64,000 nucleotides of DNA from Pedobacter segetis (GTDB lineage Bacteria; Bacteroidota; Bacteroidia; Sphingobacteriales; Sphingobacteriaceae). Positions 1-64,000 of the stretch are shown one piece after another; the first letter of the stretch is position 1, and each line of letters starts with the position of its first letter. Made by a program: the position numbers and the translations under genes. Where the stretch lies: contig NZ_JAEHFY010000018.1 in assembly GCF_016623585.1 (NCBI RefSeq), forward strand, positions 1-64,000, read 5' to 3'. The notes beneath the pieces were generated by a model. It did no database searches. It saw only the letters and a list, made by a program, of their open reading frames with translations, and had not been told where the DNA came from.

Positions 1-357
1 ATAGAAATCATTACCAATCAGATGTCTTGGACAGCAAACACCATCAGTGAGCTTTATAAAAGCAGATGGCAGATCGAAATCTTTTTTAGGGAGATAAAAC
101 AGAACCTGCATATCAAATCCTTTATCGGGACTACAGAAAATGCCGTGATGATACAGATATGGACAGCCTTGATCACCATCCTCATCCTTAAGGCACTTAA
201 GGCAATGGCCAAGTATGGCTGGCAACTATCGAACCTCATCGCCTTTATCAGGCTTAACATATTTGTGAAGATAAACCTGCAGAACTGGCTCGATCGGCCT
301 TTTGAAGAACCCGACGAGCTGAAAGACAAACAGGTTGTTCAGGGGGTTCTTTTCTGA
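1..357 (+). mobile_element. IS4-family transposase, C-terminal part (cut by window start)
   Basis: The reading frame is open from base 1 to the TGA at 355-357, so this is the C-terminal end of a larger transposase whose start lies outside the window. It carries the IS4-type YREK signature, Y-x2-R-x3-E-x6-K, in YKSRWQIEIFFREIK; the glutamate is the third residue of the DDE catalytic triad. This is followed by a hydrophobic segment (MIQIWTALITILILKAL) usual near the end of these enzymes. The transposase would move its own insertion sequence by cut-and-paste. Whether the element is intact cannot be judged because the left end is missing. Family call is firm, subfamily unknown. Confidence 0.88.
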
Positions 358-410
358 AATGTCATAATTGCACCCATATAATCATCAACAACACGTATTC
401 TTACTCTATT

Positions 411-433
411 CCTAAACGTTTAGGACAGTATTG
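411..433. repeat. Possible right terminal inverted repeat of the IS
   Basis: A 14-base palindrome, CCTAAACGTTTAGG (411-424), followed by ACAGTATTG, lies about 55 bases after the transposase stop. Its position and the GGACAGT-type sequence fit the end of an IS4-family element. The left end is outside the window, so the match between ends cannot be tested here. Confidence 0.35.
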
Positions 434-441
434 ATTAAATA

Positions 442-1323
442 TTAGTCAAAACGGGCTCCAGAAACAAATATCATAGAATTTACCACTTGTGTATGGGAAG
501 CGTACATACCCCATCTAAATTTATTATTACCGGTCGGTCTGTTGAATGAGCCAGTCGCTACAAGAGCATCATTTATATAACATTCCCAGTCTTTACCATT
601 ATCTCTAACCTTACAATCAAAAGATTTTCCGACCATATTTCTTAATACGATTATAGTTTCGGAGGCTGGCAAAGTTCTATCATCAAGGGCAACATTCCCA
701 GTTGAAGAAGTTGTTAGCTGAAAAGCCCAGTCATTATCAGAGTTTTTATCTTGGAAAATAACAACACCCTTAGGATCTGTTTTTACTAGCGTGTAATGAG
801 CATAAAATGTATGCCATACGTTTGGGTTGTAAGTCCAACTTATACCACTAAAAGCTTCAATTCTTGGGTGTTCTCCACGTTTATCTATAATGGAATTTTC
901 GCCTTCAAAAAGTCTAAAAATTTGCGTATTACCATCTACCTGCCACCATCTTTTGAATTTTGGAGCGTCGGTGGCCGAGATATAGGTATCTGTTAATGTA
1001 TGTATATTAATATTTTGAGACATAGGTGTTGCACCATAACCAACTTCCACAAGCGCATTATTAACATTAATGGTAGAGCCGTCAACGGAAGCTGTTTTTG
1101 GGGTTAGTTTTAAAGTTGAATATGGTGGATTTGTTCCGGTTTCTGTATATAATGTTGTACTAGAAGTACCTGAACCTCCTGTGCCATCACCTGTACCATT
1201 ACCATCTGCCTGTCCGGGGATGTATTCTGGAACTGGAAGACTTTCTTTTTTGTTACAAGAGTTGAAAACTAGTAAACTAGCCATTAACGAAAGTGCAATA
1301 TTCTTTTTGATGTGGGTTTTCAT
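442..1323 (-). CDS. Lipoprotein with jelly-roll lyase-like or glycan-binding domain
   Basis: A 293-residue protein with a lipoprotein signal ending in LLVFNSC-NKKE, then a Gly/Ser/Thr-rich linker (about residues 38-60) typical of surface-exposed Bacteroidota lipoproteins. The rest (about 65-293) is beta-rich and contains QIFRLFEGENSI, RPRIEA-like HPRIEAF and YASHTQVVNS. These are reminiscent of concanavalin/jelly-roll polysaccharide lyases or lectin domains, but I cannot assign a family. It is separated by 314 bases from the sulfatase upstream on the same strand and is probably part of the same degradation locus. Likely role: binding or cleaving an acidic glycan at the cell surface. The function is inferred mainly from context. 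Confidence 0.6.
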   Translation of the reverse strand: MKTHIKKNIALSLMASLLVFNSCNKKESLPVPEYIPGQADGNGTGDGTGGSGTSSTTLYTETGTNPPYSTLKLTPKTASVDGSTINVNNALVEVGYGATPMSQNINIHTLTDTYISATDAPKFKRWWQVDGNTQIFRLFEGENSIIDKRGEHPRIEAFSGISWTYNPNVWHTFYAHYTLVKTDPKGVVIFQDKNSDNDWAFQLTTSSTGNVALDDRTLPASETIIVLRNMVGKSFDCKVRDNGKDWECYINDALVATGSFNRPTGNNKFRWGMYASHTQVVNSMIFVSGARFD

Positions 1324-1637
1324 CTTTTTTAAATACTTTATTATTGGTTTATAATTGAACTATAATAGTTAAGCGAAAAATTAGAGCTGAATGAAAAAGT
1401 CAAATATTAATTTTTTCAATTTTAATGCAGTCTATAACTTTCGGTCGTTCAAATGTAGTTCTTAATTAGAAAACAGAAATTTATTAAAATGATAAAATCG
1501 TCCATTTTAGATGTAATTCTGCTTATAATTGTTGTTCTAACACCAAAACTCCTAAAATATTAAATAACAAATAATCCTAATATCCCATACATCTGGATGT
1601 AGATTATTAATTGCCCTAAACAAGAAATTGACTTAGT
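1324..1637. other. Intergenic stretch, nothing recognisable
   Basis: These 314 AT-rich bases separate the jelly-roll lipoprotein gene from the sulfatase gene. I see no gene, RNA or clear terminator. The length suggests the lipoprotein gene has its own promoter. Confidence 0.6.
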
Positions 1638-3086
1638 TTAAAAAACTTTTTTACTATCCATATATTCTTTTTTTGGCACTCCATGTAGCTCCTTCAGTTC
1701 TTTATACCTATTTCTTAATTTTTGTAACTCAAGTTTATATTTTGATTCTTTTGCGAGGTTGGTGGTCTCATGCGGGTCAAATTGAATATCAAATAGTTCT
1801 TCGTAATCGTTTTCAATATAGTTCATATATTTAAATCTGGAAGTTACCACCCCTTCTTGACGAGGTAATTTCAGACCTCCTAAAAAATAGTATTGATAAA
1901 AGAAATCTTTTCTTTGGGGGATTTTGTTTTCCAACATGCTAAACAAATCTACTCCCTGCATTTGGTCTGGTGCTTTAATGCCCGCCATCGCTAAAATTGT
2001 TGGTGCAATGTCAATATTCAATGCTATTTGTTGCGCTTTGTATTGTTTAATTTTGTCTGGCGTGTTAGGATTGTAAATTAGTAGTGGCACTCTAACAGAT
2101 TCCTCATATCCCCACCATTTACCTTCCATACCATGTTCGCCTAAAAACATTCCATTATCACCCATCAGAATAATTACCGTATTATCTGCAATTCCCAGCT
2201 TTTTTAGTTTTTCCCTCATCTTACCAATCGCATCATCAACACCGGTAATTAAACGGTAATAATTTTTCACATTTTCTTGATAAAGATCTGGAGTTCCAAA
2301 TAAGCCTTTCCACCTAGCTCTGCCAAAGTTGGTGTCCGTTTGGAAAAAAGGAGGAAACTGCTTCCAGTATTTTGGTTCGGCAGTTACCGGTATTGGAATG
2401 GTAACATCCTTATAATAATCTTTGTATTTAGGTTGGATAACGTAAGTTGGTGGATTACCATCCTGCTCATGCGGTGCTTTAAAACTTACCGACAGGCAAA
2501 ACGGTTTTTGATCTTTTCCATAAGTAGAAAGAAAATCTTGAATAGCGTTGCTTAGCGTATCTGTATCGTGAATCAGTTTTCCATTTTTTCCTTTGATTAC
2601 GTAATCTGGCTGAGTTTTTTCTCCAGCTTCTGAATTTACAAAAAAATCGAACAACTGTAATGGCGGATGCGTTCCAACTCCAAATTTACCGATAAAGCCA
2701 GTATTATAACCAGCGTTTTTTAACAATACAGGATAAGAGTTAGCGAGTGCTTCAGGCGATAAGTCAGTATTAAAATCATTAATATGATGTTTAGATTCGT
2801 ACTGCCCCGTTAAAATACTGGCTCTGCTTACGCAACAAATAGAAGTGGTAACATAAGCGTTTTGAAACAAAACACCATCGTTTGCTAGTTTGTCCATGTT
2901 GGGAGTTTGGATAATTGAATTACCCATTGCTCCCATTGCATCCCATCTCTGGTCATCTGTTAAAAGAAAGATAATGTTTGGCTGGTTTTTTTCTTTTTTT
3001 GCAATTGCTTGCTGCGAAAATCCTTTAAAAGGGATTAGTGAGGAAATAACCATTGATGCAAGGATGCAGAAATGTGACTTTTTCAT
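1638..3086 (-). CDS. Secreted S1-family sulfatase
   Basis: A 482-residue arylsulfatase-type enzyme that would remove sulfate esters from a polysaccharide or its oligosaccharides. It has an export signal (MKKSHFCILASMVISSLIPFKGFSQ), the N-terminal metal-binding LLTDDQRWDA (about 41-50) and the formylglycine site CCVSRASILTG starting at Cys84. It also has the second metal-binding block GDNGMFLGEHGMEGKWWGYE. The formylglycine motif has Val where Pro or Ala is usual (C-x-P/A-S-R). Its start codon directly abuts the stop of the GH105 gene upstream (TAAATG), so the two are translationally linked. The partner enzymes suggest a sulfated, uronic-acid-containing glycan. The S1 subfamily is not assigned. 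Confidence 0.93.
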   Translation of the reverse strand: MKKSHFCILASMVISSLIPFKGFSQQAIAKKEKNQPNIIFLLTDDQRWDAMGAMGNSIIQTPNMDKLANDGVLFQNAYVTTSICCVSRASILTGQYESKHHINDFNTDLSPEALANSYPVLLKNAGYNTGFIGKFGVGTHPPLQLFDFFVNSEAGEKTQPDYVIKGKNGKLIHDTDTLSNAIQDFLSTYGKDQKPFCLSVSFKAPHEQDGNPPTYVIQPKYKDYYKDVTIPIPVTAEPKYWKQFPPFFQTDTNFGRARWKGLFGTPDLYQENVKNYYRLITGVDDAIGKMREKLKKLGIADNTVIILMGDNGMFLGEHGMEGKWWGYEESVRVPLLIYNPNTPDKIKQYKAQQIALNIDIAPTILAMAGIKAPDQMQGVDLFSMLENKIPQRKDFFYQYYFLGGLKLPRQEGVVTSRFKYMNYIENDYEELFDIQFDPHETTNLAKESKYKLELQKLRNRYKELKELHGVPKKEYMDSKKVF

Positions 3087-4196
3087 TTAATTTAGATTTA
3101 AGATTTCGCTACCAGCCATTAAAAAAGCTCCTGTTCCAAAGTTTTGCCAGCTTTCTGAATCTGCAGGCTTGGGATCGAAGCCTATGTTTTGTACCCAACC
3201 TACTTTTCCATTTGGTTCTTGGCATTTCAATAACGCTGTCCAGGCTTTAGTAACGCATGGCTGATAATCGGTTTTGCTTAACAGGCCATTGTTCACTCCC
3301 CAAGCTAAGGCATAAGTGAAAAGTCCACTTCCACTCACTTCGCCGTGGTCAAAAGATTCAGGAGAAAGCAAACTAGTTTTCCATAAACCGCCATCTTGTT
3401 GTAAGCCTTTTATCCTTTCTGACATTTCTTTAAAAAGGTTCTCGTAGAAAGGACGGATAGGATAATCTTTAGGTAAATCGGTTAAAAGTAATGCTAAGCC
3501 CGCCAAAACCCAACCGTTTCCACGCGACCAAAATATCTTGTTCCCGTTATCTTCTTTCTTATCTGTTGATTCGCCTGTCCATAAAAAACGTCCGTCTCTT
3601 GCAAACAGATGTTCCTTTTTATCATATAAAAGATCGTAAGTTTCCATATAATATTTATCCATCTCTTTTAGATAACTATCATCTCTTTCCAACTTTGCAT
3701 AGGCAGCTATAACTGGAGGAGCCATAAAAAGAGCATCGCACCACCACCATAGTATCTTTTTCTCATCGGTTTTTGACCCATTTTTCCATGAATAATCTTT
3801 ATACAAATGATCATTTATTATTTTGGCAGTTGGTTCCAGGTTAGCCTGTTCGCCGATATATTTTAAATAGATATAACTGTAACAGATTGCTAAATCATCC
3901 GCATTATAAAAACGCTCCCAAGGTTGCCAGTTATTTCTTTTAGCCATTGCCTTTAAAGCGTCCAGATATTCTTTACTTCCTGTTACCTCATTTGCTTTAA
4001 CCACTCCTGTGTAATAAGCTCCATTGGTCCAATCGGTAGGAGATTTTGCTTGAATGGGATTTGCTTCTTGCCATTTTAGGGCTTTTAACATTGCTGTATT
4101 AGGGCTCTCTTTACCTATCTTTTGATGAGTTTTACAAGACGGTAAAATTATAATGGTAAAAAATATTATCGTGTATCGGAATGTTAACCTTTGCAT
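3087..4196 (-). CDS. GH105/GH88 unsaturated glycuronyl hydrolase, lipoprotein
   Basis: A 369-residue (alpha/alpha)6-barrel hydrolase. These enzymes hydrate the 4,5-unsaturated uronic acid that a polysaccharide lyase leaves on the non-reducing end and so release it. The signal sequence ends in [11 protein letters not shown], a lipobox, so it should be membrane-anchored in periplasm or outer membrane. Family hallmarks are [12 protein letters not shown] (about 57-68), the [14 protein letters not shown] block with the catalytic-type Asp, [29 protein letters not shown] and [16 protein letters not shown]. It lies three bases after the lyase gene and abuts the sulfatase gene, forming one operon. GH105 is favoured over GH88 from the motif set, without certainty. 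Confidence 0.9.
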
Positions 4197-4199
4197 AAT

Positions 4200-6818
4200 T
4201 TATTGTTTTGTGAATACCTGGATAATGTTATAGTTTTCTGGATTACTGATTTTTAATTTTGCATCCGATGTCAAATGAGCGACGTCGTCCGTTATCTCTA
4301 GGCTCAATGCAATTGGAGAAGTTTGTTCGGAAGTGATCTCCCATTTATTGTAAGTAAAACGACTTCCACTACCTATGTAAAGAGATTGAATTTTATTAAG
4401 TTGATTTAAAGTTAATACCGCGTACCGCCCAGTGAATTTGATAGCTAAATTTTGATCTTTAAACACTGAACTATCAGTATCTTGAGTAATAATAATTTGT
4501 TTAATTTTTTTATTTTTTATTTCACTTTCTACTATAAATCCTTTAAAAACGCCAGCTTGTTTGATACTTTTTACCGATTTCACACTCCCTTCGTTCGCTA
4601 TACCAGAGTAGGGCTCATAAATTAGAGCAAAAGGTGCATCCCAGGCTTCTCCATTTTTACGGATATCTAATGTGGGTGTTGGCTTTTTAGCATAAGCGAC
4701 TGGAGCTTCATCCGTTATAGGTGCGCTCACTTTGGTATATTCCCTGCCATTTTCTGCGGGAATAAAAAGTTTCATGCTTACTCCGTTTTGACCCAGAGAT
4801 TTTGCCGTGAAGACTACATCTACCTGTTTATCATATGAGCCTGAAGTTTCTACGTTTTTAAAATAGTGCCATCCGGGATTTTTAAATGATTTATTATTTT
4901 TCCATGTTGCGCTGGCATTAGCCATGTATCTATTTTCATCAGATTGCAAACGGAAACTTTTATCCGCTGGTAAAAAACTTAAGAAATCCCCTATGTTGTG
5001 ATAGATGTAATCATGATATTGATTTGGTATGGATGATTTTGATTTATAAACATCTACATAGTAACCAGTACTGGGCGATGTGCGAACAATGGCTAAAGTC
5101 CGCAACTGTTTTGCTTCCGCTTGGTCGCCCTTGTTGTCTACAAAACTCGTGATACTAAACGAATTGTTTGGTGAAACGGGTGATACAAAATATTGAGGCT
5201 CAATTGCTTCTTTTATAACAGTGTTGATTGCATTATTTGCCCATTCCCCTTCTCCTCTAGATGCACCATTTACAATTACTGTGTTGCTTCCTGCAAACAA
5301 GCGGTAATAATTTTCATGAATTTCTGAACGGTATTGTGACCTACCGGCTTTTGCGCCCAAAACATAGCCTCGCCCGTATAATTCAATGTTCATTCCAGAA
5401 GCATGGCCATGTACAAAAGCGCCTCCACCAACAAACAACATCAAACCGTCTTCGGGTTTACGAGTAGTGCTTAAATTTCTTTGAATGGATATACCGGCGA
5501 AAGGCAAACCATTAGTGGTAGGCTTAGGATAGTTTTTTGTATCGCCTTTAACGTCTCCGCTTGCCCATAGCAATTGTAGGGGTTCATCAAAATATGGATA
5601 AGGTTTATAAGATCTTTTACCTAATTTCGCCCTATCATAATTGTCATGCTCAATCCCAGAATTGATTAAGGATCCAAATTGAGCTAAGTTTTTCTTGTCG
5701 CCACTAAGCTTTGCTAAATAATATTCAATTTCGAAACTACCGTAATATCTTGAGAATTCTCTGTGTCCGTCCCCAAATTGGATGGTTTGTTTGCTATTTG
5801 GATAAGTTAGATAATAAGGAAGTGTGATTGCGTTTGCTATTTGCGGATATTTTTTACCTAAGGCTAAAGACGGATAGATTTTGGTTAGCATCGTCATTAA
5901 ATAGGTTGTTAAACCTGTTACACCGCCTGAATAATTTAGGCTCTCAGGCCAACCGCCACTTTCCTTATAAACTTTAGCAACTTTAGCTAAAGCATCTTGG
6001 TGTGGAGTGTTTTTTTGGAGATAATATGTAAGTAAACTGTCTCTTTCTATACTACTATCTAATGCCAGTATATTCCCAACTAAACTAGGTGATTCCAGGA
6101 CTGGCCAATTACAATCAATCAGCCCATGATTCAATGCTAAATCAATGTAAGTTTTAAATACCTTTTCAGCTTCTGAAATTTCAATTTTGTCCTGAGTATC
6201 GGACTCAAAATTATACGCTGTTCCTCCTTTTTTGATAAATGGTACAATAAAATCATAGAGAATTGGTAATTGAGCACCTATCTCTCTCGCCTCTCTCAAA
6301 TGATTATCCTGATAAAGCCAACCACCATTGGTTTTTTCAATAGATGGCTTTATTTGTAATAAGGCTTTCATAAACGTGTAAAACACCGAAGCACTATACT
6401 TAGCATACTTTTCTTCTCCAGTCAAATAATAAACTATTCCGCAATCAATACCGGTTTTTAAATAATATTGAAATTTATCTCGTTTGCTATCAGCGTCTTT
6501 ATCTGTTTCTAATATATATTGAAACGGAGGTATCTTGTTTGTTTCCGATTTGCTGAGATCAAATGGTAACCCGCTTAGATAAGATTTAGGATTTTTGATA
6601 TAATTGTCAACATCAGGTTCAATCCTTTGTTTAAATTCCTTGAAATATTCACTTGCCCATTCTTTAGAGTGTATTTTATTAATGATCGCTTCTTTGTCGT
6701 TTGGCGACACCCAAATTAAAGGCCGAACAGTATTTTGTGCTAAAAGCGTATTTTGGAAACCGAAACCAATAATTATAATTAGAAAAGTGATAATTTTTAC
6801 GGTTTTTTGATTAATCAT
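4200..6818 (-). CDS. Heparinase II/III-like polysaccharide lyase
   Basis: An 872-residue exported protein (signal MINQKTVKIITFLIIIIGFGFQNTLLAQ). The N-terminal two-thirds is alpha-rich with NGGWLYQDNHLREAREIG and QLPILYDF; the C-terminal third is beta-rich. The heparinase II/III signature region HGHASGMNIELYGRG, followed by YRSEIHENYYRLFAGSNTVIVNG, supplies the His and Tyr residues expected for beta-elimination of uronic-acid polysaccharides. It is the first gene of the lyase-GH105-sulfatase operon and would make the unsaturated oligosaccharides used by GH105. Candidate families include ulvan-type (PL40-like) and other heparinase II/III-fold lyases. Substrate is inferred only from neighbours, including the GH106-like remnant, which hints at rhamnose. 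Confidence 0.88.
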   Translation of the reverse strand: MINQKTVKIITFLIIIIGFGFQNTLLAQNTVRPLIWVSPNDKEAIINKIHSKEWASEYFKEFKQRIEPDVDNYIKNPKSYLSGLPFDLSKSETNKIPPFQYILETDKDADSKRDKFQYYLKTGIDCGIVYYLTGEEKYAKYSASVFYTFMKALLQIKPSIEKTNGGWLYQDNHLREAREIGAQLPILYDFIVPFIKKGGTAYNFESDTQDKIEISEAEKVFKTYIDLALNHGLIDCNWPVLESPSLVGNILALDSSIERDSLLTYYLQKNTPHQDALAKVAKVYKESGGWPESLNYSGGVTGLTTYLMTMLTKIYPSLALGKKYPQIANAITLPYYLTYPNSKQTIQFGDGHREFSRYYGSFEIEYYLAKLSGDKKNLAQFGSLINSGIEHDNYDRAKLGKRSYKPYPYFDEPLQLLWASGDVKGDTKNYPKPTTNGLPFAGISIQRNLSTTRKPEDGLMLFVGGGAFVHGHASGMNIELYGRGYVLGAKAGRSQYRSEIHENYYRLFAGSNTVIVNGASRGEGEWANNAINTVIKEAIEPQYFVSPVSPNNSFSITSFVDNKGDQAEAKQLRTLAIVRTSPSTGYYVDVYKSKSSIPNQYHDYIYHNIGDFLSFLPADKSFRLQSDENRYMANASATWKNNKSFKNPGWHYFKNVETSGSYDKQVDVVFTAKSLGQNGVSMKLFIPAENGREYTKVSAPITDEAPVAYAKKPTPTLDIRKNGEAWDAPFALIYEPYSGIANEGSVKSVKSIKQAGVFKGFIVESEIKNKKIKQIIITQDTDSSVFKDQNLAIKFTGRYAVLTLNQLNKIQSLYIGSGSRFTYNKWEITSEQTSPIALSLEITDDVAHLTSDAKLKISNPENYNIIQVFTKQ

Positions 6819-7604
6819 TATTTATAACTGAAATTTAATATTTGCCAACGTTACAACTCAAGTTTTCCATTAGTTCAGAATTGATGCATAAATGAAAATT
6901 TTGCGTCTTTGATTTAGAGTATTTGAATTTTTACGGGGAAAAGTCGGGAACAAGAAAAATTTAGTTTAAAAAGCCACAAAATCTTAAAATTGCTTTTTGG
7001 ACAATATCCGTACTAACGTAAAAAATAGAAATTCAGCATCTGATTAACTTCCTCATGCGAATAAGTTAATCTTACCTTATAACCAGATAATTGATTATCA
7101 CTCGGTTCAAATTTACTTTAACGAAATCTAACAATTGTACAAATAAGTTGTAAAATTCTCCAAAATACAACTCACTTTCAAAGCTCAATATTTTATTTAA
7201 AATACTACTATTCATATTGTTATAAGTTGTTATAAAATATTATTAAGGCTTTATAGGCTTCTTCCGTTACCATTAATGGTATATTAACGACTACAAGAGT
7301 TAAAATTTTCAACTTGCGATATTTTTTTATCTACAATTGAACGCACTAAAGTTTTGCTATGTTAAATGTTTCACATTCCAGTATAAAGAAAGTTGAATTT
7401 AGATTGGGTATTTACTGTACCTCTCTTTTAAAAAAATCCGCTTTCATCGGTAAAAACGGAAAATAATGCTTTAGAATAATGAAGATGAATACAGTTTTTT
7501 TTAGATAAAAGACACCGGTCATTCTAAAATTACCTTAGCCAACTATAGAATCAAAAATATTCTATAAAATTAAATAATATTCCAAAGACTGAAAATGGTA
7601 ATCC
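6819..7604. other. Long AT-rich spacer upstream of the lyase operon
   Basis: About 790 bases with no convincing open frame. It lies between the start of the lyase operon and the decayed GH106-like gene and probably contains the operon promoter and further decayed sequence. I could not recognise specific remnants here. Confidence 0.5.
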
Positions 7605-8042
7605 TACCCAGGCTCTATTCAAACTAGTGTCTATTGGTATTACCTGTACAGTAATATTTCTAAATAAGACGTAGTGAAAGATTTGTACGCAATGAAAAGC
7701 CAATGTATCAATCGGGCTTTTATTGGCAATATTGGTTATCCAAACACTACTACTTATTGCAAAATGATACTATTTTCAGATGAATGGTGGGAAATTTTAA
7801 ATACAGCATTAAAAACAGCAACAGAGCTGAAAATTAAGATTGAGGTTTTTAATAGCGCAGGTTAGAGCTAATCCGGAGGACAGTGGGTAAAACCCGAGCA
7901 AGCAATACGGTATGTTATGTTAACAGAATTAATGGTTTTGTGTAGAAAAAATATTAACATTAAATTATCCAAGCCCAAAGGTGATTTCTAGAACATATTC
8001 AAAATTGCCTATAAAACACCCGAAAATTATAAAGTTTTTTGA
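7605..8042 (+). pseudogene. Remnant of GH106-like alpha-L-rhamnosidase
   Basis: One reading frame over about 146 codons, with no indel, keeps GH106-type sequence: YWYYLYSNISK, then DVVKDLYAMKSQCINRAFI, then FSDEWWEILNTALKTATEL, VFNSAG, SGGQWVKPEQAIRYVMLTE, LSKPKGDF and AYKTPENYKVF. It is interrupted by in-frame stops at 7665 (TAA), 7863 (TAG, where the family usually has Trp), 7869 (TAA), 7989 (TAG) and 8040 (TGA). Family members are around a thousand residues; here only part of the N-terminal region is left. GH106 enzymes release alpha-L-rhamnose, so the remnant hints that the adjacent lyase/sulfatase locus once targeted a rhamnose-containing glycan. The frame and motifs are seen directly; the family name is from memory. 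Confidence 0.75.
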
Positions 8043-8045
8043 TAA

Positions 8046-8083
8046 ATAAAAAAAACCTGCAATCATTTGGTTTGCAGGTTTTT
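8046..8083. terminator. Bidirectional intrinsic terminator after tmRNA
   Basis: A perfect 10-base stem, AAACCTGCAA (8053-8062) with TTGCAGGTTT (8072-8081) and a 9-base loop. It is flanked by A-runs on the left and T's on the right, so it works on both strands. It sits just past the 3' end of the tmRNA. Confidence 0.85.
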
Positions 8084-8107
8084 AGCCGATTTTAATGTTT
8101 TGAAAAG

Positions 8108-8501
8108 TGGACCCGGAGGGATTCGAACCCTCGTCCAAACATGGGACCAGTTGCGCTTTCTACATGCTTACTTTATGTTTGATTTTCGAGAGCAACTTAG
8201 CCATAAACATCCTGGTTACTCCTTAGTTTCTTTGGTTTTCGAGAAAAGCCCGAAACTTACTTTTCCTTATTCCAGCATTTCTGTGCTTCCGTATCGATTG
8301 CCGCCAGACTTGGCCTTCGGGAAACATCTCGCTCATACTTCTAAAGTATGACTAAGCAATTTTAACTTGGTTAAAATTAAGCAGCAAGAGCGTAGTTATT
8401 TTCGCCTTTTGTGTTTTGAAGATCAATATTTAAGCGCTGAACCTTCATTGCGCTGCATGCTTACACACTTATCATCCATCCTGTCTATTCCGGTCGAGCC
8501 C
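8108..8501 (-). ncRNA. ssrA: tmRNA (transfer-messenger RNA)
   Basis: It rescues stalled ribosomes and tags the unfinished protein for degradation. On the minus strand the 5' end reads GGGCTCGACCGGAATAGACA. The 3' end has a T-arm, GAGGGTTCGAATCCCTC, followed by CGGGTCC. The acceptor stem GGGCUCG/CGGGUCC pairs over all 7 positions (with two G-U pairs), which sets the ends at 8501 and 8108 (discriminator A). CCA is not encoded, since the next bases are CTT. The tag reading frame at 8377-8406 encodes GENNYALAA, the tag type of Bacteroidota. Length about 394 nt. A plus-strand open frame over this region is spurious. Confidence 0.97.
8377..8406 (-). other. tmRNA tag reading frame (GENNYALAA)
   Basis: Codons GGC GAA AAT AAC TAC GCT CTT GCT GCT TAA within ssrA. 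The ALAA end is the degradation signal recognised by ClpXP-type proteases. Confidence 0.95.
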
Positions 8502-8726
8502 ATTTTTTTGAGTTCATTGGTTTATCAGTACCTGCAATACTTATGAAAGCCATTAGTAAAATGATTTCATAAGTTATGAACAGCTAAGAGCAATGATGTT
8601 TTGTAAAACCGATAAAACTTTCTTTCATCGGCACAACAAAAGTACCAAAATAAACTGGAGCCAAAAGAACTAATTTATTCAAACTCTTGTAAACTTTATC
8701 AACTAATGAAACAATGATTAATTCAG

Positions 8727-9929
8727 CTAATTAACTATTCTCCCTGGGTAAGCTTTCAAACCTTCTTCTAAACAGAGCATCGCCATCTTTAAATCTTCCC
8801 TGTTTAAAACGTAAGCCATCCTTACTTGGTTTTTGCCCGCACCATCTGTGGCATAAAACCCAGTTGCAGGCGCCATCATTACGGTTTGGTTGTTATGGGA
8901 GAATTTTTCTAACATCCATTGGCAAAATTTATCAGAATCATCAATAGGCAAACTAGCAACCACATAAAATGCACCTCCCGGGTTTGGGCAAAAAACACCT
9001 TCCATTTTATTCAAAGCTTCTACCAACGTATTCCTACGTTTGGTATAACGCTTATTAACCTCTTCAAAATAACTATCCGGAGTATCAATAGCTGCTGTTG
9101 CGGCGATCTGCTCTATCATTCCGGGGCTTAATCTGGCTTGGGCAAATTTTAAAGCGGTGGCTATAACCTCTTTGTTTTTAGTAATTAAGCATCCTAATCT
9201 TGCGCCACAGGCACTGTAACGTTTAGAAACGGTATCTATCACAATTACGTTTTCATCTAAACCCGTCAGCTGCATTGGCGATATGAAGGCTTGCCCATCG
9301 TAACAAAACTCGCGATAAGCCTCATCACAAAAAATGTACAGATCGTGTTTTAAAGCTAATTCCCTTAAGCCTTGCATTTCTTCATCGCTGTACAAATAAC
9401 CTGTTGGGTTATTTGGGTTGCAAATCATTATCCCCTTGGTTTTTTCACAGATCAACTTTTCAAATTCTGCAATAGAGGGTAAGGCAAACCCATTTTCTAT
9501 CACAGATAATATGGGTTTTACGGTTACCTCACATTCACACGCAAAACCATTGTAATTGGCATAAAAAGGTTCTGGTATAATTACCTCATCGCCAGGGTTT
9601 AAACAGCTCATCATGGCAAAAATAATGGCCTCAGAGCCTCCCGCGGTAACAATAATATCATCCGTACCAAGCTTATAATCTAGCTTGTTATAATATTCTG
9701 CTAATTTGGTTCTATAAGTTAATGTCCCTTCAGATGAAGTATAGGACCAAACCTTAAAATCTATATCCTTAACCGCATCCAACATCAATTCTGGTGTTTC
9801 AATATCTGGTTGGCCAATGTTTAAATGATATACGGTTTTCCCATCCACTTTTGCCTGCTCTGCATAAGGGGTTAACTTTCTTATGGGCGATGCGGGCATT
9901 ACTTTTCCTTTTTCTGAAATTTTTGGCAT
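8727..9929 (-). CDS. PLP-dependent class I/II aminotransferase
   Basis: A 400-residue fold-type I aminotransferase, probably acting on aspartate or a related amino acid in the cytosol. The N-terminus has VYHLNIGQPDIETP, the substrate-cap segment of this class. Further on are GSEAIIFAMMSCLNPGDEV, the NPNNPTG block (CNPNNPTGYLYS) and the PLP-binding lysine in VIDTVSKRYSACGARLG. The C-terminal arginine region KNQVRMAYVLNRED would bind the substrate carboxylate. Length is normal for the class. It stands alone; the tmRNA lies downstream and a REP-like repeat upstream. Exact substrate cannot be read from sequence. Confidence 0.92.
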   Translation of the reverse strand: MPKISEKGKVMPASPIRKLTPYAEQAKVDGKTVYHLNIGQPDIETPELMLDAVKDIDFKVWSYTSSEGTLTYRTKLAEYYNKLDYKLGTDDIIVTAGGSEAIIFAMMSCLNPGDEVIIPEPFYANYNGFACECEVTVKPILSVIENGFALPSIAEFEKLICEKTKGIMICNPNNPTGYLYSDEEMQGLRELALKHDLYIFCDEAYREFCYDGQAFISPMQLTGLDENVIVIDTVSKRYSACGARLGCLITKNKEVIATALKFAQARLSPGMIEQIAATAAIDTPDSYFEEVNKRYTKRRNTLVEALNKMEGVFCPNPGGAFYVVASLPIDDSDKFCQWMLEKFSHNNQTVMMAPATGFYATDGAGKNQVRMAYVLNREDLKMAMLCLEEGLKAYPGRIVN

Positions 9930-10009
9930 ATCACAAATGTAAAGCTTATGTTTTTAAAAAAAGGGAAGAATTAACATTTAGACTTTTGAGTGATAAGTAA
10001 AATTGATTT

Positions 10010-10165
10010 GGGCGTTTCCGCAAAAAGCGGTCGGGATTTACACTAAAGTTTTTCAACCGTACTCCTTTTACTCCGCTCCTCCTTCGACTCCGCTCAGGAT
10101 GACGGTTGAAAAAGCTGCTGTTTTAATCACTGCCTATCCGGCAAGCAGGCTTAACGCAAAATTAC
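10010..10165. repeat. REP-like intergenic palindromic element, copy A
   Basis: GGGCGTTTCC, a GTCGGGATTTACAC box, a TTTTTCAACC...GGTTGAAAAA stem enclosing CTCCGCTCAGGAT, and an end near TTAACGC. The same order of parts occurs at 31706-31820, 33351-33463 and 50226-50332. The loop CTC(A)GGAT-type core and the boxes next to GGGCG are the shared pieces. Confidence 0.6.
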
Positions 10166-10191
10166 TTTATTAGGAATTATATGTTTACCAA

Positions 10192-11238
10192 TTATAAACT
10201 TGATTTTTTAGCTAAAAATCCTTTTTCTATTAAAACCCAAGATAATAGACCTAAATTAATAGAAATCAACCAAGTAAGAGGAATTAAACATTCATTTACA
10301 TTTAAAATAATAAACAAGTTTATTACCAAACAATGGTAAATATAAGTGCCATAGGATATATCCGTTTTACCCAATAATCGATAGCTTAATCCATTTAAAG
10401 AAAAAACAAAAGAGAATGTTGTAAAAACTAAGATCAATAAATATAAAAAACTTAAGTTTTCGTATTGATAACGTCTTATAGTTATATCAAAAAAAATGAT
10501 CATTAAAATAATTATCATTAAAATAATTGACCAATACTTAAATTTTCCAATAAAGATAATTTTAAGATTCTGGAAATTTATCCAAAATAGCATTCCAATT
10601 CCGAAGAAAGTAAAATGATAAAAAATGCTATTGAATAACAATTTAAAACTTATCGTTTCTGTATACATGTGGCTATTACTCAAAAAGTTTATTAAGCAAG
10701 AAACAATTATCAAAAATGATGTTACGATATTTTTAAATTTTATGGATCTCTTCTTCCAACCTAATAAAATTGCTGTAACAAGAAATAAAAAGTAAAATTG
10801 AAGTTCTACGCTTATTGTCCAAAGTGCCCCATTTGGATGATGACCGCTACCGAATTTTTTAAAGCTTTCTGGAACATAAAATTGGAAAATAGTGAGCTGC
10901 GATACAAAATATTTTATGGAATCTAAATTGATCTTGATAAATCTCAAAAAATATAACAGTAGAAAAGTTGCTGAAATATTAACGATTAACCCGGGATATA
11001 TTCTTAAAAATCTTTTTATACTAAATGATTTGATTGAGGAATAATCAAATGATTTTGCTATTAAAAAACCACTAATACTAAAAAAAATGACAACACCGGG
11101 AAAAAGCCAAATAAACTTAAAAAATAAGGTGTCATCAATTTTATGATAGAAACTATAAGAATGATAAATTAAAACTTGAAAACATGCTAAAAGCCTAACT
11201 AGATTAAAGTTATTATTCTCTTTAGCAAGATGATTCAT
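10192..11238 (-). CDS. Membrane acyltransferase 3 family protein (OafA-like)
   Basis: A polytopic membrane protein of 348 residues with about ten hydrophobic segments. The acyltransferase-3 hallmarks are at the start: NLVRLLACFQVLIYHSY, whose conserved His is the proposed catalytic residue, and FPGVVIFFSISGFLIAKSF, then KRFLRIYPGLIVNI. A further match is GALWTISVELQFYFLFLV. Such enzymes O-acylate surface polysaccharide or lipid sugars. I chose ATG at 11238 (MNHLAKENN). A TTG at 11247 would overlap the purM stop. It directly follows purM, but a functional link is unlikely. It is very AT-rich compared with purM, which may mean transfer. Confidence 0.85.
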   Translation of the reverse strand: MNHLAKENNNFNLVRLLACFQVLIYHSYSFYHKIDDTLFFKFIWLFPGVVIFFSISGFLIAKSFDYSSIKSFSIKRFLRIYPGLIVNISATFLLLYFLRFIKINLDSIKYFVSQLTIFQFYVPESFKKFGSGHHPNGALWTISVELQFYFLFLVTAILLGWKKRSIKFKNIVTSFLIIVSCLINFLSNSHMYTETISFKLLFNSIFYHFTFFGIGMLFWINFQNLKIIFIGKFKYWSIILMIIILMIIFFDITIRRYQYENLSFLYLLILVFTTFSFVFSLNGLSYRLLGKTDISYGTYIYHCLVINLFIILNVNECLIPLTWLISINLGLLSWVLIEKGFLAKKSSL

Positions 11239-11243
11239 GAAAA

Positions 11244-12422
11244 TCAATTATAAACAAACTCTCCTTTTTCAGAAGTGATGGTTACTTGCTTTTTATCGGC
11301 TGCTTCTACCCTGCCAACAATTTGTGCATCAATGCCAAAAGATTTTGAAATGGCAATGATCTCATCAGCGTAAGCTTGATCCAGATAGATTTCCATTCTG
11401 TGGCCCATATTAAAAACCTTGTACATTTCTTTCCAATTGGTGCCAGATTGTTCTTGTATCAATTTAAAAAGTGGGGGTATTGGGAAAAGATTGTCTTTTA
11501 TAATGTGCAGGTTTTCTATAAAATGAAGAACCTTGGTTTGCGCACCTCCACTGCAATGAACCATCCCGTGTATATTTGAGCGGTGCTTGTCTAAAATTTT
11601 CTTGATAACGGGTGCGTAAGTTCTGGTAGGCGATAAAACCAATTTCCCCGCGGTAACCAATAAATCGTCATCGATCCTAATTTCATCGGTTAAACGTTTG
11701 CTGCCAGAAAAAACAAGGTCAAAAGGAACTAGTGGGTCAAAACTTTCTGGATATTTAGCGGCAATCGTTTTGTTAAAAACATCATGACGGGCAGAAGTTA
11801 ATCCGTTAGAACCCATCCCCCCGTTATATTCTGTTTCGTAAGTGGCTTTACCTGAAGATGATAAACCAACAATCACATCGCCAGCTTTTATGGTATCATT
11901 CGAGATAATATCCTCTCTTTTCATTCTGCAAGTAACGGTAGAATCTACGATGATGGTTCGCAGCAAATCGCCAACATCTGCGGTTTCGCCACCGGTAGAA
12001 TAGATATTGATACCCATTTCACGTAAGTCGGCTAAAATTTCTTCGGTACCGTTAATTATTTCGGCAATCACTTCCCCGGGTATCAAATTTTTGTTTCTAC
12101 CTATGGTTGATGATAGCAAAATACGGTCGGTTGCGCCCACACAAAGCAGGTCATCCAAATTCATTACGATGGCATCTTGTGCAATACCTTTCCAAACAGA
12201 TATATCTCCCGTTTCTTTCCAATAGATATAGGCTAATGAAGATTTTGTGCCTGCCCCATCGGCATGCATAATGTTACAAAAAGCATCATCGCCGCCTAAG
12301 ATATCTGGGATAACTTTACAGAATGCTTTGGGAAAAATACCTTTATCGATACTTTTTATGGCATTGTGAACATCTTCTTTCCCGGCAGAAACGCCGCGTT
12401 GGCTGTAACGGTTATCGCTCAT
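11244..12422 (-). CDS. purM: Phosphoribosylformylglycinamidine cyclo-ligase (AIR synthase)
   Basis: It makes aminoimidazole ribonucleotide from FGAM with ATP in de novo purine synthesis. The 392-residue sequence starts MSDNRYSQRGVSAGKEDVH, with HADGAGTKSSLAYIYW as the nucleotide-binding lid and AQDAIVMNLDDLLCVGA as the PurM-type core. STGGETADVGDLLRT and GDVIVGLSSSGKATYETEYN are also typical. It is longer than the roughly 345-residue proteobacterial enzyme and matches the Bacteroidota-type form. The preceding 186 bases hold no gene. Assignment is from family recognition of several conserved blocks. Confidence 0.93.
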   Translation of the reverse strand: MSDNRYSQRGVSAGKEDVHNAIKSIDKGIFPKAFCKVIPDILGGDDAFCNIMHADGAGTKSSLAYIYWKETGDISVWKGIAQDAIVMNLDDLLCVGATDRILLSSTIGRNKNLIPGEVIAEIINGTEEILADLREMGINIYSTGGETADVGDLLRTIIVDSTVTCRMKREDIISNDTIKAGDVIVGLSSSGKATYETEYNGGMGSNGLTSARHDVFNKTIAAKYPESFDPLVPFDLVFSGSKRLTDEIRIDDDLLVTAGKLVLSPTRTYAPVIKKILDKHRSNIHGMVHCSGGAQTKVLHFIENLHIIKDNLFPIPPLFKLIQEQSGTNWKEMYKVFNMGHRMEIYLDQAYADEIIAISKSFGIDAQIVGRVEAADKKQVTITSEKGEFVYN

Positions 12423-12608
12423 ATTGTGGGCAAAGATATTAAAAACACTTAATTTTGGTTGATGAATTTCAAGTTTAAAATTACTTTACCCTTATATATT
12501 AAGCTACCTTTAATTTTTTAAGGCCTTTAATAAATTCAATAATGTGCGATGCCCACAAATGATAAAGTTTATAGCAAATTGCATATTAAGAGAGAATAAA
12601 TTTTGATG

Positions 12609-14927
12609 CTATTTAATACTAAATTTTGATTTTAAGTTAGATATGCTTACTTCAAAATCACCGGGTTCTACAACAGATTTACCATCTGCGTTTACGAAAG
12701 CAAAAGATCTCTTATCCAAATTAAAGGTTAATGTTCTGCTCTCCCCGGGTTTTAGATCAATTTTTTGGAAACCTTTTAATCTTCTTACATCTGGTGTTAT
12801 GCTTGCTACCAAATCTGATAAGTATAAATCTACCACTTCTTTGCCTTCTCTATCGCCCGTGTTTTTTATGTCCACACTCACTCTTAAAACATCGTTCGCA
12901 TTAATATCCTTTGCGCTTAATTTTAGGTTACTATATTCAAAATTAGTATAGCTTAAACCATATCCAAACTCATATTGTGGGTTATAATCTGCATCATAAT
13001 TATATACACCAACAACTTCGCTCCTACTTTCAGAAGGCTTATGGTCATAATTGATCAAAGAATTTGGATAACGAGGATAATTAAAAGGTAGTTTACCCGA
13101 TGGATTTACATCGCCAAAAATAATATCTGCCAACGCATCAGCACCAAAGTTGCCGGGTAAATATATGTCAATAATCCCGGGGATAAGGTTTTCGAACTTG
13201 CTGATAATTCTTGGCCTACCTTCATTTAACACCAAAATCACTTTTTTACCAATAGCAGCAATTTTTTTGGCAAATTCAGTCTGTAGATCCGACAGATAAA
13301 GATCGCTTAAATTACCTGGTGTTTCGGTATAAGAATTTTCGCCTAAGCATAAGATTACCGCATCTGCGTCTTTGGCGGCGGCAATCGCATTATCCATTTG
13401 ATCTTCATACTCCTCAAAATATTTACCGTCCATTTTATAGCTTACCCCGGGAATAAAATCAACGTTTTGAACCCCAACCTTATTCTGTAAAGCTTTATAA
13501 ATGGTATTGTATTTTGATGCAAATTCTTCTACTTTCTCACCTTGCCATGAGTAAGACCAACCACCATCTAAAGTACGCATGGAATTTGCGTTTGGGCCGG
13601 TAACCAATAGTTTCATTTTTTTTGATAATGGCAAAATATTGTTATCGTTTTTTAATAGAGTAATTGATTCTGCAGCAGTTTCGTAGGCCGCATTCTCAAA
13701 TTCTTTACTGCCAAATTTAGGATAATCTTTATAGTTGGTAACAGGCGTTTTAAAAAGGCCTAAATCGTATTTTAAGGTTAAGATACGTGTTACGGCCTCG
13801 TCTATTCTGCTTTGTTTTACCTTTCCTTCTTTTACAAGAGCAATTAAATCATTACAGAAAGGTTCGTATTGATAGGCGATCATAGACATATCTATGCCTG
13901 CGTTAATAGCCATCATTACCGCTTCTTTGTTGGTAGCGGCAACATGATCCCTGGTATGTAAGTTTTCTATATCGCCCCAATCTGTAACCACAACGCCCTT
14001 AAAGCCTAATTCTTTACGTAGCAACTGGGTAAGGATTTTATAACTAGAATGTACCGGGATACCATTAATTAAGCCAGAATTGATCATAATTGTGTGTGCA
14101 CCGGCATCAATAGCTGCTTTAAATGCAGGCACATGATATTCGCGAAGGGCTTGGTCCGAAATATAAGCGGGCGTTCTATCCTTACCAGATGCTGCCACTT
14201 GGTAACCCAAGAAATGTTTTAAACAAGCTGCCACATGATAAGGCGAAGAAATATCGTTGTTGTCTCCTTCATATCCTTTAACCATCACTTTTCCTATTTC
14301 TGATGTAAGATATGGGTCTTCCCCATAGGTTTCCCATATTCTTGGGAAGCGTGGATCGGGACCTAAATCCAAAACGGGCGAAAAATTCCAGGGGATACCG
14401 CTTGCCCTTGTTTCATAAGCGGTAATTTGCGCTCCTCTTTTGATCAAGTCTAAATTTCTACTTGCGGCCTGCCCTATCTGCTGAGGGAAAAATGTAGCAC
14501 CTGCGGTATAAGTTGTACCGTGAATGGCATCTATACCATATATAACCGGGATATTTAAACGTCCCTTGCCAACTTCTTGGATCTTGGAGATTAATGAGTA
14601 CCAAACTTGAGGGGTCCTTGCCCTATTATTTGCAGTATTTAAAATAGACCCGATTTTGTATTTATTAAATACATCGTCCATTATTTTAGGATCTAATTCT
14701 ACTGGCTCAAAACTGCTAAAACGATCTTTGCCTTTTGTAATTACGTCTATCGTTATCTGCGCCATTTGTCCCACTTTTTCTTCGAGGGTCATTTTTTTAA
14801 CAAGCTCTTCTACCTTTTTATCTGTGTTTGAAACTTTTACTTTTGTTTGTGAAAAACAATTGTACGACCCATAAAGAACAAGAAAGGATATAATACAAAT
14901 TTTGCTTAGACTTAAATTTTTAGTCAT
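12609..14927 (-). CDS. Secreted GH3 beta-glucosidase (BglX-like)
   Basis: A 772-residue exported GH3 enzyme (signal ...FLVLYGSYNCFSQ) that would split oligosaccharides from beta-glucan to glucose in the periplasm. The N-terminal TIM-barrel domain has MTLEEKVGQMAQ, IPVIYGIDAIHG, CLKHFLGYQ and the nucleophile Asp in GVVVTDWGDI (about residue 315). The second domain (about 440-640) has ITLLKNDNNILPLS and FGADALADIIFGDVNPSGKLP. A fibronectin-III-like C-terminal domain includes GYGLSYTNFEY and KNTGDREGKEVVDLYLSD. It is the last gene of the SusC-SusD-PKD-GH16-GH3 locus. GH16 supplies its substrates, so beta-1,3- or mixed-linkage glucan is the likely target. Confidence 0.95.
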   Translation of the reverse strand: MTKNLSLSKICIISFLVLYGSYNCFSQTKVKVSNTDKKVEELVKKMTLEEKVGQMAQITIDVITKGKDRFSSFEPVELDPKIMDDVFNKYKIGSILNTANNRARTPQVWYSLISKIQEVGKGRLNIPVIYGIDAIHGTTYTAGATFFPQQIGQAASRNLDLIKRGAQITAYETRASGIPWNFSPVLDLGPDPRFPRIWETYGEDPYLTSEIGKVMVKGYEGDNNDISSPYHVAACLKHFLGYQVAASGKDRTPAYISDQALREYHVPAFKAAIDAGAHTIMINSGLINGIPVHSSYKILTQLLRKELGFKGVVVTDWGDIENLHTRDHVAATNKEAVMMAINAGIDMSMIAYQYEPFCNDLIALVKEGKVKQSRIDEAVTRILTLKYDLGLFKTPVTNYKDYPKFGSKEFENAAYETAAESITLLKNDNNILPLSKKMKLLVTGPNANSMRTLDGGWSYSWQGEKVEEFASKYNTIYKALQNKVGVQNVDFIPGVSYKMDGKYFEEYEDQMDNAIAAAKDADAVILCLGENSYTETPGNLSDLYLSDLQTEFAKKIAAIGKKVILVLNEGRPRIISKFENLIPGIIDIYLPGNFGADALADIIFGDVNPSGKLPFNYPRYPNSLINYDHKPSESRSEVVGVYNYDADYNPQYEFGYGLSYTNFEYSNLKLSAKDINANDVLRVSVDIKNTGDREGKEVVDLYLSDLVASITPDVRRLKGFQKIDLKPGESRTLTFNLDKRSFAFVNADGKSVVEPGDFEVSISNLKSKFSIK

Positions 14928-14952
14928 GATGATTGATAGTTTTTAAAATACT

Positions 14953-14992
14953 AAATAAACCGGGATGGTTATTTAAACACCCCGGTTTATTT
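14953..14992. terminator. Intercistronic hairpin between GH16 and GH3 genes
   Basis: A 12-base perfect stem AAATAAACCGGG (14953-14964) with CCCGGTTTATTT (14981-14992) and a 16-base loop. There is no long T-run after it on the minus strand, so it may be an attenuating or RNA-processing hairpin rather than a full stop. It could lower GH3 expression relative to the genes upstream. Confidence 0.6.
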
Positions 14993-15015
14993 GCTTTAGA
15001 CAATTTTATTTAAAA

Positions 15016-15813
15016 TTATTTATAAACCCTGATATAATCTACTTCCATAGTAGCATTGTTTACAGAAGCGTCAACAGGTCCGCCAAAGTTTCCGCCCATT
15101 GCTAAATTCATGATAAAAAAGAAATCGTGGTTAAATGGAACAGCGGCAGAATTGGCCACAGAATGTACTAACTGGCCGTCAACTAGGATACGTACGCTAG
15201 AGGATGTCCATTCTAAGCTATAAATATGAAACTCTGAAGTAGCGTTACTTATTTTCTTTGTCCCGCCATCAGCATTCTCGCCAGAATGTCCGGGATAATG
15301 TAACGTTCCGTAAATATTATCCAAATCGCGACCAAGGTGCTCCATTATATCTATTTCTCCGCAGCCAGGCCATGGGGTTGTATTTACATTGCTACCTAAC
15401 ATCCAAATTGCTGGCCAAGTACCAACTCCTGCTGGTAATTTTGCTTTAACTTCTACACGACCATAAGTGAACGCAAATTTATCTTTGCTTATCAACCTTG
15501 CTGAGGTAAAAGCACTACCGTTGTAATTTTCTCTAATCGCATTTATTTTTAGCACACCATCTTTTACCACCGCATTATCAACCCTGTTGGTATAATATTC
15601 CAACTCGGCATTTCCCCAGCCTCCTGCACCCAAATCATAACCCCATTTTAATGGATCTGGCATACCGTTGATATTAAATTCATCAGACCAAACCAGCGTA
15701 TTAAAATCATTATCAACGGGTGCTGGCTTTATCGGTGCTGGGATACTTTTCTTTTGTGTGCAAGAAACTGACACTAAACCCAACATAATAATAAATAGCT
15801 TTTTCATCTTCAT
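15016..15813 (-). CDS. GH16 endo-beta-glucanase (laminarinase-like), lipoprotein
   Basis: A 265-residue GH16 jelly-roll enzyme that cuts internal bonds of beta-1,3 or beta-1,3/1,4 glucan. The signal ends in LGLVSVSC-TQKK, a lipobox, so it is anchored and probably surface exposed. The catalytic motif EIDIMEHLG (about 152-160) is the E-[ILV]-D-[IVAF]-[VILMF]-E pattern, with first Glu as nucleophile and last as acid/base. It includes the extra Met of the laminarinase group. TWPAIWMLGS and YSLEWTSSSVRILVDG are further family blocks. It follows the PKD lipoprotein gene by 14 bases in the SusC/SusD operon. Confidence 0.95.
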   Translation of the reverse strand: MKMKKLFIIMLGLVSVSCTQKKSIPAPIKPAPVDNDFNTLVWSDEFNINGMPDPLKWGYDLGAGGWGNAELEYYTNRVDNAVVKDGVLKINAIRENYNGSAFTSARLISKDKFAFTYGRVEVKAKLPAGVGTWPAIWMLGSNVNTTPWPGCGEIDIMEHLGRDLDNIYGTLHYPGHSGENADGGTKKISNATSEFHIYSLEWTSSSVRILVDGQLVHSVANSAAVPFNHDFFFIMNLAMGGNFGGPVDASVNNATMEVDYIRVYK

Positions 15814-15827
15814 CCTTTTTTAAATCT

Positions 15828-17096
15828 TTAATTCGCTCTCACAAAATATAAATCAAATACAACACCACTCGTCCCATTTCCTGCTCTTAGAACCATATGG
15901 TTATCATCAATTTCTAATATCCTATAAACATTCTCACTTGGTCTATCGGTTACACCAATAAAATATTGAGAGCCGGATAGATTAATTTGACCAATACCTG
16001 CACCTGCTGCAACATTGGTAAAAGTGTAATTGGTGGTATAATCTCTTGGTGCCTGACAGCCAACTCCTCCAGCAACAAATGTTCCTGGCCCTGCATTGTA
16101 AACAATACTATTATCCTGTCCAAAGGTGTAAACATCATCTACTTGGCATGGGTCTAAAGGACCGCCTCCATAATAACCGGTTGGATCACTATCGTTTGGC
16201 CCTACCGTTATTGCACCAGGAACTTTATTTTTATCTAATTTCCAACTTCTTGTTGTACCACCTGTCAATAATAGTTTTACGTTATCTAAATCTGAAGGCA
16301 ATTTGAATTTGAATTCTATTAAGCTATTATCTGCCAAGGTGCCTCTTAAAGTCATGGCATCTTCAGTAATATTCATTATTTGATATGCATTATCCTTTAC
16401 TTCGTCTGTTGTACCAATAAATGGTTTGCCGCCACCTTGTACATTACCAAGTACGATTTTTGGTATTGTTCCAGTTTTTGCAGCCAGCTTAAAAGATGTG
16501 GCATTTGTAATGGCGGGTTGGCAAGAGTAGCCAGCTTGAACGCTGAAAGTTTCTCCGTTAGCATTATAGTTAAATGTTCCATCTGCTGAAAAACTAAACT
16601 TATCATCAATCTGGCAACTAGCCGCCGGGCCCGAAAAATTTACCTGTGAGCCATCGGGAGAAAGAACCTTTATGGCATCGGCTGCACTGCTCCAGGTCCA
16701 AGTTTGTTTGCCACAACTTGTAAGTTTGCTAAAGGTATCATTGCTACAAGCATCGGATACGGTAATACTTTTACTTAGTTGATTGCTGCCAGCAGAACCC
16801 ACAGATGTTAAATTAACGGTATAAGTCCCAGCTTTTGAATAGATGTGCAAAGGATTTTTATCCGCAACCTGATCGGTACCATCCCCAAAATTCCATTTGT
16901 ATAAAAAGGCATCTGTAGATGAATTTGTAAAAGTTACCTTTTGTGCAAAAGGCAAGGTATCTGGAACTGATGTTATGGCTGCGGTAAAACCGGCCATTGA
17001 AGCAGACCCGGTAATAACCGGATCTGTTTTTTTACAACCAAACCATGCCATAGTAAAAACGGACAGGATGATTAATATGATTATATTTTTTTTCAT
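15828..17096 (-). CDS. PKD-domain lipoprotein, probable surface glycan-binding protein
   Basis: A 422-residue lipoprotein (signal ...VFTMAWFGC-KKTD). Residues about 35-115 form a PKD domain with the hallmark YKWNFGDGTDQ and AGTYTVNLTSVG. Two similar units follow, each with CQIDDKFSFSADGTFNYN or CQVDDVYTFGQDNSIVYN, so the C-terminal part looks like an internal duplication (about 130-265 and 275-420). Each unit ends with a hydrophobic MTLRG/MVLRAG strand. In PULs a gene in this position just after SusD usually encodes an SGBP-B-type protein that holds the polysaccharide at the surface. No catalytic motif is visible. The binding role is inferred from position and layout. Confidence 0.8.
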   Translation of the reverse strand: MKKNIIILIILSVFTMAWFGCKKTDPVITGSASMAGFTAAITSVPDTLPFAQKVTFTNSSTDAFLYKWNFGDGTDQVADKNPLHIYSKAGTYTVNLTSVGSAGSNQLSKSITVSDACSNDTFSKLTSCGKQTWTWSSAADAIKVLSPDGSQVNFSGPAASCQIDDKFSFSADGTFNYNANGETFSVQAGYSCQPAITNATSFKLAAKTGTIPKIVLGNVQGGGKPFIGTTDEVKDNAYQIMNITEDAMTLRGTLADNSLIEFKFKLPSDLDNVKLLLTGGTTRSWKLDKNKVPGAITVGPNDSDPTGYYGGGPLDPCQVDDVYTFGQDNSIVYNAGPGTFVAGGVGCQAPRDYTTNYTFTNVAAGAGIGQINLSGSQYFIGVTDRPSENVYRILEIDDNHMVLRAGNGTSGVVFDLYFVRAN

Positions 17097-17115
17097 TTTA
17101 TCTAAGTATTTAAGA

Positions 17116-18642
17116 TTAATAACCTGGATTTTGAGTTAAATTTGGATTAATATCCCTTTCGCCTTGAGGAATGGGCATATATCTGTGTTTTTCTGCTATG
17201 TTAGATTTGCCAGCTGCTTTCATCACATTAATAAAATAATTTGGATCTGGGTTTCTAAGCAAATCAAACCAACGGTGCATTTCAAATGCAAACTCTATTC
17301 TTCTTTCGTGGTAAATAGCTGTTAGATAATCGGCATCATTTAATCCTGTTGCTAAAGGCGGTAAACCGGCTCTTGCCCTTACCCTATCTATATATTGTTT
17401 TCCTAAAACTGGACCTGCGGCTTCGGCATAAATCAACAAGATTTCACTATATCTCATTACTTGGATATTCTTTGCGGATGTCCAGCCACCATTATCGCCG
17501 GTAACATTGGTTACTGGCACAAACCATTTTTTGGTGTTGAAACCATTTGGAGAACCTATCAATGAAGCCGGTTGAGTGTAATTTAAAGCCCCAGAAACAA
17601 ATTTATCCCCAGGTATCCACATACTAGGTAATCTTCTTTTATCTATGATGGTGCTACTATCCGCTGGGTTTGTACGCTCGTAAGCATTGAATAAACTTAA
17701 GGTAGGGATGCTAAAACCGTAGCCCGATGATTGTACCACGTTTTGGGCTCTTGGTCCCATAAATGTGTTTAAAACATTTCCGGCACCATAAAATGTAAAT
17801 TGAGCGCCCCCACTTCTATATTGTACTTCAAAAACTGACTCTTTGCCGTTTTCATTTTCAAGCTTAAAGTTATCGCCATAGTTAGCCCATAGATCATAAC
17901 CATATTTTGAGGCATCGTTAATTACTTCTAAAGATTTTGCGGCGGCATCGGCTTTATTGCCTAAGGTTAAATAAACACCTGCTAGAATCCCCTTAGCAGC
18001 ACCGGCGGTTGCTCTTCCCTTATCATCGCCAGTATAAGTATTAGGAAGCAAGGTTTCTGCCTGTTTCAAATCCTTGATTACTTGAGCGTAAACTTCTGCT
18101 TTTGGGCTTCTGCTGATTGTTCTGGCATCATCCAAAGTAATTGAATTGGTATATAAAGGAACATCGCCAAACAACCTCACTAAGCTGTAATAGTAAAATC
18201 CTCTTAAGAAATAAGCTTCGCCTAAGCTTCTTTTTCTAATGGCATCACTAACCGCAGGTATGTTTGGTATTTTCTCTATAGCGATGTTGGCTCGCTGGAT
18301 CCCTTGATAGCACTGGCCCCAATAGTTACCAATATCTGCGTTGAAGGAATTGAGCGTAAAATTATCTAGTTCTAATTCGGTAGCACCATCGCCACCTCCG
18401 CCACCGCCAGTATCCGTATCATCACTCATGATATCGCCAACTTGCCACATATAATTATACAAAGAAGTAAGAGGAGAATAGATTGAATTTACTGCTGCGA
18501 TCGCATCCGCCTCGGTCTGATAAAAGTTATCTGTTGTAATTCTATCATTTGGCTGCTGGGTTAAGAAATCCTTTTTACAGCTGACCAGTGCAACTACCGC
18601 AACACAGATCATCATATATTTGCTGATTTTTAAAATTTTCAT
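17116..18642 (-). CDS. SusD/RagB-family outer-membrane lipoprotein
   Basis: A 508-residue SusD-like glycan-binding lid for the neighbouring SusC channel. Lipoprotein signal ...VAVVALVSC-KKDF, then DRITTDNFYQTEADA, WGQCYQGIQRANIAIEKIP (TPR-like helices) and KRSLGEAYFLRGFYYYSLVRLFGDVPL. The C-terminal block is YHERRIEFAFEMHRWFDLLR with NPGY at the end. A Gly/Asp-rich loop (DTGGGGGGDG, about 75-85) is an unusual insertion near the N-terminus. It lies 18 bases after susC on the same strand. Together with SusC it would import glucan oligosaccharides across the outer membrane. Confidence 0.96.
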   Translation of the reverse strand: MKILKISKYMMICVAVVALVSCKKDFLTQQPNDRITTDNFYQTEADAIAAVNSIYSPLTSLYNYMWQVGDIMSDDTDTGGGGGGDGATELELDNFTLNSFNADIGNYWGQCYQGIQRANIAIEKIPNIPAVSDAIRKRSLGEAYFLRGFYYYSLVRLFGDVPLYTNSITLDDARTISRSPKAEVYAQVIKDLKQAETLLPNTYTGDDKGRATAGAAKGILAGVYLTLGNKADAAAKSLEVINDASKYGYDLWANYGDNFKLENENGKESVFEVQYRSGGAQFTFYGAGNVLNTFMGPRAQNVVQSSGYGFSIPTLSLFNAYERTNPADSSTIIDKRRLPSMWIPGDKFVSGALNYTQPASLIGSPNGFNTKKWFVPVTNVTGDNGGWTSAKNIQVMRYSEILLIYAEAAGPVLGKQYIDRVRARAGLPPLATGLNDADYLTAIYHERRIEFAFEMHRWFDLLRNPDPNYFINVMKAAGKSNIAEKHRYMPIPQGERDINPNLTQNPGY

Positions 18643-18660
18643 TTTTTCTTTATTTGATTA

Positions 18661-21600
18661 TCAAAAATTTGCGTTGATTCCAAGAAGGAAAGTTCTGGCT
18701 TGAGGATAATAACCAATATCTACCCCACCTCCAACTTCAGGGTCAAAGCCCGTGTAGTTGGTTATGGTAGCCAGGTTCTGGGCACTTCCATAGATTTGTA
18801 TTTTCTGGATTTTGGCAGATTTCATCCACTTTGCAGGTAGTGAATAGGATAACCTTACGTTTTTTAAACGGATGTAAGACGCATCTTCTACAAACCTATC
18901 AGAAACACGGTTGTTTTGGTTCGGATCATTTTGAATCGCCCTTGGGATTGAGTTAGATGTACCCTCTCCTGTCCATCTTCCTAAGAAATACTTAGAATAA
19001 TTGCCATTAGAAACACCACTTTCAGTGTACCATCTATTAAAATTCAAAACCTTATTGCCTTGCGATCCTTGTAAGAAAACACTTAGATCAAAGTTTTTGT
19101 AGGTAAAATTATTTGTGAAGCCATAGGTAAAATTTGGGATAGAATTTCCGAGGTTTGTTCTATCTTGGTCATTAATAACCCCATCTCCATTAATGTCAAC
19201 AAATTTAATATCGCCTGGGGCGGTACTTGTTGCCGGGTTGCTCCCAGCAGTTTGTGTTGCGTGTGCTGCAATTTCTGCTTGGTTTTGGAATATTCCTTCC
19301 GTTTTGAAACCGTAGAAATAATTCACGGGGTAACCTTGCTCTACCCTTCTTGCACCACCAGAAATACGGGCAAAACCGTTATTGATCGGTGAAGCCAAAC
19401 CCAGGGATGTCAATTCGTTTTTATACGCCGATAAAACCAAGTTTGATGTCCATTTAAAATTAGGTTTTTCAAAGTTAACCGTGTTCAAACTAAAATCAAT
19501 GCCCTTATTTATCATATCACCCGTATTAAAAGGTATTGGTTCATAGGTTCCAGAGGTTGCCGGAACCGGAACTCTAAATAAAAGATCCAGCGACTTTCTG
19601 CTATACAGGTCTATTACTGCCGTAATCCTGTTTTTTAGGAAACCTAAATCTAAACCTACATTGATCTGTTGGTTTTTTTCCCACCCTAAGTTTGGGTTAG
19701 AAAGTGCTGTTGGGGCAGCACCGGTTACTAAACCTCCATTGCCAGAGTTATCGCCAAAAGCATAGCCTATTCCACTGTTTATTCCTGCCAAGTAAGAAAA
19801 AGCAGGTATGTCTTGGTTTCCTACCGAACCATAACTTAATCTCAATTTTAAATCGCTTAACCATGTATATGGCTTTATAAAATCTTCATCAATTGCTCTC
19901 CAAGCAAATGAAAAAGCAGAGAAATCTGCATATTTGTTATCTGGCCCAAAATTAGAAGATCCGTCTCTTCTCACACTTGCCTGAAAAATATATTTGCTTT
20001 TATAATCATAACTAGCCCTGGCAACGTAAGAGAGTAAAGTTGAAGTGCCGTAACCGTTAAAGTTGTAGGTTTCAGAAATATCTTTTGGTGCATAGATATT
20101 ATCATTAAGAACCGGGAAACCCAAAACAGTATAACCGCTTCTTCCGCCACCTAAAGAATTATAGTTGTTTTCTTGTGCAGTAAAACCAGCTAGTAAACTA
20201 AAATTGTGATCGTTTATTTTTTTTGTATAATTAGCCGTAAACTCTCCCAAATAATTGGGGTTAAAGTTGGTTTGATCTGTTACGCCAGTCCTAACAATAG
20301 GCCTTGCACCCGTAGAAGGTATTGCGGGGTTATAACCTCTTAAGCTTTGTGTTACAAAATCCAACCCTAGATTAGCTTTCAATTTTAGGCCGGCAAATAG
20401 TTGGTACTCGCCAAAAACCGTACCTGTTAATCGGTACTTAGTATTCACAAATTGAGGCACCTCTAGGTTATAAACTGGGTTTGGTTCATCAAAACCATCA
20501 ATGCCACCATTACCACCAGCATAGGTGCCGTCAGGGTTTCTGGGTTGAACCGTAGGTGGAGCAGTTAAAGCCAAAATTATCACGCTATTGAAAGGGTCAT
20601 AGGTATTCTGGGGTATTTCTTTTGTTCGCGACATGGTTAAACTATTCCCGATTTTCAACTTATCACTTGCCTTCAGGTCACCATTAAAACGTAGATTAAA
20701 TCTTTCAAAATTGGTGTTTTCAATTATCCCGTCTTGATTAAAATAACCAGTTGACAAAGCATATTGAGCCTTATCGCTACCACCGCTTATGTTTAAAGCT
20801 GCGTTTGTCATTGCCGCACCCCTAAAAACTTGACCTAACCAATCTGTACCGTTACCATAAGTTTGCTCTACTGCATTTGGATCAGCCAATTTTGGAATGG
20901 GATTTAATAAACTAGCAATTCTTGCCTCATTATTAATGATGGCGTATTCTTTTGCATTTAGCAATGAAGGTAATCTCCAAGCTTGCTGATAGCCTCTATA
21001 AACATCTGCATTGATTACTGTAATACCAGCCTTACCTCTTTTTGTGGTAATCAAAACCACTCCATTAGACCCCCTAACTCCATAAATAGAGGCTGCCGCT
21101 GCATCTTTTAAAATATCTATCGATTCAATTTCGTTTGGACTAAATGAATTGAGGATATTATCCGCTCCTTGATCAGGTAATGGAAAACCGTCTAAAACAA
21201 TTAAAGGATTGTTGGTACCGGTAACAGATGATATCCCCCGGATACGAATTGCTGTACCACCTGTACCACCTGGCGCACCGGAGTTTTGAACAATTGTAAC
21301 ACCAGCAACCTTACCCTGCAAAGCCTGTGCTGCGTCTGCTACTGGGCGAGATGAGATTTCTTTGGCCGAGACCGAAGAAATAGCACTTGATACGCTGGCT
21401 TTTTGTTGTGTACCATAACCAATAACCACTACCTCTTGCAAACTTTTATTGTCTTGAACTAGAGAAACGTTAATTATTGAATTGTTTCCAATACTGATTT
21501 CTTGGGTAATATAACCCAAATAGGAAAAAACCAGAACTGATTGTGAGTTTGAAACATTAATAGTATAGTTACCATTAACATCTGTTTGTGTACCGCCCGG

Positions 21601-21747
21601 AGACCCCTTGATCCCAATACTTACGCCTGGTAGGGTTAATCCGTTAGAATCAGTAACTTTTCCATTAATTTTTTTTCCTTGCGCCTTCAATAGAGGAATG
21701 CAAAAAAAAGAAAACATAAGAAAAGCGATTGTAATTTTTCTTTTCAT
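18661..21747 (-). CDS. SusC/RagA-family TonB-linked outer-membrane transporter
   Basis: A 1028-residue transporter with signal peptide (MKRKITIAFLMFSFFCIPLLKAQ) and an N-terminal carboxypeptidase-like beta-sandwich (about 28-105; KINGKVTDSNGLTLPGVSI, FSYLGYITQEISIG). The TonB-box-like region VVVIGYGTQQK and the plug domain (about 120-230, IRIRGISSVTGTNNPL, DAAAASIYGVRGSNGVVLI) follow, then a 22-strand-type barrel ending ARTFLLGINANF. It is the first gene of the beta-glucan locus, opposite the divergent regulator gene. It would take up oligosaccharides made by the surface GH16. Confidence 0.97.
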   Translation of the reverse strand: MKRKITIAFLMFSFFCIPLLKAQGKKINGKVTDSNGLTLPGVSIGIKGSPGGTQTDVNGNYTINVSNSQSVLVFSYLGYITQEISIGNNSIINVSLVQDNKSLQEVVVIGYGTQQKASVSSAISSVSAKEISSRPVADAAQALQGKVAGVTIVQNSGAPGGTGGTAIRIRGISSVTGTNNPLIVLDGFPLPDQGADNILNSFSPNEIESIDILKDAAAASIYGVRGSNGVVLITTKRGKAGITVINADVYRGYQQAWRLPSLLNAKEYAIINNEARIASLLNPIPKLADPNAVEQTYGNGTDWLGQVFRGAAMTNAALNISGGSDKAQYALSTGYFNQDGIIENTNFERFNLRFNGDLKASDKLKIGNSLTMSRTKEIPQNTYDPFNSVIILALTAPPTVQPRNPDGTYAGGNGGIDGFDEPNPVYNLEVPQFVNTKYRLTGTVFGEYQLFAGLKLKANLGLDFVTQSLRGYNPAIPSTGARPIVRTGVTDQTNFNPNYLGEFTANYTKKINDHNFSLLAGFTAQENNYNSLGGGRSGYTVLGFPVLNDNIYAPKDISETYNFNGYGTSTLLSYVARASYDYKSKYIFQASVRRDGSSNFGPDNKYADFSAFSFAWRAIDEDFIKPYTWLSDLKLRLSYGSVGNQDIPAFSYLAGINSGIGYAFGDNSGNGGLVTGAAPTALSNPNLGWEKNQQINVGLDLGFLKNRITAVIDLYSRKSLDLLFRVPVPATSGTYEPIPFNTGDMINKGIDFSLNTVNFEKPNFKWTSNLVLSAYKNELTSLGLASPINNGFARISGGARRVEQGYPVNYFYGFKTEGIFQNQAEIAAHATQTAGSNPATSTAPGDIKFVDINGDGVINDQDRTNLGNSIPNFTYGFTNNFTYKNFDLSVFLQGSQGNKVLNFNRWYTESGVSNGNYSKYFLGRWTGEGTSNSIPRAIQNDPNQNNRVSDRFVEDASYIRLKNVRLSYSLPAKWMKSAKIQKIQIYGSAQNLATITNYTGFDPEVGGGVDIGYYPQARTFLLGINANF

Positions 21748-21818
21748 ATTAATTATATTGGTTAATAATTGGTTAAATAGATATGATAATCTTTTAGGTA
21801 AGATTATTTTATCTACAA

Positions 21819-21856
21819 CAAAAGTAGAAACACTTTGTCGGAGTGTACTAACACTC
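21819..21856 (-). promoter_or_regulatory. Candidate susC promoter with adjoining palindromic operator
   Basis: On the minus strand TACTTTTG (21826-21819) matches the Bacteroidota TAnnTTTG element about 70 bases before the susC start. About 21 bases upstream of it is TTAG, a weak -33 match. A perfect inverted repeat, GAGTGT-ACTA-ACACTC (21841-21856), overlaps the -33 region. This placement suits the binding site of an activator such as the divergent HTH regulator. Both elements are seen; the function is inferred. Confidence 0.5.
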
Positions 21857-22077
21857 TACCACTATAATTGCCATACAAGATCCAAAAAGAGACCGAAAAG
21901 TATAAATTTCGACACTACATTAATACTACAACTGTATAAAAATGTACTTTAGTTTTTATTAATTATAAAAAACAAAATTTTATCTTGATACTTCTATGTA
22001 ATAAATATATAGAGTTGTCAATATCAGTTTTAACTACATACTTTGTACTTTAAATCTTTTTATCTTAAATCCCATTG

Positions 22078-24978
22078 ATGAAGCGTACTGCGATAATTAT
22101 TTTCATTCTATTCTTTGTTAGTAAAACACAAGCTCAGATCGGTGTTCCAGAAATAAAAAATTTTAGTTCTATTGATTATAAAGGAGGAACTCAAAACTGG
22201 GACATAGGGCAAGATAAAAACCAGATAATGTATTTTGCCAACAATGAAGGTTTAATAACCTATAACGGCAAATATTGGAACATCTATCCCCTACCGAACA
22301 AAACAATTGTTAGATCCCTAAAGATTGCCCCTGATGGAAAAATATATGTTGGGGGCCAAGACGAAATAGGTTATTTTTTCCCAGATCAAAACGGAAAATT
22401 GAAATATCACTCGTTAAAAAGTTTGATACCCGCAAAAGAAAGATTGCTACAGGATATTTGGGATATCGTAATTATAAAAAATGATATATATTTTAGAACA
22501 ACCTCAAAAATATTGCTGCTAAAGAACGGGGTTTTTAGTGTTTATAAAAGCTACACCTCTTGGCAATTTTTAGGGGCCGTAAATAATCAAATATATGCCC
22601 AAGATCTAGGAACGGGTTTACTGGTTTTAAAGAAAAATACCTGGGAAACCTTGGCATCGTCCAAAAGTTTTGAAAACGACTACATTACTGCCATCTTACC
22701 CTTTAGCAACGATAGTTTATTGGTAACTACCAAAAACAATGGTATGTTTTTAATTTCTAAGGGTAAGGTTTCAAAATTGGATGCTAAAGACCAATCTTTT
22801 TTCAAAAACAATAAGATCTATGATGCGATAACGGTAAACAATGATTTATATGCTTTTGCCACTGTTTCGTCTGGTTGCGTAATTGTAAATAAAAAAGGCG
22901 AGATAGTACAAAAATTTACATCTGTAGAAGGATTACAAAAAAACAACTTGAGAAGCGTTTTTCAAGACCATAATCATAATATTTGGCTGGGTTTAGATGA
23001 TGGGATCGATTTTGTAGCTTTTAACAATGCCATAAAATATATTTATCCCGATAAAAAGAAACAAACCAGTTCTTATGCAACAAAGATATTGAATAATAAA
23101 TTATATGTAGGGACATCTAATGGCCTGTTTTATTCTGATCTAGATTTCAAAAATAAAGATCTATCGTATTCAAATCATTCTTTTACAGAAATCCCTAACA
23201 TCCAAGGTCAGATTTGGAATTTGAATATTATCAATAATAAGTTGCTCGTTTCAAATGAAGAAAAAGCTTACGATTTAACTGGTTCAAAAATAGAAGCGCT
23301 GTATCAATCGCCAGGCACTTGGATTTTTAAGAAACTCTCCAATTTCTCTTTAAGTAAAAAAATAGTTGCAGGTACATACAACGGATTGCTTTTGATGAAT
23401 TACCTAGATGGTAATTTTATAGATAAACGAGAAATCCCAGACATCAACGAATCTCTGCGTTTTATAGTTTATGATGAAACTACAAACGCGATTTGGGCTT
23501 CGCACCCTTATAGGGGCATTTATAGGTTCAAATTAAACGATAATAAAACAGATGTTTTAGAAAAGCAGCTTTTTAATACAGGTAATGGTTTGCCATCTTC
23601 TTTAGGAAATTACGTGGCCGAGGTTAAGAACAGAATAGTTATTGCCACTATTAAAGGTATTTATGAATTTAATGAAGACTCTGAAAGGTTTGAGCAGTCT
23701 AAAACATTTGCACCAATTTTTGGCGATATGCAAATCCAGTACCTAAATGAAGATCAATACGGTAACATTTGGTTTGTGAGCAACAAACACGTGGGCGTGG
23801 TAGATTTTTCTAGAAAAGAAAGAAATAGGGGTTTTAGTATTATTTATTTCCCAGAGCTAACATCAAAAGTATTGGCAGGTTTTGAAAACATCTATCCTTA
23901 TGATAAACAAAATATATTTATTGGTGCAAACAAAGGTTTGATCCATATCAATTACCTAAGCTACCTTAAAAACATAAAACCTTTAAATGTGGTTTTAACA
24001 CAGGTAAAAATAATAGGAGAAAAAGACAGCATTGTTTTTGGCGGTTACTTTTTAACCAATAATAAGATAAGCAAAAAGCAAGATACCAACCAGAAAAATT
24101 TATTTGCCAACCAATACAACTCTTTACATCTTGAATATTCCTCTACCTTTTACGAGCAGCAGGATAATATAGAGTTTAGCTACATGCTTTCTGGTTTTGA
24201 TAATAACTGGTCTGTTTGGAGCGCAAAAAGCGAGAAAGATTATACCAATTTACCGCCGGGCAAATATGTTTTTAAAATAAAAGCGAGGAATAATTTAGGC
24301 AATGAGTCTGCTGCCGTAACCTATAAGTTCTATATTGACCCGGCATGGTACCAAACCTGGTGGTTTAAACTGTTCTGTTTAATTTTGGTGTGTGCCTTCA
24401 TCTTCTTTTTGATACAACGGCAAAAGAAAAAACACTTAAAAGAACAAGAATATATTAGAAAGGCATATCAGCTTGAGCTAGAGCATAACGAAAAAGAAAT
24501 AGTAAAACTAAGGAATGAGAAATTAGAGGCCGATGTAAACCATAAGAGCAAAGAGCTGGCAACGGCTACCATGCACTTAATGCAAAGGGGCAAACTGATT
24601 TCTAAAATAAAAGAAGAGTTACTGCCCATAGTTAAAACAGAAGATATTGAAGATAGCCCAGAAGAGTTTAAAAAAATACTTACCCTGATAAGGGATGCAG
24701 AAAGAACAGATAGTGATTGGGAACATTTTTCTGTTCATTTTGACCATGTTCACTCTAACTTTTTAAGTAAATTAAAAGAGAGAGTACCTGCGCTTAGTGC
24801 CAATGATTTAAAGCTTTGTGCTTATTTAAAGATGAACCTAAGCTCAAAAGAAATAGCGCAGTTAATGAGCGTGAGCAATAAAGCGGTAGAGGTAAGCAGG
24901 TATCGCCTAAGGAAAAAACTAGAGGTCTCTTCAGATACCAACCTGTTTGATTATTTAATTGAGATTACCACTCATTGA
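22078..24978 (+). CDS. Sensor-regulator with two-component propeller, Y_Y_Y and LuxR-type HTH
   Basis: A 966-residue one-protein regulator. After an export signal (...FILFFVSKTQAQ), residues about 25-680 are WD-like regulator-propeller repeats (NIWLGLDDGIDFV, NIWFVSNKHVGVVDF). Next come a Y_Y_Y domain (about 690-755, FSYMLSGFDNNWS and NLPPGKYVFKIKARN) and one membrane segment (WFKLFCLILVCAFIFFLI). A coiled coil and a C-terminal HTH with SSKEIAQLMSVSNKAVEVSR follow. There is no histidine kinase or receiver domain, so it is not a classical hybrid two-component system. It would sense glucan fragments in the periplasm and control the divergent susC operon. ATG at 22078 is preferred to the TTG one codon earlier. 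Confidence 0.9.
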   Translation: MKRTAIIIFILFFVSKTQAQIGVPEIKNFSSIDYKGGTQNWDIGQDKNQIMYFANNEGLITYNGKYWNIYPLPNKTIVRSLKIAPDGKIYVGGQDEIGYFFPDQNGKLKYHSLKSLIPAKERLLQDIWDIVIIKNDIYFRTTSKILLLKNGVFSVYKSYTSWQFLGAVNNQIYAQDLGTGLLVLKKNTWETLASSKSFENDYITAILPFSNDSLLVTTKNNGMFLISKGKVSKLDAKDQSFFKNNKIYDAITVNNDLYAFATVSSGCVIVNKKGEIVQKFTSVEGLQKNNLRSVFQDHNHNIWLGLDDGIDFVAFNNAIKYIYPDKKKQTSSYATKILNNKLYVGTSNGLFYSDLDFKNKDLSYSNHSFTEIPNIQGQIWNLNIINNKLLVSNEEKAYDLTGSKIEALYQSPGTWIFKKLSNFSLSKKIVAGTYNGLLLMNYLDGNFIDKREIPDINESLRFIVYDETTNAIWASHPYRGIYRFKLNDNKTDVLEKQLFNTGNGLPSSLGNYVAEVKNRIVIATIKGIYEFNEDSERFEQSKTFAPIFGDMQIQYLNEDQYGNIWFVSNKHVGVVDFSRKERNRGFSIIYFPELTSKVLAGFENIYPYDKQNIFIGANKGLIHINYLSYLKNIKPLNVVLTQVKIIGEKDSIVFGGYFLTNNKISKKQDTNQKNLFANQYNSLHLEYSSTFYEQQDNIEFSYMLSGFDNNWSVWSAKSEKDYTNLPPGKYVFKIKARNNLGNESAAVTYKFYIDPAWYQTWWFKLFCLILVCAFIFFLIQRQKKKHLKEQEYIRKAYQLELEHNEKEIVKLRNEKLEADVNHKSKELATATMHLMQRGKLISKIKEELLPIVKTEDIEDSPEEFKKILTLIRDAERTDSDWEHFSVHFDHVHSNFLSKLKERVPALSANDLKLCAYLKMNLSSKEIAQLMSVSNKAVEVSRYRLRKKLEVSSDTNLFDYLIEITTH

Positions 24979-25077
24979 GGTTTATTTATGTTCACACGAT
25001 TGTTAAAATGGCATTTTGATCCTGTTTATTTACTTTTTAAGTTTTTCTGATTAATTTAATCAAATATTTATATCCTG

Positions 25078-25491
25078 TTGTTTCAAATATTTAAAAATTA
25101 CTTGGCAGAAAAAGCCCTATTTTCAGAACAAGAATTTGAGCTGATTAAATCTCTATCAAAAGAAATTAATTACAAAAAAGGAACTAAAGTTTTGCAAGAA
25201 GGAAAAATTTGTAAACAAACCATTTTTGTATGCAAAGGACTATTACGACTTTACAGATTAGATGCTAATGGTAAAGAATATACTTTAAAGTTTGCCCATG
25301 AAAACCGTTGGATGAGCGATAGGGAAAGTTATATAAATGCAAGCCCATCGTTTTTCAATATCGATGCGATAGAAAGCAGTAATGTGCTGATCTGGCAAAA
25401 AGAAAATTTCGCTTTTCTTTTAGGAGAAATTCCAGCTTTTAAAATGCTGATGGAAAACCTAAGTAGCAAAAGTTTAATTTGGGATAAATAA
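25078..25491 (+). pseudogene. Truncated Crp/Fnr-type protein, cyclic-nucleotide-binding domain only
   Basis: A 137-residue frame matching the cNMP-binding beta-roll of Bacteroidota Crp/Fnr regulators (KGTKVLQEGKICKQTIFVCKG, LRLYRLDANGKEYTLKF). Usual members are about 190 residues; here the frame ends right after ENLSSKSLIWDK, so the DNA-binding HTH is absent. The only start available is TTG at 25078, probably a mutated ATG. It runs head-on into another decayed gene. I read it as a dying gene. A functional HTH-less protein is possible but less likely. Confidence 0.65.
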
Positions 25492-25522
25492 GATAATGAC
25501 ACAGTTTATTTTACACACCCGT

Positions 25523-26019
25523 CTAATCTTCTTCCTCCTCAGGTAATTTTTTTATCTTTTCCAAAGCCATTACATCTATTTGATCTTTAGGGCGATTGGC
25601 GGCTTTTTTAGCCAAGATTAACTGGTTGATGTGAAGAAATGGAACTTTAACATCTTCGATTTCTGCTATGGAGGCCATATCATAAGCCTGATTAAATGTA
25701 TATTGATCTAGGCCTTTAACAGTTGTCGTAATATCCAACCTAACTCCATTATCTAAATAGAAATCTGTCTGTACAGCCAGGAATAAACTGAATGGTTAAT
25801 AATGATTTGAAGTCTCCCAATCCCACACTTTTAAATACTTAATACTTGATAAAGGTTTTCCCTGTTACTAAAAGTATCTTCAATCCAAATATCAATATCT
25901 GAAGTGGTTCTATAATATCCATGAAAATTTGTTGCAACCCCACCAATCATAATGAATTTTAAACCTATTTTATTTGGACTCCTCCAAAAATTGATAAAAG
26001 TTTCATCGTAAATATCCAT
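25523..26019 (-). pseudogene. Frameshifted MNT-type nucleotidyltransferase
   Basis: The N-terminal part (26019-25831) has the nucleotidyltransferase core IMIGGVATNFHGYYRTTSDIDIWIED, that is GG followed by D-x-D. The C-terminal part (25738-25523) has MASIAEIEDVKVPFLHINQL and NRPKDQIDVMALEKIKKL. The piece between reads GLGDFKSLLTIQFIPGCTD in another frame. Two frameshifts are needed to join them, one near 25830 and one at a tandem CTGTCTGT (25765-25772), a 4-base duplication. The intact protein would be about 165 residues. Such genes often pair with a small upstream partner, which is also broken here. Confidence 0.85.
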
Positions 26020-26025
26020 GAAGAA

Positions 26026-26217
26026 TTATTTATCAGACTTGTGGTTAATTTTTGCCGACCTAAAAGAATTATTCATTTTCATTAAGTTTGTCATCATTAA
26101 AAAACGCTCATTGTAAGAATGTTTCATTGCATTTCGCAATAAATCCATTTAGGCTTTCTCAAAATTCGCATCAGGTTCAGAGACCTTAGAAATATTGATT
26201 GAATCTTTATATTCCAT
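26026..26217 (-). pseudogene. Small partner gene of the nucleotidyltransferase, one nonsense codon
   Basis: A 64-codon frame starting MEYKDSINISKVSEPDANF, then EKA, a TAA at 26149-26151, and MDLLRNAMKHSYNERFLMM, ending KINHKSDK. Reading through the stop gives a coherent helical, charged protein. It lies 6 bases before the nucleotidyltransferase start, the arrangement of a two-gene operon, possibly toxin-antitoxin-like. Family not assigned. Confidence 0.65.
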
Positions 26218-26266
26218 TTTTTAACATCCTAAAAAATTGATAATTATGAATTTAATCAAAATTTCA

Positions 26267-29122
26267 TTAAACCTCTATCCTATTTTCCAATTCCTTTTTC
26301 AAAAATAAACCAGTAAAGCTTTCTTTCACTTTAACCAATCCTTCTGGCGTACCGGTATAAAGAATGTTTCCACCTCCAGAGCCTCCTTCGGGGCCTAGAT
26401 CGATCACATGATCTGCTACTTTTATCACATCTAAATTATGCTCTATAACCAAAACGGTGTTTCCTTTATCAACAATTAAATTGATAACGCCCAAGAGCAC
26501 ATTTATATCCTCAAAATGTAAACCTGTTGTGGGCTCATCCAAAATATAAAATGTGTTTCCTGTATCTTTTTTAGAAAGTTCAGTGGCTAGTTTTACCCTT
26601 TGTGCCTCGCCACCAGAAAGCGTGGTAGAAGATTGGCCCAAAGTGATATAGCCCAAACCAACATCTGTTAATGTTTTTATTTTACGATAAATGGATGGGA
26701 TATTTTCAAAGAACACAACGGCATCCTCAATGCTCATATCCAAAACATCAGAAATAGATTTGCCACGGAAACGGACCTCTAAAGTTTCACGATTGTAACG
26801 TTTGCCGCCACAAGCTTCGCAAGGAACTTGCACATCGGGCAAAAAGTTCATCTCGATCACCTTCATACCGCCACCTTGGCAAGTTTCGCATCTTCCGCCT
26901 TTTACGTTAAAAGAAAAACGACCAGGTTTGTAGCCCCTAATCTGCGATTCTGGTAATGCTACAAATAAATTCCTGATGTCAGAAAAAACACCCGTATAAG
27001 TTGATGGGTTAGATCTTGGGGTACGCCCAATTGGGGTTTGATCGATCTCTATTACTTTATCGATATGCTCTAGACCCTTGATCTCCTTAAAAGGCATCGG
27101 CGTTTTCTTTGCCCTAAAAAAATGTTTGTTTAAAACCGGATATAAAGTTTCGCCAATTAAAGTAGATTTTCCGCTCCCAGATACACCGGTAACACAAATC
27201 AATTTCCCCAAAGGAAAATCTACACTTACATTTTTAAGGTTGTTTCCCGATGCTTTTTTAAGCGATAACACTTTTCCGTTCCCTTCCCTCCTTTTTTTGG
27301 GGATTGCGATTTCCCTTTCTCCGTTTAGGTAAGAAGCAGTTAAGGTATGAGAAGCCAAAACTTGGGCGGCCGTACCCTGTGCAACAACCTCGCCACCATG
27401 TACACCGGCGGCAGGGCCCATATCTATCACATAATCGGCTTCCAAGATCATGTCCTTATCATGCTCTACCACCAAAACGGTATTGCTTAAATCACGTAGG
27501 TTTTTTAAAGCTTTGATCAATCTATCGTTATCCCTTTGGTGCAAACCGATAGAAGGTTCATCTAAAATGTACATCACGTTCATCAATTGGGAACCAATTT
27601 GGGTTGCCAAACGGATACGTTGTGCCTCGCCCCCAGATAACGTTCTTGCGGTCCTATCCAAAGTCAGATAAACCAAACCAACATCCACCAAAAAACCGAT
27701 CCTTGATCTAATTTCTTTCAAAATTTCTTTGGCGATGATATTTTGGCGCTCACTCAATCTATCCTCTACACCTTCAAACCATTTCTGCAGATTGGTAATA
27801 TCCATAGAAGCCAACTCGAAGATGTTTTTTTCATCTACCTTAAAGTGTAGCGATTCTTTTTTAAGCCTTGCCCCTTCGCATAAGGGGCATTGCTTTAAAA
27901 CCCTAAAACTTTCTAGATCGTGGTTTGCATGATCGCCCTTCTTATCGTTTTGCTCTTCCAACATCTTGATGATGCCATCAAATTGTATTTGATAATTTTG
28001 GACGTTCCACTTGTTATATTCTACCGGCACCGTGATCAATTCATCAATACCGTGAAGCAAAATATCGATGGCTTTAGGGTCTAGTTTTTCTATGGGTTGG
28101 GATAAAGAAAAACCATATTTTTTACCCAAAGCTTTAATTACCTGAAATATCCATGTTTCACGATAATCTCCTAGCGGGGCCAAACCGCCGTTAATAATGC
28201 TCAGTTTTTTGTTTGGGATAACAGATTCCTCATCCACATCAAAAATATAACCTAAGCCATCGCACTCTGGGCAGGCACCATAGGGCGAATTAAAAGAGAA
28301 TGAGTTTGGTTGGGGTTCGTCATAAGACACACCCGTTGTTGGGCACATCAAAAACTTAGAGAAATGATAGCTATTATTCTCTTTATCAGATACTTTAATA
28401 ATCCCTTTGGCTATTTTTAAAGCAGATTGTATGGAAGTATATAAACGCTTTTTATCGCTCTCGGTTACAATTAAACGGTCAACAACGGTTTCAATATCAT
28501 GGATTTTGTAGCGGTCCAACTGCATTTTTGGTATTACGTCCAAAATTTCGCCATCAACCCTTACCTTTAAATAGCCCTGTTTTCTAATTTGCTCAAAAAG
28601 TTCGCGATAATGGCCTTTTCTACCCTTTACAACGGGGGCCAAAATATTGATGGGTTTTCCATCAAATTGGGTCAATATCTGTTTCAAGATCTGGTCTTCA
28701 GACATTTTGACCATTTTTTCGCCCGTATTGTACGAGTAAGCATCGCCCACACGGGCAAAAAGCAAACGCATAAAATCGTAAATCTCGGTAATGGTGCCAA
28801 CGGTAGATCTTGGGTTTTTAGAGGTTGTTTTTTGTTCTATAGCGATCACGGGGCTCAAACCAGAAACCTTATCCACATCGGGGCGTTCCATACCGCCCAT
28901 AAACTGGCGAGAATAGGCCGAAAATGTCTCCATATACCTGCGTTGCCCTTCGGCGTAAATGGTATCGAACGCTAAAGAAGATTTCCCCGAACCGCTTAAA
29001 CCGGTTATTACCACCAGTTTATTGCGTGGAAATGAAATATCGATGTTTTTTAAATTATGAACCCTTGCCCCGTAAACTTCAACTTCACTTTGTTCGCCAA
29101 GGTCTATTTGTTTTTTACCCAT
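26267..29122 (-). CDS. uvrA: Excinuclease ABC subunit A
   Basis: The damage-recognition ATPase of nucleotide excision repair, 951 residues. It has two ABC modules: GLSGSGKSSLAFDTIYAEG (from about residue 43) and GVSGSGKSTLIGETLYPVL, each with a signature LSGGEAQRI/VKLAT and a Walker B ILDEPSIGLH / ILDEPTTGLH. Zinc-finger cysteines are visible in CPECDGLGY and CETCQGGG...CEACGGKRYNRE. Length and order are normal. The gene stands alone, with decayed genes on both sides. Confidence 0.98.
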   Translation of the reverse strand: MGKKQIDLGEQSEVEVYGARVHNLKNIDISFPRNKLVVITGLSGSGKSSLAFDTIYAEGQRRYMETFSAYSRQFMGGMERPDVDKVSGLSPVIAIEQKTTSKNPRSTVGTITEIYDFMRLLFARVGDAYSYNTGEKMVKMSEDQILKQILTQFDGKPINILAPVVKGRKGHYRELFEQIRKQGYLKVRVDGEILDVIPKMQLDRYKIHDIETVVDRLIVTESDKKRLYTSIQSALKIAKGIIKVSDKENNSYHFSKFLMCPTTGVSYDEPQPNSFSFNSPYGACPECDGLGYIFDVDEESVIPNKKLSIINGGLAPLGDYRETWIFQVIKALGKKYGFSLSQPIEKLDPKAIDILLHGIDELITVPVEYNKWNVQNYQIQFDGIIKMLEEQNDKKGDHANHDLESFRVLKQCPLCEGARLKKESLHFKVDEKNIFELASMDITNLQKWFEGVEDRLSERQNIIAKEILKEIRSRIGFLVDVGLVYLTLDRTARTLSGGEAQRIRLATQIGSQLMNVMYILDEPSIGLHQRDNDRLIKALKNLRDLSNTVLVVEHDKDMILEADYVIDMGPAAGVHGGEVVAQGTAAQVLASHTLTASYLNGEREIAIPKKRREGNGKVLSLKKASGNNLKNVSVDFPLGKLICVTGVSGSGKSTLIGETLYPVLNKHFFRAKKTPMPFKEIKGLEHIDKVIEIDQTPIGRTPRSNPSTYTGVFSDIRNLFVALPESQIRGYKPGRFSFNVKGGRCETCQGGGMKVIEMNFLPDVQVPCEACGGKRYNRETLEVRFRGKSISDVLDMSIEDAVVFFENIPSIYRKIKTLTDVGLGYITLGQSSTTLSGGEAQRVKLATELSKKDTGNTFYILDEPTTGLHFEDINVLLGVINLIVDKGNTVLVIEHNLDVIKVADHVIDLGPEGGSGGGNILYTGTPEGLVKVKESFTGLFLKKELENRIEV

Positions 29123-29529
29123 AAAAAGCTTTCTCTGCTGATAAAAATTAAAAACTGCTTTTGTTTTTAAGGATGCAAAATTAAGGAAAATTGAAGGTAA
29201 AAACGATTGATTAAACGCTTTAAAATGTCATTTAATCAGCAATTATTAAGTGGTGGATGCTGGGATTGAGTATTGAGTATTGAGTATTGAGTATTGAGTA
29301 TTGCGTAGTGAGAAATGAGTATTGAGCATCAAACATTAACACTTTAGCCTTTAAGCTAGTGTCTTGTATCTTCATTCTTGTGTCTTGTATGGGTTAGCTA
29401 ATTTGTGCAGAAATGGCATTTCTTGCAGAAACGTTGTCTCACCGCACTAAATTAAATAAATAACTGATGAATTAACGTGAACCACCGTCAGCCATTTTAT
29501 GCAAATTTGCTGCTAGGTGTTCATACTTT
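29123..29529. other. Gene-free stretch containing heptamer repeat
   Basis: About 400 bases upstream of uvrA. It holds the 7-base tandem tract at 29264-29326 and a direct repeat GTGTCTTGTAT (29359-29369 and 29380-29390). No gene or RNA is recognisable. The uvrA promoter should lie in its first 150 bases, but no clear LexA-type site was seen. Confidence 0.6.
29264..29326. repeat. Tandem heptamer tract (TATTGAG)
   Basis: Nine consecutive 7-base units in register: GATTGAG, four perfect TATTGAG, TATTGCG, TAGTGAG, AAATGAG, TATTGAG. Degenerate relatives with the same 7-base period are at 31563, 33253, 51273 and 53367. Confidence 0.92.
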
Positions 29530-29697
29530 TCATGAAAGCTGTTTAGCACTTTTCTTATCAACTTTTTTCGGTTCTGTTTTTGATTTCTTTAATTTGTAGT
29601 CTAAAATAAACTGGCTAATTTCGATTCTTTCTTTTTCTGTTAAAGGTTCACTTTGAATTATGAAGTCAACTCCTTTTGGTTCTCTTATAAATCCCAT
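29530..29697 (-). CDS. Small hypothetical protein, 55 residues
   Basis: MGFIREPKGVDFIIQSEPLT at the start, then a Lys-rich C-terminal tail (KLKKSKTEPKKVDKKSAK). I chose ATG at 29697 because it lies 4 bases after the stop of the GNAT-like pseudogene upstream; the earlier ATG at 29724 would overlap that gene. It looks like the second gene of a two-gene unit whose first gene carries a nonsense codon. No function recognised. The frame is not itself damaged. Confidence 0.55.
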   Translation of the reverse strand: MGFIREPKGVDFIIQSEPLTEKERIEISQFILDYKLKKSKTEPKKVDKKSAKQLS

Positions 29698-29701
29698 AAT
29701 C

Positions 29702-30229
29702 TTAGGTTTTAAAATATTTTTCAACTAATAATTTTGATGATTCGGTCGGCAAAATCATTCTGTGTCCGCCAAAATGATATGCACCCAATGATTCTTCATA
29801 ATGGTTTATCAATTTAGTTTTTGCTGTAAAAGCAACAAAACCGTCAAAACCATATTGAAATGAAAGTTTGCAAGCAAAGGCAACTAAATTTCCCGCAACG
29901 CCTTCATAGAGTTTGTTTCTTCCAATATTGAAAGGCGCATTTTCCAGAAGATTCATGAAAACATGGTCGGTTTCTTTTGTTATACTTAATAAACCTTGGA
30001 CAATGTCTAAATTATTGGTGATTGTTAGTTTGTAAACTTATTTGGCGTCGTCTTTTAGTTCGGCTTTCCAATTGAAATTCCAGCCGTTTTTAACTGTAAT
30101 ATGTTTGCTGTCTTTCAATGTAAATCTTGCAACTTCTGTTTGGAAACTGTCCCCAGAAATAGTGTTTTGGATGGAATTGGTCAGTTTGTCAACCACAAAA
30201 TCCAATTGTATTTCTTGCTCTTTTTTCAT
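29702..30229 (-). pseudogene. GNAT-like protein interrupted by a single nonsense codon
   Basis: Two frames in the same register (30229-30038 and on to 29702) form one 175-residue protein split only by TAA at 30038-30040 (GCC AAA TAA GTT TAC). The N-terminal half has SGDSFQTEVARFTLKDSKH and NGWNFNWKAEL; the joining segment reads VYKLTITNNLDIVQGLLSIT; the C-terminal half has LYEGVAGNLVAFACKLSF and LINHYEESLGA. The Gly-rich loop followed by a helix and an LGA end recall the GNAT acetyltransferase fold. No frameshift is needed, so the change may be very recent, a sequencing error, or a readthrough codon. Confidence 0.75.
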
Positions 30230-30317
30230 TGTGTTAATTTACAAAAATATTTCCAATGAGTAATGTCTTTTTGATCGGTAAGTATTACACCTATCTTGCA
30301 TCTTAATTATAACCACT

Positions 30318-30494
30318 TTAATCTTTGCTCCTAAAGTATCTATTAAAAAACCATTTAATAGCATCCATATTTAGTACCAAATAAATAATGATAACTATCA
30401 AAACTCCTCTCAGCTTTCCAAATCTTAATCCCAGTAAAATTAAAAAGGTTAAAGCGATGATGTGGCGGTAGATATAAAATTTAGCGGGCTTCAT
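30318..30494 (-). CDS. Small membrane protein at the end of the sulfur operon
   Basis: A 58-residue protein whose ATG directly follows the TAA of the YeeE/YedE gene (TAAATG), a strong sign of coupled translation. It begins MKPAKFYIYRHIIALTFLIL and has two hydrophobic segments (HIIALTFLILLGLRF, about 11-25, and GVLIVIIIYLVLNM, about 30-43) separated by a basic GKLRG turn. The tail is basic (NRYFRSKD). It probably sits in the inner membrane next to the transporter halves. I do not recognise the family; an accessory role in sulfur transport is inference from position. Confidence 0.7.
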   Translation of the reverse strand: MKPAKFYIYRHIIALTFLILLGLRFGKLRGVLIVIIIYLVLNMDAIKWFFNRYFRSKD

Positions 30495-30986
30495 TTAATG
30501 CGTTAGTTTATCCCTAAACCTCCCATAAACCCAAGTACCTGCAATTGCACTTAATAAAGTAATGATCACGGCCAAAAATCCACTTCCAATTTGCGCAAAC
30601 AAGGGCCCGGGGCAAGCACCAGTTATGGCCCAGCCTAAACCAAAGATCAATCCTCCAAAAATTTGGCCTTTGTTAAAAGTTTTGGGATGGAAAATTACCC
30701 TTTCGCCGTCTATGGTTTTTATATTGAATTTTTTAATCAGGAAAACAGAGATTGCACCTACTGTTATAGCAGTTCCAATAACACCATACATGTGAAATGC
30801 CGATAGCCGAAACATTTCTTGGATGCGAAACCACGAAATAATCTCTGCCTTCACAAATATTATCCCAAATAAGATCCCTAAAATCAAATACTTAACATTA
30901 GAAAATATACTCTCTCTTTTTATTTGTTCGTTTGGTGCTTCGCAATCTGTAGTATGCTCAATCACAAATTCTTCTATTTCTTGCAT
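30495..30986 (-). CDS. YeeE/YedE-family sulfur transporter half, C-terminal type
   Basis: A 163-residue membrane protein with four or five hydrophobic segments. The conserved cysteine motif is GLGWAITGACPGPLFAQIG, found in YeeE/YedE proteins that pass thiosulfate or other sulfur species through the membrane. The stop of the preceding gene and this start share one base (TAATG). Together the two genes equal one full-length YeeE-like protein (about 350 residues), so the pair is a split transporter. Role: moving sulfur compounds across the inner membrane, direction unknown. Confidence 0.88.
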   Translation of the reverse strand: MQEIEEFVIEHTTDCEAPNEQIKRESIFSNVKYLILGILFGIIFVKAEIISWFRIQEMFRLSAFHMYGVIGTAITVGAISVFLIKKFNIKTIDGERVIFHPKTFNKGQIFGGLIFGLGWAITGACPGPLFAQIGSGFLAVIITLLSAIAGTWVYGRFRDKLTH

Positions 30987-31555
30987 TATGCGATAAGTTT
31001 AAAGATGATAGGCAATAATACCCAAGTAGAAACAAAACCACCAACCATAAAACTGATAGTAGCAATAAGCGATGGCAATTGCAGATTTGATAAACCCATA
31101 ATGGCATGGCCAGATGTGCAACCACCAGCATAACGGGTTCCAAATCCTACCGCAAAGCCACCAATAACCATAAAAATCAATCCTTTTAAAGATAGAATTT
31201 GGTCAACCCCAAATAAATCCATCGGCATTAAGCCGCTAAAATCTTTTACTCCCAAAGCCGCTAATTGTGCTTTTGTACTTGCGGCAATTTGGATAGGTTC
31301 TGGGTTTGACAGCAACTGAACTGCAATAAATCCTCCCAACAAAATTCCTGCAACAAAAAAAAGGTTCCAGATTTCTTTTTTCCAATTGTAACTGAAAAAC
31401 GGGATTTTTGAGGGCAAACAAGCGGCACAAATATGTCGCAATGAAGAGGATACCCCAAAAGATTTATTTCCGATTAATAATAAAGCGGGTACGGTCAATC
31501 CTATTAATATACCTGACACGTACCAGGGCCAAGGTTGTTTGATGATTTCTAACAT
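30986..31555 (-). CDS. YeeE/YedE-family sulfur transporter half, N-terminal type
   Basis: A 189-residue membrane protein. Hydrophobic segments begin at YVSGILIGLTVPALLLIG and the core motif is GFGTRYAGGCTSGHAIMGL, with the conserved Cys in a GC-x-SGH context typical of YeeE/YedE. A pair CAACLPSKIPFF (about 43-54) supplies two more cysteines, conceivably for persulfide relay. It overlaps the next gene by one base. Upstream are a heptamer tract and a REP-like element, then the persulfide dioxygenase gene, so the whole set handles sulfide or persulfide. Confidence 0.9.
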   Translation of the reverse strand: MLEIIKQPWPWYVSGILIGLTVPALLLIGNKSFGVSSSLRHICAACLPSKIPFFSYNWKKEIWNLFFVAGILLGGFIAVQLLSNPEPIQIAASTKAQLAALGVKDFSGLMPMDLFGVDQILSLKGLIFMVIGGFAVGFGTRYAGGCTSGHAIMGLSNLQLPSLIATISFMVGGFVSTWVLLPIIFKLIA

Positions 31556-31562
31556 AACTTTT

Positions 31563-31590
31563 AGATATGAGATTTGAGTATTGAGATATG
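31563..31590. repeat. Heptamer-period tract, four units
   Basis: AGATATG, AGATTTG, AGTATTG, AGATATG, in register, just upstream of the YeeE/YedE gene start. Related to the tract at 29264. Confidence 0.75.
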
Positions 31591-31705
31591 GGTAGAATTC
31601 ATATTTTTATTTAATTTTTTATTACCATGGTTTGTCTTCACAGACCATTCTTTATTTACTTTATTTCGATCTGTGATTATAAATACCGAGATTTCATTTT
31701 TTTTT

Positions 31706-31820
31706 GCGTTAGAGATTGAAACGGCATCTTTTTTTGTTCCTCCTTTTAATCCGCTCAGGATAACAAAAAAGATAAAGTGTAAAGCCCGCCCCGAGCGTTA
31801 GCAATCGGGGAACGCCCTAA
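31706..31820. repeat. REP-like intergenic palindromic element, copy B
   Basis: GCGTTAGAGATTGAAACGGC, a CTTTTTTTGTT...ATAACAAAAAAG stem around CCGCTCAGG, GTGTAAAGCCC, and a CCCCGA...TCGGGG hairpin ending in AACGCCC. Same orientation as copy D (50226), opposite to copies A and C. Confidence 0.75.
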
Positions 31821-31834
31821 CAAAACCTATAACT

Positions 31835-33250
31835 TTAAACTTTCATTTTCTTACTCTTACAAACAAAATCTGTAGTTTCAAAACCCGCATCTTTCAAAGC
31901 CGAAAAACCACCATCAACGTTTATCACCTCTTCATAACCACGGGCTTTTAAAATCGATGAGGTAATCATAGAGCGATAACCACCGGCACAATGCAAATAA
32001 TAAGGCTTTTCTTTATCAAATTCGTTTGTCCAATCGTTAATAAAATCCAAAGGGCGACTTAGTGTAAATTCCAAATGCTCCGCATCATATTCGCCCGGTT
32101 TTCTTACATCCAAAACTTCTAACTTTTGTTTTTCGACCAAAACTTTTAACTCATGAGCAGAAACCGCTTTTACTGAATCCACTTGTTTTCCAGCAGCTTT
32201 CCAAGCCGCCATTCCGCCTTTTAAATACCCGATGGTATAATCGTAACCTACACGAGCTAATCTTTTAACGGCTTCTTCTTCTCTGCCTTCATCAACAACT
32301 AATAAAAGAGGTTGCTTTAAATCCGTAATTAAAGCCCCAACCCAAGGCGCAAACTGTCCATCCAAACCTATAAAAATCGAGTTTGGGATAAAGGCATCGG
32401 CGAAAGCCATAATACTGCGAACATCCAAAATTAAAGCACCGGCTGCATTAGCCGCTTGCTCAAATTCATTCGGTTCCAAAGCATTTAACCCTCTCTCATA
32501 AATTTCGTCAATGGCATCAATTCCTTCCTTGTTCATTTTCGCATTTTTAGGGAAATATTGCGGTGGGGGTAAAATATTTGTGGTAAGTTCTTTAATAAAA
32601 TCTGCTTTAGAAATATCGCTTAAAGCATAATTTGTTTCTTTTTGATGACCTAAAGTATCAAACGTTTCTTTGCTCATGTTTTTACCACAGGCAGAACCAG
32701 CGCCATGGGCAGGGTAAACTATTATATCATTTGGTAAAGGCATAATTTTCTCCCTCAAAGAGTCGTAAAGTTCGGCTGCCATAGTTTCTGCGGTAACATT
32801 TTCAGACTTTTGCGCCAAATCTGGCCTGCCAACATCACCTATAAAAAGCGTATCCCCGGTAAAAATGCAATAAGGTTTTCCGCCTTCGTCCGCACATAAA
32901 TACGTAGTAGATTCTGGCGTATGCCCAGGTGTATGCAAGGCTTTAATGGTAATTTTACCCACCTTAAACTCTTCATTATCTTTGGCTATATGGGCATTAA
33001 AACCAGTTTTTGCGGTAGGGCCGTAAACAATTGTTGCCCCTGTTTTCTGTGCAAGATCTACATGGCCGCTCACAAAATCTGCGTGAAAATGTGTCTCGAA
33101 AACATATTTGATCTTAACACTGTTTTGTGCTGCTTTTTCAATATAGGGCAAGGTCTCGCGTAAAGGATCAACAATGGCCGCCTCGCCATCGCTTTCTATA
33201 TAATACGCTCCTTGCGCCAAACAACCTGTATATATTTGCTCTATTTTCAT
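31835..33250 (-). CDS. Persulfide dioxygenase-rhodanese fusion (MBL-fold hydrolase)
   Basis: A 471-residue cytosolic protein. Residues about 1-240 are an ETHE1-type metallo-beta-lactamase domain: THFHADFVSGH metal site, LHTPGHTPES, FTGDTLFIGDVGRPDL and YPAHGAGSACGKNM. Two rhodanese-type domains follow. The first (about 265-350) has LILDVRSIMAFADAFIPNS and lacks a catalytic Cys in its active-site loop (VVDEGREEEA). The second (about 370-465) has VLDVRKPGEYDAEHL and the active loop HCAGGYRSM. Such CstB/ETHE1-like fusions oxidise persulfide sulfur to sulfite or thiosulfate. Placement between TauE/SafE and YeeE genes supports sulfide detoxification. Confidence 0.93.
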   Translation of the reverse strand: MKIEQIYTGCLAQGAYYIESDGEAAIVDPLRETLPYIEKAAQNSVKIKYVFETHFHADFVSGHVDLAQKTGATIVYGPTAKTGFNAHIAKDNEEFKVGKITIKALHTPGHTPESTTYLCADEGGKPYCIFTGDTLFIGDVGRPDLAQKSENVTAETMAAELYDSLREKIMPLPNDIIVYPAHGAGSACGKNMSKETFDTLGHQKETNYALSDISKADFIKELTTNILPPPQYFPKNAKMNKEGIDAIDEIYERGLNALEPNEFEQAANAAGALILDVRSIMAFADAFIPNSIFIGLDGQFAPWVGALITDLKQPLLLVVDEGREEEAVKRLARVGYDYTIGYLKGGMAAWKAAGKQVDSVKAVSAHELKVLVEKQKLEVLDVRKPGEYDAEHLEFTLSRPLDFINDWTNEFDKEKPYYLHCAGGYRSMITSSILKARGYEEVINVDGGFSALKDAGFETTDFVCKSKKMKV

Positions 33251-33252
33251 TT

Positions 33253-33287
33253 TATTGAGATGTGAGTATTGAAATGTGAGATTTGAG
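33253..33287. repeat. Heptamer-period tract, five units
   Basis: TATTGAG, ATGTGAG, TATTGAA, ATGTGAG, ATTTGAG in register, starting 3 bases upstream of the persulfide dioxygenase start codon. Confidence 0.8.
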
Positions 33288-33350
33288 ACTCTTACATCTT
33301 TTTACTTTTATTAACTTTTACTTTAAACTTAAAACTCTTAAACTTTTATT

Positions 33351-33463
33351 AGGGCGTGTCCCTCGTAAAAAACTCGGGTCGGGCTTTACGCTACAATCTT
33401 TTTTGTTTTCCTTCCACTACGCTCAGGATAACAAAAAAGGATTTTCGCTGCAATCCCTCACGC
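33351..33463. repeat. REP-like intergenic palindromic element, copy C
   Basis: AGGGCGTGTCCC, CTCGGGTCGGGCTTTACGCT, then CTTTTTTGTTTTCC around CTACGCTCAGG and ATAACAAAAAAGG, ending CAATCCCTCACGC. Reverse orientation relative to copies B and D. Confidence 0.7.
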
Positions 33464-33478
33464 AAAACCTTGCAAATT

Positions 33479-34087
33479 TTATAGGATAACCCGAGGGTTA
33501 TCACTACAAAAAATCACAAATAATTCAGAACCTTGTCTTGGTGTTATTGAATTATAGGCTACTTCCATTATTTTTATTTCAAATTTATTCTTAAACAATT
33601 CCCTATATTCTATTTCGTTTCCACCAAATGGCGGGCCCTCTGATCCAAAATTTTTGTTAAATAACAAACCTGCTATTTTGCCATTATTATTCAGCAATTG
33701 ATGACAATGATTTACATAATCTAATCTCAATTTTGGATTGATAGCACAAAAAAAAGTTTGTTCTAAAATTAAATCGTATGTTCCCCGATGATTAAAAAAA
33801 TCATCATTGATTAAATGATAATGAGCTTTCTCGATATCTTTTAGCTTTAGTTTTAAATTCTGCAAAGGCAAAACAGCAAAATCTATTCCTGTAACATTTG
33901 AAAAACCTTTATCCAAAAGATAAAGTGCTTCATAAGCATTACCAGCCCCCGGAATTAAAATGCTTAAATCTTTATTTTTTAGCTGATCAATATATGTTTT
34001 AATTGGAGACGATATTTCTCCCAAATCCCAAATGGTTTGTTGGTTAATGTATCTATCGTTCCAATAATTTGAATCTAATTTTTCCAT
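33479..34087 (-). CDS. TPMT-family SAM-dependent methyltransferase
   Basis: A 202-residue class I methyltransferase with N-terminal WNDRYINQQTIWDLGE, characteristic of the thiopurine S-methyltransferase family. The SAM-binding loop is ILIPGAGNAYEALYLLDKG, followed by GIDFAVLPL and LILEQTFFCAINPKLR. The substrate loop GPPFGGNEIEYRELF is also typical. In other bacteria members methylate thiols, selenium, tellurium or halide ions. Here it lies 30 bases after the sulfite exporter gene on the same strand, so methylation of sulfide or small thiols is plausible. It lacks the cysteine pattern of ArsM, so I do not take it as the arsenite methyltransferase for the nearby arsS. Confidence 0.85.
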   Translation of the reverse strand: MEKLDSNYWNDRYINQQTIWDLGEISSPIKTYIDQLKNKDLSILIPGAGNAYEALYLLDKGFSNVTGIDFAVLPLQNLKLKLKDIEKAHYHLINDDFFNHRGTYDLILEQTFFCAINPKLRLDYVNHCHQLLNNNGKIAGLLFNKNFGSEGPPFGGNEIEYRELFKNKFEIKIMEVAYNSITPRQGSELFVIFCSDNPRVIL

Positions 34088-34117
34088 ATTTAATCAATTT
34101 CAATAGAAAGATTGTTC

Positions 34118-34912
34118 CTATAATAATTCTTTAAAAAGGATAACAACAGCCATTATCAAAACAAAATACCCAAATACTTTTTTTAATCTTTCACTATTCA
34201 AATATTGGTTAAGGTAAATCCCAAAGAAAATCCCTAAAGAAGATATGGCCGAAAAAACAAACAAAAATTGCCAATCTATATATGGCAGGTTTAAAATATC
34301 GCCCGTAAAGCCGATCAAAGAATTTATGGCTATTATCAATAGCGATGTCCCCACTGCCTTATGAATGGGCAAACCCATAAAAAACACCAAGGCCGGAACA
34401 ATCAAAAAACCTCCACCAGCGCCCACCAAACCAGATAATATACCAACCACAATTCCATTTATCAATACTAAACCATAGTTAATCTCTTTAAATTCTCTTG
34501 AATCTTTTTTTATGTTGTGCACCATTTTAAAACCAGAGATCAGCATAATCAAGGCGAAAAAGAGCATCAAGAATAAATCTTTGGTTAGCGTAAAATTACC
34601 TATGGTAAATAACTGGGCGGGCATAGCATGTATCACAAATTTACGCATTAACCAAACGGTGATAAAAGCCGGAACAGCAAAGATTATAGCCATCCTTATA
34701 TTAACTATTCCTTTTTTGATATACCCAAAGGCACCAACCAAAGATGTAAACCCAACTATGAACAAAGAATAAGCAGTGGCTATAACGGGTTCTAACCTAG
34801 CGGCATAAACCAAAACGGGTACGGTTAAAATAGAACCCCCGCCACCTGTTAAGCCTAAGGAGATGCCTATAAACAAAGCCAAAAAATAAGTAAGATAAAT
34901 ATGAAATCCCAT
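34118..34912 (-). CDS. TauE/SafE-family sulfite/sulfur anion exporter
   Basis: A 264-residue inner-membrane protein with about eight hydrophobic segments. It has both internal-repeat hallmarks of the family: GISLGLTGGGGSILTVPVLVY at the start and GILSGLVGAGGGFLIVPALV in the middle (about 155-175). It probably exports sulfite or related sulfur anions, the end product of the persulfide dioxygenase coded downstream. Its ATG shares one base with the stop of the arsR-type gene (TAATG). Confidence 0.92.
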   Translation of the reverse strand: MGFHIYLTYFLALFIGISLGLTGGGGSILTVPVLVYAARLEPVIATAYSLFIVGFTSLVGAFGYIKKGIVNIRMAIIFAVPAFITVWLMRKFVIHAMPAQLFTIGNFTLTKDLFLMLFFALIMLISGFKMVHNIKKDSREFKEINYGLVLINGIVVGILSGLVGAGGGFLIVPALVFFMGLPIHKAVGTSLLIIAINSLIGFTGDILNLPYIDWQFLFVFSAISSLGIFFGIYLNQYLNSERLKKVFGYFVLIMAVVILFKELL

Positions 34913-35223
34913 TACATATTGCAGTTACAGTTTTCCATACAATCTAAAAGCTTGATCAAATCCTTTTCCCTTAAAGAATAAAAAACCTGTACGCCCTGTT
35001 TATCAGCTTTTAGCAAGCCTTTGATCTTCATATTTGTTAAATGATGAGACAATAAAGATTGCTCGCACTTTAAGTACTCCCCTATCTGATTAACGCTCAA
35101 TTGTTCATGGGCATCTAATAGGTTGATGATACCTAACCTAATTGGGTGTGCAACCGTTTTTAAAATATAGGCGGCTTTCTCCAATTTTTCTGGAGTGAGG
35201 TTTCTTTGCTGTATTTCTGTCAT
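34912..35223 (-). CDS. ArsR-family winged-helix repressor
   Basis: A 103-residue regulator using ATG at 35223 (MTEIQQRNLTPEKLEKAAYI). The upstream in-frame extension to 35319 is rejected because it would run through the promoter region. Winged helix: LKTVAHPIRLGIINLLD, then SVNQIGEYLKCEQSLLSHHL as recognition region and GVQVFYSLREKDLI as wing. Cys in YLKCEQS and a Cys-rich tail, DCMENCNCNM, could form the sensor site, either for persulfide as in SqrR/BigR or for arsenite. It heads the sulfur operon and is divergent from the arsenosugar-type genes, so it might control both. The ligand is not decided by sequence. Confidence 0.88.
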   Translation of the reverse strand: MTEIQQRNLTPEKLEKAAYILKTVAHPIRLGIINLLDAHEQLSVNQIGEYLKCEQSLLSHHLTNMKIKGLLKADKQGVQVFYSLREKDLIKLLDCMENCNCNM

Positions 35224-35230
35224 AACGACA

Positions 35231-35255
35231 CAAATATATGAACATATTATCATAT
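35231..35255 (-). promoter_or_regulatory. Candidate promoter/operator of the arsR-type operon
   Basis: On the minus strand TATATTTG (35238-35231) matches TAnnTTTG exactly. It overlaps a palindrome ATATG-AA-CATAT (35236-35247), with a further CATAT at 35251-35255. Overlap of operator and promoter suits autorepression by ArsR-family proteins. The promoter element is only 7 bases from the chosen start codon, so the transcript would be nearly leaderless. Confidence 0.5.
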
Positions 35256-35363
35256 AGAAGAATATCGTTTTAATAGATCCTTTTTTCTTCAGAAACGGTT
35301 TAAATGTTTTAACATCCAATTTTTTTGATAGAAATGATTACATTCGTGATTATTTTGCAAAAC

Positions 35364-35382
35364 CGATGTGAGATTTACATCG
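35364..35382. promoter_or_regulatory. Inverted repeat before the first DUF2064 gene
   Basis: CGATGT-N7-ACATCG, a perfect 6-base dyad located 28 bases upstream of the start at 35411, just after a TATTTTG sequence (35351-35357). It may be an operator for the plus-strand gene set. Function is inferred from position only. Confidence 0.4.
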
Positions 35383-35410
35383 TAATTGTAAAAAAACTAG
35401 CAAATTTTTA

Positions 35411-35854
35411 ATGAATAAATCAGCGATCATACTTTTTGCACATTTGCCAGATTTTGAGGCAAGGGTCAAAAGTTTATCCTATTTATCGTCTAAAAGAGCC
35501 ACAAAAAGGATATCCGCCTTTTTAACGCAACACTTTTTTAAGCTTTCTAAGCAAACTACGGCAGATACCTTCTTAATTGACACTTACCACCAAAACGGAA
35601 CAACTTTTGGCCAAAGGATTGCCAATGCTTTTGAGGATATTTATGCAAAAGGCTATCAAAATGTTATTTGTATAGGTAACGATTGCCCCAATTTAACGTT
35701 GGATAATCTACAAAATGCGATAAGCGAAACCGAGAATGGCAAAGTAGTTTTAGGGCCAACACAAGATGGTGGTACTTATCTGATAGGCATCCCAAGATCG
35801 CATTTTGACAAATATGCTTTTGAGAACGTTAAATGGCAAACCAACAATACTTAT
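35411..35854 (+). repeat. Direct repeat with 45490-45933, 441/444 identical
   Basis: Identity starts exactly at the ATG and ends abruptly after the codons for NNTY. The three differences are GTC/GCC (Val/Ala), CTA/CTG (silent) and GAC/GAT (silent). Sequence before and after is unrelated. The 10-kb segment between the copies could be deleted or duplicated by homologous recombination. Confidence 0.97.
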
Positions 35855-36082
35855 AAAGAATTAAAATCTAGTTTCGGTTCTGATTTTTTGCAATTGGAAA
35901 TGAAAACTGAAGTTGACCATAAAAAAGTTTTTTTATTAGAATGCGAAAATTATGTAGTTAAGGTTTTGATAAATATCATTAACGAATATTGTTTTATACC
36001 TAGAATAATATATAAAAGTAACCCTCAAAGGGTTTTCTTAATTGGCAGTTCTTTTTTAAAAGCCCCACCTTTTTCTATTTAA
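35411..36082 (+). CDS. DUF2064 arsenosugar-type glycosyltransferase, copy 1
   Basis: A 223-residue protein of the DUF2064/TIGR04282 family, a CofC-like nucleotide-sugar transferase fold linked to arsenosugar biosynthesis through its usual arsS neighbour. Family blocks: AIILFAHLPDFEARVKSL at the start, CIGNDCPNLTLDNL (canonical GxDCPxL, about 91-104) and VLGPTQDGGTYLIGIP (canonical GPxxDGGYxL, about 117-132). Bases 35411-35854 are nearly identical to 45490-45933 in copy 2 (3 differences in 444); after that the proteins diverge completely. The C-terminus ends KAPPFSI. It is followed by the peroxidase-like and arsS genes on the same strand. Confidence 0.87.
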   Translation: MNKSAIILFAHLPDFEARVKSLSYLSSKRATKRISAFLTQHFFKLSKQTTADTFLIDTYHQNGTTFGQRIANAFEDIYAKGYQNVICIGNDCPNLTLDNLQNAISETENGKVVLGPTQDGGTYLIGIPRSHFDKYAFENVKWQTNNTYKELKSSFGSDFLQLEMKTEVDHKKVFLLECENYVVKVLINIINEYCFIPRIIYKSNPQRVFLIGSSFLKAPPFSI

Positions 36083-36167
36083 TTAATCAAAACGCTTAAA
36101 TAAAATCAATTTTTATTTATTAAAAACTGAACGACATTTTAAGGTCGTTTTAAAAAAATCATACGCT

Positions 36168-36500
36168 ATGGCAAATTATTTTGACTCAGAAGATTTGAAG
36201 AAATTTGGAAACATTACAGAGTTCCAAAAACCCTTAGGCGATAAATTCTTCGATTATTATAATGAAGTTTTTAAAGAAGGAGCTTTAACGGTAAGAGAAA
36301 AATCCCTTATCGCCTTGGCGGTTGCACATGCGGTCCAATGCCCTTATTGCATTGATGCCTATTCTTCAGATTGCCTTAAAAAAGGTGCAGATGAGGAACA
36401 GATGATGGAAGCCGTTCATGTGGCGGCTGCTATAAAAAGTGGCGCAACTTTGGTTTTTGGGGTACAAATGATGAACCATGTAAAAGATAAAACGATGTAA
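36168..36500 (+). CDS. Arsenosugar-associated peroxidase-like protein (AhpD/CMD fold)
   Basis: A 110-residue carboxymuconolactone-decarboxylase-fold protein. It contains the redox motif HAVQCPYCIDAYSSDCLKK, with C-x-x-C and the downstream His/Asp typical of AhpD-like peroxidases (about 53-71). Its stop lies two bases before the arsS start. This small protein is the regular partner of ArsS radical SAM enzymes. It may use its dithiol to reduce or bind trivalent arsenic species, but the actual reaction is not known. Confidence 0.9.
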   Translation: MANYFDSEDLKKFGNITEFQKPLGDKFFDYYNEVFKEGALTVREKSLIALAVAHAVQCPYCIDAYSSDCLKKGADEEQMMEAVHVAAAIKSGATLVFGVQMMNHVKDKTM

Positions 36501-36502
36501 TT

Positions 36503-37570
36503 ATGGGCGTTAAACAAATCTCAAAATCTTTAAAAGCATCAGGAAATGCACTAAACGATACTTTTTATCAACTAAAAGTATTATCCCAAAAAGATGTACA
36601 TGATGGTGCCTATGAAAGCTTTCATAAAAAAATAAAATCTTTTGGTGTTGATGCCATAAAAGTTTCTGATCTTGAAATTTTCCAAATCAACATTGGTAAA
36701 CTCTGCAACCAAACTTGTTCACACTGCCATGTGGATGCAGGGCCAGATAGAAAAGAGGAAAACATGTCTTTTGAAACTTTAGAAAGATGCCTTTATCTGA
36801 TTAAGACCTATAACTTTAAAAAAGTTGATATAACAGGTGGTGCACCAGAAATGAACGCCCATTTTAGATGGTTTGTGGAAGAATGTACAAAAGCCGATAT
36901 TGAGGTTATGGTTAGGTGTAACCTTACCATTATTATGGCTAATAAGAAATACCATGATTTACCCGACTTTTTTAAAGCGAACAATGTACACGTAATTTCT
37001 TCTTTACCGTCTTTCTCTGCAATGCGCACAGATGCACAACGCGGAGACGGCGTTTTTGAAGATTCTATTGCAGCTTTGCAAAAGTTAAACGCCGTTGGTT
37101 ATGGCCAAGAAGGAAGCGGTTTAATCATTGATCTGGTTTATAACCCTTCCGGTGCATATTTACCAGGCGACCAAGCTTCGATGGAAGCCGAATTTAAAAG
37201 ACAGCTGAAACGCAAGTTTGATATCGTATTTAACAGTTTATTTGCAATTACCAATTTACCGGTAAGTCGTTTTTTGGATTATTTATTGGAAACTAATAAA
37301 TATCTGGACTATATGCATGAACTGGTAAACGCATTTAACCCTTCTACTTTGGATGGATTGATGTGTAAAAACACCATAAGCATTAGCTGGGATGGCTTTA
37401 TGTACGATTGTGATTTTAACCAAATGCTAGATCTAAAATTTACTGGAAAAGCCAAACACATAAATGATTTCGATTTTGAGGAAATTATGGACCGCAAAAT
37501 CATTATCAATAACCATTGCTATGGCTGTACTGCTGGGGCAGGAAGTAGCTGTGGCGGGGAGATAACTTAG
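36503..37570 (+). CDS. arsS: Radical SAM arsenosugar biosynthesis protein ArsS
   Basis: A 355-residue radical SAM enzyme. The [4Fe-4S] motif is KLCNQTCSHCHVDAGP (C-x3-C-x2-C, about 68-83), followed by KKVDITGGAPEMN and the SAM-binding strands. The C-terminus carries an extra cysteine cluster, NNHCYGCTAGAGSSCGGEIT, the hallmark of this family, with Cys at the site where some relatives have selenocysteine. ArsS enzymes join the 5'-deoxyadenosyl group of SAM to dimethylarsenite, giving the nucleoside precursor of arsenosugars. Two bases separate it from the peroxidase-like gene. No arsM is visible in this window. Confidence 0.93.
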   Translation: MGVKQISKSLKASGNALNDTFYQLKVLSQKDVHDGAYESFHKKIKSFGVDAIKVSDLEIFQINIGKLCNQTCSHCHVDAGPDRKEENMSFETLERCLYLIKTYNFKKVDITGGAPEMNAHFRWFVEECTKADIEVMVRCNLTIIMANKKYHDLPDFFKANNVHVISSLPSFSAMRTDAQRGDGVFEDSIAALQKLNAVGYGQEGSGLIIDLVYNPSGAYLPGDQASMEAEFKRQLKRKFDIVFNSLFAITNLPVSRFLDYLLETNKYLDYMHELVNAFNPSTLDGLMCKNTISISWDGFMYDCDFNQMLDLKFTGKAKHINDFDFEEIMDRKIIINNHCYGCTAGAGSSCGGEIT

Positions 37571-37658
37571 TTGTTTTTAACCAAAGAGATAATTGAGAAA
37601 ACACACAAAGTCTAATGAAATAACTGTTTAGCTTTAATGTTCTCCGTTTAAACTCTTA

Positions 37659-38387
37659 ATGCTTTTTGTGGTTCCTAAAAAACATCAGTTAATTATAAAA
37701 AATTTGAAACAAAACCTTCAAAAATCTAAAACCTGTGTCCTTTATTTTACAAGGGGGAAATCTGGCGTAAAGTCGTTTTCTTCCAGTAAAAAGAAATCTG
37801 CTGCGGTACAACGTCTTTTGTTTTTTAAAACCCTGTCAGAAATCAGGAAAACTAAGCTTGATTTTCAGATAAGCAACGGTAAGATATTTGGAGAAGATGT
37901 TTTAAATCGGTTAAATGGTGCTGTTGCTCAGATTTTTGCATCGGGATTTGAACAGATTATTGTTGTGGGTGATGATACCCCTGAACTTTCTATCCAACAA
38001 ATCCTACAGGCTGATCAAGCTTTAAAAAACGGGAATATTTGCATTGGCCCTGCCAAAGATGGCGGAACATATTTAATGGCTTTTAGCCGGTCTGATTTCC
38101 AAAAAGGTATTTTACAAAACCTTACCTGGCACAATGCTAATTTCAGGGATGAATTGCTTGAAAACATAGCTTCTGCTCATCTTGATTATGAACTTTTAGC
38201 TCCTCTTGAAGATTTAGATACAGCTTCTGATTTATCAATCTTTCTATCTAGATCTTCCATCAATTCTTTTTTTAGGATTTTAAAAAATCTGTTTTTTATC
38301 ATTCAAAAAAGATTTTCAACCTACCATAAATATTCGCAAAAATTCTTTGAGTATTCTTTGGATAGAGGTCCGCCCAAAATGATTTAA
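37659..38387 (+). CDS. DUF2064 arsenosugar-type glycosyltransferase, divergent copy 3
   Basis: A 242-residue third paralogue, strongly diverged from copies 1 and 2. It has an N-terminal extension of about 25 residues. Canonical blocks are IVVGDDTPELSIQQI (Thr in place of Cys) and CIGPAKDGGTYLMAFS, and the motif PLEDLDTASDL as in standard DUF2064 proteins. The C-terminal tail ends DRGPPKMI, like the RGPP tail of copy 2. It follows arsS by 88 bases. ATG at 37659 is used; an in-frame TTG at 37704 would remove most of the extension. Confidence 0.8.
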   Translation: MLFVVPKKHQLIIKNLKQNLQKSKTCVLYFTRGKSGVKSFSSSKKKSAAVQRLLFFKTLSEIRKTKLDFQISNGKIFGEDVLNRLNGAVAQIFASGFEQIIVVGDDTPELSIQQILQADQALKNGNICIGPAKDGGTYLMAFSRSDFQKGILQNLTWHNANFRDELLENIASAHLDYELLAPLEDLDTASDLSIFLSRSSINSFFRILKNLFFIIQKRFSTYHKYSQKFFEYSLDRGPPKMI

Positions 38388-38419
38388 TGCCTTCGGGATA
38401 AGGTACAACTTTCTCACGT

Positions 38420-38533
38420 CGTCATTTCGAGGTACGGGAAACGAAGTTCATCGAAGATAAATCTCATATTCAAAGTGTGTATTTGGTGTGCAATACCTAT
38501 TTATGAGATGTTTGATAATCGTTCAACGTGACG
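38420..38533. repeat. Imperfect palindromic element (MITE-like)
   Basis: Outer arms CGTCA (38420-38424) and TGACG (38529-38533); inner arms ATCTCATA (38461-38468) and TATGAGAT (38502-38509). The CGTCATTTCGAG edge and AACGTGACG edge recall dispersed palindromic elements of this group. No open frame inside. Confidence 0.6.
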
Positions 38534-38600
38534 AAAAGCGGAGAAAACGCCAAAAATCTCAAAACTAATTCATCAATTTTTTTAGCTAATTATTATCAGA

Positions 38601-41600
38601 ATGAAATCAATCTATACGATTGTGATGTCCTTTTTTTTGCTGAACCTTGCAGTTGCGCAAACTGTAAAAATAAACGGGACAGTTATAGATCAAGTTACCG
38701 GTAAAAAAATCATCGGCGTAAGTATCAAAGAAAAAAACCAGCCAAACAATGGCACTGCAAGTAATGCCGATGGTGTATTCGGTTTAAATGTATCATCTGC
38801 AAATGCAGTTTTAATTTTCAGTTATATAGGTTACAACACAAGAGAAGTTGCACTAAACGGAAAAACCAACTTACAGGTAAGTTTAAACCCAGGTTTGTTA
38901 TTAAACGAAACGGTAGTAACTGCTTTAGGTGTGGAAAGAGAATCTAAATCATTAGGCTACAATGTTCAGCAAATACAAGCCAAAGAAATCTCGGAAGTAA
39001 AATCTGTGAACTTTTTAGACAATATTACCGCCAAAGTTGCCGGGGTAACAATTACGCAAGGCGCTAGTGGGGTAGGCTCTACCTCAAAAATTGTAATCCG
39101 TGGCGAAAGTTCTTTCGCCAACAACAACCCGCTTTTTGTGGTTGATGGTACGCCAGTTAACAATATTGATATTGTGCCACGGTATGTAGAAGCACCATCA
39201 AGCTTTCAGGCGATAGACTTTGGAAACGGCGCAATGGACATTAACCCAGATGATATTGCTTCTGTTTCGGTTTTAAAAGGCGCAGCAGCGGCTGCACTTT
39301 ACGGAAGCAGGGCGGCTAACGGTGTAATTTTAATTAACACCAAAGACGGCAGCAATTCCAAAGGTTTTGGCGTGAGTTTTAACTCCACTACTTCCATTGA
39401 AAGCCCTTTTAAACTGCCGGAATTCCAGAATACTTACGGACAAGGAAATGGCGGTCAGTTTGCGTTTAAGGATGGTTTGGGTGGCGGGGTTAATGATGTA
39501 TTAACTTATTCTTATGGTCCGAAATTAGACCAAGGAACACTGATTGCCCAGTACGACAGTCCGGTTACTTTGCCTGATGGAAGGGTTGTACGTGGTGGCG
39601 ATGTTGGCGTGTATAGCAATATTCCAATCACTCCTACCCCTTTCATCTCGCACCCAGATAACTTAAAAGATTTTTACGAAACCGGAAAAACCTTCATCAA
39701 TAATCTGTCTTTCAGTGGCAAATACGACAAAGGGAATTACCGCTTATCATACACGGATTTGAACAGCCAATCCTTTATTCCAGGAGTTGATTATTTACGC
39801 AAAAACCTTTCGGCAAATCTTAGTTTTCAGCCTACCAGCAAACTGAGTGCAAAATCAACCATTATTTACCAGAATGCAAAAAGTAACAATCGCCCATCAA
39901 GCGGATACGGTTCTGAAAACTTACAGTATGGATTATTGGCTTGGCTGCCTCGTTCACTAGATATTGAACCACTTAAAAACTACTGGCAAACAGGTTTGGA
40001 AGGTTTAAGAAACTACTCTTACAATTATACCTATTTCGACAATCCGTATTTCATTTTAAAAGAAAACAGAAACGAATTGAACCGCGACCGCATCTTCGGG
40101 AATATTGCCTTAAAATATGATTTGGCGCCGCATTTATTTGTTCAGTTACGAAGCGGTATGGATTACAGCAATGAAGGAAGAAGATTGTTAAGGAATTACA
40201 GTACCAACCGTTTTAAAAACGGTGCTTACGCAGAGCAAAACGTATTTTACCGCGAAATAAACACAGACGCTTTAATTAATTATACCAGAAAAATCAACAA
40301 TTTCGGATTTGATCTTTCATTAGGAGGCAACCAACTAACGCAGGATTTTAAAAGTAACCAAACACAAACATCAGCTTTAGCGCAACCGGCCTTATTTACT
40401 TTGGCAAATGCAGCAACACCTTTAGAGATTTTTACTTTCGCCAGTAGAAAACGCATCAACAGTACTTACGGAAGTGCAAAATTCAGTTTTAAAAACTACC
40501 TATTTGTGGATGTTACAGGCAGAAACGATTGGTCCAGCGCATTGGCAACGCCTTTAAGTACCAAAAACACGTCTTTCTTTTACCCTTCCGTTTCCGGGAG
40601 CTTTGTGCTTTCAGAAATTACAAAACTGCCAAAGGGAATATCGTTCCTGAAATTGAGAGCAAGTTATGCGCAAATTGGTAATGATACAGATCCTTACCAA
40701 ACCGCAGGCGCTTTTGTACCTGCAACACCTTATAACAGCGCCCCTACATTAACCGACCAAAACATTATAGCTAACCCAAATTTGAAACCCGAGCAAACAA
40801 AATCAGCCGAATTTGGTACTGATATTCGTTTTTTTGGCGACCGATTGGGAATTGATGCCACTTATTACAACTCCTTAACAGAAAACCAAATCCTATCGTT
40901 ACCGGTTTCAATTTCAACCGGATATGCACAACGTGTCACAAACGGTGGTGCTGTACGCTCAAAAGGCGTTGAACTCATTTTAACCGGTACGCCTATTTTA
41001 AGCAAAAACTTTAGGTGGAACTCAACCGTAAATTTTAGTACCAATACTTCAACCGTTGAATCTTTACCCGATGGTGCAAAGCAACTTACTTTAGCCTACG
41101 CCCGGGTGTACGACAGCCCTGCACAAACCGTTTACTACATTGCTACAGAAGGCGGTAAAATAGGCGATTTGTGGGGAACTGGTTACTTAAAAAACAGCGA
41201 CGGTAAATTTATTGTTGACGCAAGTGGCAACCTCATTACCGATAATACTTTAAAAAAGCTGGGTAACTATAACCCTGATTTTATGATGGGTTTTAGTAAC
41301 TCGTTTAAATACAAACAGTTTGATTTTGGCTTTTTATTTGACTGGAGAAAAGGTGGGATTTTAGTTTCCCGAACCTTGGCTTTGGCCGGAGTTGCTGGAC
41401 AGTTAAAAGAAACCGAATACCGCCCTACAGACGGTTTAGCCTTTGATGGCGTAGTAAACACCGGAACAAGCACAAACCCAGTATATATAACCAATACCAA
41501 AAAAATATCTGCAGAAAGCTATTACCGCCAGTTTTACGACCGCAATAATGAGGAGAACAATACTTACGATGACTCGTATTTAAAACTGCGTCAGTTTAAT

Positions 41601-41825
41601 TTGGGCTACACGTTTGATAAAGCGGCTTTATCAAAAACTTTCCTTAAAGATGTGCAGAGCATAAAAGTATCTTTTGTAGGCAAAAATGTATTTGCTATAT
41701 CAAAAATACCTCATTTTGATCCTGAGCAGTTAGCCTTGCAGGGCAACAAGTTTTTAAACGGAACTGAAGATATGAGTTACCCAAGCGCTAGGAGTTTCGG
41801 TTTAAGTTTAGGTATTAATTTTTAA
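38601..41825 (+). CDS. SusC/RagA-family TonB-linked outer-membrane transporter
   Basis: A 1074-residue transporter with signal peptide (MKSIYTIVMSFFLLNLAVAQ) and a carboxypeptidase-like domain (VKINGTVIDQVTGKKIIGVS). The plug has VVTALGVERESKSLGY, IVIRGESSFANNNPLFVVDG and GAAAAALYGSRAANGVILI, and the barrel ends ARSFGLSLGINF. The VTALGIxRExKSLGY signature marks the large SusC subgroup. It forms a pair with the SusD gene 11 bases downstream and is followed by an SSS symporter. Because it sits inside the arsenosugar-type set it may import a sugar or nucleoside-like compound, but the substrate is unknown. Confidence 0.95.
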   Translation: MKSIYTIVMSFFLLNLAVAQTVKINGTVIDQVTGKKIIGVSIKEKNQPNNGTASNADGVFGLNVSSANAVLIFSYIGYNTREVALNGKTNLQVSLNPGLLLNETVVTALGVERESKSLGYNVQQIQAKEISEVKSVNFLDNITAKVAGVTITQGASGVGSTSKIVIRGESSFANNNPLFVVDGTPVNNIDIVPRYVEAPSSFQAIDFGNGAMDINPDDIASVSVLKGAAAAALYGSRAANGVILINTKDGSNSKGFGVSFNSTTSIESPFKLPEFQNTYGQGNGGQFAFKDGLGGGVNDVLTYSYGPKLDQGTLIAQYDSPVTLPDGRVVRGGDVGVYSNIPITPTPFISHPDNLKDFYETGKTFINNLSFSGKYDKGNYRLSYTDLNSQSFIPGVDYLRKNLSANLSFQPTSKLSAKSTIIYQNAKSNNRPSSGYGSENLQYGLLAWLPRSLDIEPLKNYWQTGLEGLRNYSYNYTYFDNPYFILKENRNELNRDRIFGNIALKYDLAPHLFVQLRSGMDYSNEGRRLLRNYSTNRFKNGAYAEQNVFYREINTDALINYTRKINNFGFDLSLGGNQLTQDFKSNQTQTSALAQPALFTLANAATPLEIFTFASRKRINSTYGSAKFSFKNYLFVDVTGRNDWSSALATPLSTKNTSFFYPSVSGSFVLSEITKLPKGISFLKLRASYAQIGNDTDPYQTAGAFVPATPYNSAPTLTDQNIIANPNLKPEQTKSAEFGTDIRFFGDRLGIDATYYNSLTENQILSLPVSISTGYAQRVTNGGAVRSKGVELILTGTPILSKNFRWNSTVNFSTNTSTVESLPDGAKQLTLAYARVYDSPAQTVYYIATEGGKIGDLWGTGYLKNSDGKFIVDASGNLITDNTLKKLGNYNPDFMMGFSNSFKYKQFDFGFLFDWRKGGILVSRTLALAGVAGQLKETEYRPTDGLAFDGVVNTGTSTNPVYITNTKKISAESYYRQFYDRNNEENNTYDDSYLKLRQFNLGYTFDKAALSKTFLKDVQSIKVSFVGKNVFAISKIPHFDPEQLALQGNKFLNGTEDMSYPSARSFGLSLGINF

Positions 41826-41836
41826 GAGACAGAACG

Positions 41837-43273
41837 ATGAAACGATATATAATTTTACTAATTGCCACTTTAGGACTGGCATCTTGCACCAAAGATTTGA
41901 GCGAGATCAACACCAATACAAACTCACCGATAGATGCCCAGCCCTCGCTTTTATTTAGGAAAGTGCTGTTTGATTACGGCGAGCAAATGTCTTTTGAAGC
42001 TTTTGACGCAGGCAATTTATTAGGGCAGTATTTTACAATGATTGATTTTAACAATTTCGATCGCCATGCTTTATCCGAGCCATTGTACGCCGGAAATCCT
42101 TGGCCTTTTATTTACAAAAACCTCCGCGATAACGAAATTGTTTTACAGAAATCCATCAACAACCCCACCTTTGCGGTTTACAAAGGCCCGGCTTTGGTAA
42201 TGAAAGCTTATATGACGGCCGCTTTAACCGATTTATACGGCGATGTGCCTTACAACGAAGCCTTAAAAGGAAAATCGCAGATTTTTACACCTAAATACGA
42301 TAAGCAGGAGGATATTTACCAAGGTGCGGATGGTATTTTGAAAAACCTAGAAAATGCGATAACCGCAATGACAGCTTACACAGGCACTAACAAGTTAGAT
42401 GGCGATATTGTGTACAACGGCAATCTCCAAAACTGGATTAAATTTGCCAATTCCTTACGTATCAAATATCTGATGCGGATTTCGGGAAAGGTAAATGTGG
42501 CGGCGCAGTTACAGGCCATTTATACCGCTGGCAATTACATCGGGGCAAACGCAAACAACGCAGTTTTTCAGTTTTCGGCAACTGCACCAAACAATTTTAG
42601 GATTACCACCACAAGAATTGGCGATTTTAGTTTGTACATCATGTCAAAAACGGCCGAAGAAATCCTTAAAAACTACAATGATCCCCGTCTCTCCTTATTT
42701 TATCGCCCAACTGCCGGCAACGCAAGTTTGTATACCGGTTTGATCAACGGCCCTGATGCAACCACAAACCCAGTAACTGTATCTAATTACAGCTTAACCG
42801 GAACTATTTTCAGGGAAAACGGTGCCAACTTAAAATACAACTACATGACTGCTTGGGAAACCAATTTCTTTTTAGCCGAAGCGGCACAAAAAGGCTTAAT
42901 CACAGCAGTGCCAAAAACATTGTACGATTTGGCCGTAACCCAAGGTTTTGAATATTGGAACGTAACCATGCCGGCTACTTATTTAACTACTGGTCCGGCA
43001 TTGTTTAATCCGCTTTCGTCCGATGCCTTAAAGTTAATCATCACACAAAAGTGGATTCCTAACAATTTAAATGGTTACGAAGCTTGGATAGAATACCGCA
43101 GAACAGGTTTTCCGCTTTTAAAACCAGTACAAGCCAGCAGAAATAATGGTTTATACCCAGTGAGGATGCCTTACCCGCAAGAAGAATCAACCTTAAACCA
43201 AGCCAACTATAAAGCGGCGGCAACAGCAACAAATAATAACAGCATCAACACCAAAGTTTGGTGGAATAATTAA
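41837..43273 (+). CDS. SusD/RagB-family lipoprotein
   Basis: A 478-residue SusD-like protein with lipobox LGLASC-TKDL. Family features are KNPRDNEIVLQKS-like helices, VMKAYMTAALTDLYGDVPYNEAL, IKFANSLRIKYLMRISG and the C-terminal ITQKWIPNNLNGYEAWIEYR, GLYPVRMPYPQEE. It belongs to the SusD-homologue subgroup that pairs with the SusC type upstream. It lies 11 bases after SusC and 2 bases before the symporter, a tight three-gene import unit. Confidence 0.93.
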   Translation: MKRYIILLIATLGLASCTKDLSEINTNTNSPIDAQPSLLFRKVLFDYGEQMSFEAFDAGNLLGQYFTMIDFNNFDRHALSEPLYAGNPWPFIYKNLRDNEIVLQKSINNPTFAVYKGPALVMKAYMTAALTDLYGDVPYNEALKGKSQIFTPKYDKQEDIYQGADGILKNLENAITAMTAYTGTNKLDGDIVYNGNLQNWIKFANSLRIKYLMRISGKVNVAAQLQAIYTAGNYIGANANNAVFQFSATAPNNFRITTTRIGDFSLYIMSKTAEEILKNYNDPRLSLFYRPTAGNASLYTGLINGPDATTNPVTVSNYSLTGTIFRENGANLKYNYMTAWETNFFLAEAAQKGLITAVPKTLYDLAVTQGFEYWNVTMPATYLTTGPALFNPLSSDALKLIITQKWIPNNLNGYEAWIEYRRTGFPLLKPVQASRNNGLYPVRMPYPQEESTLNQANYKAAATATNNNSINTKVWWNN

Positions 43274-43275
43274 AA

Positions 43276-44637
43276 ATGGAAAACAACACCGTCACTTATC
43301 TGCAATGGGGGTTTATTTTGCTTTCGAGCATTTTAATATTTGCATTTGCGCCCGTTGCAAAAACCACCAGAGATTTTTTTTACGGCAGTAAAAACAATAA
43401 AGAACCCAATGCCATTTTGTTAACCAGTAGTTTGGTTATCAGTTGGATATTTGCAAAATCAATTACCAATGTGGCTAATTTAGGTTTGAGCTTTGGTTTG
43501 GTGGGTGTAGCGGCTTATGCCGCTTATTATTTTTCTTTTTTGGTGGCAGGTGTGGTAATTTGTAAAATGCGTTTAAAAGGCGGATTTAAAAGCATCCACC
43601 ATTTTATTGGTTCTAAATACGGAAAAGGGGCATTATACCTCTTTTCCGTTTTAATTGCCTTTAGGTTGTTTAACGAGGTATGGTCCAATACGATGGTAAT
43701 CGGCTCTTACTTTGGCGATGCCGGTTCTACATCTTATTTTGCGGCGATTATTGTTTTTACTTTGCTGACTTTGGCTTATGCATTAAAAGGCGGAATGAGT
43801 ACTTCCATTTTAACGGATGTGATACAGATGGCACTTTTTGGCGTTTTATTAACTACCATTTTGGCCTACATTCTACCTGAGATGAAAGGCGATTTAAAAC
43901 CAATCTACAACTCGGGCCAATGGACAATGGCAACCGGCGGAAACTTGATTTTGGTAGCTTTATTGCAATGTTTTAGCTATCCCTTTCACGATCCTGTTTT
44001 GACTGATAGAGGTTTTATTGCATCGCCAAAAACTACGCTCAAATCTTTTATTTGGGCAACCGTTATCGGGATTTTATGTATCGCATTTTTCGGTATTGTG
44101 GGTATTTTTGCGCAGATAAAAGGCATGACGGGGCAAGCAACCGTAGAAGTCGCCAAATATTTTGGCCCGGTAATGTTACTGATTATGAACTTTATTATGG
44201 TGACTTCGGCAGCATCAACCTTGGATTCTGCATTCTCTTCTTTCTCAAAGCTGTATAATATAGATATTTTCCATAACCGAGAATTAAAAATCAGTAAAGG
44301 ACGCATAGCGATGGTTATTCTAACTATTTTAGGCACCATTCCAATTTTCTTTAAACCCGAGATTTTATCGGCAACCACCATCAGCGGAACAATGGTAATT
44401 GGCTTAGCCCCTGTGTTCCTTTTCTGGAACAGCAAAATGCCGAAATTCTCTTTTTATGCTCCTGTAATTTTTGGTTTAATAATGGGTTTAATTACGGCAT
44501 TAGATTTAATTCCTGCTTTCTGGATATTTACAGAAGGTAAATACAACGATTTGCTCGGTGTAAACTTATGGGGAAGTTTGGTGTGTTTTATTTTATTCTT
44601 TCTTCCTTTGATAAATAAATCATGGCAAAAAAAGTAA
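43276..44637 (+). CDS. Sodium:solute symporter (SSS) family protein
   Basis: A 453-residue inner-membrane carrier with about 13 hydrophobic segments (for example GLVGVAAYAAYYFSFLVAGVV and GTMVIGLAPVFLFWNS). Family traits: the DFFYGSKN loop after the first segment, KGGMSTSILTDVIQMALFG, and the Na-site-like segment VTSAASTLDSAFSSFSKLYN. It probably moves into the cytosol what the SusC/SusD pair brings to the periplasm. The last 16 bases overlap the phosphoesterase gene, so the two are co-translated. Confidence 0.9.
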   Translation: MENNTVTYLQWGFILLSSILIFAFAPVAKTTRDFFYGSKNNKEPNAILLTSSLVISWIFAKSITNVANLGLSFGLVGVAAYAAYYFSFLVAGVVICKMRLKGGFKSIHHFIGSKYGKGALYLFSVLIAFRLFNEVWSNTMVIGSYFGDAGSTSYFAAIIVFTLLTLAYALKGGMSTSILTDVIQMALFGVLLTTILAYILPEMKGDLKPIYNSGQWTMATGGNLILVALLQCFSYPFHDPVLTDRGFIASPKTTLKSFIWATVIGILCIAFFGIVGIFAQIKGMTGQATVEVAKYFGPVMLLIMNFIMVTSAASTLDSAFSSFSKLYNIDIFHNRELKISKGRIAMVILTILGTIPIFFKPEILSATTISGTMVIGLAPVFLFWNSKMPKFSFYAPVIFGLIMGLITALDLIPAFWIFTEGKYNDLLGVNLWGSLVCFILFFLPLINKSWQKK

Positions 44638-45470
44638 AAGATATTGGTGCTTTAAAAGGTAAAATTTTAGTCTTTGGAGGGGTTTACTCTAATCTGCAAG
44701 CGCTAAAAGCAATAAAAAGTTTGGCTTCCTCTGAAAGAATTACGCCAGAAAACATCATTTGCACTGGCGATGTGGTGGCTTATTGTGCAGAACCAAAAGA
44801 ATGTGTTCAGCTGGTTAATGCGTGGGGAATCCACTGTATTGCAGGGAATGTTGAGCTCAATTTGGTAAACGATCTTAATGACTGTGGCTGTAATTTTAAT
44901 GAAGGTGGCAGATGCGATATTTTTTCTCGCCAATGGTACCCTTATTTAAAAAACGCATTAAGCAAAGTGGATATGGATTGGATGGCTACCCTACCCGAAT
45001 TTATTTCTTTTGCTTACGCTGATAAAAAAGTTGCGGTAGTGCATGGCTCCTACTTTAATACTTCGGAGTTTATTTTTAAATCCACGGACTGGCATAGCAA
45101 ACAAAAAAACTTTGAAGCTTTAAATACCGATGTGATTTTAGCTGGCCATTGTGGCTTACCTTTTTCTGATATTAATAACAATAAAATTTGGCTTAACGCC
45201 GGAGTAATCGGGATGCCAGCAAATGACGGAACACCAAGAGTTTGGTATGCCATATTAGAGGATACAAAAGGTTTCAATTTCGAGATAAAAGCTTTGGATT
45301 ACGATTACAACACAGCTTCCGATTTGATGGTTGATAAACCTTTGCCCCAAACTTACAGACAAACTTTAAGAAATGGCATTTGGGATAATTGTGAAATTTT
45401 ACCGCAACAGGAAGCATATTTGCAGGGAAACCAATTAAACTTTACCAAAATGAAAACCAAAACAAAATAA
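44622..45470 (+). CDS. Metallophosphoesterase (calcineurin-like)
   Basis: A 282-residue cytosolic protein of the calcineurin-like phosphoesterase fold. Motifs: LVFGGVYSNLQAL (usual D-x-H of motif I replaced by G-x-Y), ICTGDVVAYC (GD), IAGNVELNL (usual GNH/GNCD becomes GNVE), VVHGSY and VILAGHCGLPF (GHxH-like, becomes GHC). Several metal ligands therefore differ from the classic set, and activity may be altered. It overlaps the symporter gene by 16 bases and precedes DUF2064 copy 2 by 19 bases. It could dephosphorylate an arsenoribose phosphate or a nucleotide; this is a guess from context. Confidence 0.82.
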   Translation: MAKKVKDIGALKGKILVFGGVYSNLQALKAIKSLASSERITPENIICTGDVVAYCAEPKECVQLVNAWGIHCIAGNVELNLVNDLNDCGCNFNEGGRCDIFSRQWYPYLKNALSKVDMDWMATLPEFISFAYADKKVAVVHGSYFNTSEFIFKSTDWHSKQKNFEALNTDVILAGHCGLPFSDINNNKIWLNAGVIGMPANDGTPRVWYAILEDTKGFNFEIKALDYDYNTASDLMVDKPLPQTYRQTLRNGIWDNCEILPQQEAYLQGNQLNFTKMKTKTK

Positions 45471-45489
45471 ATTTAGTAAATTACAAAAG

Positions 45490-45933
45490 ATGAATAAATC
45501 AGCGATCATACTTTTTGCACATTTGCCAGATTTTGAGGCAAGGGCCAAAAGTTTATCCTATTTATCGTCTAAAAGAGCCACAAAAAGGATATCCGCCTTT
45601 TTAACGCAACACTTTTTTAAGCTTTCTAAGCAAACTACGGCAGATACCTTCTTAATTGACACTTACCACCAAAACGGAACAACTTTTGGCCAAAGGATTG
45701 CCAATGCTTTTGAGGATATTTATGCAAAAGGCTATCAAAATGTTATTTGTATAGGTAACGATTGCCCCAATTTAACGTTGGATAATCTGCAAAATGCGAT
45801 AAGCGAAACCGAGAATGGCAAAGTAGTTTTAGGGCCAACACAAGATGGTGGTACTTATCTGATAGGCATCCCAAGATCGCATTTTGATAAATATGCTTTT
45901 GAGAACGTTAAATGGCAAACCAACAATACTTAT
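45490..45933 (+). repeat. Direct repeat with 35411-35854, 441/444 identical
   Basis: The second copy of the 444-base segment. Divergence begins at the codon after NNTY (CAA here, AAA in copy 1). Most easily explained by recent gene conversion or partial duplication. Confidence 0.97.
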
Positions 45934-46182
45934 CAAAATTTATTTTCCCTTTTTAGTTTATCTAAAGGTTCTGTTTACAATACAAAAGTTCTATTTGATA
46001 TTGATAACGGAAACGATTTTTCTTCTTATTTTAAAGAAAACATACTGGTAAAGGTTTTTATCAACATCGTTAATAACCTTAAACCAAAAAATACCCTACA
46101 TCTAAAACAACCCTTTTTAAGGCTAATCCTTAGCCAAACCCTTTTATTTAGAGGCCCACCAGCTAATACTATTTCTATTTAA
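45490..46182 (+). CDS. DUF2064 arsenosugar-type glycosyltransferase, copy 2
   Basis: A 230-residue paralogue with residues 1-148 identical to copy 1 except Ala19 for Val. It keeps CIGNDCPNLT and GPTQDGGTYLIGIP. The last 82 residues differ wholly from copy 1 (QNLFSLFSLSKGSVYNTKV and on) and end FRGPPANTISI, closer in style to copy 3. It lies between the phosphoesterase and a TonB-dependent receptor on the same strand. Copies 1 and 2 may act on the same donor with different acceptors, since the N-terminal nucleotide-binding part is shared and the rest is not. Confidence 0.87.
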   Translation: MNKSAIILFAHLPDFEARAKSLSYLSSKRATKRISAFLTQHFFKLSKQTTADTFLIDTYHQNGTTFGQRIANAFEDIYAKGYQNVICIGNDCPNLTLDNLQNAISETENGKVVLGPTQDGGTYLIGIPRSHFDKYAFENVKWQTNNTYQNLFSLFSLSKGSVYNTKVLFDIDNGNDFSSYFKENILVKVFINIVNNLKPKNTLHLKQPFLRLILSQTLLFRGPPANTISI

Positions 46183-46221
46183 TAATCACAATTTAATTTA
46201 TTTATTTTTTTAATTCATTCA

Positions 46222-49200
46222 ATGAAAAGAATTATACTTTCTTTTGTTGCTGTTTTTGCGACAATTTTTGCCTATGCGCAAACCACTCTAACTGTTAATG
46301 TAAAAAATGCGGAAGGAGAAGGACTTGCCAATATTGAAGTTACCATAACTTCAAAAAACCTTAATAAAAGCGCACCTACAAATGCCAGCGGTGCAGCTTT
46401 ATTCCAAAATTTACCATCTGGGAATTACGTAGCCAAGGTAAAATCATCTATTAACTATAATGCCAACAACATTAATTTTTATATACCAACAGGTAAACCA
46501 GAAAAATCTGTTGATTTGGTTTTAACAAGCAAAGATAGCTATCAGCTACAAGAGGTTGCCATTACAGAAAACAAAAACAAATCTGTAACCATAAACAAAA
46601 CCGATGCTGCCGTTGCGCAATATATCTCTAAATCACAAATACAAACTTTACCAATTGAAGGAAGGGATGTAACCAAGAGTTTGTATCGTTTGCCAAACAT
46701 AACTATCTCATCATTAGGATATAATGAAGCACCTTCAATTGCCATTAACGGTTTAAGCGGTATTTACACCAACTATTTAATTGATGGGATGGATAATAAT
46801 GAACGCTTTTTAGGAAACTCGAAATTTAATACTCCATTCGGTTTTACAGAAAGCGTTACGGTTTTGACCAATAATTACTCTGTAGAATATGGTAATACCA
46901 GCAATGGTATAGTAAATGTAGAAACCCGTTCCGGCAGTAATGATTTTACAGGGGAAGTGTTCTATTTAACACGCCCGGGTTCTATTGTTGATGCTAAATC
47001 TGCTTTCGCAAGTGTAGATCTATATGGCAACCCTGTAAAAGATGGATTCCAAAGACAACAATTGGGTGTTGGGGTTGGCGGGCCGATAGTAAAAGACAAA
47101 ACTTTCTTTTACTTTAATCTTGAGCAAACCAACGATATAAAAGACAATCTATTAAATGTACCACAATTAGGCGTTAATGAAGCTGTTAGGGGGAGGAATT
47201 ATTTTACCTATGCTTCTGGAAAGATAGACCAATATTGGAACAAAAACTTTCATAGCAGTTTAAGAGCAAACGTTGGTTCTTTTGATATTGATGCACAAGG
47301 TGGCGGTTTAACCGGTGGTAACAATTTTCCCTCTTCTGGATCAACCCAAAAAAACAGGACTTATTTAATTGCCTTGAAGAATGATTATAACATCAGCCCT
47401 AAATTAAAGGCCGAAACTAACGTTCAAACTTCATTTTTTAGATGGAACTACCGTGATAGGCCAAATATTGGTAAACCGGGTGTTTCTGTACAAGACCCAA
47501 GTGGTGTAACCATCGCTAACATTGGTTCTATTGATTATATTTTTGACGATGGCGAATACACCAACCAACTACAACAAAAATTTAGATATAAAGCGGGGAA
47601 ACATAATTTATTGGGCGGTGCAGAATTCACTACTTCAGATTTTTCTCTTTTAGGTGCGGGTAACTCTTATGGTTATTATACTGTTAGATTAAATGCACAG
47701 CAATTGGCAGATCTAAAGGCTAAAAACATTGGCGCAGCATTAGATATTAATGATATTCCATCTGATGTGCAAGTAATTCAATATAAAGTAGATCTAGATC
47801 AAAAGGTATTTGGCGTTCGCCAGAACGTTTTTAATATATATGCGGAAGACAACTTTAAGGCAACAGATAAATTAGATATTAATTTGGGTGTACGTTATGA
47901 TTACGATAATCTTTCAAAAGCTGGCGATACCAAAGGCGATAGAAACAATATAGGCCCAAGATTTAGTTTTAATTATAAGATTGATGATAAAAACGTTATT
48001 AGAGGTGGTGTAGGAAGATTTTATGATAAAATAAAATATTCTGTAACAAGCGATAATCTTCAATTTAGCGGAAATTCTCCAAACTTTAAAAAAGAATTAG
48101 CCGAGTTACAAAGATTGGGTATCTTAGATAAGAATGCCAATCTAGACAGAATAACCTACCCGGGAAATTTAAGGGCAATTTATGAGCAAGGTTCTACACC
48201 GGGATATTTACAAGGTAAATCATCAGCAGAATCTCAAGGAAACAGAGATTTTCAATCAAATTCTAATTTCAGGATTAAAAACCCCAATGGTTATCAAAAC
48301 CCATATTCTGATCAGTTTACCTTGGGTTATCAAAGAAAACTAGCAGATAATATTTTATTTGATGTTGATTTGGTAGCTTCAAACACAAATGATCTGTACA
48401 GGATCACAAACTTGAATTCTCCTCCACCGTTTGATCCAAAACAAGTTGGTTCTGTTAGAACAACGGCTAATGCCAATAGCTTAAGGCCGGTTCCCATCAA
48501 AACAGTAAACGGACAATTTGTTGCAACCGTTGGCGGGCAAGATTTAAGCGGAATTGCCAGAGATGTGTACATGACCGAAACCGCAGGCAAAGCCAGATAT
48601 GCTGCCGCAAACTTTTCTTTTATAAAAACAAAAGGCGAGGGAGAAAAATTTTCTTATCGTTTCTCTTATACCTTATCTAGCATTAAAGATGATACAGAAG
48701 GGATTAACGTAAGAGCGCAAGATGCAAATAATTGGGCTGCAGAATACGCTTATGGAGATAATGATCGCACCCATGTGATAAACGCTTTATTTACATATTA
48801 TCCAATTAAGAATTTAACGTTAACGCCCGCAATGCTTTTCCAAAGTGGCCAACCTATTACCAGGTATGCAATTGCCAGTCAATATGGTGGTGTTACAGAC
48901 TTGAATGGCAACGGAGAAAGCCAAGGTTTACCAGCCGACATCCAACCCGGCGAAACCAGGAATAATGATCGTTTACCTAGTGCAACCTCCTTTGATTTTT
49001 CTGCAAAGTACAGGCTAACCCTGAAAAACAAATCGGGAATTGAATTTTCGGCTGACATTTATAATTTGTTGAACAGCACTAATCTAACAGGTTTTGCATC
49101 TACAAGATCTGCAAGTAACCAGATCCAACCTGGCCCAAAAAGTTCTAATGTTCTAAATATAAGAGCCGCTGGCCCTCCTCGTCAGTTCCAGTTTGGGGTG

Positions 49201-49224
49201 CGTTATGTATTTGGAAATTTCTAA
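46222..49224 (+). CDS. TonB-dependent receptor with N-terminal carboxypeptidase-like domain
   Basis: A 1000-residue outer-membrane receptor, not of the SusC type. Signal MKRIILSFVAVFATIFAYAQ, a CarboxypepD-like beta-sandwich (TLTVNVKNAEGEGLANIEVT), then plug (INKTDAAVAQYISKSQIQTL, SIAINGLSGIYTNYLIDGMD, SVEYGNTSNGIVNVETRSG). The barrel ends GPPRQFQFGVRYVFGNF with terminal Phe. No SusD accompanies it. The next gene, a kinase, starts 10 bases later, so uptake and phosphorylation of the ligand may be coupled. Confidence 0.94.
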   Translation: MKRIILSFVAVFATIFAYAQTTLTVNVKNAEGEGLANIEVTITSKNLNKSAPTNASGAALFQNLPSGNYVAKVKSSINYNANNINFYIPTGKPEKSVDLVLTSKDSYQLQEVAITENKNKSVTINKTDAAVAQYISKSQIQTLPIEGRDVTKSLYRLPNITISSLGYNEAPSIAINGLSGIYTNYLIDGMDNNERFLGNSKFNTPFGFTESVTVLTNNYSVEYGNTSNGIVNVETRSGSNDFTGEVFYLTRPGSIVDAKSAFASVDLYGNPVKDGFQRQQLGVGVGGPIVKDKTFFYFNLEQTNDIKDNLLNVPQLGVNEAVRGRNYFTYASGKIDQYWNKNFHSSLRANVGSFDIDAQGGGLTGGNNFPSSGSTQKNRTYLIALKNDYNISPKLKAETNVQTSFFRWNYRDRPNIGKPGVSVQDPSGVTIANIGSIDYIFDDGEYTNQLQQKFRYKAGKHNLLGGAEFTTSDFSLLGAGNSYGYYTVRLNAQQLADLKAKNIGAALDINDIPSDVQVIQYKVDLDQKVFGVRQNVFNIYAEDNFKATDKLDINLGVRYDYDNLSKAGDTKGDRNNIGPRFSFNYKIDDKNVIRGGVGRFYDKIKYSVTSDNLQFSGNSPNFKKELAELQRLGILDKNANLDRITYPGNLRAIYEQGSTPGYLQGKSSAESQGNRDFQSNSNFRIKNPNGYQNPYSDQFTLGYQRKLADNILFDVDLVASNTNDLYRITNLNSPPPFDPKQVGSVRTTANANSLRPVPIKTVNGQFVATVGGQDLSGIARDVYMTETAGKARYAAANFSFIKTKGEGEKFSYRFSYTLSSIKDDTEGINVRAQDANNWAAEYAYGDNDRTHVINALFTYYPIKNLTLTPAMLFQSGQPITRYAIASQYGGVTDLNGNGESQGLPADIQPGETRNNDRLPSATSFDFSAKYRLTLKNKSGIEFSADIYNLLNSTNLTGFASTRSASNQIQPGPKSSNVLNIRAAGPPRQFQFGVRYVFGNF

Positions 49225-49233
49225 ACAAAAAAC

Positions 49234-50220
49234 ATGATTTTAGATCAAAATAAACTTTCCGAAATCAGTGAATATTTACAAGCTCATGGGGTAATTAAAT
49301 CCCATGAGTTTGTTTCAAAAGCAGAGAAACCTGGCGAGGGAAACATGAATTATACCTTAAGGTTATTTGTTGATGAGAAAACATTCATCATTAAACAAGC
49401 CAGGCCTTATGTAGAAAAATACCCTTCTATTGCTGCACCAGAAGAACGAATTTTGGTAGAAAGTGAGTTTTATAAAATCATCTCTAAAAATGATTTCTTG
49501 GCCCATCACACTCCAAAAATTTTGCATTCTGATGAGAAAAACCATATCCTTTTAATGGAAGATCTGGGCAACACCCAAGATTTTTCATCATTATATAAAA
49601 AAGGAAACGAGCTTATAGTAGATGATGTAAAAATGTGTGCGGTTTTTTTAAATGAACTTCACGGTGAGTTTAAAAAAGATACAGCTAATGATTTAATGGC
49701 CAACAAAAAATTAAGGAACTTAAATCATGAACATATTTTTATCTACCCTTTCTTAGAAGATAATGGTTTTGATTTAGATACGGTTACAGCCGGTTTACAA
49801 AATTTAGCTATGAATTACAAAACCAACTCGGTTTTAAAAGCCAAGGCAGAAAAATTAGGGGCCAATTACTTAGCTGATGGGGATACACTTTTACATGGCG
49901 ATTATTACCCGGGCAGTTGGTTAAATACCAAAGAAGGTTTAAAGGTAATTGATCCCGAATTTGCTTTTTATGGCAAAGCCGAGTTTGATTTGGGCGTTTT
50001 GAACGCTCATTTAATGATGGCACAACAACCAGAAAACGTTTTTGAAACGCTTAAAAAATTTTATAAAAAAGACGATGATTTTGAGGAAAGTCTTTTTAAA
50101 CAATTTACTGGGATAGAGATCATGCGAAGGATTATAGGCTTAGCACAATTGCCCTTAGATTTAAGCTTGGAAGAGAAAAAACAATTGTTGGAAAAAGCAA
50201 TGGTTTTAATTGGGGAGTAA
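49234..50220 (+). CDS. MtnK-like kinase (aminoglycoside-phosphotransferase fold)
   Basis: A 328-residue kinase. ATP lobe: GEGNMNYTLRLFV, FIIKQARPYVEKYP (Lys) and ILLMEDLGN hinge. The catalytic loop is TLLHGDYYPGSWL (about 219-231) and the metal motif is VIDPEFAFYGKAEFDLG (about 238-254). A D-x-E in place of DFG, followed by FAFYG, is typical of 5-methylthioribose kinase. MtnK phosphorylates C1 of 5-methylthioribose. In this setting a 5-deoxy-5-dimethylarsinoyl ribose would be a structural analogue. The protein is shorter than MtnK (about 400), so I call it MtnK-like and leave the substrate open. Confidence 0.8.
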   Translation: MILDQNKLSEISEYLQAHGVIKSHEFVSKAEKPGEGNMNYTLRLFVDEKTFIIKQARPYVEKYPSIAAPEERILVESEFYKIISKNDFLAHHTPKILHSDEKNHILLMEDLGNTQDFSSLYKKGNELIVDDVKMCAVFLNELHGEFKKDTANDLMANKKLRNLNHEHIFIYPFLEDNGFDLDTVTAGLQNLAMNYKTNSVLKAKAEKLGANYLADGDTLLHGDYYPGSWLNTKEGLKVIDPEFAFYGKAEFDLGVLNAHLMMAQQPENVFETLKKFYKKDDDFEESLFKQFTGIEIMRRIIGLAQLPLDLSLEEKKQLLEKAMVLIGE

Positions 50221-50225
50221 ATTTT

Positions 50226-50332
50226 GTGTTAGGGATTGAAACGGTATCCTTTTTTTGCCCTTATGCGAAAAGCATTGGCAAAAAAAGATATAGTGAAAAG
50301 CCCGACCCCGATTTTTTTTCGGGGAAACACCC
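50226..50332. repeat. REP-like intergenic palindromic element, copy D
   Basis: GTGTTAGGGATTGAAACGGT, CCTTTTTTTGCC around a GCGAAAAGC loop and GGCAAAAAAAG, GTGAAAAGCCC, then CCCCGATTTTTTTTCGGGG and AAACACCC. Same build and orientation as copy B. Confidence 0.8.
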
Positions 50333-50351
50333 AAATAAATAAAGAAAAATT

Positions 50352-51278
50352 ATGGAAAATAAACCTAAAAGAATTTGGTTCGATTGTGATATTATGATTG
50401 GTATCCCCTCGCCAAAACCACGTGAAGTTGATGATGGCATTACTTTGATGATGGCCCTACGTCAGAAAAACATAGAAATTGTTGGGATTAGCATTGTTAC
50501 AAATGTAGATTACGGTTATGAGGTTACCCAAAAAATGCTAAAATGGTACCATACGGGCGCACCTATCCCTGTGTATAAAGGTTCTGATCTGGCAAACGAT
50601 CTGGGAACCGAAAACGATGCCACCAGAGCTTTGGCAGATGCTTTGCGAAAAGAAAAGTTGTACATATTGGCTTTGGGACCAAATACAAATATTGCCACCG
50701 TGTTAAAAAACCACCCAGAATTGGCAAGCCAAGTAGAAGAGATTTCTTTCTGCATAGGCCGCCAACCAGATTATGAGTTTAGGCCGGGGTTGGGGCATCA
50801 TCCTGTTTTGGATTATAATTTTGAAAAGGATGTTGCGTCTATGCAAGTAATCTTAGATACGAATATTCCTTTGTTATTCTCTGGCTTTGAATGTAGCTGC
50901 TCCATTTTATTGGGCGACGTAGATGTTGATCGTTTGAAAGATAACGGGCATGAAGGCGATGAATGGGTTTACCAACAATTGGTGCCCTGGATCGCTAGGG
51001 CAAAAACCGCTTTTGGGGTTAATGGTTTTATTCCTTACGATTGTACGCCTTTAGGTTATTTTACCCATCCAGAGTATTTTAAGTATTATGAGGATATTCC
51101 TGTAGAAATCAATATCAAGAAAAATGATTCTAACTTTTTTGGGATGGATACCAGAACAGAAAAGGAGTTTTTAGAGGTTTCTTATGATTTTAAATCGAGC
51201 AGGAAAGTAAAATATGCCTACAAAACTTTACCCGGTTTTGAGGAGAAGATCATTGAAAGCTTATTGAGGAGGGATTAA
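50352..51278 (+). CDS. Nucleoside hydrolase-like protein (IUNH superfamily)
   Basis: A 308-residue protein of the inosine-uridine nucleoside hydrolase fold, which splits the N-glycosidic bond of nucleosides. The calcium-binding aspartates are present, but DxD (WFDCDIM) and VDD (EVDDGITLMMAL) are 13 residues apart instead of 3: an insertion of about 10 residues with IGIPSPKPR. Later blocks are LALGPNTNIATVL and HHPVLDYNFEKDVASM. Where many members have His-Asp near the C-terminus, this has PYDCTPLGYF. The altered pocket argues for an unusual nucleoside. It follows the MtnK-like kinase gene (131 bases, with a REP-like element between). Confidence 0.85.
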   Translation: MENKPKRIWFDCDIMIGIPSPKPREVDDGITLMMALRQKNIEIVGISIVTNVDYGYEVTQKMLKWYHTGAPIPVYKGSDLANDLGTENDATRALADALRKEKLYILALGPNTNIATVLKNHPELASQVEEISFCIGRQPDYEFRPGLGHHPVLDYNFEKDVASMQVILDTNIPLLFSGFECSCSILLGDVDVDRLKDNGHEGDEWVYQQLVPWIARAKTAFGVNGFIPYDCTPLGYFTHPEYFKYYEDIPVEINIKKNDSNFFGMDTRTEKEFLEVSYDFKSSRKVKYAYKTLPGFEEKIIESLLRRD

Positions 51279-51314
51279 GTATTAAGTTTTAAATTTTAAG
51301 TATTAAGTTTTAAG
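51273..51314. repeat. Heptamer-period tract, six units
   Basis: GATTAAG, TATTAAG, TTTTAAA, TTTTAAG, TATTAAG, TTTTAAG. The first unit contains the stop codon of the nucleoside hydrolase gene (51276-51278). Confidence 0.8.
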
Positions 51315-51363
51315 CTATATGTGCTTGCAAACAACATAAGAGTTAAAGCCTAAAATTTATTAC

Positions 51364-52065
51364 TTAAAGACCGTTTAAAGCACAATTATAAGGCAAATAT
51401 TCAATTTCTGATGAAGGGTTTATTTTGGTTTTTGTGTAATTGTTCATCCAAGCTAACAAAGTAAAGTTATTATTGAACTGTTCAGAAAAATCGTCCCAAT
51501 ACCATTGAAAAAGACTAGAAACACCAATTGGGCTTTGATCTAGAGAGTTTTTATCCGGATCGTTAATAAAATCACTGGTTTGATCCTCCAGTTGTTCTTC
51601 TAATTTATCGGCAATAAAGGCTTCGTTTCTAAATTTAGGGCAAGAAAAAGAAGCACAAACCAAACAAAAATGGATGCGTGGTTCATTAAAATCTTTTCTC
51701 AAGATCTCATGTTCTAGCTTATCCAAGGTAAACTCCTCCTCTCCTATTTTAAAGAAAGATATTTTAAATGGAGATTGTTGATGTGCAGCACCAATATCTT
51801 TGATATTACCTAAACCGTAATTATTTGTGATTAATTTTACGGTAAACGCGTTATAAGCATTGATCCAATAGGCTAGTTTATGTTTTACGGTCCACTCGTT
51901 TTGTGGTGGATTTTTGGTCAATAAATCTAGGTAAATATCTAGCTCGGGTTCTTCGTTTTTAAATCCTTTATAATTCACAAAGCCTTTATTATCAACAAAT
52001 TTACCAACTAAAACATCCCATTGTAGATGTTGATGAAACGTATCTGAATGAAACTGATTTGCCAT
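51364..52065 (-). CDS. DUF547 domain protein
   Basis: A 233-residue protein with ATG at 52065; a TTG at 52074 is the only upstream alternative. It has the DUF547 hallmarks KHKLAYWINAYNAFTVKLI, FTLDKLEHEILRKDFNEPR and HFCLVCASFSCPKFRNEAF, in which His and two Cys could form a catalytic or metal site (papain-like fold has been suggested for the family). No signal peptide, so cytosolic. It is the only minus-strand gene in the 35.4-56.8 kb set and sits divergently from the ABC importer. Function unknown. Confidence 0.85.
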   Translation of the reverse strand: MANQFHSDTFHQHLQWDVLVGKFVDNKGFVNYKGFKNEEPELDIYLDLLTKNPPQNEWTVKHKLAYWINAYNAFTVKLITNNYGLGNIKDIGAAHQQSPFKISFFKIGEEEFTLDKLEHEILRKDFNEPRIHFCLVCASFSCPKFRNEAFIADKLEEQLEDQTSDFINDPDKNSLDQSPIGVSSLFQWYWDDFSEQFNNNFTLLAWMNNYTKTKINPSSEIEYLPYNCALNGL

Positions 52066-52121
52066 ATTTTTCAAAGCTATTTAAAATAAACGAGTTTGAT
52101 TATCTAAATTAAATTATACTG

Positions 52122-53366
52122 ATGTTAAAATTAAAAACGATTCTTTCTGGTATTGTGATCCTGAGTGTTTTTGCTTGCAATAACGATAGAAAGACTGCAA
52201 ATGGTTCTAAAGACGAGAACAATGATCCCATGATGAAACAATCTTGGGAGCAAATAGAACAGAAGGCCAAAGGCTCTACGGTTACCTGGATGAAATGGAC
52301 GGGCGACAAAAAAGCAAATAAATATATTGATGATATCTTGATACCTAGGATCAAAAACAGATTTGGGATTACCTTAAAGATCATCCCGGGGCAAGGCCCT
52401 TCAATTGTGAGCAGCATTATGAGCGAGCGGGAAGCAAATGTAGAAAAAGGACAAACAGACATGGTTTGGATAAACGGAGAAACTTTTTTCCAAATACAAC
52501 AAATAAAAGGTTTGTATGGGCCTTTTACCTATAAATTACCAAGCTCGCAATACATCAATTACGAAGATCCCATTATCAAATATGATTTTCAGCAAGACAT
52601 CAAAGGCTATGAAGCACCTTGGGGAAAGGCTTCTTTTATCGCTTTAACTGATGGCGCAAAAGTTAAAAACCCGCCTGTAAGTATGCAAGATTTTGAAACT
52701 TATTGGAAAGCTAATCCGGGGAAATTCACTTTGTCTTTAGATTTTACAGGTTATACCTTATTAAAAACCTGGCTGATTGAATTAGCAGGCGGAATTGATA
52801 ACCTTAAAGGAGATTTTGACCAAAAAAAATACGATAAATACAGCGCACAACTTTGGGATTTCATCAACAGAAACAAAAAATATTTTTGGAAAAAAGGAGA
52901 AACTTTTCCAGATAATGCAGTAACAATTGCCCAGCTTTATGCCACAGGCGAGGTAAATTTTGGTTTTTCTTTCGGCTTTACCGCTGTTGATAAAGGTATA
53001 AAAGAGGGATTGTTCCCTAAAACCACCATCGGTTATGTTTTAAAACCCGGGAGCATCCACAATACCAGTTATTTGGCTATCCCTTTTAATGCAAGTAATA
53101 AAGAAGGTGCTTTGGTGGTCATTAATTATTTGTTATCACCAGAAGCGCAAATAGAAAAAAGCGATATTAATAATGGCGGAGGAACCCCAGTATTTGATGT
53201 TTCTAAATTAAGCCCAGAGCTAAAGGCCAAATATGATGCGCTTGAAAAACCAAAATACGGCATGACGGAAGAAGAAGTTTTGGCAAAAGCCATTGTAGAA
53301 CCACATTCTATGTATATGATAAAAGTTGCGGAAGATTTTAGAAAGAAAGTAATTGATAAGAAATAA
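52122..53366 (+). CDS. ABC transporter substrate-binding lipoprotein (YnjB-like)
   Basis: A 414-residue solute-binding protein with lipobox LSVFAC-NNDR. It is of the YnjB type, with WMKWTGDKKANKYIDDILIP, IIPGQGPSIVSSIMSEREAN and the ligand-region blocks DMVWINGETFFQIQQ and FGFSFGFTAVDKGIKEG. The C-terminal block INYLLSPEAQIEKSDINNGG is typical. It heads an operon with two permeases, an ATPase and a radical SAM gene. YnjBCD-type importers have no well-established substrate, which fits a specialised cargo. Confidence 0.9.
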   Translation: MLKLKTILSGIVILSVFACNNDRKTANGSKDENNDPMMKQSWEQIEQKAKGSTVTWMKWTGDKKANKYIDDILIPRIKNRFGITLKIIPGQGPSIVSSIMSEREANVEKGQTDMVWINGETFFQIQQIKGLYGPFTYKLPSSQYINYEDPIIKYDFQQDIKGYEAPWGKASFIALTDGAKVKNPPVSMQDFETYWKANPGKFTLSLDFTGYTLLKTWLIELAGGIDNLKGDFDQKKYDKYSAQLWDFINRNKKYFWKKGETFPDNAVTIAQLYATGEVNFGFSFGFTAVDKGIKEGLFPKTTIGYVLKPGSIHNTSYLAIPFNASNKEGALVVINYLLSPEAQIEKSDINNGGGTPVFDVSKLSPELKAKYDALEKPKYGMTEEEVLAKAIVEPHSMYMIKVAEDFRKKVIDKK

Positions 53367-53394
53367 GTTGAAAGTTATAGGTATTAGGTTGTAA
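53367..53394. repeat. Weak heptamer-period tract, four units
   Basis: GTTGAAA, GTTATAG, GTATTAG, GTTGTAA in register, starting right after the stop codon of the binding-protein gene. More degenerate than the others. Confidence 0.45.
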
Positions 53395-53476
53395 ATTTTG
53401 ATTAGAATTTTAAAGTGGAAAGGTTAAACTTAGATGGTATTTCAAAGCTTGGGTCTAAGTTCTCGTATTATAAAAA

Positions 53477-54331
53477 ATGTTTAAAAAACCAATAAATATC
53501 ATTTCATTTTTATTGCTCTTTGTATTTGCAATCCTTCCCTTAGTTCTGGGTTTTGGCTTTGCGGTTGCTTATAGCTTTGGTTTAATTGGTGTTTTAAATA
53601 AAGGTTTTACTTTAGAAAACTGGTTGGCGTTGTTTGAGAATAACGATGTAGTAATTTCTTTTATTTATAGCGCTTGGTTGGCTATTGCTTCCCTAACCAT
53701 AAGCGTGGTAGTTTCTATGGCAATTGCTATAAATTTCAATAAAAAATTTAGTAAAGGCATATATTCATATTTGGTTTATATGCCTTTGGCTTTTCCCTCT
53801 ATAGTTGCAGCATTCTTTTTTGCCCAATTTTTGGGTAACGCGGGTATATTATCGCGTATTTGCTATCAACTAGGCATTATCGATAAAATACAATCTTTCC
53901 CCAATTTAATAAACGACCAGTATAGTATTGGTATAATCATCGCTCAATTTTTCTTGAGCTTACCGTTTTTTACTTTACTTTACACAGGTTTGTACCAAAC
54001 AGAAAGAATTGATGATTATACAAAATTGGCCAACTCTCTAGGAGCAAAAAACCGACAATCTATTTTCAGGATTTCTATTCCAATTTTATTTAAAAAGAGC
54101 TTTCCAAATATTGTACTGTATTTTATTTTTAAAATTGGTGCTTATGAAGTTCCTCTTTTATTAGGTCGTTCATCGCCAGAAACGGTCTCTGTTTTAGCGG
54201 TAAGGAAGCTTCAAAAATTTAACCTATATGATATTCCACAAGGTTATGCCATTGCGGTAATTTATACCATCATCATCTTAAGCCTATTAATGCTTGTACT
54301 TAAAACCAATAAAAATGAGTACGACATTTAA
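53477..54331 (+). CDS. ABC transporter permease (YnjC-like, first)
   Basis: A 284-residue inner-membrane permease with six hydrophobic segments (IISFLLLFVFAILPLVLGFG, LAIASLTISVVVSMAIAI and others). The cytosolic coupling loop DDYTKLANSLGAKNRQSIFRI matches the EAA motif pattern (EAA---G---------I-LP), with SIPILFKKSFPNI following. It pairs with the second permease, whose gene overlaps its end by 17 bases. YnjC of enterobacteria is a single double-length protein; here the function is divided between two genes. Confidence 0.88.
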   Translation: MFKKPINIISFLLLFVFAILPLVLGFGFAVAYSFGLIGVLNKGFTLENWLALFENNDVVISFIYSAWLAIASLTISVVVSMAIAINFNKKFSKGIYSYLVYMPLAFPSIVAAFFFAQFLGNAGILSRICYQLGIIDKIQSFPNLINDQYSIGIIIAQFFLSLPFFTLLYTGLYQTERIDDYTKLANSLGAKNRQSIFRISIPILFKKSFPNIVLYFIFKIGAYEVPLLLGRSSPETVSVLAVRKLQKFNLYDIPQGYAIAVIYTIIILSLLMLVLKTNKNEYDI

Positions 54332-55094
54332 GAAAAGGAATATATTTTTATGGTTGCTTGCATTGGCTTTTATAACGCCAATTATTACCTTATTTTTTCT
54401 TTCATTTAGCAAAAATTGGCAGTTTCCAGCCATTTTACCAAAACAATTCACTTTAGAAAACTGGCGATATTTGTTCTTTTCTGGCGGCAATATCGCTCCC
54501 AGCTTTGTGATTTCTCTGGTAATTGCTTTATCGGTTGCAACCTTTTCTACACTATTTGGTTTTATTGCCAGTAAATATATCGCCTACCACAAATTTAGGT
54601 CTAAATTATTGATGCTCACATACTTTCCCTTTGCACTATCACCAGTAATATTTGCCCTTTGCCTTAAATTCTTTTTCATAAAAATGAGTTTAACTGGTAA
54701 TGTAGAAGGAATTATATTGGCGCAGCTCATTATTGCTTTCCCATATAGTGTTATTTTTTTTACAGGTTTTTGGAGTCAAAAAATTAAACAATACGAAGAT
54801 TTAGTAGCAACTTTAGGAGGTACAACATCTTACGCTTTTCGTAAAATTGTGATGCCGATAGCAAAAAGTTTAATTTTGGTTTGCTTCTTCCAATGCTTTT
54901 TAATCTCTTGGTTCGAGTTTGGTTTAACCAGCATTATTGGTTACGGCAAAGTAGAAACGCTAACCATTAAAGTTTATCAATTCATTACCGAAGCAAATAT
55001 TTTTTATGCTGCTTTAAGTTGTTGCCTGCTCATTTTACCACCGGTAATTTTGCTATGGTTCAACAAAAAATTCATCATCCAACAAGCTAAATAA
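54315..55094 (+). CDS. ABC transporter permease (second)
   Basis: A 259-residue permease using ATG at 54315 (MSTTFKKRN), inside the end of the first permease gene. It has six hydrophobic segments, for example IFLWLLALAFITPIITLFFL and ILAQLIIAFPYSVIFFTGFW, and a coupling loop YEDLVATLGGTTSYAFRKIV with MPIAKSLILV. The ATPase gene starts at its last base (overlap TAATG), so the components are made together. Confidence 0.88.
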   Translation: MSTTFKKRNIFLWLLALAFITPIITLFFLSFSKNWQFPAILPKQFTLENWRYLFFSGGNIAPSFVISLVIALSVATFSTLFGFIASKYIAYHKFRSKLLMLTYFPFALSPVIFALCLKFFFIKMSLTGNVEGIILAQLIIAFPYSVIFFTGFWSQKIKQYEDLVATLGGTTSYAFRKIVMPIAKSLILVCFFQCFLISWFEFGLTSIIGYGKVETLTIKVYQFITEANIFYAALSCCLLILPPVILLWFNKKFIIQQAK

Positions 55095-55810
55095 TGTTTT
55101 TACAAGTTAATCATATCCAAAAAAAATATAAAGATAAACAGGTGATCCAAGATGTTTCCTTTGGTTTAGAGGCACATCAAACTTTAAGTATCCTAGGTAA
55201 AAGTGGTTGTGGGAAATCTACCTTGTTAAAAATTATTGCAGGGATTGAAGAGCAAGATAATGGGCATGTTCTCTTGAATGGGAAGAATATCGGCAATATA
55301 AAATCTAATGAAAGAAATATTGTTTACCTTTTTCAGGAACCGCTATTGTTCCCCAATCTTAATGTTTTCGAAAATATTGCTTTTGGTTTAAGGATAAGAA
55401 AGTTGGCTTCCGCCGATATTGAACAAAAAGTAGAAGAAATGTTGGATAGCTTAGAGCTAAAAGAGCACAGTAAAAAAATGCCCCATCAAATCTCGGGAGG
55501 CCAAAAACAGCGTGTTGCTTTTGGAAGGGCTTTGATCATTAACCCGCCATTAATTTTATTGGATGAACCTTTTAGCAGTTTAGATGTAGAAACGAGGGCA
55601 ACCATGCAACAATTATATAAAACCATCGCCAAAAAATTTAAGATAACAGCACTGTTTGTTACCCACGATCTAAAAGAAGCATTATTAATGGGAAACAGAA
55701 TATCTTACATGGATAATGGATTATTAGAGATTTTCGAGAGCAAGAAAGCTTTTATAGATGCTGATAAAACAGGTGTTAAATCAGAAATTAACTTTTGGAA
55801 TAATTTATAA
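55094..55810 (+). CDS. ABC transporter ATP-binding protein (YnjD-like)
   Basis: A 238-residue ATPase with Walker A GKSGCGKST (about 35-43), Q-loop FQEPLLFPNL, signature ISGGQKQRVAFGRAL, Walker B LILLDEPFSSLD and the H-loop VTHD. It powers import through the two permeases. Four bases separate it from the following radical SAM gene, which implies co-expression. Confidence 0.94.
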   Translation: MFLQVNHIQKKYKDKQVIQDVSFGLEAHQTLSILGKSGCGKSTLLKIIAGIEEQDNGHVLLNGKNIGNIKSNERNIVYLFQEPLLFPNLNVFENIAFGLRIRKLASADIEQKVEEMLDSLELKEHSKKMPHQISGGQKQRVAFGRALIINPPLILLDEPFSSLDVETRATMQQLYKTIAKKFKITALFVTHDLKEALLMGNRISYMDNGLLEIFESKKAFIDADKTGVKSEINFWNNL

Positions 55811-55814
55811 TACT

Positions 55815-56822
55815 ATGAGGAACGATTATAACGATTACGGAACTATTTATTGGGTTTTTACCCAATTGTGCAATGATGAATGCGACCATTGTTATAATGA
55901 TTCTGGCCCAAAAGGAGAAAGAATGACTGATGAGGAGTGTTTACAGATCATTTCTAATTTGCCCGAGAGATTGGGAAGGATAATTTTAAGCGGCGGTGAA
56001 CCTATCGCCGATAAAAAACAACTGTATCTGATCTTAGATACATTAACCGCTAAATACGGCAAAGATTTCAATATCTCTTTGCAAACCAATGGCGATTTGT
56101 TAAAACCAAAGATATTGGACGAGCTGCTAGAAAAAGGCGTAAAAAGTTTTAGCATTGCCAGTTTAGATCGTTTCCACAAACATGCTGGTGCAAAATTAGC
56201 CCCATTAAAAGAACTTTTTGATAGTCGGGGTTTGGTGGATATTATGCCTTATATTACCGTAGGCGTTTATGAAGAGGGCAAGCGCCAAAAAATTGATCCA
56301 AGCTGGAAAACCTATTCTTATTTTGGGGCAAACGAAGAAATGTGGCTAGGTGGCAATTGGGCAAGAGGAAGAGCTTATGAAAAAGACCTTTGGATGCAAG
56401 ACCCGCTTCATAATTTCTGTAAGATACAATCTGGGGCAAAAAACTTTTTAGGTGGTCATACCGATGTGATAGAAGAATTGAGCATCCAACTTTGGGCAAT
56501 AAACCCCTGCTGCCCCGGCACCAAAAAAGCCATGGGCGATGCCCGGAAAGAAAAAGTAATCGATGTATTATTGAAGGTAAAAGAATCGCCGATATTCCAA
56601 GCCTTAAACAATGGCGAACCCTATAAAATGGGCGAAAGCATCGGTGTAACACAAAAATATGCCTTAGAAAGAGGAAAAGCCACCCAAAACATTTGTTTAT
56701 GGTGCGATGAATTTTTTGAACGCCATTATGATATCGATAATTTGAGGGCCAAAACCAAAGACGAAGTAATTGGAGAATTAGATAGTTTTATCAAACTACC
56801 AGTGATCAGCAACCATCAATAA
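55815..56822 (+). CDS. Radical SAM protein, second in the gene set
   Basis: A 335-residue radical SAM protein; ATG at 55815 (MRNDYNDYGTIYWVFTQ) is chosen over 55758, which would overlap the ATPase gene. The [4Fe-4S] motif is QLCNDECDHCYNDSGP (C-x3-C-x2-C, about 18-33), then RLGRIILSGGEPIADKK and FNISLQTNGD. Additional cysteines in HNFCKI, NPCCPGTKKA and NICLWCDEFFE may hold a second cluster, as in SPASM/Twitch proteins. I do not recognise a named family. As the last gene of the ABC importer operon, it may process the imported compound or use a precursor shared with ArsS. Confidence 0.87.
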   Translation: MRNDYNDYGTIYWVFTQLCNDECDHCYNDSGPKGERMTDEECLQIISNLPERLGRIILSGGEPIADKKQLYLILDTLTAKYGKDFNISLQTNGDLLKPKILDELLEKGVKSFSIASLDRFHKHAGAKLAPLKELFDSRGLVDIMPYITVGVYEEGKRQKIDPSWKTYSYFGANEEMWLGGNWARGRAYEKDLWMQDPLHNFCKIQSGAKNFLGGHTDVIEELSIQLWAINPCCPGTKKAMGDARKEKVIDVLLKVKESPIFQALNNGEPYKMGESIGVTQKYALERGKATQNICLWCDEFFERHYDIDNLRAKTKDEVIGELDSFIKLPVISNHQ

Positions 56823-57024
56823 TGATCTTTGGTTTAAAAATCACGATAAAAATTCAATAAATTATTTTTATCTACAGTTTAAAGGGCATTACGATCTGTT
56901 TTCATTTTTTAATGAGATGCAACTATTATTAAGCTAAGACAATTTTTTCTTAAAGTTTAACCTTTAATTAATAATTAGATAAAATTTCTATTTTTGATGA
57001 ATTGGCTTACTTAATAAACCCCAA

Positions 57025-58140
57025 ATGATATCACTCGAAAAAATCTTTAAAAAAGCTTTTGCAACCGTTGGTGTTACTGTTAACGGAGATAAACCTTGGG
57101 ACATTCAGGTACGCAATCCCAAGCTGTATAACAGAATTATAGCAGGAGGTTCTATTGGTTTTGGAGAAGCTTATATGGATGGTTGGTGGGATTGCGAAGC
57201 CGTTGACGAATTCATGCACCGGGTATTATATCATCGCTTAGATAAAAAATTACCTAGGGATATTTTTACGGCATTTTATTTTTTAAACGCAAAATTCAAA
57301 AATAGACAAACCTTAGGCAGGGCAAAAGAAGTTGCTTATAAGCATTACGATATTGGTAACGAGCTTTTTGAGAAAATGCTGGACAAGAACATGATGTATT
57401 CTTGTGGCTATTGGGAAAAAGCAACCAATTTGGAAGAAGCACAAGAAGCAAAACTTGATCTAATTTGCCGTAAGCTTAAACTCGAAAAAGGAATGACGCT
57501 TTTAGAAATAGGTTGTGGATGGGGTACTTTTGCCAAATATGTTACTCAAAAGTATGGCGTTTCAGTTGTGGGCATCACCATATCCGATCAGCAAGCTATT
57601 TTGGCCCGTAAGATCAATGAAGGTTTGCCAGTTGAAATTAGGGTTCAAGATTACCGTGATGTAGAAGGAAAATTTGACAGAGTAGTATCCATCGCAATGT
57701 TAGAGGCTGTTGGATACCGTAATTTTAGGACATATATGGAAGTGGCCGATAAAAACCTAACAGATAATGGCATATTTTTTATCCATACCATTGGAGGCAA
57801 CTATGATGCTAAAACAACAGATCCATGGATAGATAAATATATTTTCCCAAATGGGATGTTGCCTTCCGCAAGTCAGCTATCAAAAGCATGGCAAGGTCTT
57901 TTTGTTTTGGAGGATTGGCATAACTTTGGCACTTATTATGATCCCACATTAATGGCTTGGTTAAAAAACTTTGAAGAAAGCTGGGACAGCATTAAACATA
58001 ATTATGATGAAAGATTTTACCGTATGTGGAGATATTTCCTTTGTGTTAGTGCAGCTTCATTTCGTTCAAGAAAAAACCACCTTTGGCATATAGTTTTAAC
58101 AAAACCAGTACGTTTAGGGATGTACAAATCTGTTAGGTAA
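57025..58140 (+). CDS. cfa: Cyclopropane-fatty-acyl-phospholipid synthase
   Basis: A 371-residue SAM-dependent enzyme that adds a methylene across double bonds of membrane phospholipid acyl chains. N-terminal lipid-binding region with GSIGFGEAYMDGWWDCEAVD; then AYKHYDIGNELFEKMLD and MMYSCGYW. The SAM loop is LLEIGCGWGTFAKYVTQKYG, and GITISDQQ, SIAMLEAVGYRNF and IDKYIFPNGMLPS are typical. The C-terminal LEDWHNFGTYYDPTLMAW and MWRYFLCVSAASFRSRKN match the E. coli type. Single gene; it starts 200 bases after the second radical SAM gene and need not belong with it. Confidence 0.95.
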   Translation: MISLEKIFKKAFATVGVTVNGDKPWDIQVRNPKLYNRIIAGGSIGFGEAYMDGWWDCEAVDEFMHRVLYHRLDKKLPRDIFTAFYFLNAKFKNRQTLGRAKEVAYKHYDIGNELFEKMLDKNMMYSCGYWEKATNLEEAQEAKLDLICRKLKLEKGMTLLEIGCGWGTFAKYVTQKYGVSVVGITISDQQAILARKINEGLPVEIRVQDYRDVEGKFDRVVSIAMLEAVGYRNFRTYMEVADKNLTDNGIFFIHTIGGNYDAKTTDPWIDKYIFPNGMLPSASQLSKAWQGLFVLEDWHNFGTYYDPTLMAWLKNFEESWDSIKHNYDERFYRMWRYFLCVSAASFRSRKNHLWHIVLTKPVRLGMYKSVR

Positions 58141-58232
58141 CATTTTACACATAAATACAAACCACTTTATAACCTTCATTATTACCTTTAGCTTAACTAA
58201 ATAAACCGGGGCTGCAGCTCAGTATTTGCCTA

Positions 58233-58892
58233 TCAAATCCTAAATAAATCTAAACCATCATAATTTTTCACAAATCCGATTACATTGTCTTTAACGGCAA
58301 AATCACCGGGCGTATGTAAAGTGGTTAAAGCTACCGCTTGCATTCCGGCATTTTTAGCAGCTTCCACTCCTTTTGGGGCATCTTCAAAAACCAAACATTT
58401 GCTGTATTCCACACCTAAAATATCCGCTCCTTTTGTAAATGTTTCGGGATGGGGCTTGCTTAACATGACATCATCTGCACTTACCACCACAGGAAAGTAT
58501 TTCCTAAGGTTTAAATTATCCAAAACAAAATCGATATTAAAAGGGATTGCGGCCGAACCAATGGCCATTTTAATTCCTTCATGATAAGCTTTCTCCAAAA
58601 AAACACCTAAACCATCAATCAATTTTAAATGCGGTTTAAATGCAGCTTGATACCTTTTTTCCTTCTCGATAGATAGATCGTCTATTTGTTGTTGGGTAAA
58701 ATATCCTTCGCCAAAAACTCTTTCCAGCAGTTCTTGGTTTTTGCCGTACATCTGCAAAACCGTTTGATCATAAGTAATACCCGCCCCTAAATCTTTGGTA
58801 AGTATCTCAAACCAAGCTTTTGCATGAAACTGCATATCATCTATAATAGTTCCGTTAAGATCAAAAAGGTAAGCTTCAAATTTTTTATCCAT
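58233..58892 (-). CDS. HAD-family phosphatase/phosphomutase-like protein
   Basis: A 219-residue HAD protein of the beta-phosphoglucomutase type with a helical cap. Motif I is YLFDLNGTIIDDM: the nucleophile Asp is present, but the general acid/base at +2 is Asn instead of Asp. Motif II is MAIGSAAIPFN (Ser), with Lys in SKPHPETF and the metal Asp in VFEDAPKGVEAAKNAGMQAVA. The Asn change would weaken phosphatase turnover; the activity may be different or slow. It stands alone between cfa and tRNA-Ser. Confidence 0.9.
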   Translation of the reverse strand: MDKKFEAYLFDLNGTIIDDMQFHAKAWFEILTKDLGAGITYDQTVLQMYGKNQELLERVFGEGYFTQQQIDDLSIEKEKRYQAAFKPHLKLIDGLGVFLEKAYHEGIKMAIGSAAIPFNIDFVLDNLNLRKYFPVVVSADDVMLSKPHPETFTKGADILGVEYSKCLVFEDAPKGVEAAKNAGMQAVALTTLHTPGDFAVKDNVIGFVKNYDGLDLFRI

Positions 58893-59020
58893 GTGGCAAA
58901 ATTAAGATAATGGATTAGATAGTATGTAATTTTAAAATGATGATGATTATTATCTTGAAAATCTTATTTTTGCAACCCTGTTTATCGGTATTCTGTTTTT
59001 AGCAAGCCGTTTTAAAATAC

Positions 59021-59107
59021 GGAGAGATGTCAGAGTGGTCGAATGAGCCAGCTTGGAAAGCTGGTGTACTGGCAACGGTACCGAGGGTTCGAATCCCTCT
59101 TTCTCCG
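59021..59107 (+). tRNA. tRNA-Ser (anticodon GGA)
   Basis: Acceptor stem GGAGAGA/TTTCTCC (one G-U pair), anticodon stem CCAGC/GCTGG around loop TTGGAAA (anticodon GGA), long variable arm GGTACCG-region and T-arm GAGGGTTCGAATCCCTC. Discriminator G as required for serine. Length 87. CCA is not encoded. A minus-strand open frame over it is spurious. Confidence 0.97.
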
Positions 59108-59135
59108 CAGAAATCATTATCAAAACACTCTGAAA

Positions 59136-59168
59136 GCCTGCAGATCAAATGATCTGCAGGCTTTTTTT
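59136..59168. terminator. Intrinsic terminator after tRNA-Ser
   Basis: GCCTGCAGATC-AAAT-GATCTGCAGGC followed by seven T's: an 11-base perfect stem with a 4-base loop, immediately downstream of the tRNA gene. Confidence 0.95.
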
Positions 59169-59294
59169 GTTTACAATCAATGGTAGATACCCTAAATCTT
59201 AATGCTTGCGTAGTAAAATTAAAGAGAATGGTAAAATAACCTTTTAACCTCCCCTTTATCAATCAATAAGCTTCTCTTAAATTTTTTTTAGCTG

Positions 59295-59915
59295 CTAATT
59301 CAAATCATTGATCAGGTCTTTTGATTTTTGGATCAATGCCGTAATATCCCTACGCTCTCCATTTGTAGATGCCACTTTTTCAAAATCTGAGATGGAGGTT
59401 TTTAAATATTTTAGGGCTACCAACTTGTTATAAACACCTTGAACTTTCTGGGTTTTGTAAATTGCGTATTCTTGATTGGCTAATCCTCTATTTTGATATA
59501 GTTTCATATCCTCTGGTGTTAAATCTATTGCGGTAGAAAAATCTTTTATAGCACCCAACAACAAGGCTTCATGCTCTTTTGAAGCATAATCTGTAATACT
59601 TGATGATTGTAGAACCTTTGCTTTTCCCCTATAATAATAAGCTGCTGTCTCGGTTGGTTTCATGGCAATTAATTTATCGAAAGCGGCAATAGATTTATTG
59701 TAATCTGCCGCATGATAGCTAGAATAGCCCATCAACCATAAGGCGTTCATATTGGCGTGGTCGTTATCATAAGCTTTCTCAAAATATGAAGCTGCATTGG
59801 TAAAATTACCAACGGTCATGGCTTTTTGCCCAAGCCTTTCATAGGGTGTTTGAGCTAATGAGAGTTGTGAAGAGAGAACTATGAAGGATAATAATAGATG
59901 TGCTTTATTTTTCAT
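59295..59915 (-). CDS. Exported TPR-repeat protein
   Basis: A 206-residue protein with ATG at 59915, where a clear signal peptide begins (MKNKAHLLLSFIVLSSQLSLAQ). The longer frame to 60047 would put 44 basic residues before the signal and is rejected. It holds three or four TPR units: AMTVGNFTNAASYFEKAYD, ALWLMGYSSYHAADYNKSI, AAYYYRGKAKVLQ and LYQNRGLANQEYAIY. It is probably a periplasmic protein-binding scaffold. Function otherwise unknown. Confidence 0.85.
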   Translation of the reverse strand: MKNKAHLLLSFIVLSSQLSLAQTPYERLGQKAMTVGNFTNAASYFEKAYDNDHANMNALWLMGYSSYHAADYNKSIAAFDKLIAMKPTETAAYYYRGKAKVLQSSSITDYASKEHEALLLGAIKDFSTAIDLTPEDMKLYQNRGLANQEYAIYKTQKVQGVYNKLVALKYLKTSISDFEKVASTNGERRDITALIQKSKDLINDLN

Positions 59916-60160
59916 TTTTTGACCTGCCAAACGGCGGATGGTAAGTTTATGTATAACGATGCTATTTGTATAATATTTTCTAAACCTAACTGACTTTATT
60001 GCATATCGTTTTTTAACTTGATAGAAATTAATTGGTTTATAAGGCATTTAATGTTTAAATCATGGCTTGGCATAACTGTTGCAAAATTAGTCTTTTTTAT
60101 AAAACAAGCCATTATCAAAGATAATTCTGTCATTTTGGCGTTCAATCACAATCATAAAGC

Positions 60161-62638
60161 ATGAGCAACTTCGATAATTTCGATTTTAACCAATCTCTAC
60201 CATTAATAAATGAAGATACAGAGTTTTTTCCATTAATGTCGCCAGAAGATGAAGAGGAAATGAACAATGAGCAAACTCCAGAGATTTTATCAATTTTACC
60301 ACTAAGAAATACGGTTTTATTTCCGGGTGTCGTTATCCCTATTACCGTTGGCAGAGATAAATCTATCAAATTGATTAAGGATGCTTATAAAGGCAACAAG
60401 ATCATCGGCGTTGTTTCGCAAAAAGATGTGAACCTAGAAGACCCCACTTTTGAGGAGCTGAACAAAGTGGGTACGGTTGCCATCATCGTAAAGATGCTGC
60501 AAATGCCAGATGGCAACACTACGGTAATAATACAAGGCAAAAACAGGTTTCAACTGGGCGATGAAGTACAATCAGAACCATATATTAAAGCCAATGTGCA
60601 AAAATTTGAAGAAGTAAGGCCAAAATCAGACAAAGAATTTAAAGCCATGGTTTCTTCTGTAAAAGAATTGGCCATGCAAATCATCCAATTTTCGCCAAAC
60701 ATCCCATCAGAAGCTGCAATTGCCATTAAAAACATAGAAAGCGTACCCTTTCTGATCAACTTTATATCTTCTAACATGAATGCCTCTGTGGCAGATAAAC
60801 AAACCATGTTAGAAGTAGCAAATTTAAGGGAAAGGGCAACTTTGGTTCTCACGCATTTAAGTACAGAGTTGCAGTTGTTAGAATTGAAAAACCAAATCCA
60901 AAGCCGTGTAAAAGTTGATCTGGATAAGCAACAACGTGATTATTTCTTAAACCAACAGATAAAAACCATACAAGAAGAGTTGGGCGGCAACTCGCCAGAT
61001 ATGGAGATAGAAGAATTAAGGAATAAAGCAAAGAAGAAGCAATGGAGCAAAGAAATTGATGCTCAGTTTCATAAAGAGCTAGATAAATTAGCAAGGATGA
61101 ATCCTGCTGCTGCTGATTATTCTGTACAGATCAATTACTTAGAGGTGTTACTAGATTTACCTTGGGCGCATTTTACCAAAGATAATTTCGATCTAAAAAG
61201 AGCAGAAAAGATTTTAGACAGGGACCATTACGGTCTCGAAAAAGTTAAGAAACGCATCATAGAATATTTAGCGGTCTTAAAACTTAAAAACAACATGAAA
61301 GCCCCTATCTTATGTTTGGTGGGCCCTCCGGGAGTTGGTAAAACTTCATTAGGCAAATCAATAGCCAAGGCTTTGGGTAGAAAATACGTGAGGATGGCTT
61401 TGGGAGGTATTAGAGACGAGGCAGAAATCCGCGGCCACCGTAAAACATATATCGGTGCAATGCCCGGCAAAGTAATACAGTCTTTGAAAAAAGCGGGCGC
61501 ATCCAACCCGGTCTTTGTTTTGGATGAGATTGATAAAGTGGGGAACGACTATCGGGGCGATCCTTCTTCTGCCCTATTGGAGGTTTTGGATCCAGAGCAA
61601 AATAACGCTTTCGCCGATAACTTTTTAGAGTTGGATTATGATCTTTCTAACGTGATGTTTATTGCAACCGCCAATTCTTTAAACAATATCCAGCCGGCAT
61701 TATTAGATCGTATGGAAATTATCGAGGTTAACGGTTACACCATTGAAGAGAAGGTAGAAATCGCTAAGAAGCATTTGATCCCGAAGCAAAAAGAGCAACA
61801 CGGGTTAAAAGCAAAGGATATTTCTTTGAAACCAACCATTATTGAGAAGATCGTTGAGGATTATACCAGAGAATCTGGAGTGCGTGGCTTGGAGAAAACT
61901 TTAGGTTCTGTTGTGCGTGGTGCGGCAACCAAAATTGCCATGGAAGAGGAATATAACACCAATTTTTCTTACGATGATGTGAAGAAAACTTTAGGCCCCC
62001 CGTATTTTGATAAAGATGCCTATGAGGGCAATGAGGTAGCTGGTGTGGTAACTGGTTTAGCTTGGACATCCGTTGGTGGCGATATTTTATTTATCGAAGC
62101 CAGTTTAAGCCCTGGAAAAGGTAAAATGACCTTAACAGGAAATCTTGGCGATGTGATGAAAGAATCTGCCGTTATTGCGATGGCTTACATTAGATCACAT
62201 GCCCAACAATTGAATATTGATTATAGGTTGTTTGATCAATGGGATTTACATATCCACGTACCTGCTGGCGCAACGCCAAAAGATGGCCCTTCTGCCGGTA
62301 TTACCATGCTCACTGCTTTAACATCTGTATTTACGCAACGCCAGGTTAAAAACCATTTAGCCATGACAGGCGAGATTACCCTAAGAGGAAAAGTTTTACC
62401 AGTAGGCGGGATTAAAGAGAAAATCTTAGCGGCCAAAAGAGCAAATATCAAAGAGATTATTTTATGTAAATCTAACGAAAAGGATATTTTAGAGATTAAA
62501 GCAGATTACATCAAGGATATGAAGTTTCATTATGTGACCAATATGTTAGATGTAATCGATTTGGCTTTATTCCCTCACAAGATTAAAAATCCACAAAACA
62601 TAGTTTATCGGGAAGAAAAAAAACCAGAGATGGTTTAA
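60161..62638 (+). CDS. lon: ATP-dependent endopeptidase Lon
   Basis: The 825-residue protein-quality protease. The N-terminal substrate domain begins at ILPLRNTVLFPGVVIPITVG. The AAA+ module has Walker A GPPGVGKTSLGKS (about 387-399) and Walker B PVFVLDEIDKVG. The C-terminal serine-lysine protease has the Ser in PKDGPSAGITM (about 710) and the Lys in GGIKEKILAAKRA (about 752). An acidic start (EDTEFFPLMSPEDEEEM) is usual in Bacteroidota Lon. A terminator-like hairpin follows the gene at 62705. Confidence 0.98.
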   Translation: MSNFDNFDFNQSLPLINEDTEFFPLMSPEDEEEMNNEQTPEILSILPLRNTVLFPGVVIPITVGRDKSIKLIKDAYKGNKIIGVVSQKDVNLEDPTFEELNKVGTVAIIVKMLQMPDGNTTVIIQGKNRFQLGDEVQSEPYIKANVQKFEEVRPKSDKEFKAMVSSVKELAMQIIQFSPNIPSEAAIAIKNIESVPFLINFISSNMNASVADKQTMLEVANLRERATLVLTHLSTELQLLELKNQIQSRVKVDLDKQQRDYFLNQQIKTIQEELGGNSPDMEIEELRNKAKKKQWSKEIDAQFHKELDKLARMNPAAADYSVQINYLEVLLDLPWAHFTKDNFDLKRAEKILDRDHYGLEKVKKRIIEYLAVLKLKNNMKAPILCLVGPPGVGKTSLGKSIAKALGRKYVRMALGGIRDEAEIRGHRKTYIGAMPGKVIQSLKKAGASNPVFVLDEIDKVGNDYRGDPSSALLEVLDPEQNNAFADNFLELDYDLSNVMFIATANSLNNIQPALLDRMEIIEVNGYTIEEKVEIAKKHLIPKQKEQHGLKAKDISLKPTIIEKIVEDYTRESGVRGLEKTLGSVVRGAATKIAMEEEYNTNFSYDDVKKTLGPPYFDKDAYEGNEVAGVVTGLAWTSVGGDILFIEASLSPGKGKMTLTGNLGDVMKESAVIAMAYIRSHAQQLNIDYRLFDQWDLHIHVPAGATPKDGPSAGITMLTALTSVFTQRQVKNHLAMTGEITLRGKVLPVGGIKEKILAAKRANIKEIILCKSNEKDILEIKADYIKDMKFHYVTNMLDVIDLALFPHKIKNPQNIVYREEKKPEMV

Positions 62639-62704
62639 TGAGTTTTGAAGAGTTTGTTAAAACTTTTTGAATATATCGTGATTTCTGAAGAAATATAAAA
62701 TATG

Positions 62705-62730
62705 CGACCCCTTTGGGGTCGTGTTTTTTT
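62705..62730. terminator. Terminator after lon
   Basis: CGACCCC-TTT-GGGGTCG (62705-62721) followed by GTGTTTTTTT: a 7-base GC-rich stem with 3-base loop and T-run, 67 bases after the lon stop. Confidence 0.9.
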
Positions 62731-62751
62731 GTGTTGATTTCTGAAAATATG

Positions 62752-62768
62752 AGAACCTTACAGGTTCT
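62752..62768. repeat. Small hairpin AGAACCT/AGGTTCT
   Basis: AGAACCT-TAC-AGGTTCT, preceded by AATATG as are its two neighbours. No T-run follows. Confidence 0.75.
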
Positions 62769-62914
62769 GCCTATAAAATCTTAGAGCTATTAATTCTTAT
62801 GATTTGCTTATGTTAAAATTACATTTGTTTATCCCAAAGCGATAAACAAATTGATCCTTCCGTTGGACCCAACCGGGACCATATAAATATGTTAATATAA
62901 TTTGTACAAATATG

Positions 62915-62940
62915 AGAACTTTTCAAGTTCTTGCTTTTTT
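62915..62940. repeat. Small hairpin AGAACTT/AAGTTCT with T-run
   Basis: AGAACTT-TTC-AAGTTCT followed by TGCTTTTTT. It is 62752's hairpin with two paired changes that keep the stem. Located 40 bases before the LpxR-like gene, so it could attenuate it. Confidence 0.75.
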
Positions 62941-62979
62941 ATGGTATTTTTAAAAGCCGAATGAATTTCGGATTTTCTT

Positions 62980-63945
62980 ATGCAAAATTCCTTAAAATTA
63001 TCTATCTCTGTTTTATTTATATTTATCTCTTTATCAGGATATTCCCAAATAAAATCTTACCAAAATGAACTGGGTTTTAAAAGTGAAAACGATTCTTATT
63101 TAGGCACCGGACAGGATAGATATTATACCAATGGACTTTTTATAACCTATAAAAGAGCAAGTAAGACAAAAAACTATACCGATTCTTTAGATTTTACCAA
63201 AAAGATTTGGAGCGCAAGCATTGGGCAATATATGTACAACGCACAAAGCGGGCAAATAACCGATATTAAGTATGTTGATAGGCCTTTTGCGGCTTACCTA
63301 TATGGTGCTTTTGCGCTTCAATACCTAAACAATAAAGAACATACCGTGAAATTTGAATTACAATTGGGTACAATTGGGCCAAATGCTTTGGGTTTAGAGG
63401 CCCAAGAAGTTATCCATAAAACTTTTGGCTTTTACGATATTAAAGGGTGGGAATATCAGGTAAAAAATGAAATTGGTTTTAACGCTAAAGCTGATATATT
63501 ATACCTTATCCATCGTTCTGGGAATAAAAGAGTAGATTTTTCCCTTCCTCTTGAAGGCAGATTGGGCAATACATTTACAAGCTTGAGTGCGGGGCTTTTA
63601 TTTAGAACAGGGAGTTTGAACCCATTATACCACTCGGTGGCAACGCAAAGCAATGTTTCTAATTTTAAAGAAGCAGGTGTTTTAGAAAAGGAGTTTTATT
63701 TTTTCTTGAAACCGCAATTGCAATTGGTTATCTATGATGCAACTATTGCCGGGGGCTTATTCAGAACAGATAAAGGCCCGGTAACTTTTAAAACCAATCC
63801 CTTGGTTTTTTCACAAGAATTGGGCTTGGCCTATGCTAAAAAAAGGTGGACGGTAGATTTCTCTGTTATATTTAAAACTAAAGAAGAAAGCAGTATGGTG
63901 TTTTCGCACCAATACGGTTCTTTTGATTTGTATTACAGGTTCTGA
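62980..63945 (+). CDS. LpxR-family lipid A deacylase-like outer-membrane protein
   Basis: A 321-residue outer-membrane beta-barrel with signal peptide (...FIFISLSGYSQ). It matches LpxR/DUF2219 proteins: KSENDSYLGTGQDRYYTNGL holds the conserved Asn-Asp and Thr, and GTIGPNALGLEAQEVIHKT with GWEYQV holds the catalytic-type His. LpxR removes the 3'-acyloxyacyl group of lipid A in a calcium-dependent reaction. It ends in YYRF, with the terminal Phe used for outer-membrane insertion. It stands alone after lon. Substrate in this organism is inferred. Confidence 0.85.
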   Translation: MQNSLKLSISVLFIFISLSGYSQIKSYQNELGFKSENDSYLGTGQDRYYTNGLFITYKRASKTKNYTDSLDFTKKIWSASIGQYMYNAQSGQITDIKYVDRPFAAYLYGAFALQYLNNKEHTVKFELQLGTIGPNALGLEAQEVIHKTFGFYDIKGWEYQVKNEIGFNAKADILYLIHRSGNKRVDFSLPLEGRLGNTFTSLSAGLLFRTGSLNPLYHSVATQSNVSNFKEAGVLEKEFYFFLKPQLQLVIYDATIAGGLFRTDKGPVTFKTNPLVFSQELGLAYAKKRWTVDFSVIFKTKEESSMVFSHQYGSFDLYYRF

Positions 63946-63980
63946 TTTTTTGTTAGTTACGAAAAACCTTGGTTTATAAA

Positions 63981-64000
63981 CCCGATTGCAGCGGCATCCT
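63981..64000. repeat. Start of another REP-like element, cut by window end
   Basis: CCCGATTGCAGCGGCATCCT resembles the GGATTGAAACGG(T/C)ATCCT edge of copies B and D and the GATTTTCGCTGCAATCCC edge of copy C in reverse. Only 20 bases are visible. Confidence 0.45.

Follow-up and report, generated by a model that had tools for sequence, protein, structure and literature searches.

The window analysed here (64,000 nucleotides of a Pedobacter segetis contig) carries, according to its open reading frame calls, a tight run of five genes on the forward strand at 52122-56822, encoding in this order a periplasmic binding protein, two permeases, an ATPase and a radical SAM enzyme. This arrangement bears out the earlier note on this DNA, which had described an importer operon with a radical SAM gene at its end. 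The binding protein (52122..53366; model pLDDT 91.4) belongs to the YnjB subfamily, in line with the YnjBCD-like label of the note: it scores 352.5 bits with NF008633 (PRK11622) against a cut-off of 203, and permease and ATPase genes lie directly downstream. The gene for permease 1 (53477..54331; BPD_transp_1, 41.6 bits) begins 110 bases after that of the binding protein and overlaps by 17 bases with the gene for permease 2 (54315..55094), whose product scores just below the BPD_transp_1 cut-off (24.0 against 26.4 bits) and matches ModB/PotC-like models. The latter gene overlaps by 1 base with that of the ATPase (55094..55810; ABC_tran, 126.3 bits), which is followed after a gap of 4 bases by the radical SAM gene (55815..56822; Radical_SAM, 57.5 bits; model pLDDT 88.5), a member of an unnamed family referred to here as rSAM2. 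An alternative ATG lies upstream at 55758; relatives in a 47-sequence alignment begin near 55815. The likeness to YnjB concerns the binding protein; E. coli YnjC is encoded by one long permease gene where two are found here.

Upstream, on the same strand, lie genes for a DUF2064 protein (45490..46182; PF09837, 76 bits, cut-off 25.8), a TonB-dependent outer-membrane receptor with an Oar-like barrel (46222..49224; PF25183, 184 bits; Plug and CarboxypepD_reg domains), a methylthioribose-kinase-like kinase (49234..50220) and a nucleoside hydrolase of an unusual subgroup (50352..51278; PF01156, 91.9 bits against 34.2). The DUF2064 protein ('GT3') is a divergent member of the TIGR04282 group, and the three copies of this type in the window all stay under the TIGR04282 cut-off of 134 bits (87.1, 83.9 and, for GT3, 95.5), while the genome's copy above the cut-off is on another contig. 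A DUF547 gene (51364..52074; PF04784, 98.7 bits) occupies the opposite strand; it recurs in 10/80 rSAM2 loci and beside YnjBCD in 2/13 plasmid regions viewed (13 of 43 numbered matches were opened, chosen to spread over genera, one of them without annotation), and its membership of the cassette is uncertain. For further neighbours of rSAM2, a pair of 215-residue proteins and a 125-residue protein, Pfam gives no match that passes a cut-off (no E-value below 0.02), and the pair has no PDB relative below E 0.2. A riboswitch search returned none, either by E-value at 34000-58500 of the window or at the gathering threshold in 22 loci.

The neighbourhood-conservation analysis proposed in the earlier note for the radical SAM gene was run on 80 fetched rSAM2 loci, and the importer is conserved beside rSAM2 in 56 of them, where the five genes share a strand and are collinear throughout (56/56). 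The distance between ATPase and rSAM2 genes is at most 200 bases in 47 of the 56, 618 bases in one and ~1.9-2.0 kb in eight, where a hydrolase and a kinase gene lie in between. Of the 68 loci with enough upstream DNA, 12 yielded no binding protein and no ATPase. Most rSAM2 loci also have the DUF2064 and TonB receptor genes upstream (homologues in 48/80 for each), and by conservation the TonB receptor, DUF2064 protein, binding protein, two permeases, ATPase and rSAM2 form one unit. Among 395 Bacteroidota genomes, 9 carry rSAM2, 21 carry the binding protein and 7 carry both (P 1.4e-8; like all co-occurrence P values here it is too small, the sampled genomes being related), so that the binding protein is present in 7/9 rSAM2 genomes against 21/395 overall. 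A distant relative of rSAM2 (33% identical) adjoins an E. coli-type YnjBCD. The association of radical SAM gene and importer drawn in the earlier note is thus upheld, and the collinearity (56/56) and the co-occurrence (7 of 9 and 21 genomes) support the view that rSAM2 works with the imported compound. No rSAM2 was found on plasmids (tblastn, 1e-15), nor any E. coli-type YnjB in phages at 1e-20.

A different outcome was obtained for arsS (36503-37570; TIGR04167, 428.6 bits), which had been placed next to the importer and tied to the radical SAM gene; it lies ~14.5 kb upstream, separated from the importer by about ten genes. A partnership is not supported and was rejected on the presence of arsS within reach of 1/80 rSAM2 loci, on the absence of the binding protein from 40 arsS neighbourhoods (rSAM2 in one; arsS itself recognised in 39; 12 of the 40 from rSAM2 genomes) and on the distribution among genomes, arsS being found in 1/21 importer genomes against 155/374 others. 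Likewise, it occurs in 1/9 rSAM2 genomes of the phylum sample against 156/395 overall, and in 13 of the 50 rSAM2 genomes searched out of 80 (12 over the cut-off). Its vicinity here seems to be accidental and peculiar to this genome. The earlier note had named two observations that would speak against its view: the pair of ABC importer and radical SAM gene is indeed found widely without arsS, and the other, a different clear pathway, emerges only in outline. A looser tie to arsenic, in which the scavenged cargo would be an arsenosugar-type riboside produced through ArsS by other bacteria, seems unlikely. It could account for the partner families common to importer/rSAM2 and arsS clusters (TIGR04282/04283-type proteins, DUF547, TVP38 with an FAD oxidoreductase), and a kinase for a 5-substituted ribose would fit. 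Importer and arsS also seldom occur in one genome, a pattern expected of scavengers and makers (genus g108 has arsS in G329, G396, G471, G494 and G529, while G517, G591 and G605 have the importer), but this avoidance may reflect descent or habitat. Moreover, there is no positive link of importer or rSAM2 to arsS, 7/13 arsS-positive rSAM2 genomes also have the binding protein, the DUF2064 proteins of the window score under the TIGR04282 cut-off, and the cassette has no arsenic gene among its constant members.

All 14 genomes of the sample that have the binding protein without rSAM2 were opened, and in 12 of them a base-cleaving enzyme is encoded at the importer, phosphorylase-like in 8 and a nucleoside hydrolase in 4; its gene directly follows that of the ATPase in 6/8 and 4/4 loci, respectively. 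The methylthioribose-kinase-like kinase is present in 9/14, all nine among the 12 with a base-cleaving gene, whereas two loci (L165, on a 7.8-kb contig, and L168) have neither. In rSAM2 loci the hydrolase is found in 9/80, the kinase in 10/80 and the cassette-type phosphorylase in 0/80 (a canonical phosphorylase in L061, without the GHKYS motif and far off on the other strand, was set aside), which leaves 71/80 without a hydrolase and 70/80 without a kinase in the stretch within reach, as distinct from the rest of these genomes; our window encodes all three of hydrolase, kinase and rSAM2. In the binding protein, the pocket motif SNND is common to rSAM2-only and phosphorylase loci, which suggests one cargo for rSAM2 and the phosphorylase; hydrolase loci in a SusC/D setting have YGF/FGF.EG instead. 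A nucleoside hydrolase also adjoins YnjB relatives in Peptoclostridium and Paracoccus, and YnjBCD of the E. coli type in 2/13 plasmid regions viewed.

The hydrolase keeps DxD...DVDDG/EVDDG in alignment, with a longer loop before DVDDG; the Asp cluster presumably has its usual catalytic roles. The kinase has as its closest solved relative the methylthioribose kinase 2olc (E 3e-22) and keeps the HGDxxxGS stretch of the aligned solved kinases 2olc and 2pyw, although it fails the TIGR01767 cut-off (134.3 against 275 bits). In the phosphorylase, a stretch that we take to be the adenine-contact position reads GHKYS in 8/8. Phosphorylase and kinase would be redundant if both yielded ribose-1-phosphate, a point against the riboside reading set out below. 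The likeness to methylthioadenosine phosphorylase and methylthioribose kinase could indicate salvage of methylthioadenosine or 5'-deoxyadenosine, as in methionine salvage. This is improbable: MtnA, the next enzyme, is missing in 14/14 hydrolase-type genomes tested, the window's own included, and present in 3/6 phosphorylase-type genomes and 9/40 genomes overall, the GHKYS stretch speaks against it, and rSAM2 is left without a role. The 40 genomes of these tests, and of those for queuosine genes below, were hand-chosen, one being included twice (G526 and G236, same coordinates).

A combination of importer, nucleoside hydrolase and radical enzyme has a precedent in the salvage route of C. difficile, as described in PMC11130926 and PMC11570991. 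By this analogy the hydrolase would be QueK-like and rSAM2 a QueL-like queuine lyase serving queuosine salvage, which we consider slightly more improbable still. QueC is absent in 31 of the 40 genomes and QueA present in 39, but QueC is also absent in 181/395 genomes overall, and it is present in 7/21 binding-protein genomes against 207/374 others (P 0.07) and in 5/9 rSAM2 genomes. A known precursor transporter is already encoded in 28/31 QueC-less genomes, the window stretch and the 22 loci have no preQ1 element, and the kinase is left unexplained. Lineage-wide lack of QueC and the presence of the known transporter led to rejection of this candidate.

Regarding rSAM2 itself, its membership of the radical SAM superfamily is clear from its score (57.5 bits, above 29.5) and from CxxxCxxC cysteines C19, C23 and C26, which are invariant in 47 sequences (the alignment comprises 47 of the 80 loci; L068, with an in-frame stop, was left out; of the 57 binding proteins, 36 were used). 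The best named models among the best 25 of 38 listed reach at most 44 bits, far below their cut-offs, and ArsS TIGR04167 is not among these 25. Behind the core, C202, C232 and C233 are invariant, and for C294 and C297 conservation is 90% or more. In what we take to be the BtrN pattern, one auxiliary cluster has four cysteines; a corresponding ligation in rSAM2 is putative. In its predicted fold, rSAM2 resembles the Twitch-type radical SAM dehydrogenases BtrN (Z 16.1 over 217 residues, rmsd 3.7) and SpeY (Z 12.1), and EpeE is the stronger match (Z 18.3); a fifth cysteine of rSAM2 is a candidate for the hydrogen donor of EpeE-type epimerases. The closest folds also include viperins, and a sugar-specific signal is absent. 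EpeE being a peptide epimerase, and distant NCBIfam matches including peptide maturases, rSAM2 might modify a peptide handled by receptor and importer. This appears very improbable, given that ORF calls of 70 residues or more include no recurring precursor peptide family and that an importer with base-cleaving partners does not fit peptide maturation.

Structural neighbours of the binding protein have many different ligands (polyamine, iron, sugar phosphate, thiamin, dinucleotide) and give no verdict on the cargo; a protein missing from such neighbour lists carries no weight either way. They include the sugar-phosphate binder AfuA, in keeping with a proposal that YnjBCD imports a polyol or sugar phosphate for a phospholipid head group, which in Bacteroidota rSAM2 would remodel by epimerising or dehydrogenating a cyclitol or sugar. 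BtrN, according to the name of 4m7t, oxidises a cyclitol-type substrate. A CDP-alcohol phosphatidyltransferase gene stands beside YnjBCD in 9/13 plasmid regions viewed, as YnjF does beside E. coli ynjBCD (nearest named models, under cut-off: archaetidylinositol- and phosphatidylinositol-phosphate synthases), and TVP38/DedA proteins are annotated in 5 of the 13 plasmid regions and occur in E. coli. The E. coli-type relatives thus point to a lipid head group, unlike the riboside reading. For the present cassette the proposal is nonetheless rather doubtful: by tblastn the phosphatidyltransferase is found in 0/80 rSAM2 loci and 0 of 20 further importer/rSAM2 loci of the sample, a Pfam scan names none among ten proteins at 46222-58140, and hydrolase, phosphorylase and methylthioribose-type kinase are left without explanation.

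The reading that we favour, with a little less than even confidence, is that the cassette serves uptake and processing of a riboside, with rSAM2 as an alternative or addition to the base-cleaving enzymes. TonB receptor and ABC importer would bring in a scarce ribose-containing compound (a nucleoside or other riboside), and inside there may be several interchangeable ways to break it down. One would employ the nucleoside hydrolase, or the methylthioadenosine-phosphorylase-like enzyme with its changed base pocket, followed by the methylthioribose-kinase-like kinase. Another would be rSAM2, apparently built like those radical SAM enzymes with a small extra iron-sulphur domain (epimerases, dehydrogenases); it would take hydrogen from the sugar part and epimerise or oxidise that sugar, a reaction that could by itself contribute to freeing the base. 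Further on, the DUF2064 protein, a relative of nucleotidyl and glycosyl transferases, may act on the product. Besides the redundancy of phosphorylase and kinase, points against this reading are the many rSAM2 loci without hydrolase or kinase within reach, the two importer loci with neither rSAM2 nor a base-cleaving gene, the rSAM2 loci without the importer (12/68), the phosphatidyltransferase beside E. coli-type YnjBCD and the viperins among the closest folds. The bolder form, in which a Twitch-type radical SAM family of many Bacteroidota replaces nucleosidases in salvage, attacking the sugar of the riboside where relatives have a hydrolase or phosphorylase plus kinase, and in which the cargo is perhaps an arsenosugar-type head group made by ArsS-bearing relatives, is a speculative extension with a modest chance of being right.

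In a literature search, no reported substrate of the YnjBCD importer was found, and ynjB, ABC transporter and radical SAM were not found together. There was no match with three of CDP-alcohol phosphatidyltransferase, TVP38, ABC transporter and DUF547, and three of methylthioribose kinase, nucleoside hydrolase, radical SAM and TonB gave only off-topic titles. E. coli also has YnjBCD, where its annotation goes no further than putative transporter, and the conserved outer-membrane receptor, the replaceable base-cleaving set and the unnamed radical SAM family restrict the possible cargo enough for it to be tested. If rSAM2 does replace a nucleosidase, sugars or nucleosides would be salvaged here by radical chemistry. 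In addition, clusters without arsS can contain TIGR04282-type proteins, and the arsenosugar name of this group needs care.

Several known systems resemble the cassette in part. ArsS clusters (TIGR04167) have a radical SAM gene, TIGR04282/04283-type proteins and sometimes DUF547, but no YnjB in the 40 neighbourhoods, and ArsS and rSAM2 have only the core in common (101 of 357 columns in hhalign). C. difficile QueK, QueL and QueT are similar by gene content (importer, nucleoside hydrolase and radical enzyme); their importer is of the ECF type, whereas the cassette has ABC and TonB components, and the queuosine need is already covered in most cassette genomes. Methylthioribose kinase and methylthioadenosine phosphorylase are the closest named or solved relatives of the cassette kinase and of the phosphorylase that takes the place of rSAM2, both of which fall below curated cut-offs. 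BtrN and SpeY (radical SAM dehydrogenases) and EpeE (an epimerase) resemble rSAM2 in fold and in the position of the extra cysteines behind the core, with only 16-20% identity. Finally, E. coli ydjXYZ-ynjABCD/ynjEF has a YnjB-subfamily binding protein with permease and ATPase adjoining, as here, but differs in its single YnjC permease gene, its DedA-type YdjX/YdjZ, its AhpD-like YnjA and its YnjF, and the stretch shown is without a radical SAM enzyme, TonB receptor, hydrolase or kinase.

The radical SAM gene of the window (rSAM2, 55815-56822) closes a run of five genes between 52122 and 56822, in which a YnjB-subfamily binding protein (52122-53366), two permeases, an ATPase and rSAM2 follow one another. 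This succession, proposed in an earlier note, is borne out by the window's open reading frames, and the families assigned there to the five genes were confirmed. Ahead of the run, the same strand carries genes for a DUF2064 protein (from 45490), a TonB receptor (46222), a kinase (49234) and a nucleoside hydrolase (50352), and the opposite strand a DUF547 gene (at 51364). A Flavo-1 RNA (RF01705) is found at 50224-50311 (+), between the kinase and nucleoside hydrolase genes, with 61.8 bits against a gathering score of 42. The DUF2064 genes at 35411-36082 and 45490-46182 have their first 444 bases in common, with 3 mismatches, and diverge afterwards, a pattern that probably reflects recent duplication or gene conversion. 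The genome containing the window has 3.84 Mb.

A scan of genome contigs with rSAM2, in which the closest named relatives were Pedobacter, gave 100 relatives, and the best 80 were retained. Most of these loci are from Bacteroidota; record titles place the rest in groups that include Acidobacteriota, Planctomycetota and a gammaproteobacterial bin. According to tblastn, the 80 loci contain the binding protein in 57 cases, the permeases in 59 and 60, the ATPase in 64, the TonB receptor and DUF2064 in 48 each, the kinase and DUF547 in 10 each and the hydrolase in 9. All five core genes lie on the same strand in 56 loci and are collinear in every one of them, most frequently with a 4-base overlap between the ATPase gene and rSAM2. 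The pairing suggested earlier therefore holds on neighbourhood conservation, and importer and rSAM2 are a conserved unit. Other genes flanking the run in the window do not recur in the 80 loci (CFA synthase 1, ArsR 0, SSS symporter 0, AhpD 0). Neither binding protein nor ATPase was found in 12 of the 68 loci having sufficient upstream DNA; some of these (L009, L066 and L070) have the trio of DUF2064, TonB receptor and rSAM2 by itself.

Several further genes accompany rSAM2 in part of the loci. Two undescribed, mutually related proteins of about 215 residues (L014:10932-12216, L065:10930-12203, L074 and other loci), whose members were found in 11/80 and 12/80 loci by tblastn, have no Pfam family over the cut-off and no solved relative. 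An undescribed protein of 125 residues, marked by an invariant CxLC motif and found by tblastn in 14/80 loci (among them L021:10957-11334 and L041:16546-16947), is encoded immediately 3' of rSAM2 in 7 of 13 called cases. At L067:9980-16364, TauE and metallo-hydrolase genes resembling those at window 31835-34912 come after rSAM2. A Chlorobiales bin has another radical SAM gene, akin to TrsS and tetraether synthase, at L072:6853-8412 beside rSAM2, TIGR04283 and DUF547.

Importer loci devoid of rSAM2 indicate what may take its place. Among 395 Bacteroidota genomes, the rSAM2 profile (threshold E 1e-50) matched 9, the YnjB model 21 and arsS 156, and rSAM2 and YnjB occurred together in 7 (P 1.4e-8); this and the other co-occurrence P values are too small, because the genomes are related. 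All 14 genomes with YnjB and no rSAM2 were examined. A phosphorylase gene stands at the importer in eight, in six of them directly 3' of the ATPase gene, and a nucleoside hydrolase gene adjoins the ATPase gene in four; the two remaining loci (L165 and L168) show neither. The kinase is additionally present in nine. Base-cleaving genes are thus found at 12/14 of these importers vs 1/5 of the rSAM2-positive sample loci opened (Fisher P 0.017); against all 80 rSAM2 loci P is about 1e-7, computed with 10 instead of 9, one gene having later been set aside. The base-cleaving step at this importer position is replaceable. For the two phosphorylases tested, the best NCBIfam model was methylthioadenosine phosphorylase (about 105-107 bits, under the cut-off). 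All eight have the stretch GHKYS where aligned methylthioadenosine phosphorylase has TDYD, its adenine contact.

One alignment stretch of the binding proteins distinguishes three pocket types. The SNND type is found in nearly all rSAM2-only loci and all seven aligned phosphorylase loci, and on this basis rSAM2 and the phosphorylase appear to act behind the same cargo type. The YGF/FGF.EG type belongs to hydrolase-kinase-SusC/D loci, whether rSAM2 is present or absent. The third type is shared by the window with three relatives from Pedobacter. We infer that the cargo is a riboside: the importer would carry it, and rSAM2 would attack its sugar part. The window kinase matches only two solved proteins at E 0.01 or better, both of the methylthioribose kinase fold (top match methylthioribose kinase, E 3e-22), and retains the motifs HGDxxxGS and VIDPEFxFYG of the solved kinases. 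MtnA is missing from each of the 14 hydrolase-type genomes examined, the window's own among them, and is present in 9 of 40 cassette entries chosen for presence tests (one genome being entered twice), so that ordinary methionine salvage does not follow.

The view that the cargo is simply a nucleoside is challenged chiefly by the wider importer family, whose partners suggest that YnjBCD may import a phospholipid head-group precursor. CDP-alcohol phosphatidyltransferase occurs in 9 of 13 plasmid importer regions opened, with TVP38 and an FAD oxidoreductase annotated in five and DUF547 and nucleoside hydrolase in two each, and in E. coli K-12 ynjBCD neighbours ydjX, ydjY, ydjZ, ynjA, ynjE and ynjF. 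However, the phosphatidyltransferase is found in 0/80 rSAM2 loci and 0/20 further loci. The riboside remains our preferred cargo. In two genomes, a relative that has 33% identity and shares the motifs of rSAM2 lies ahead of genes for YnjB (536 bits against the model) and for a long permease, which ties rSAM2 to E. coli-type YnjBCD too.

The link to arsS (36503-37570, about 14.5 kb ahead of the binding-protein gene), from which the earlier note argued, finds no support in either direction. The binding protein is found in 0/40 and rSAM2 in 1/40 of the arsS neighbourhoods viewed (up to 19.5 kb each, 12 from rSAM2 genomes), the single case being a planctomycete genome already represented among the rSAM2 loci (L084), and tblastn finds arsS in 1/80 rSAM2 loci; its proximity thus lends nothing to the cassette reading. 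At genome level, arsS occurs in 13/50 genomes behind rSAM2 loci (12 over the cut-off) and, in the sample, in 1/9 rSAM2 genomes vs 155/386 others (P 0.09). Importer and arsS avoid each other, with arsS in 1/21 YnjB genomes vs 155/374 others (P 4e-4), also within one genus (g108: five listed genomes with arsS, three others with the importer). rSAM2 is found in 4/201 genomes of the window's own family, all four within its genus. An AhpD-ArsS-SusC-SusD-symporter-phosphoesterase block (window 36168-45470) recurs at 54-61% identity in one arsS neighbourhood (L210; 54-59% for the four genes at 38601-45470) and looks like a separate arsS-linked module, so that the window seems to be a junction of this module and the importer-rSAM2 cassette.

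The NCBIfam matches of rSAM2 are all weak (best NirJ2, 43.9 bits), and 47 aligned sequences have in common the motifs CNDxCxHC, WxRGRA, FC-SG, PCCPxT and CLWCDEFF. Its cysteines 202, 232, 233, 294 and 297 could between them serve a single auxiliary cluster and leave one cysteine free. Queuosine salvage was tested as another route: of the 40 cassette entries, 9 have QueC (214/395 in the sample), 39 QueA and 30 the known transporter; QueK and QueL are described in passages of PMC11130926 and PMC11570991. The predicted rSAM2 structure (pLDDT 88.5) is most similar in fold to EpeE (Z 18.3 over 261 residues); it also resembles BtrN with Z 16.1, viperins with about 15 and SpeY with about 12. Arsenic adenosylation in arsenosugar biosynthesis is, according to a passage of PMC12159101, performed by a radical SAM enzyme. 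What ArsS and rSAM2 have in common is the radical SAM core alone.
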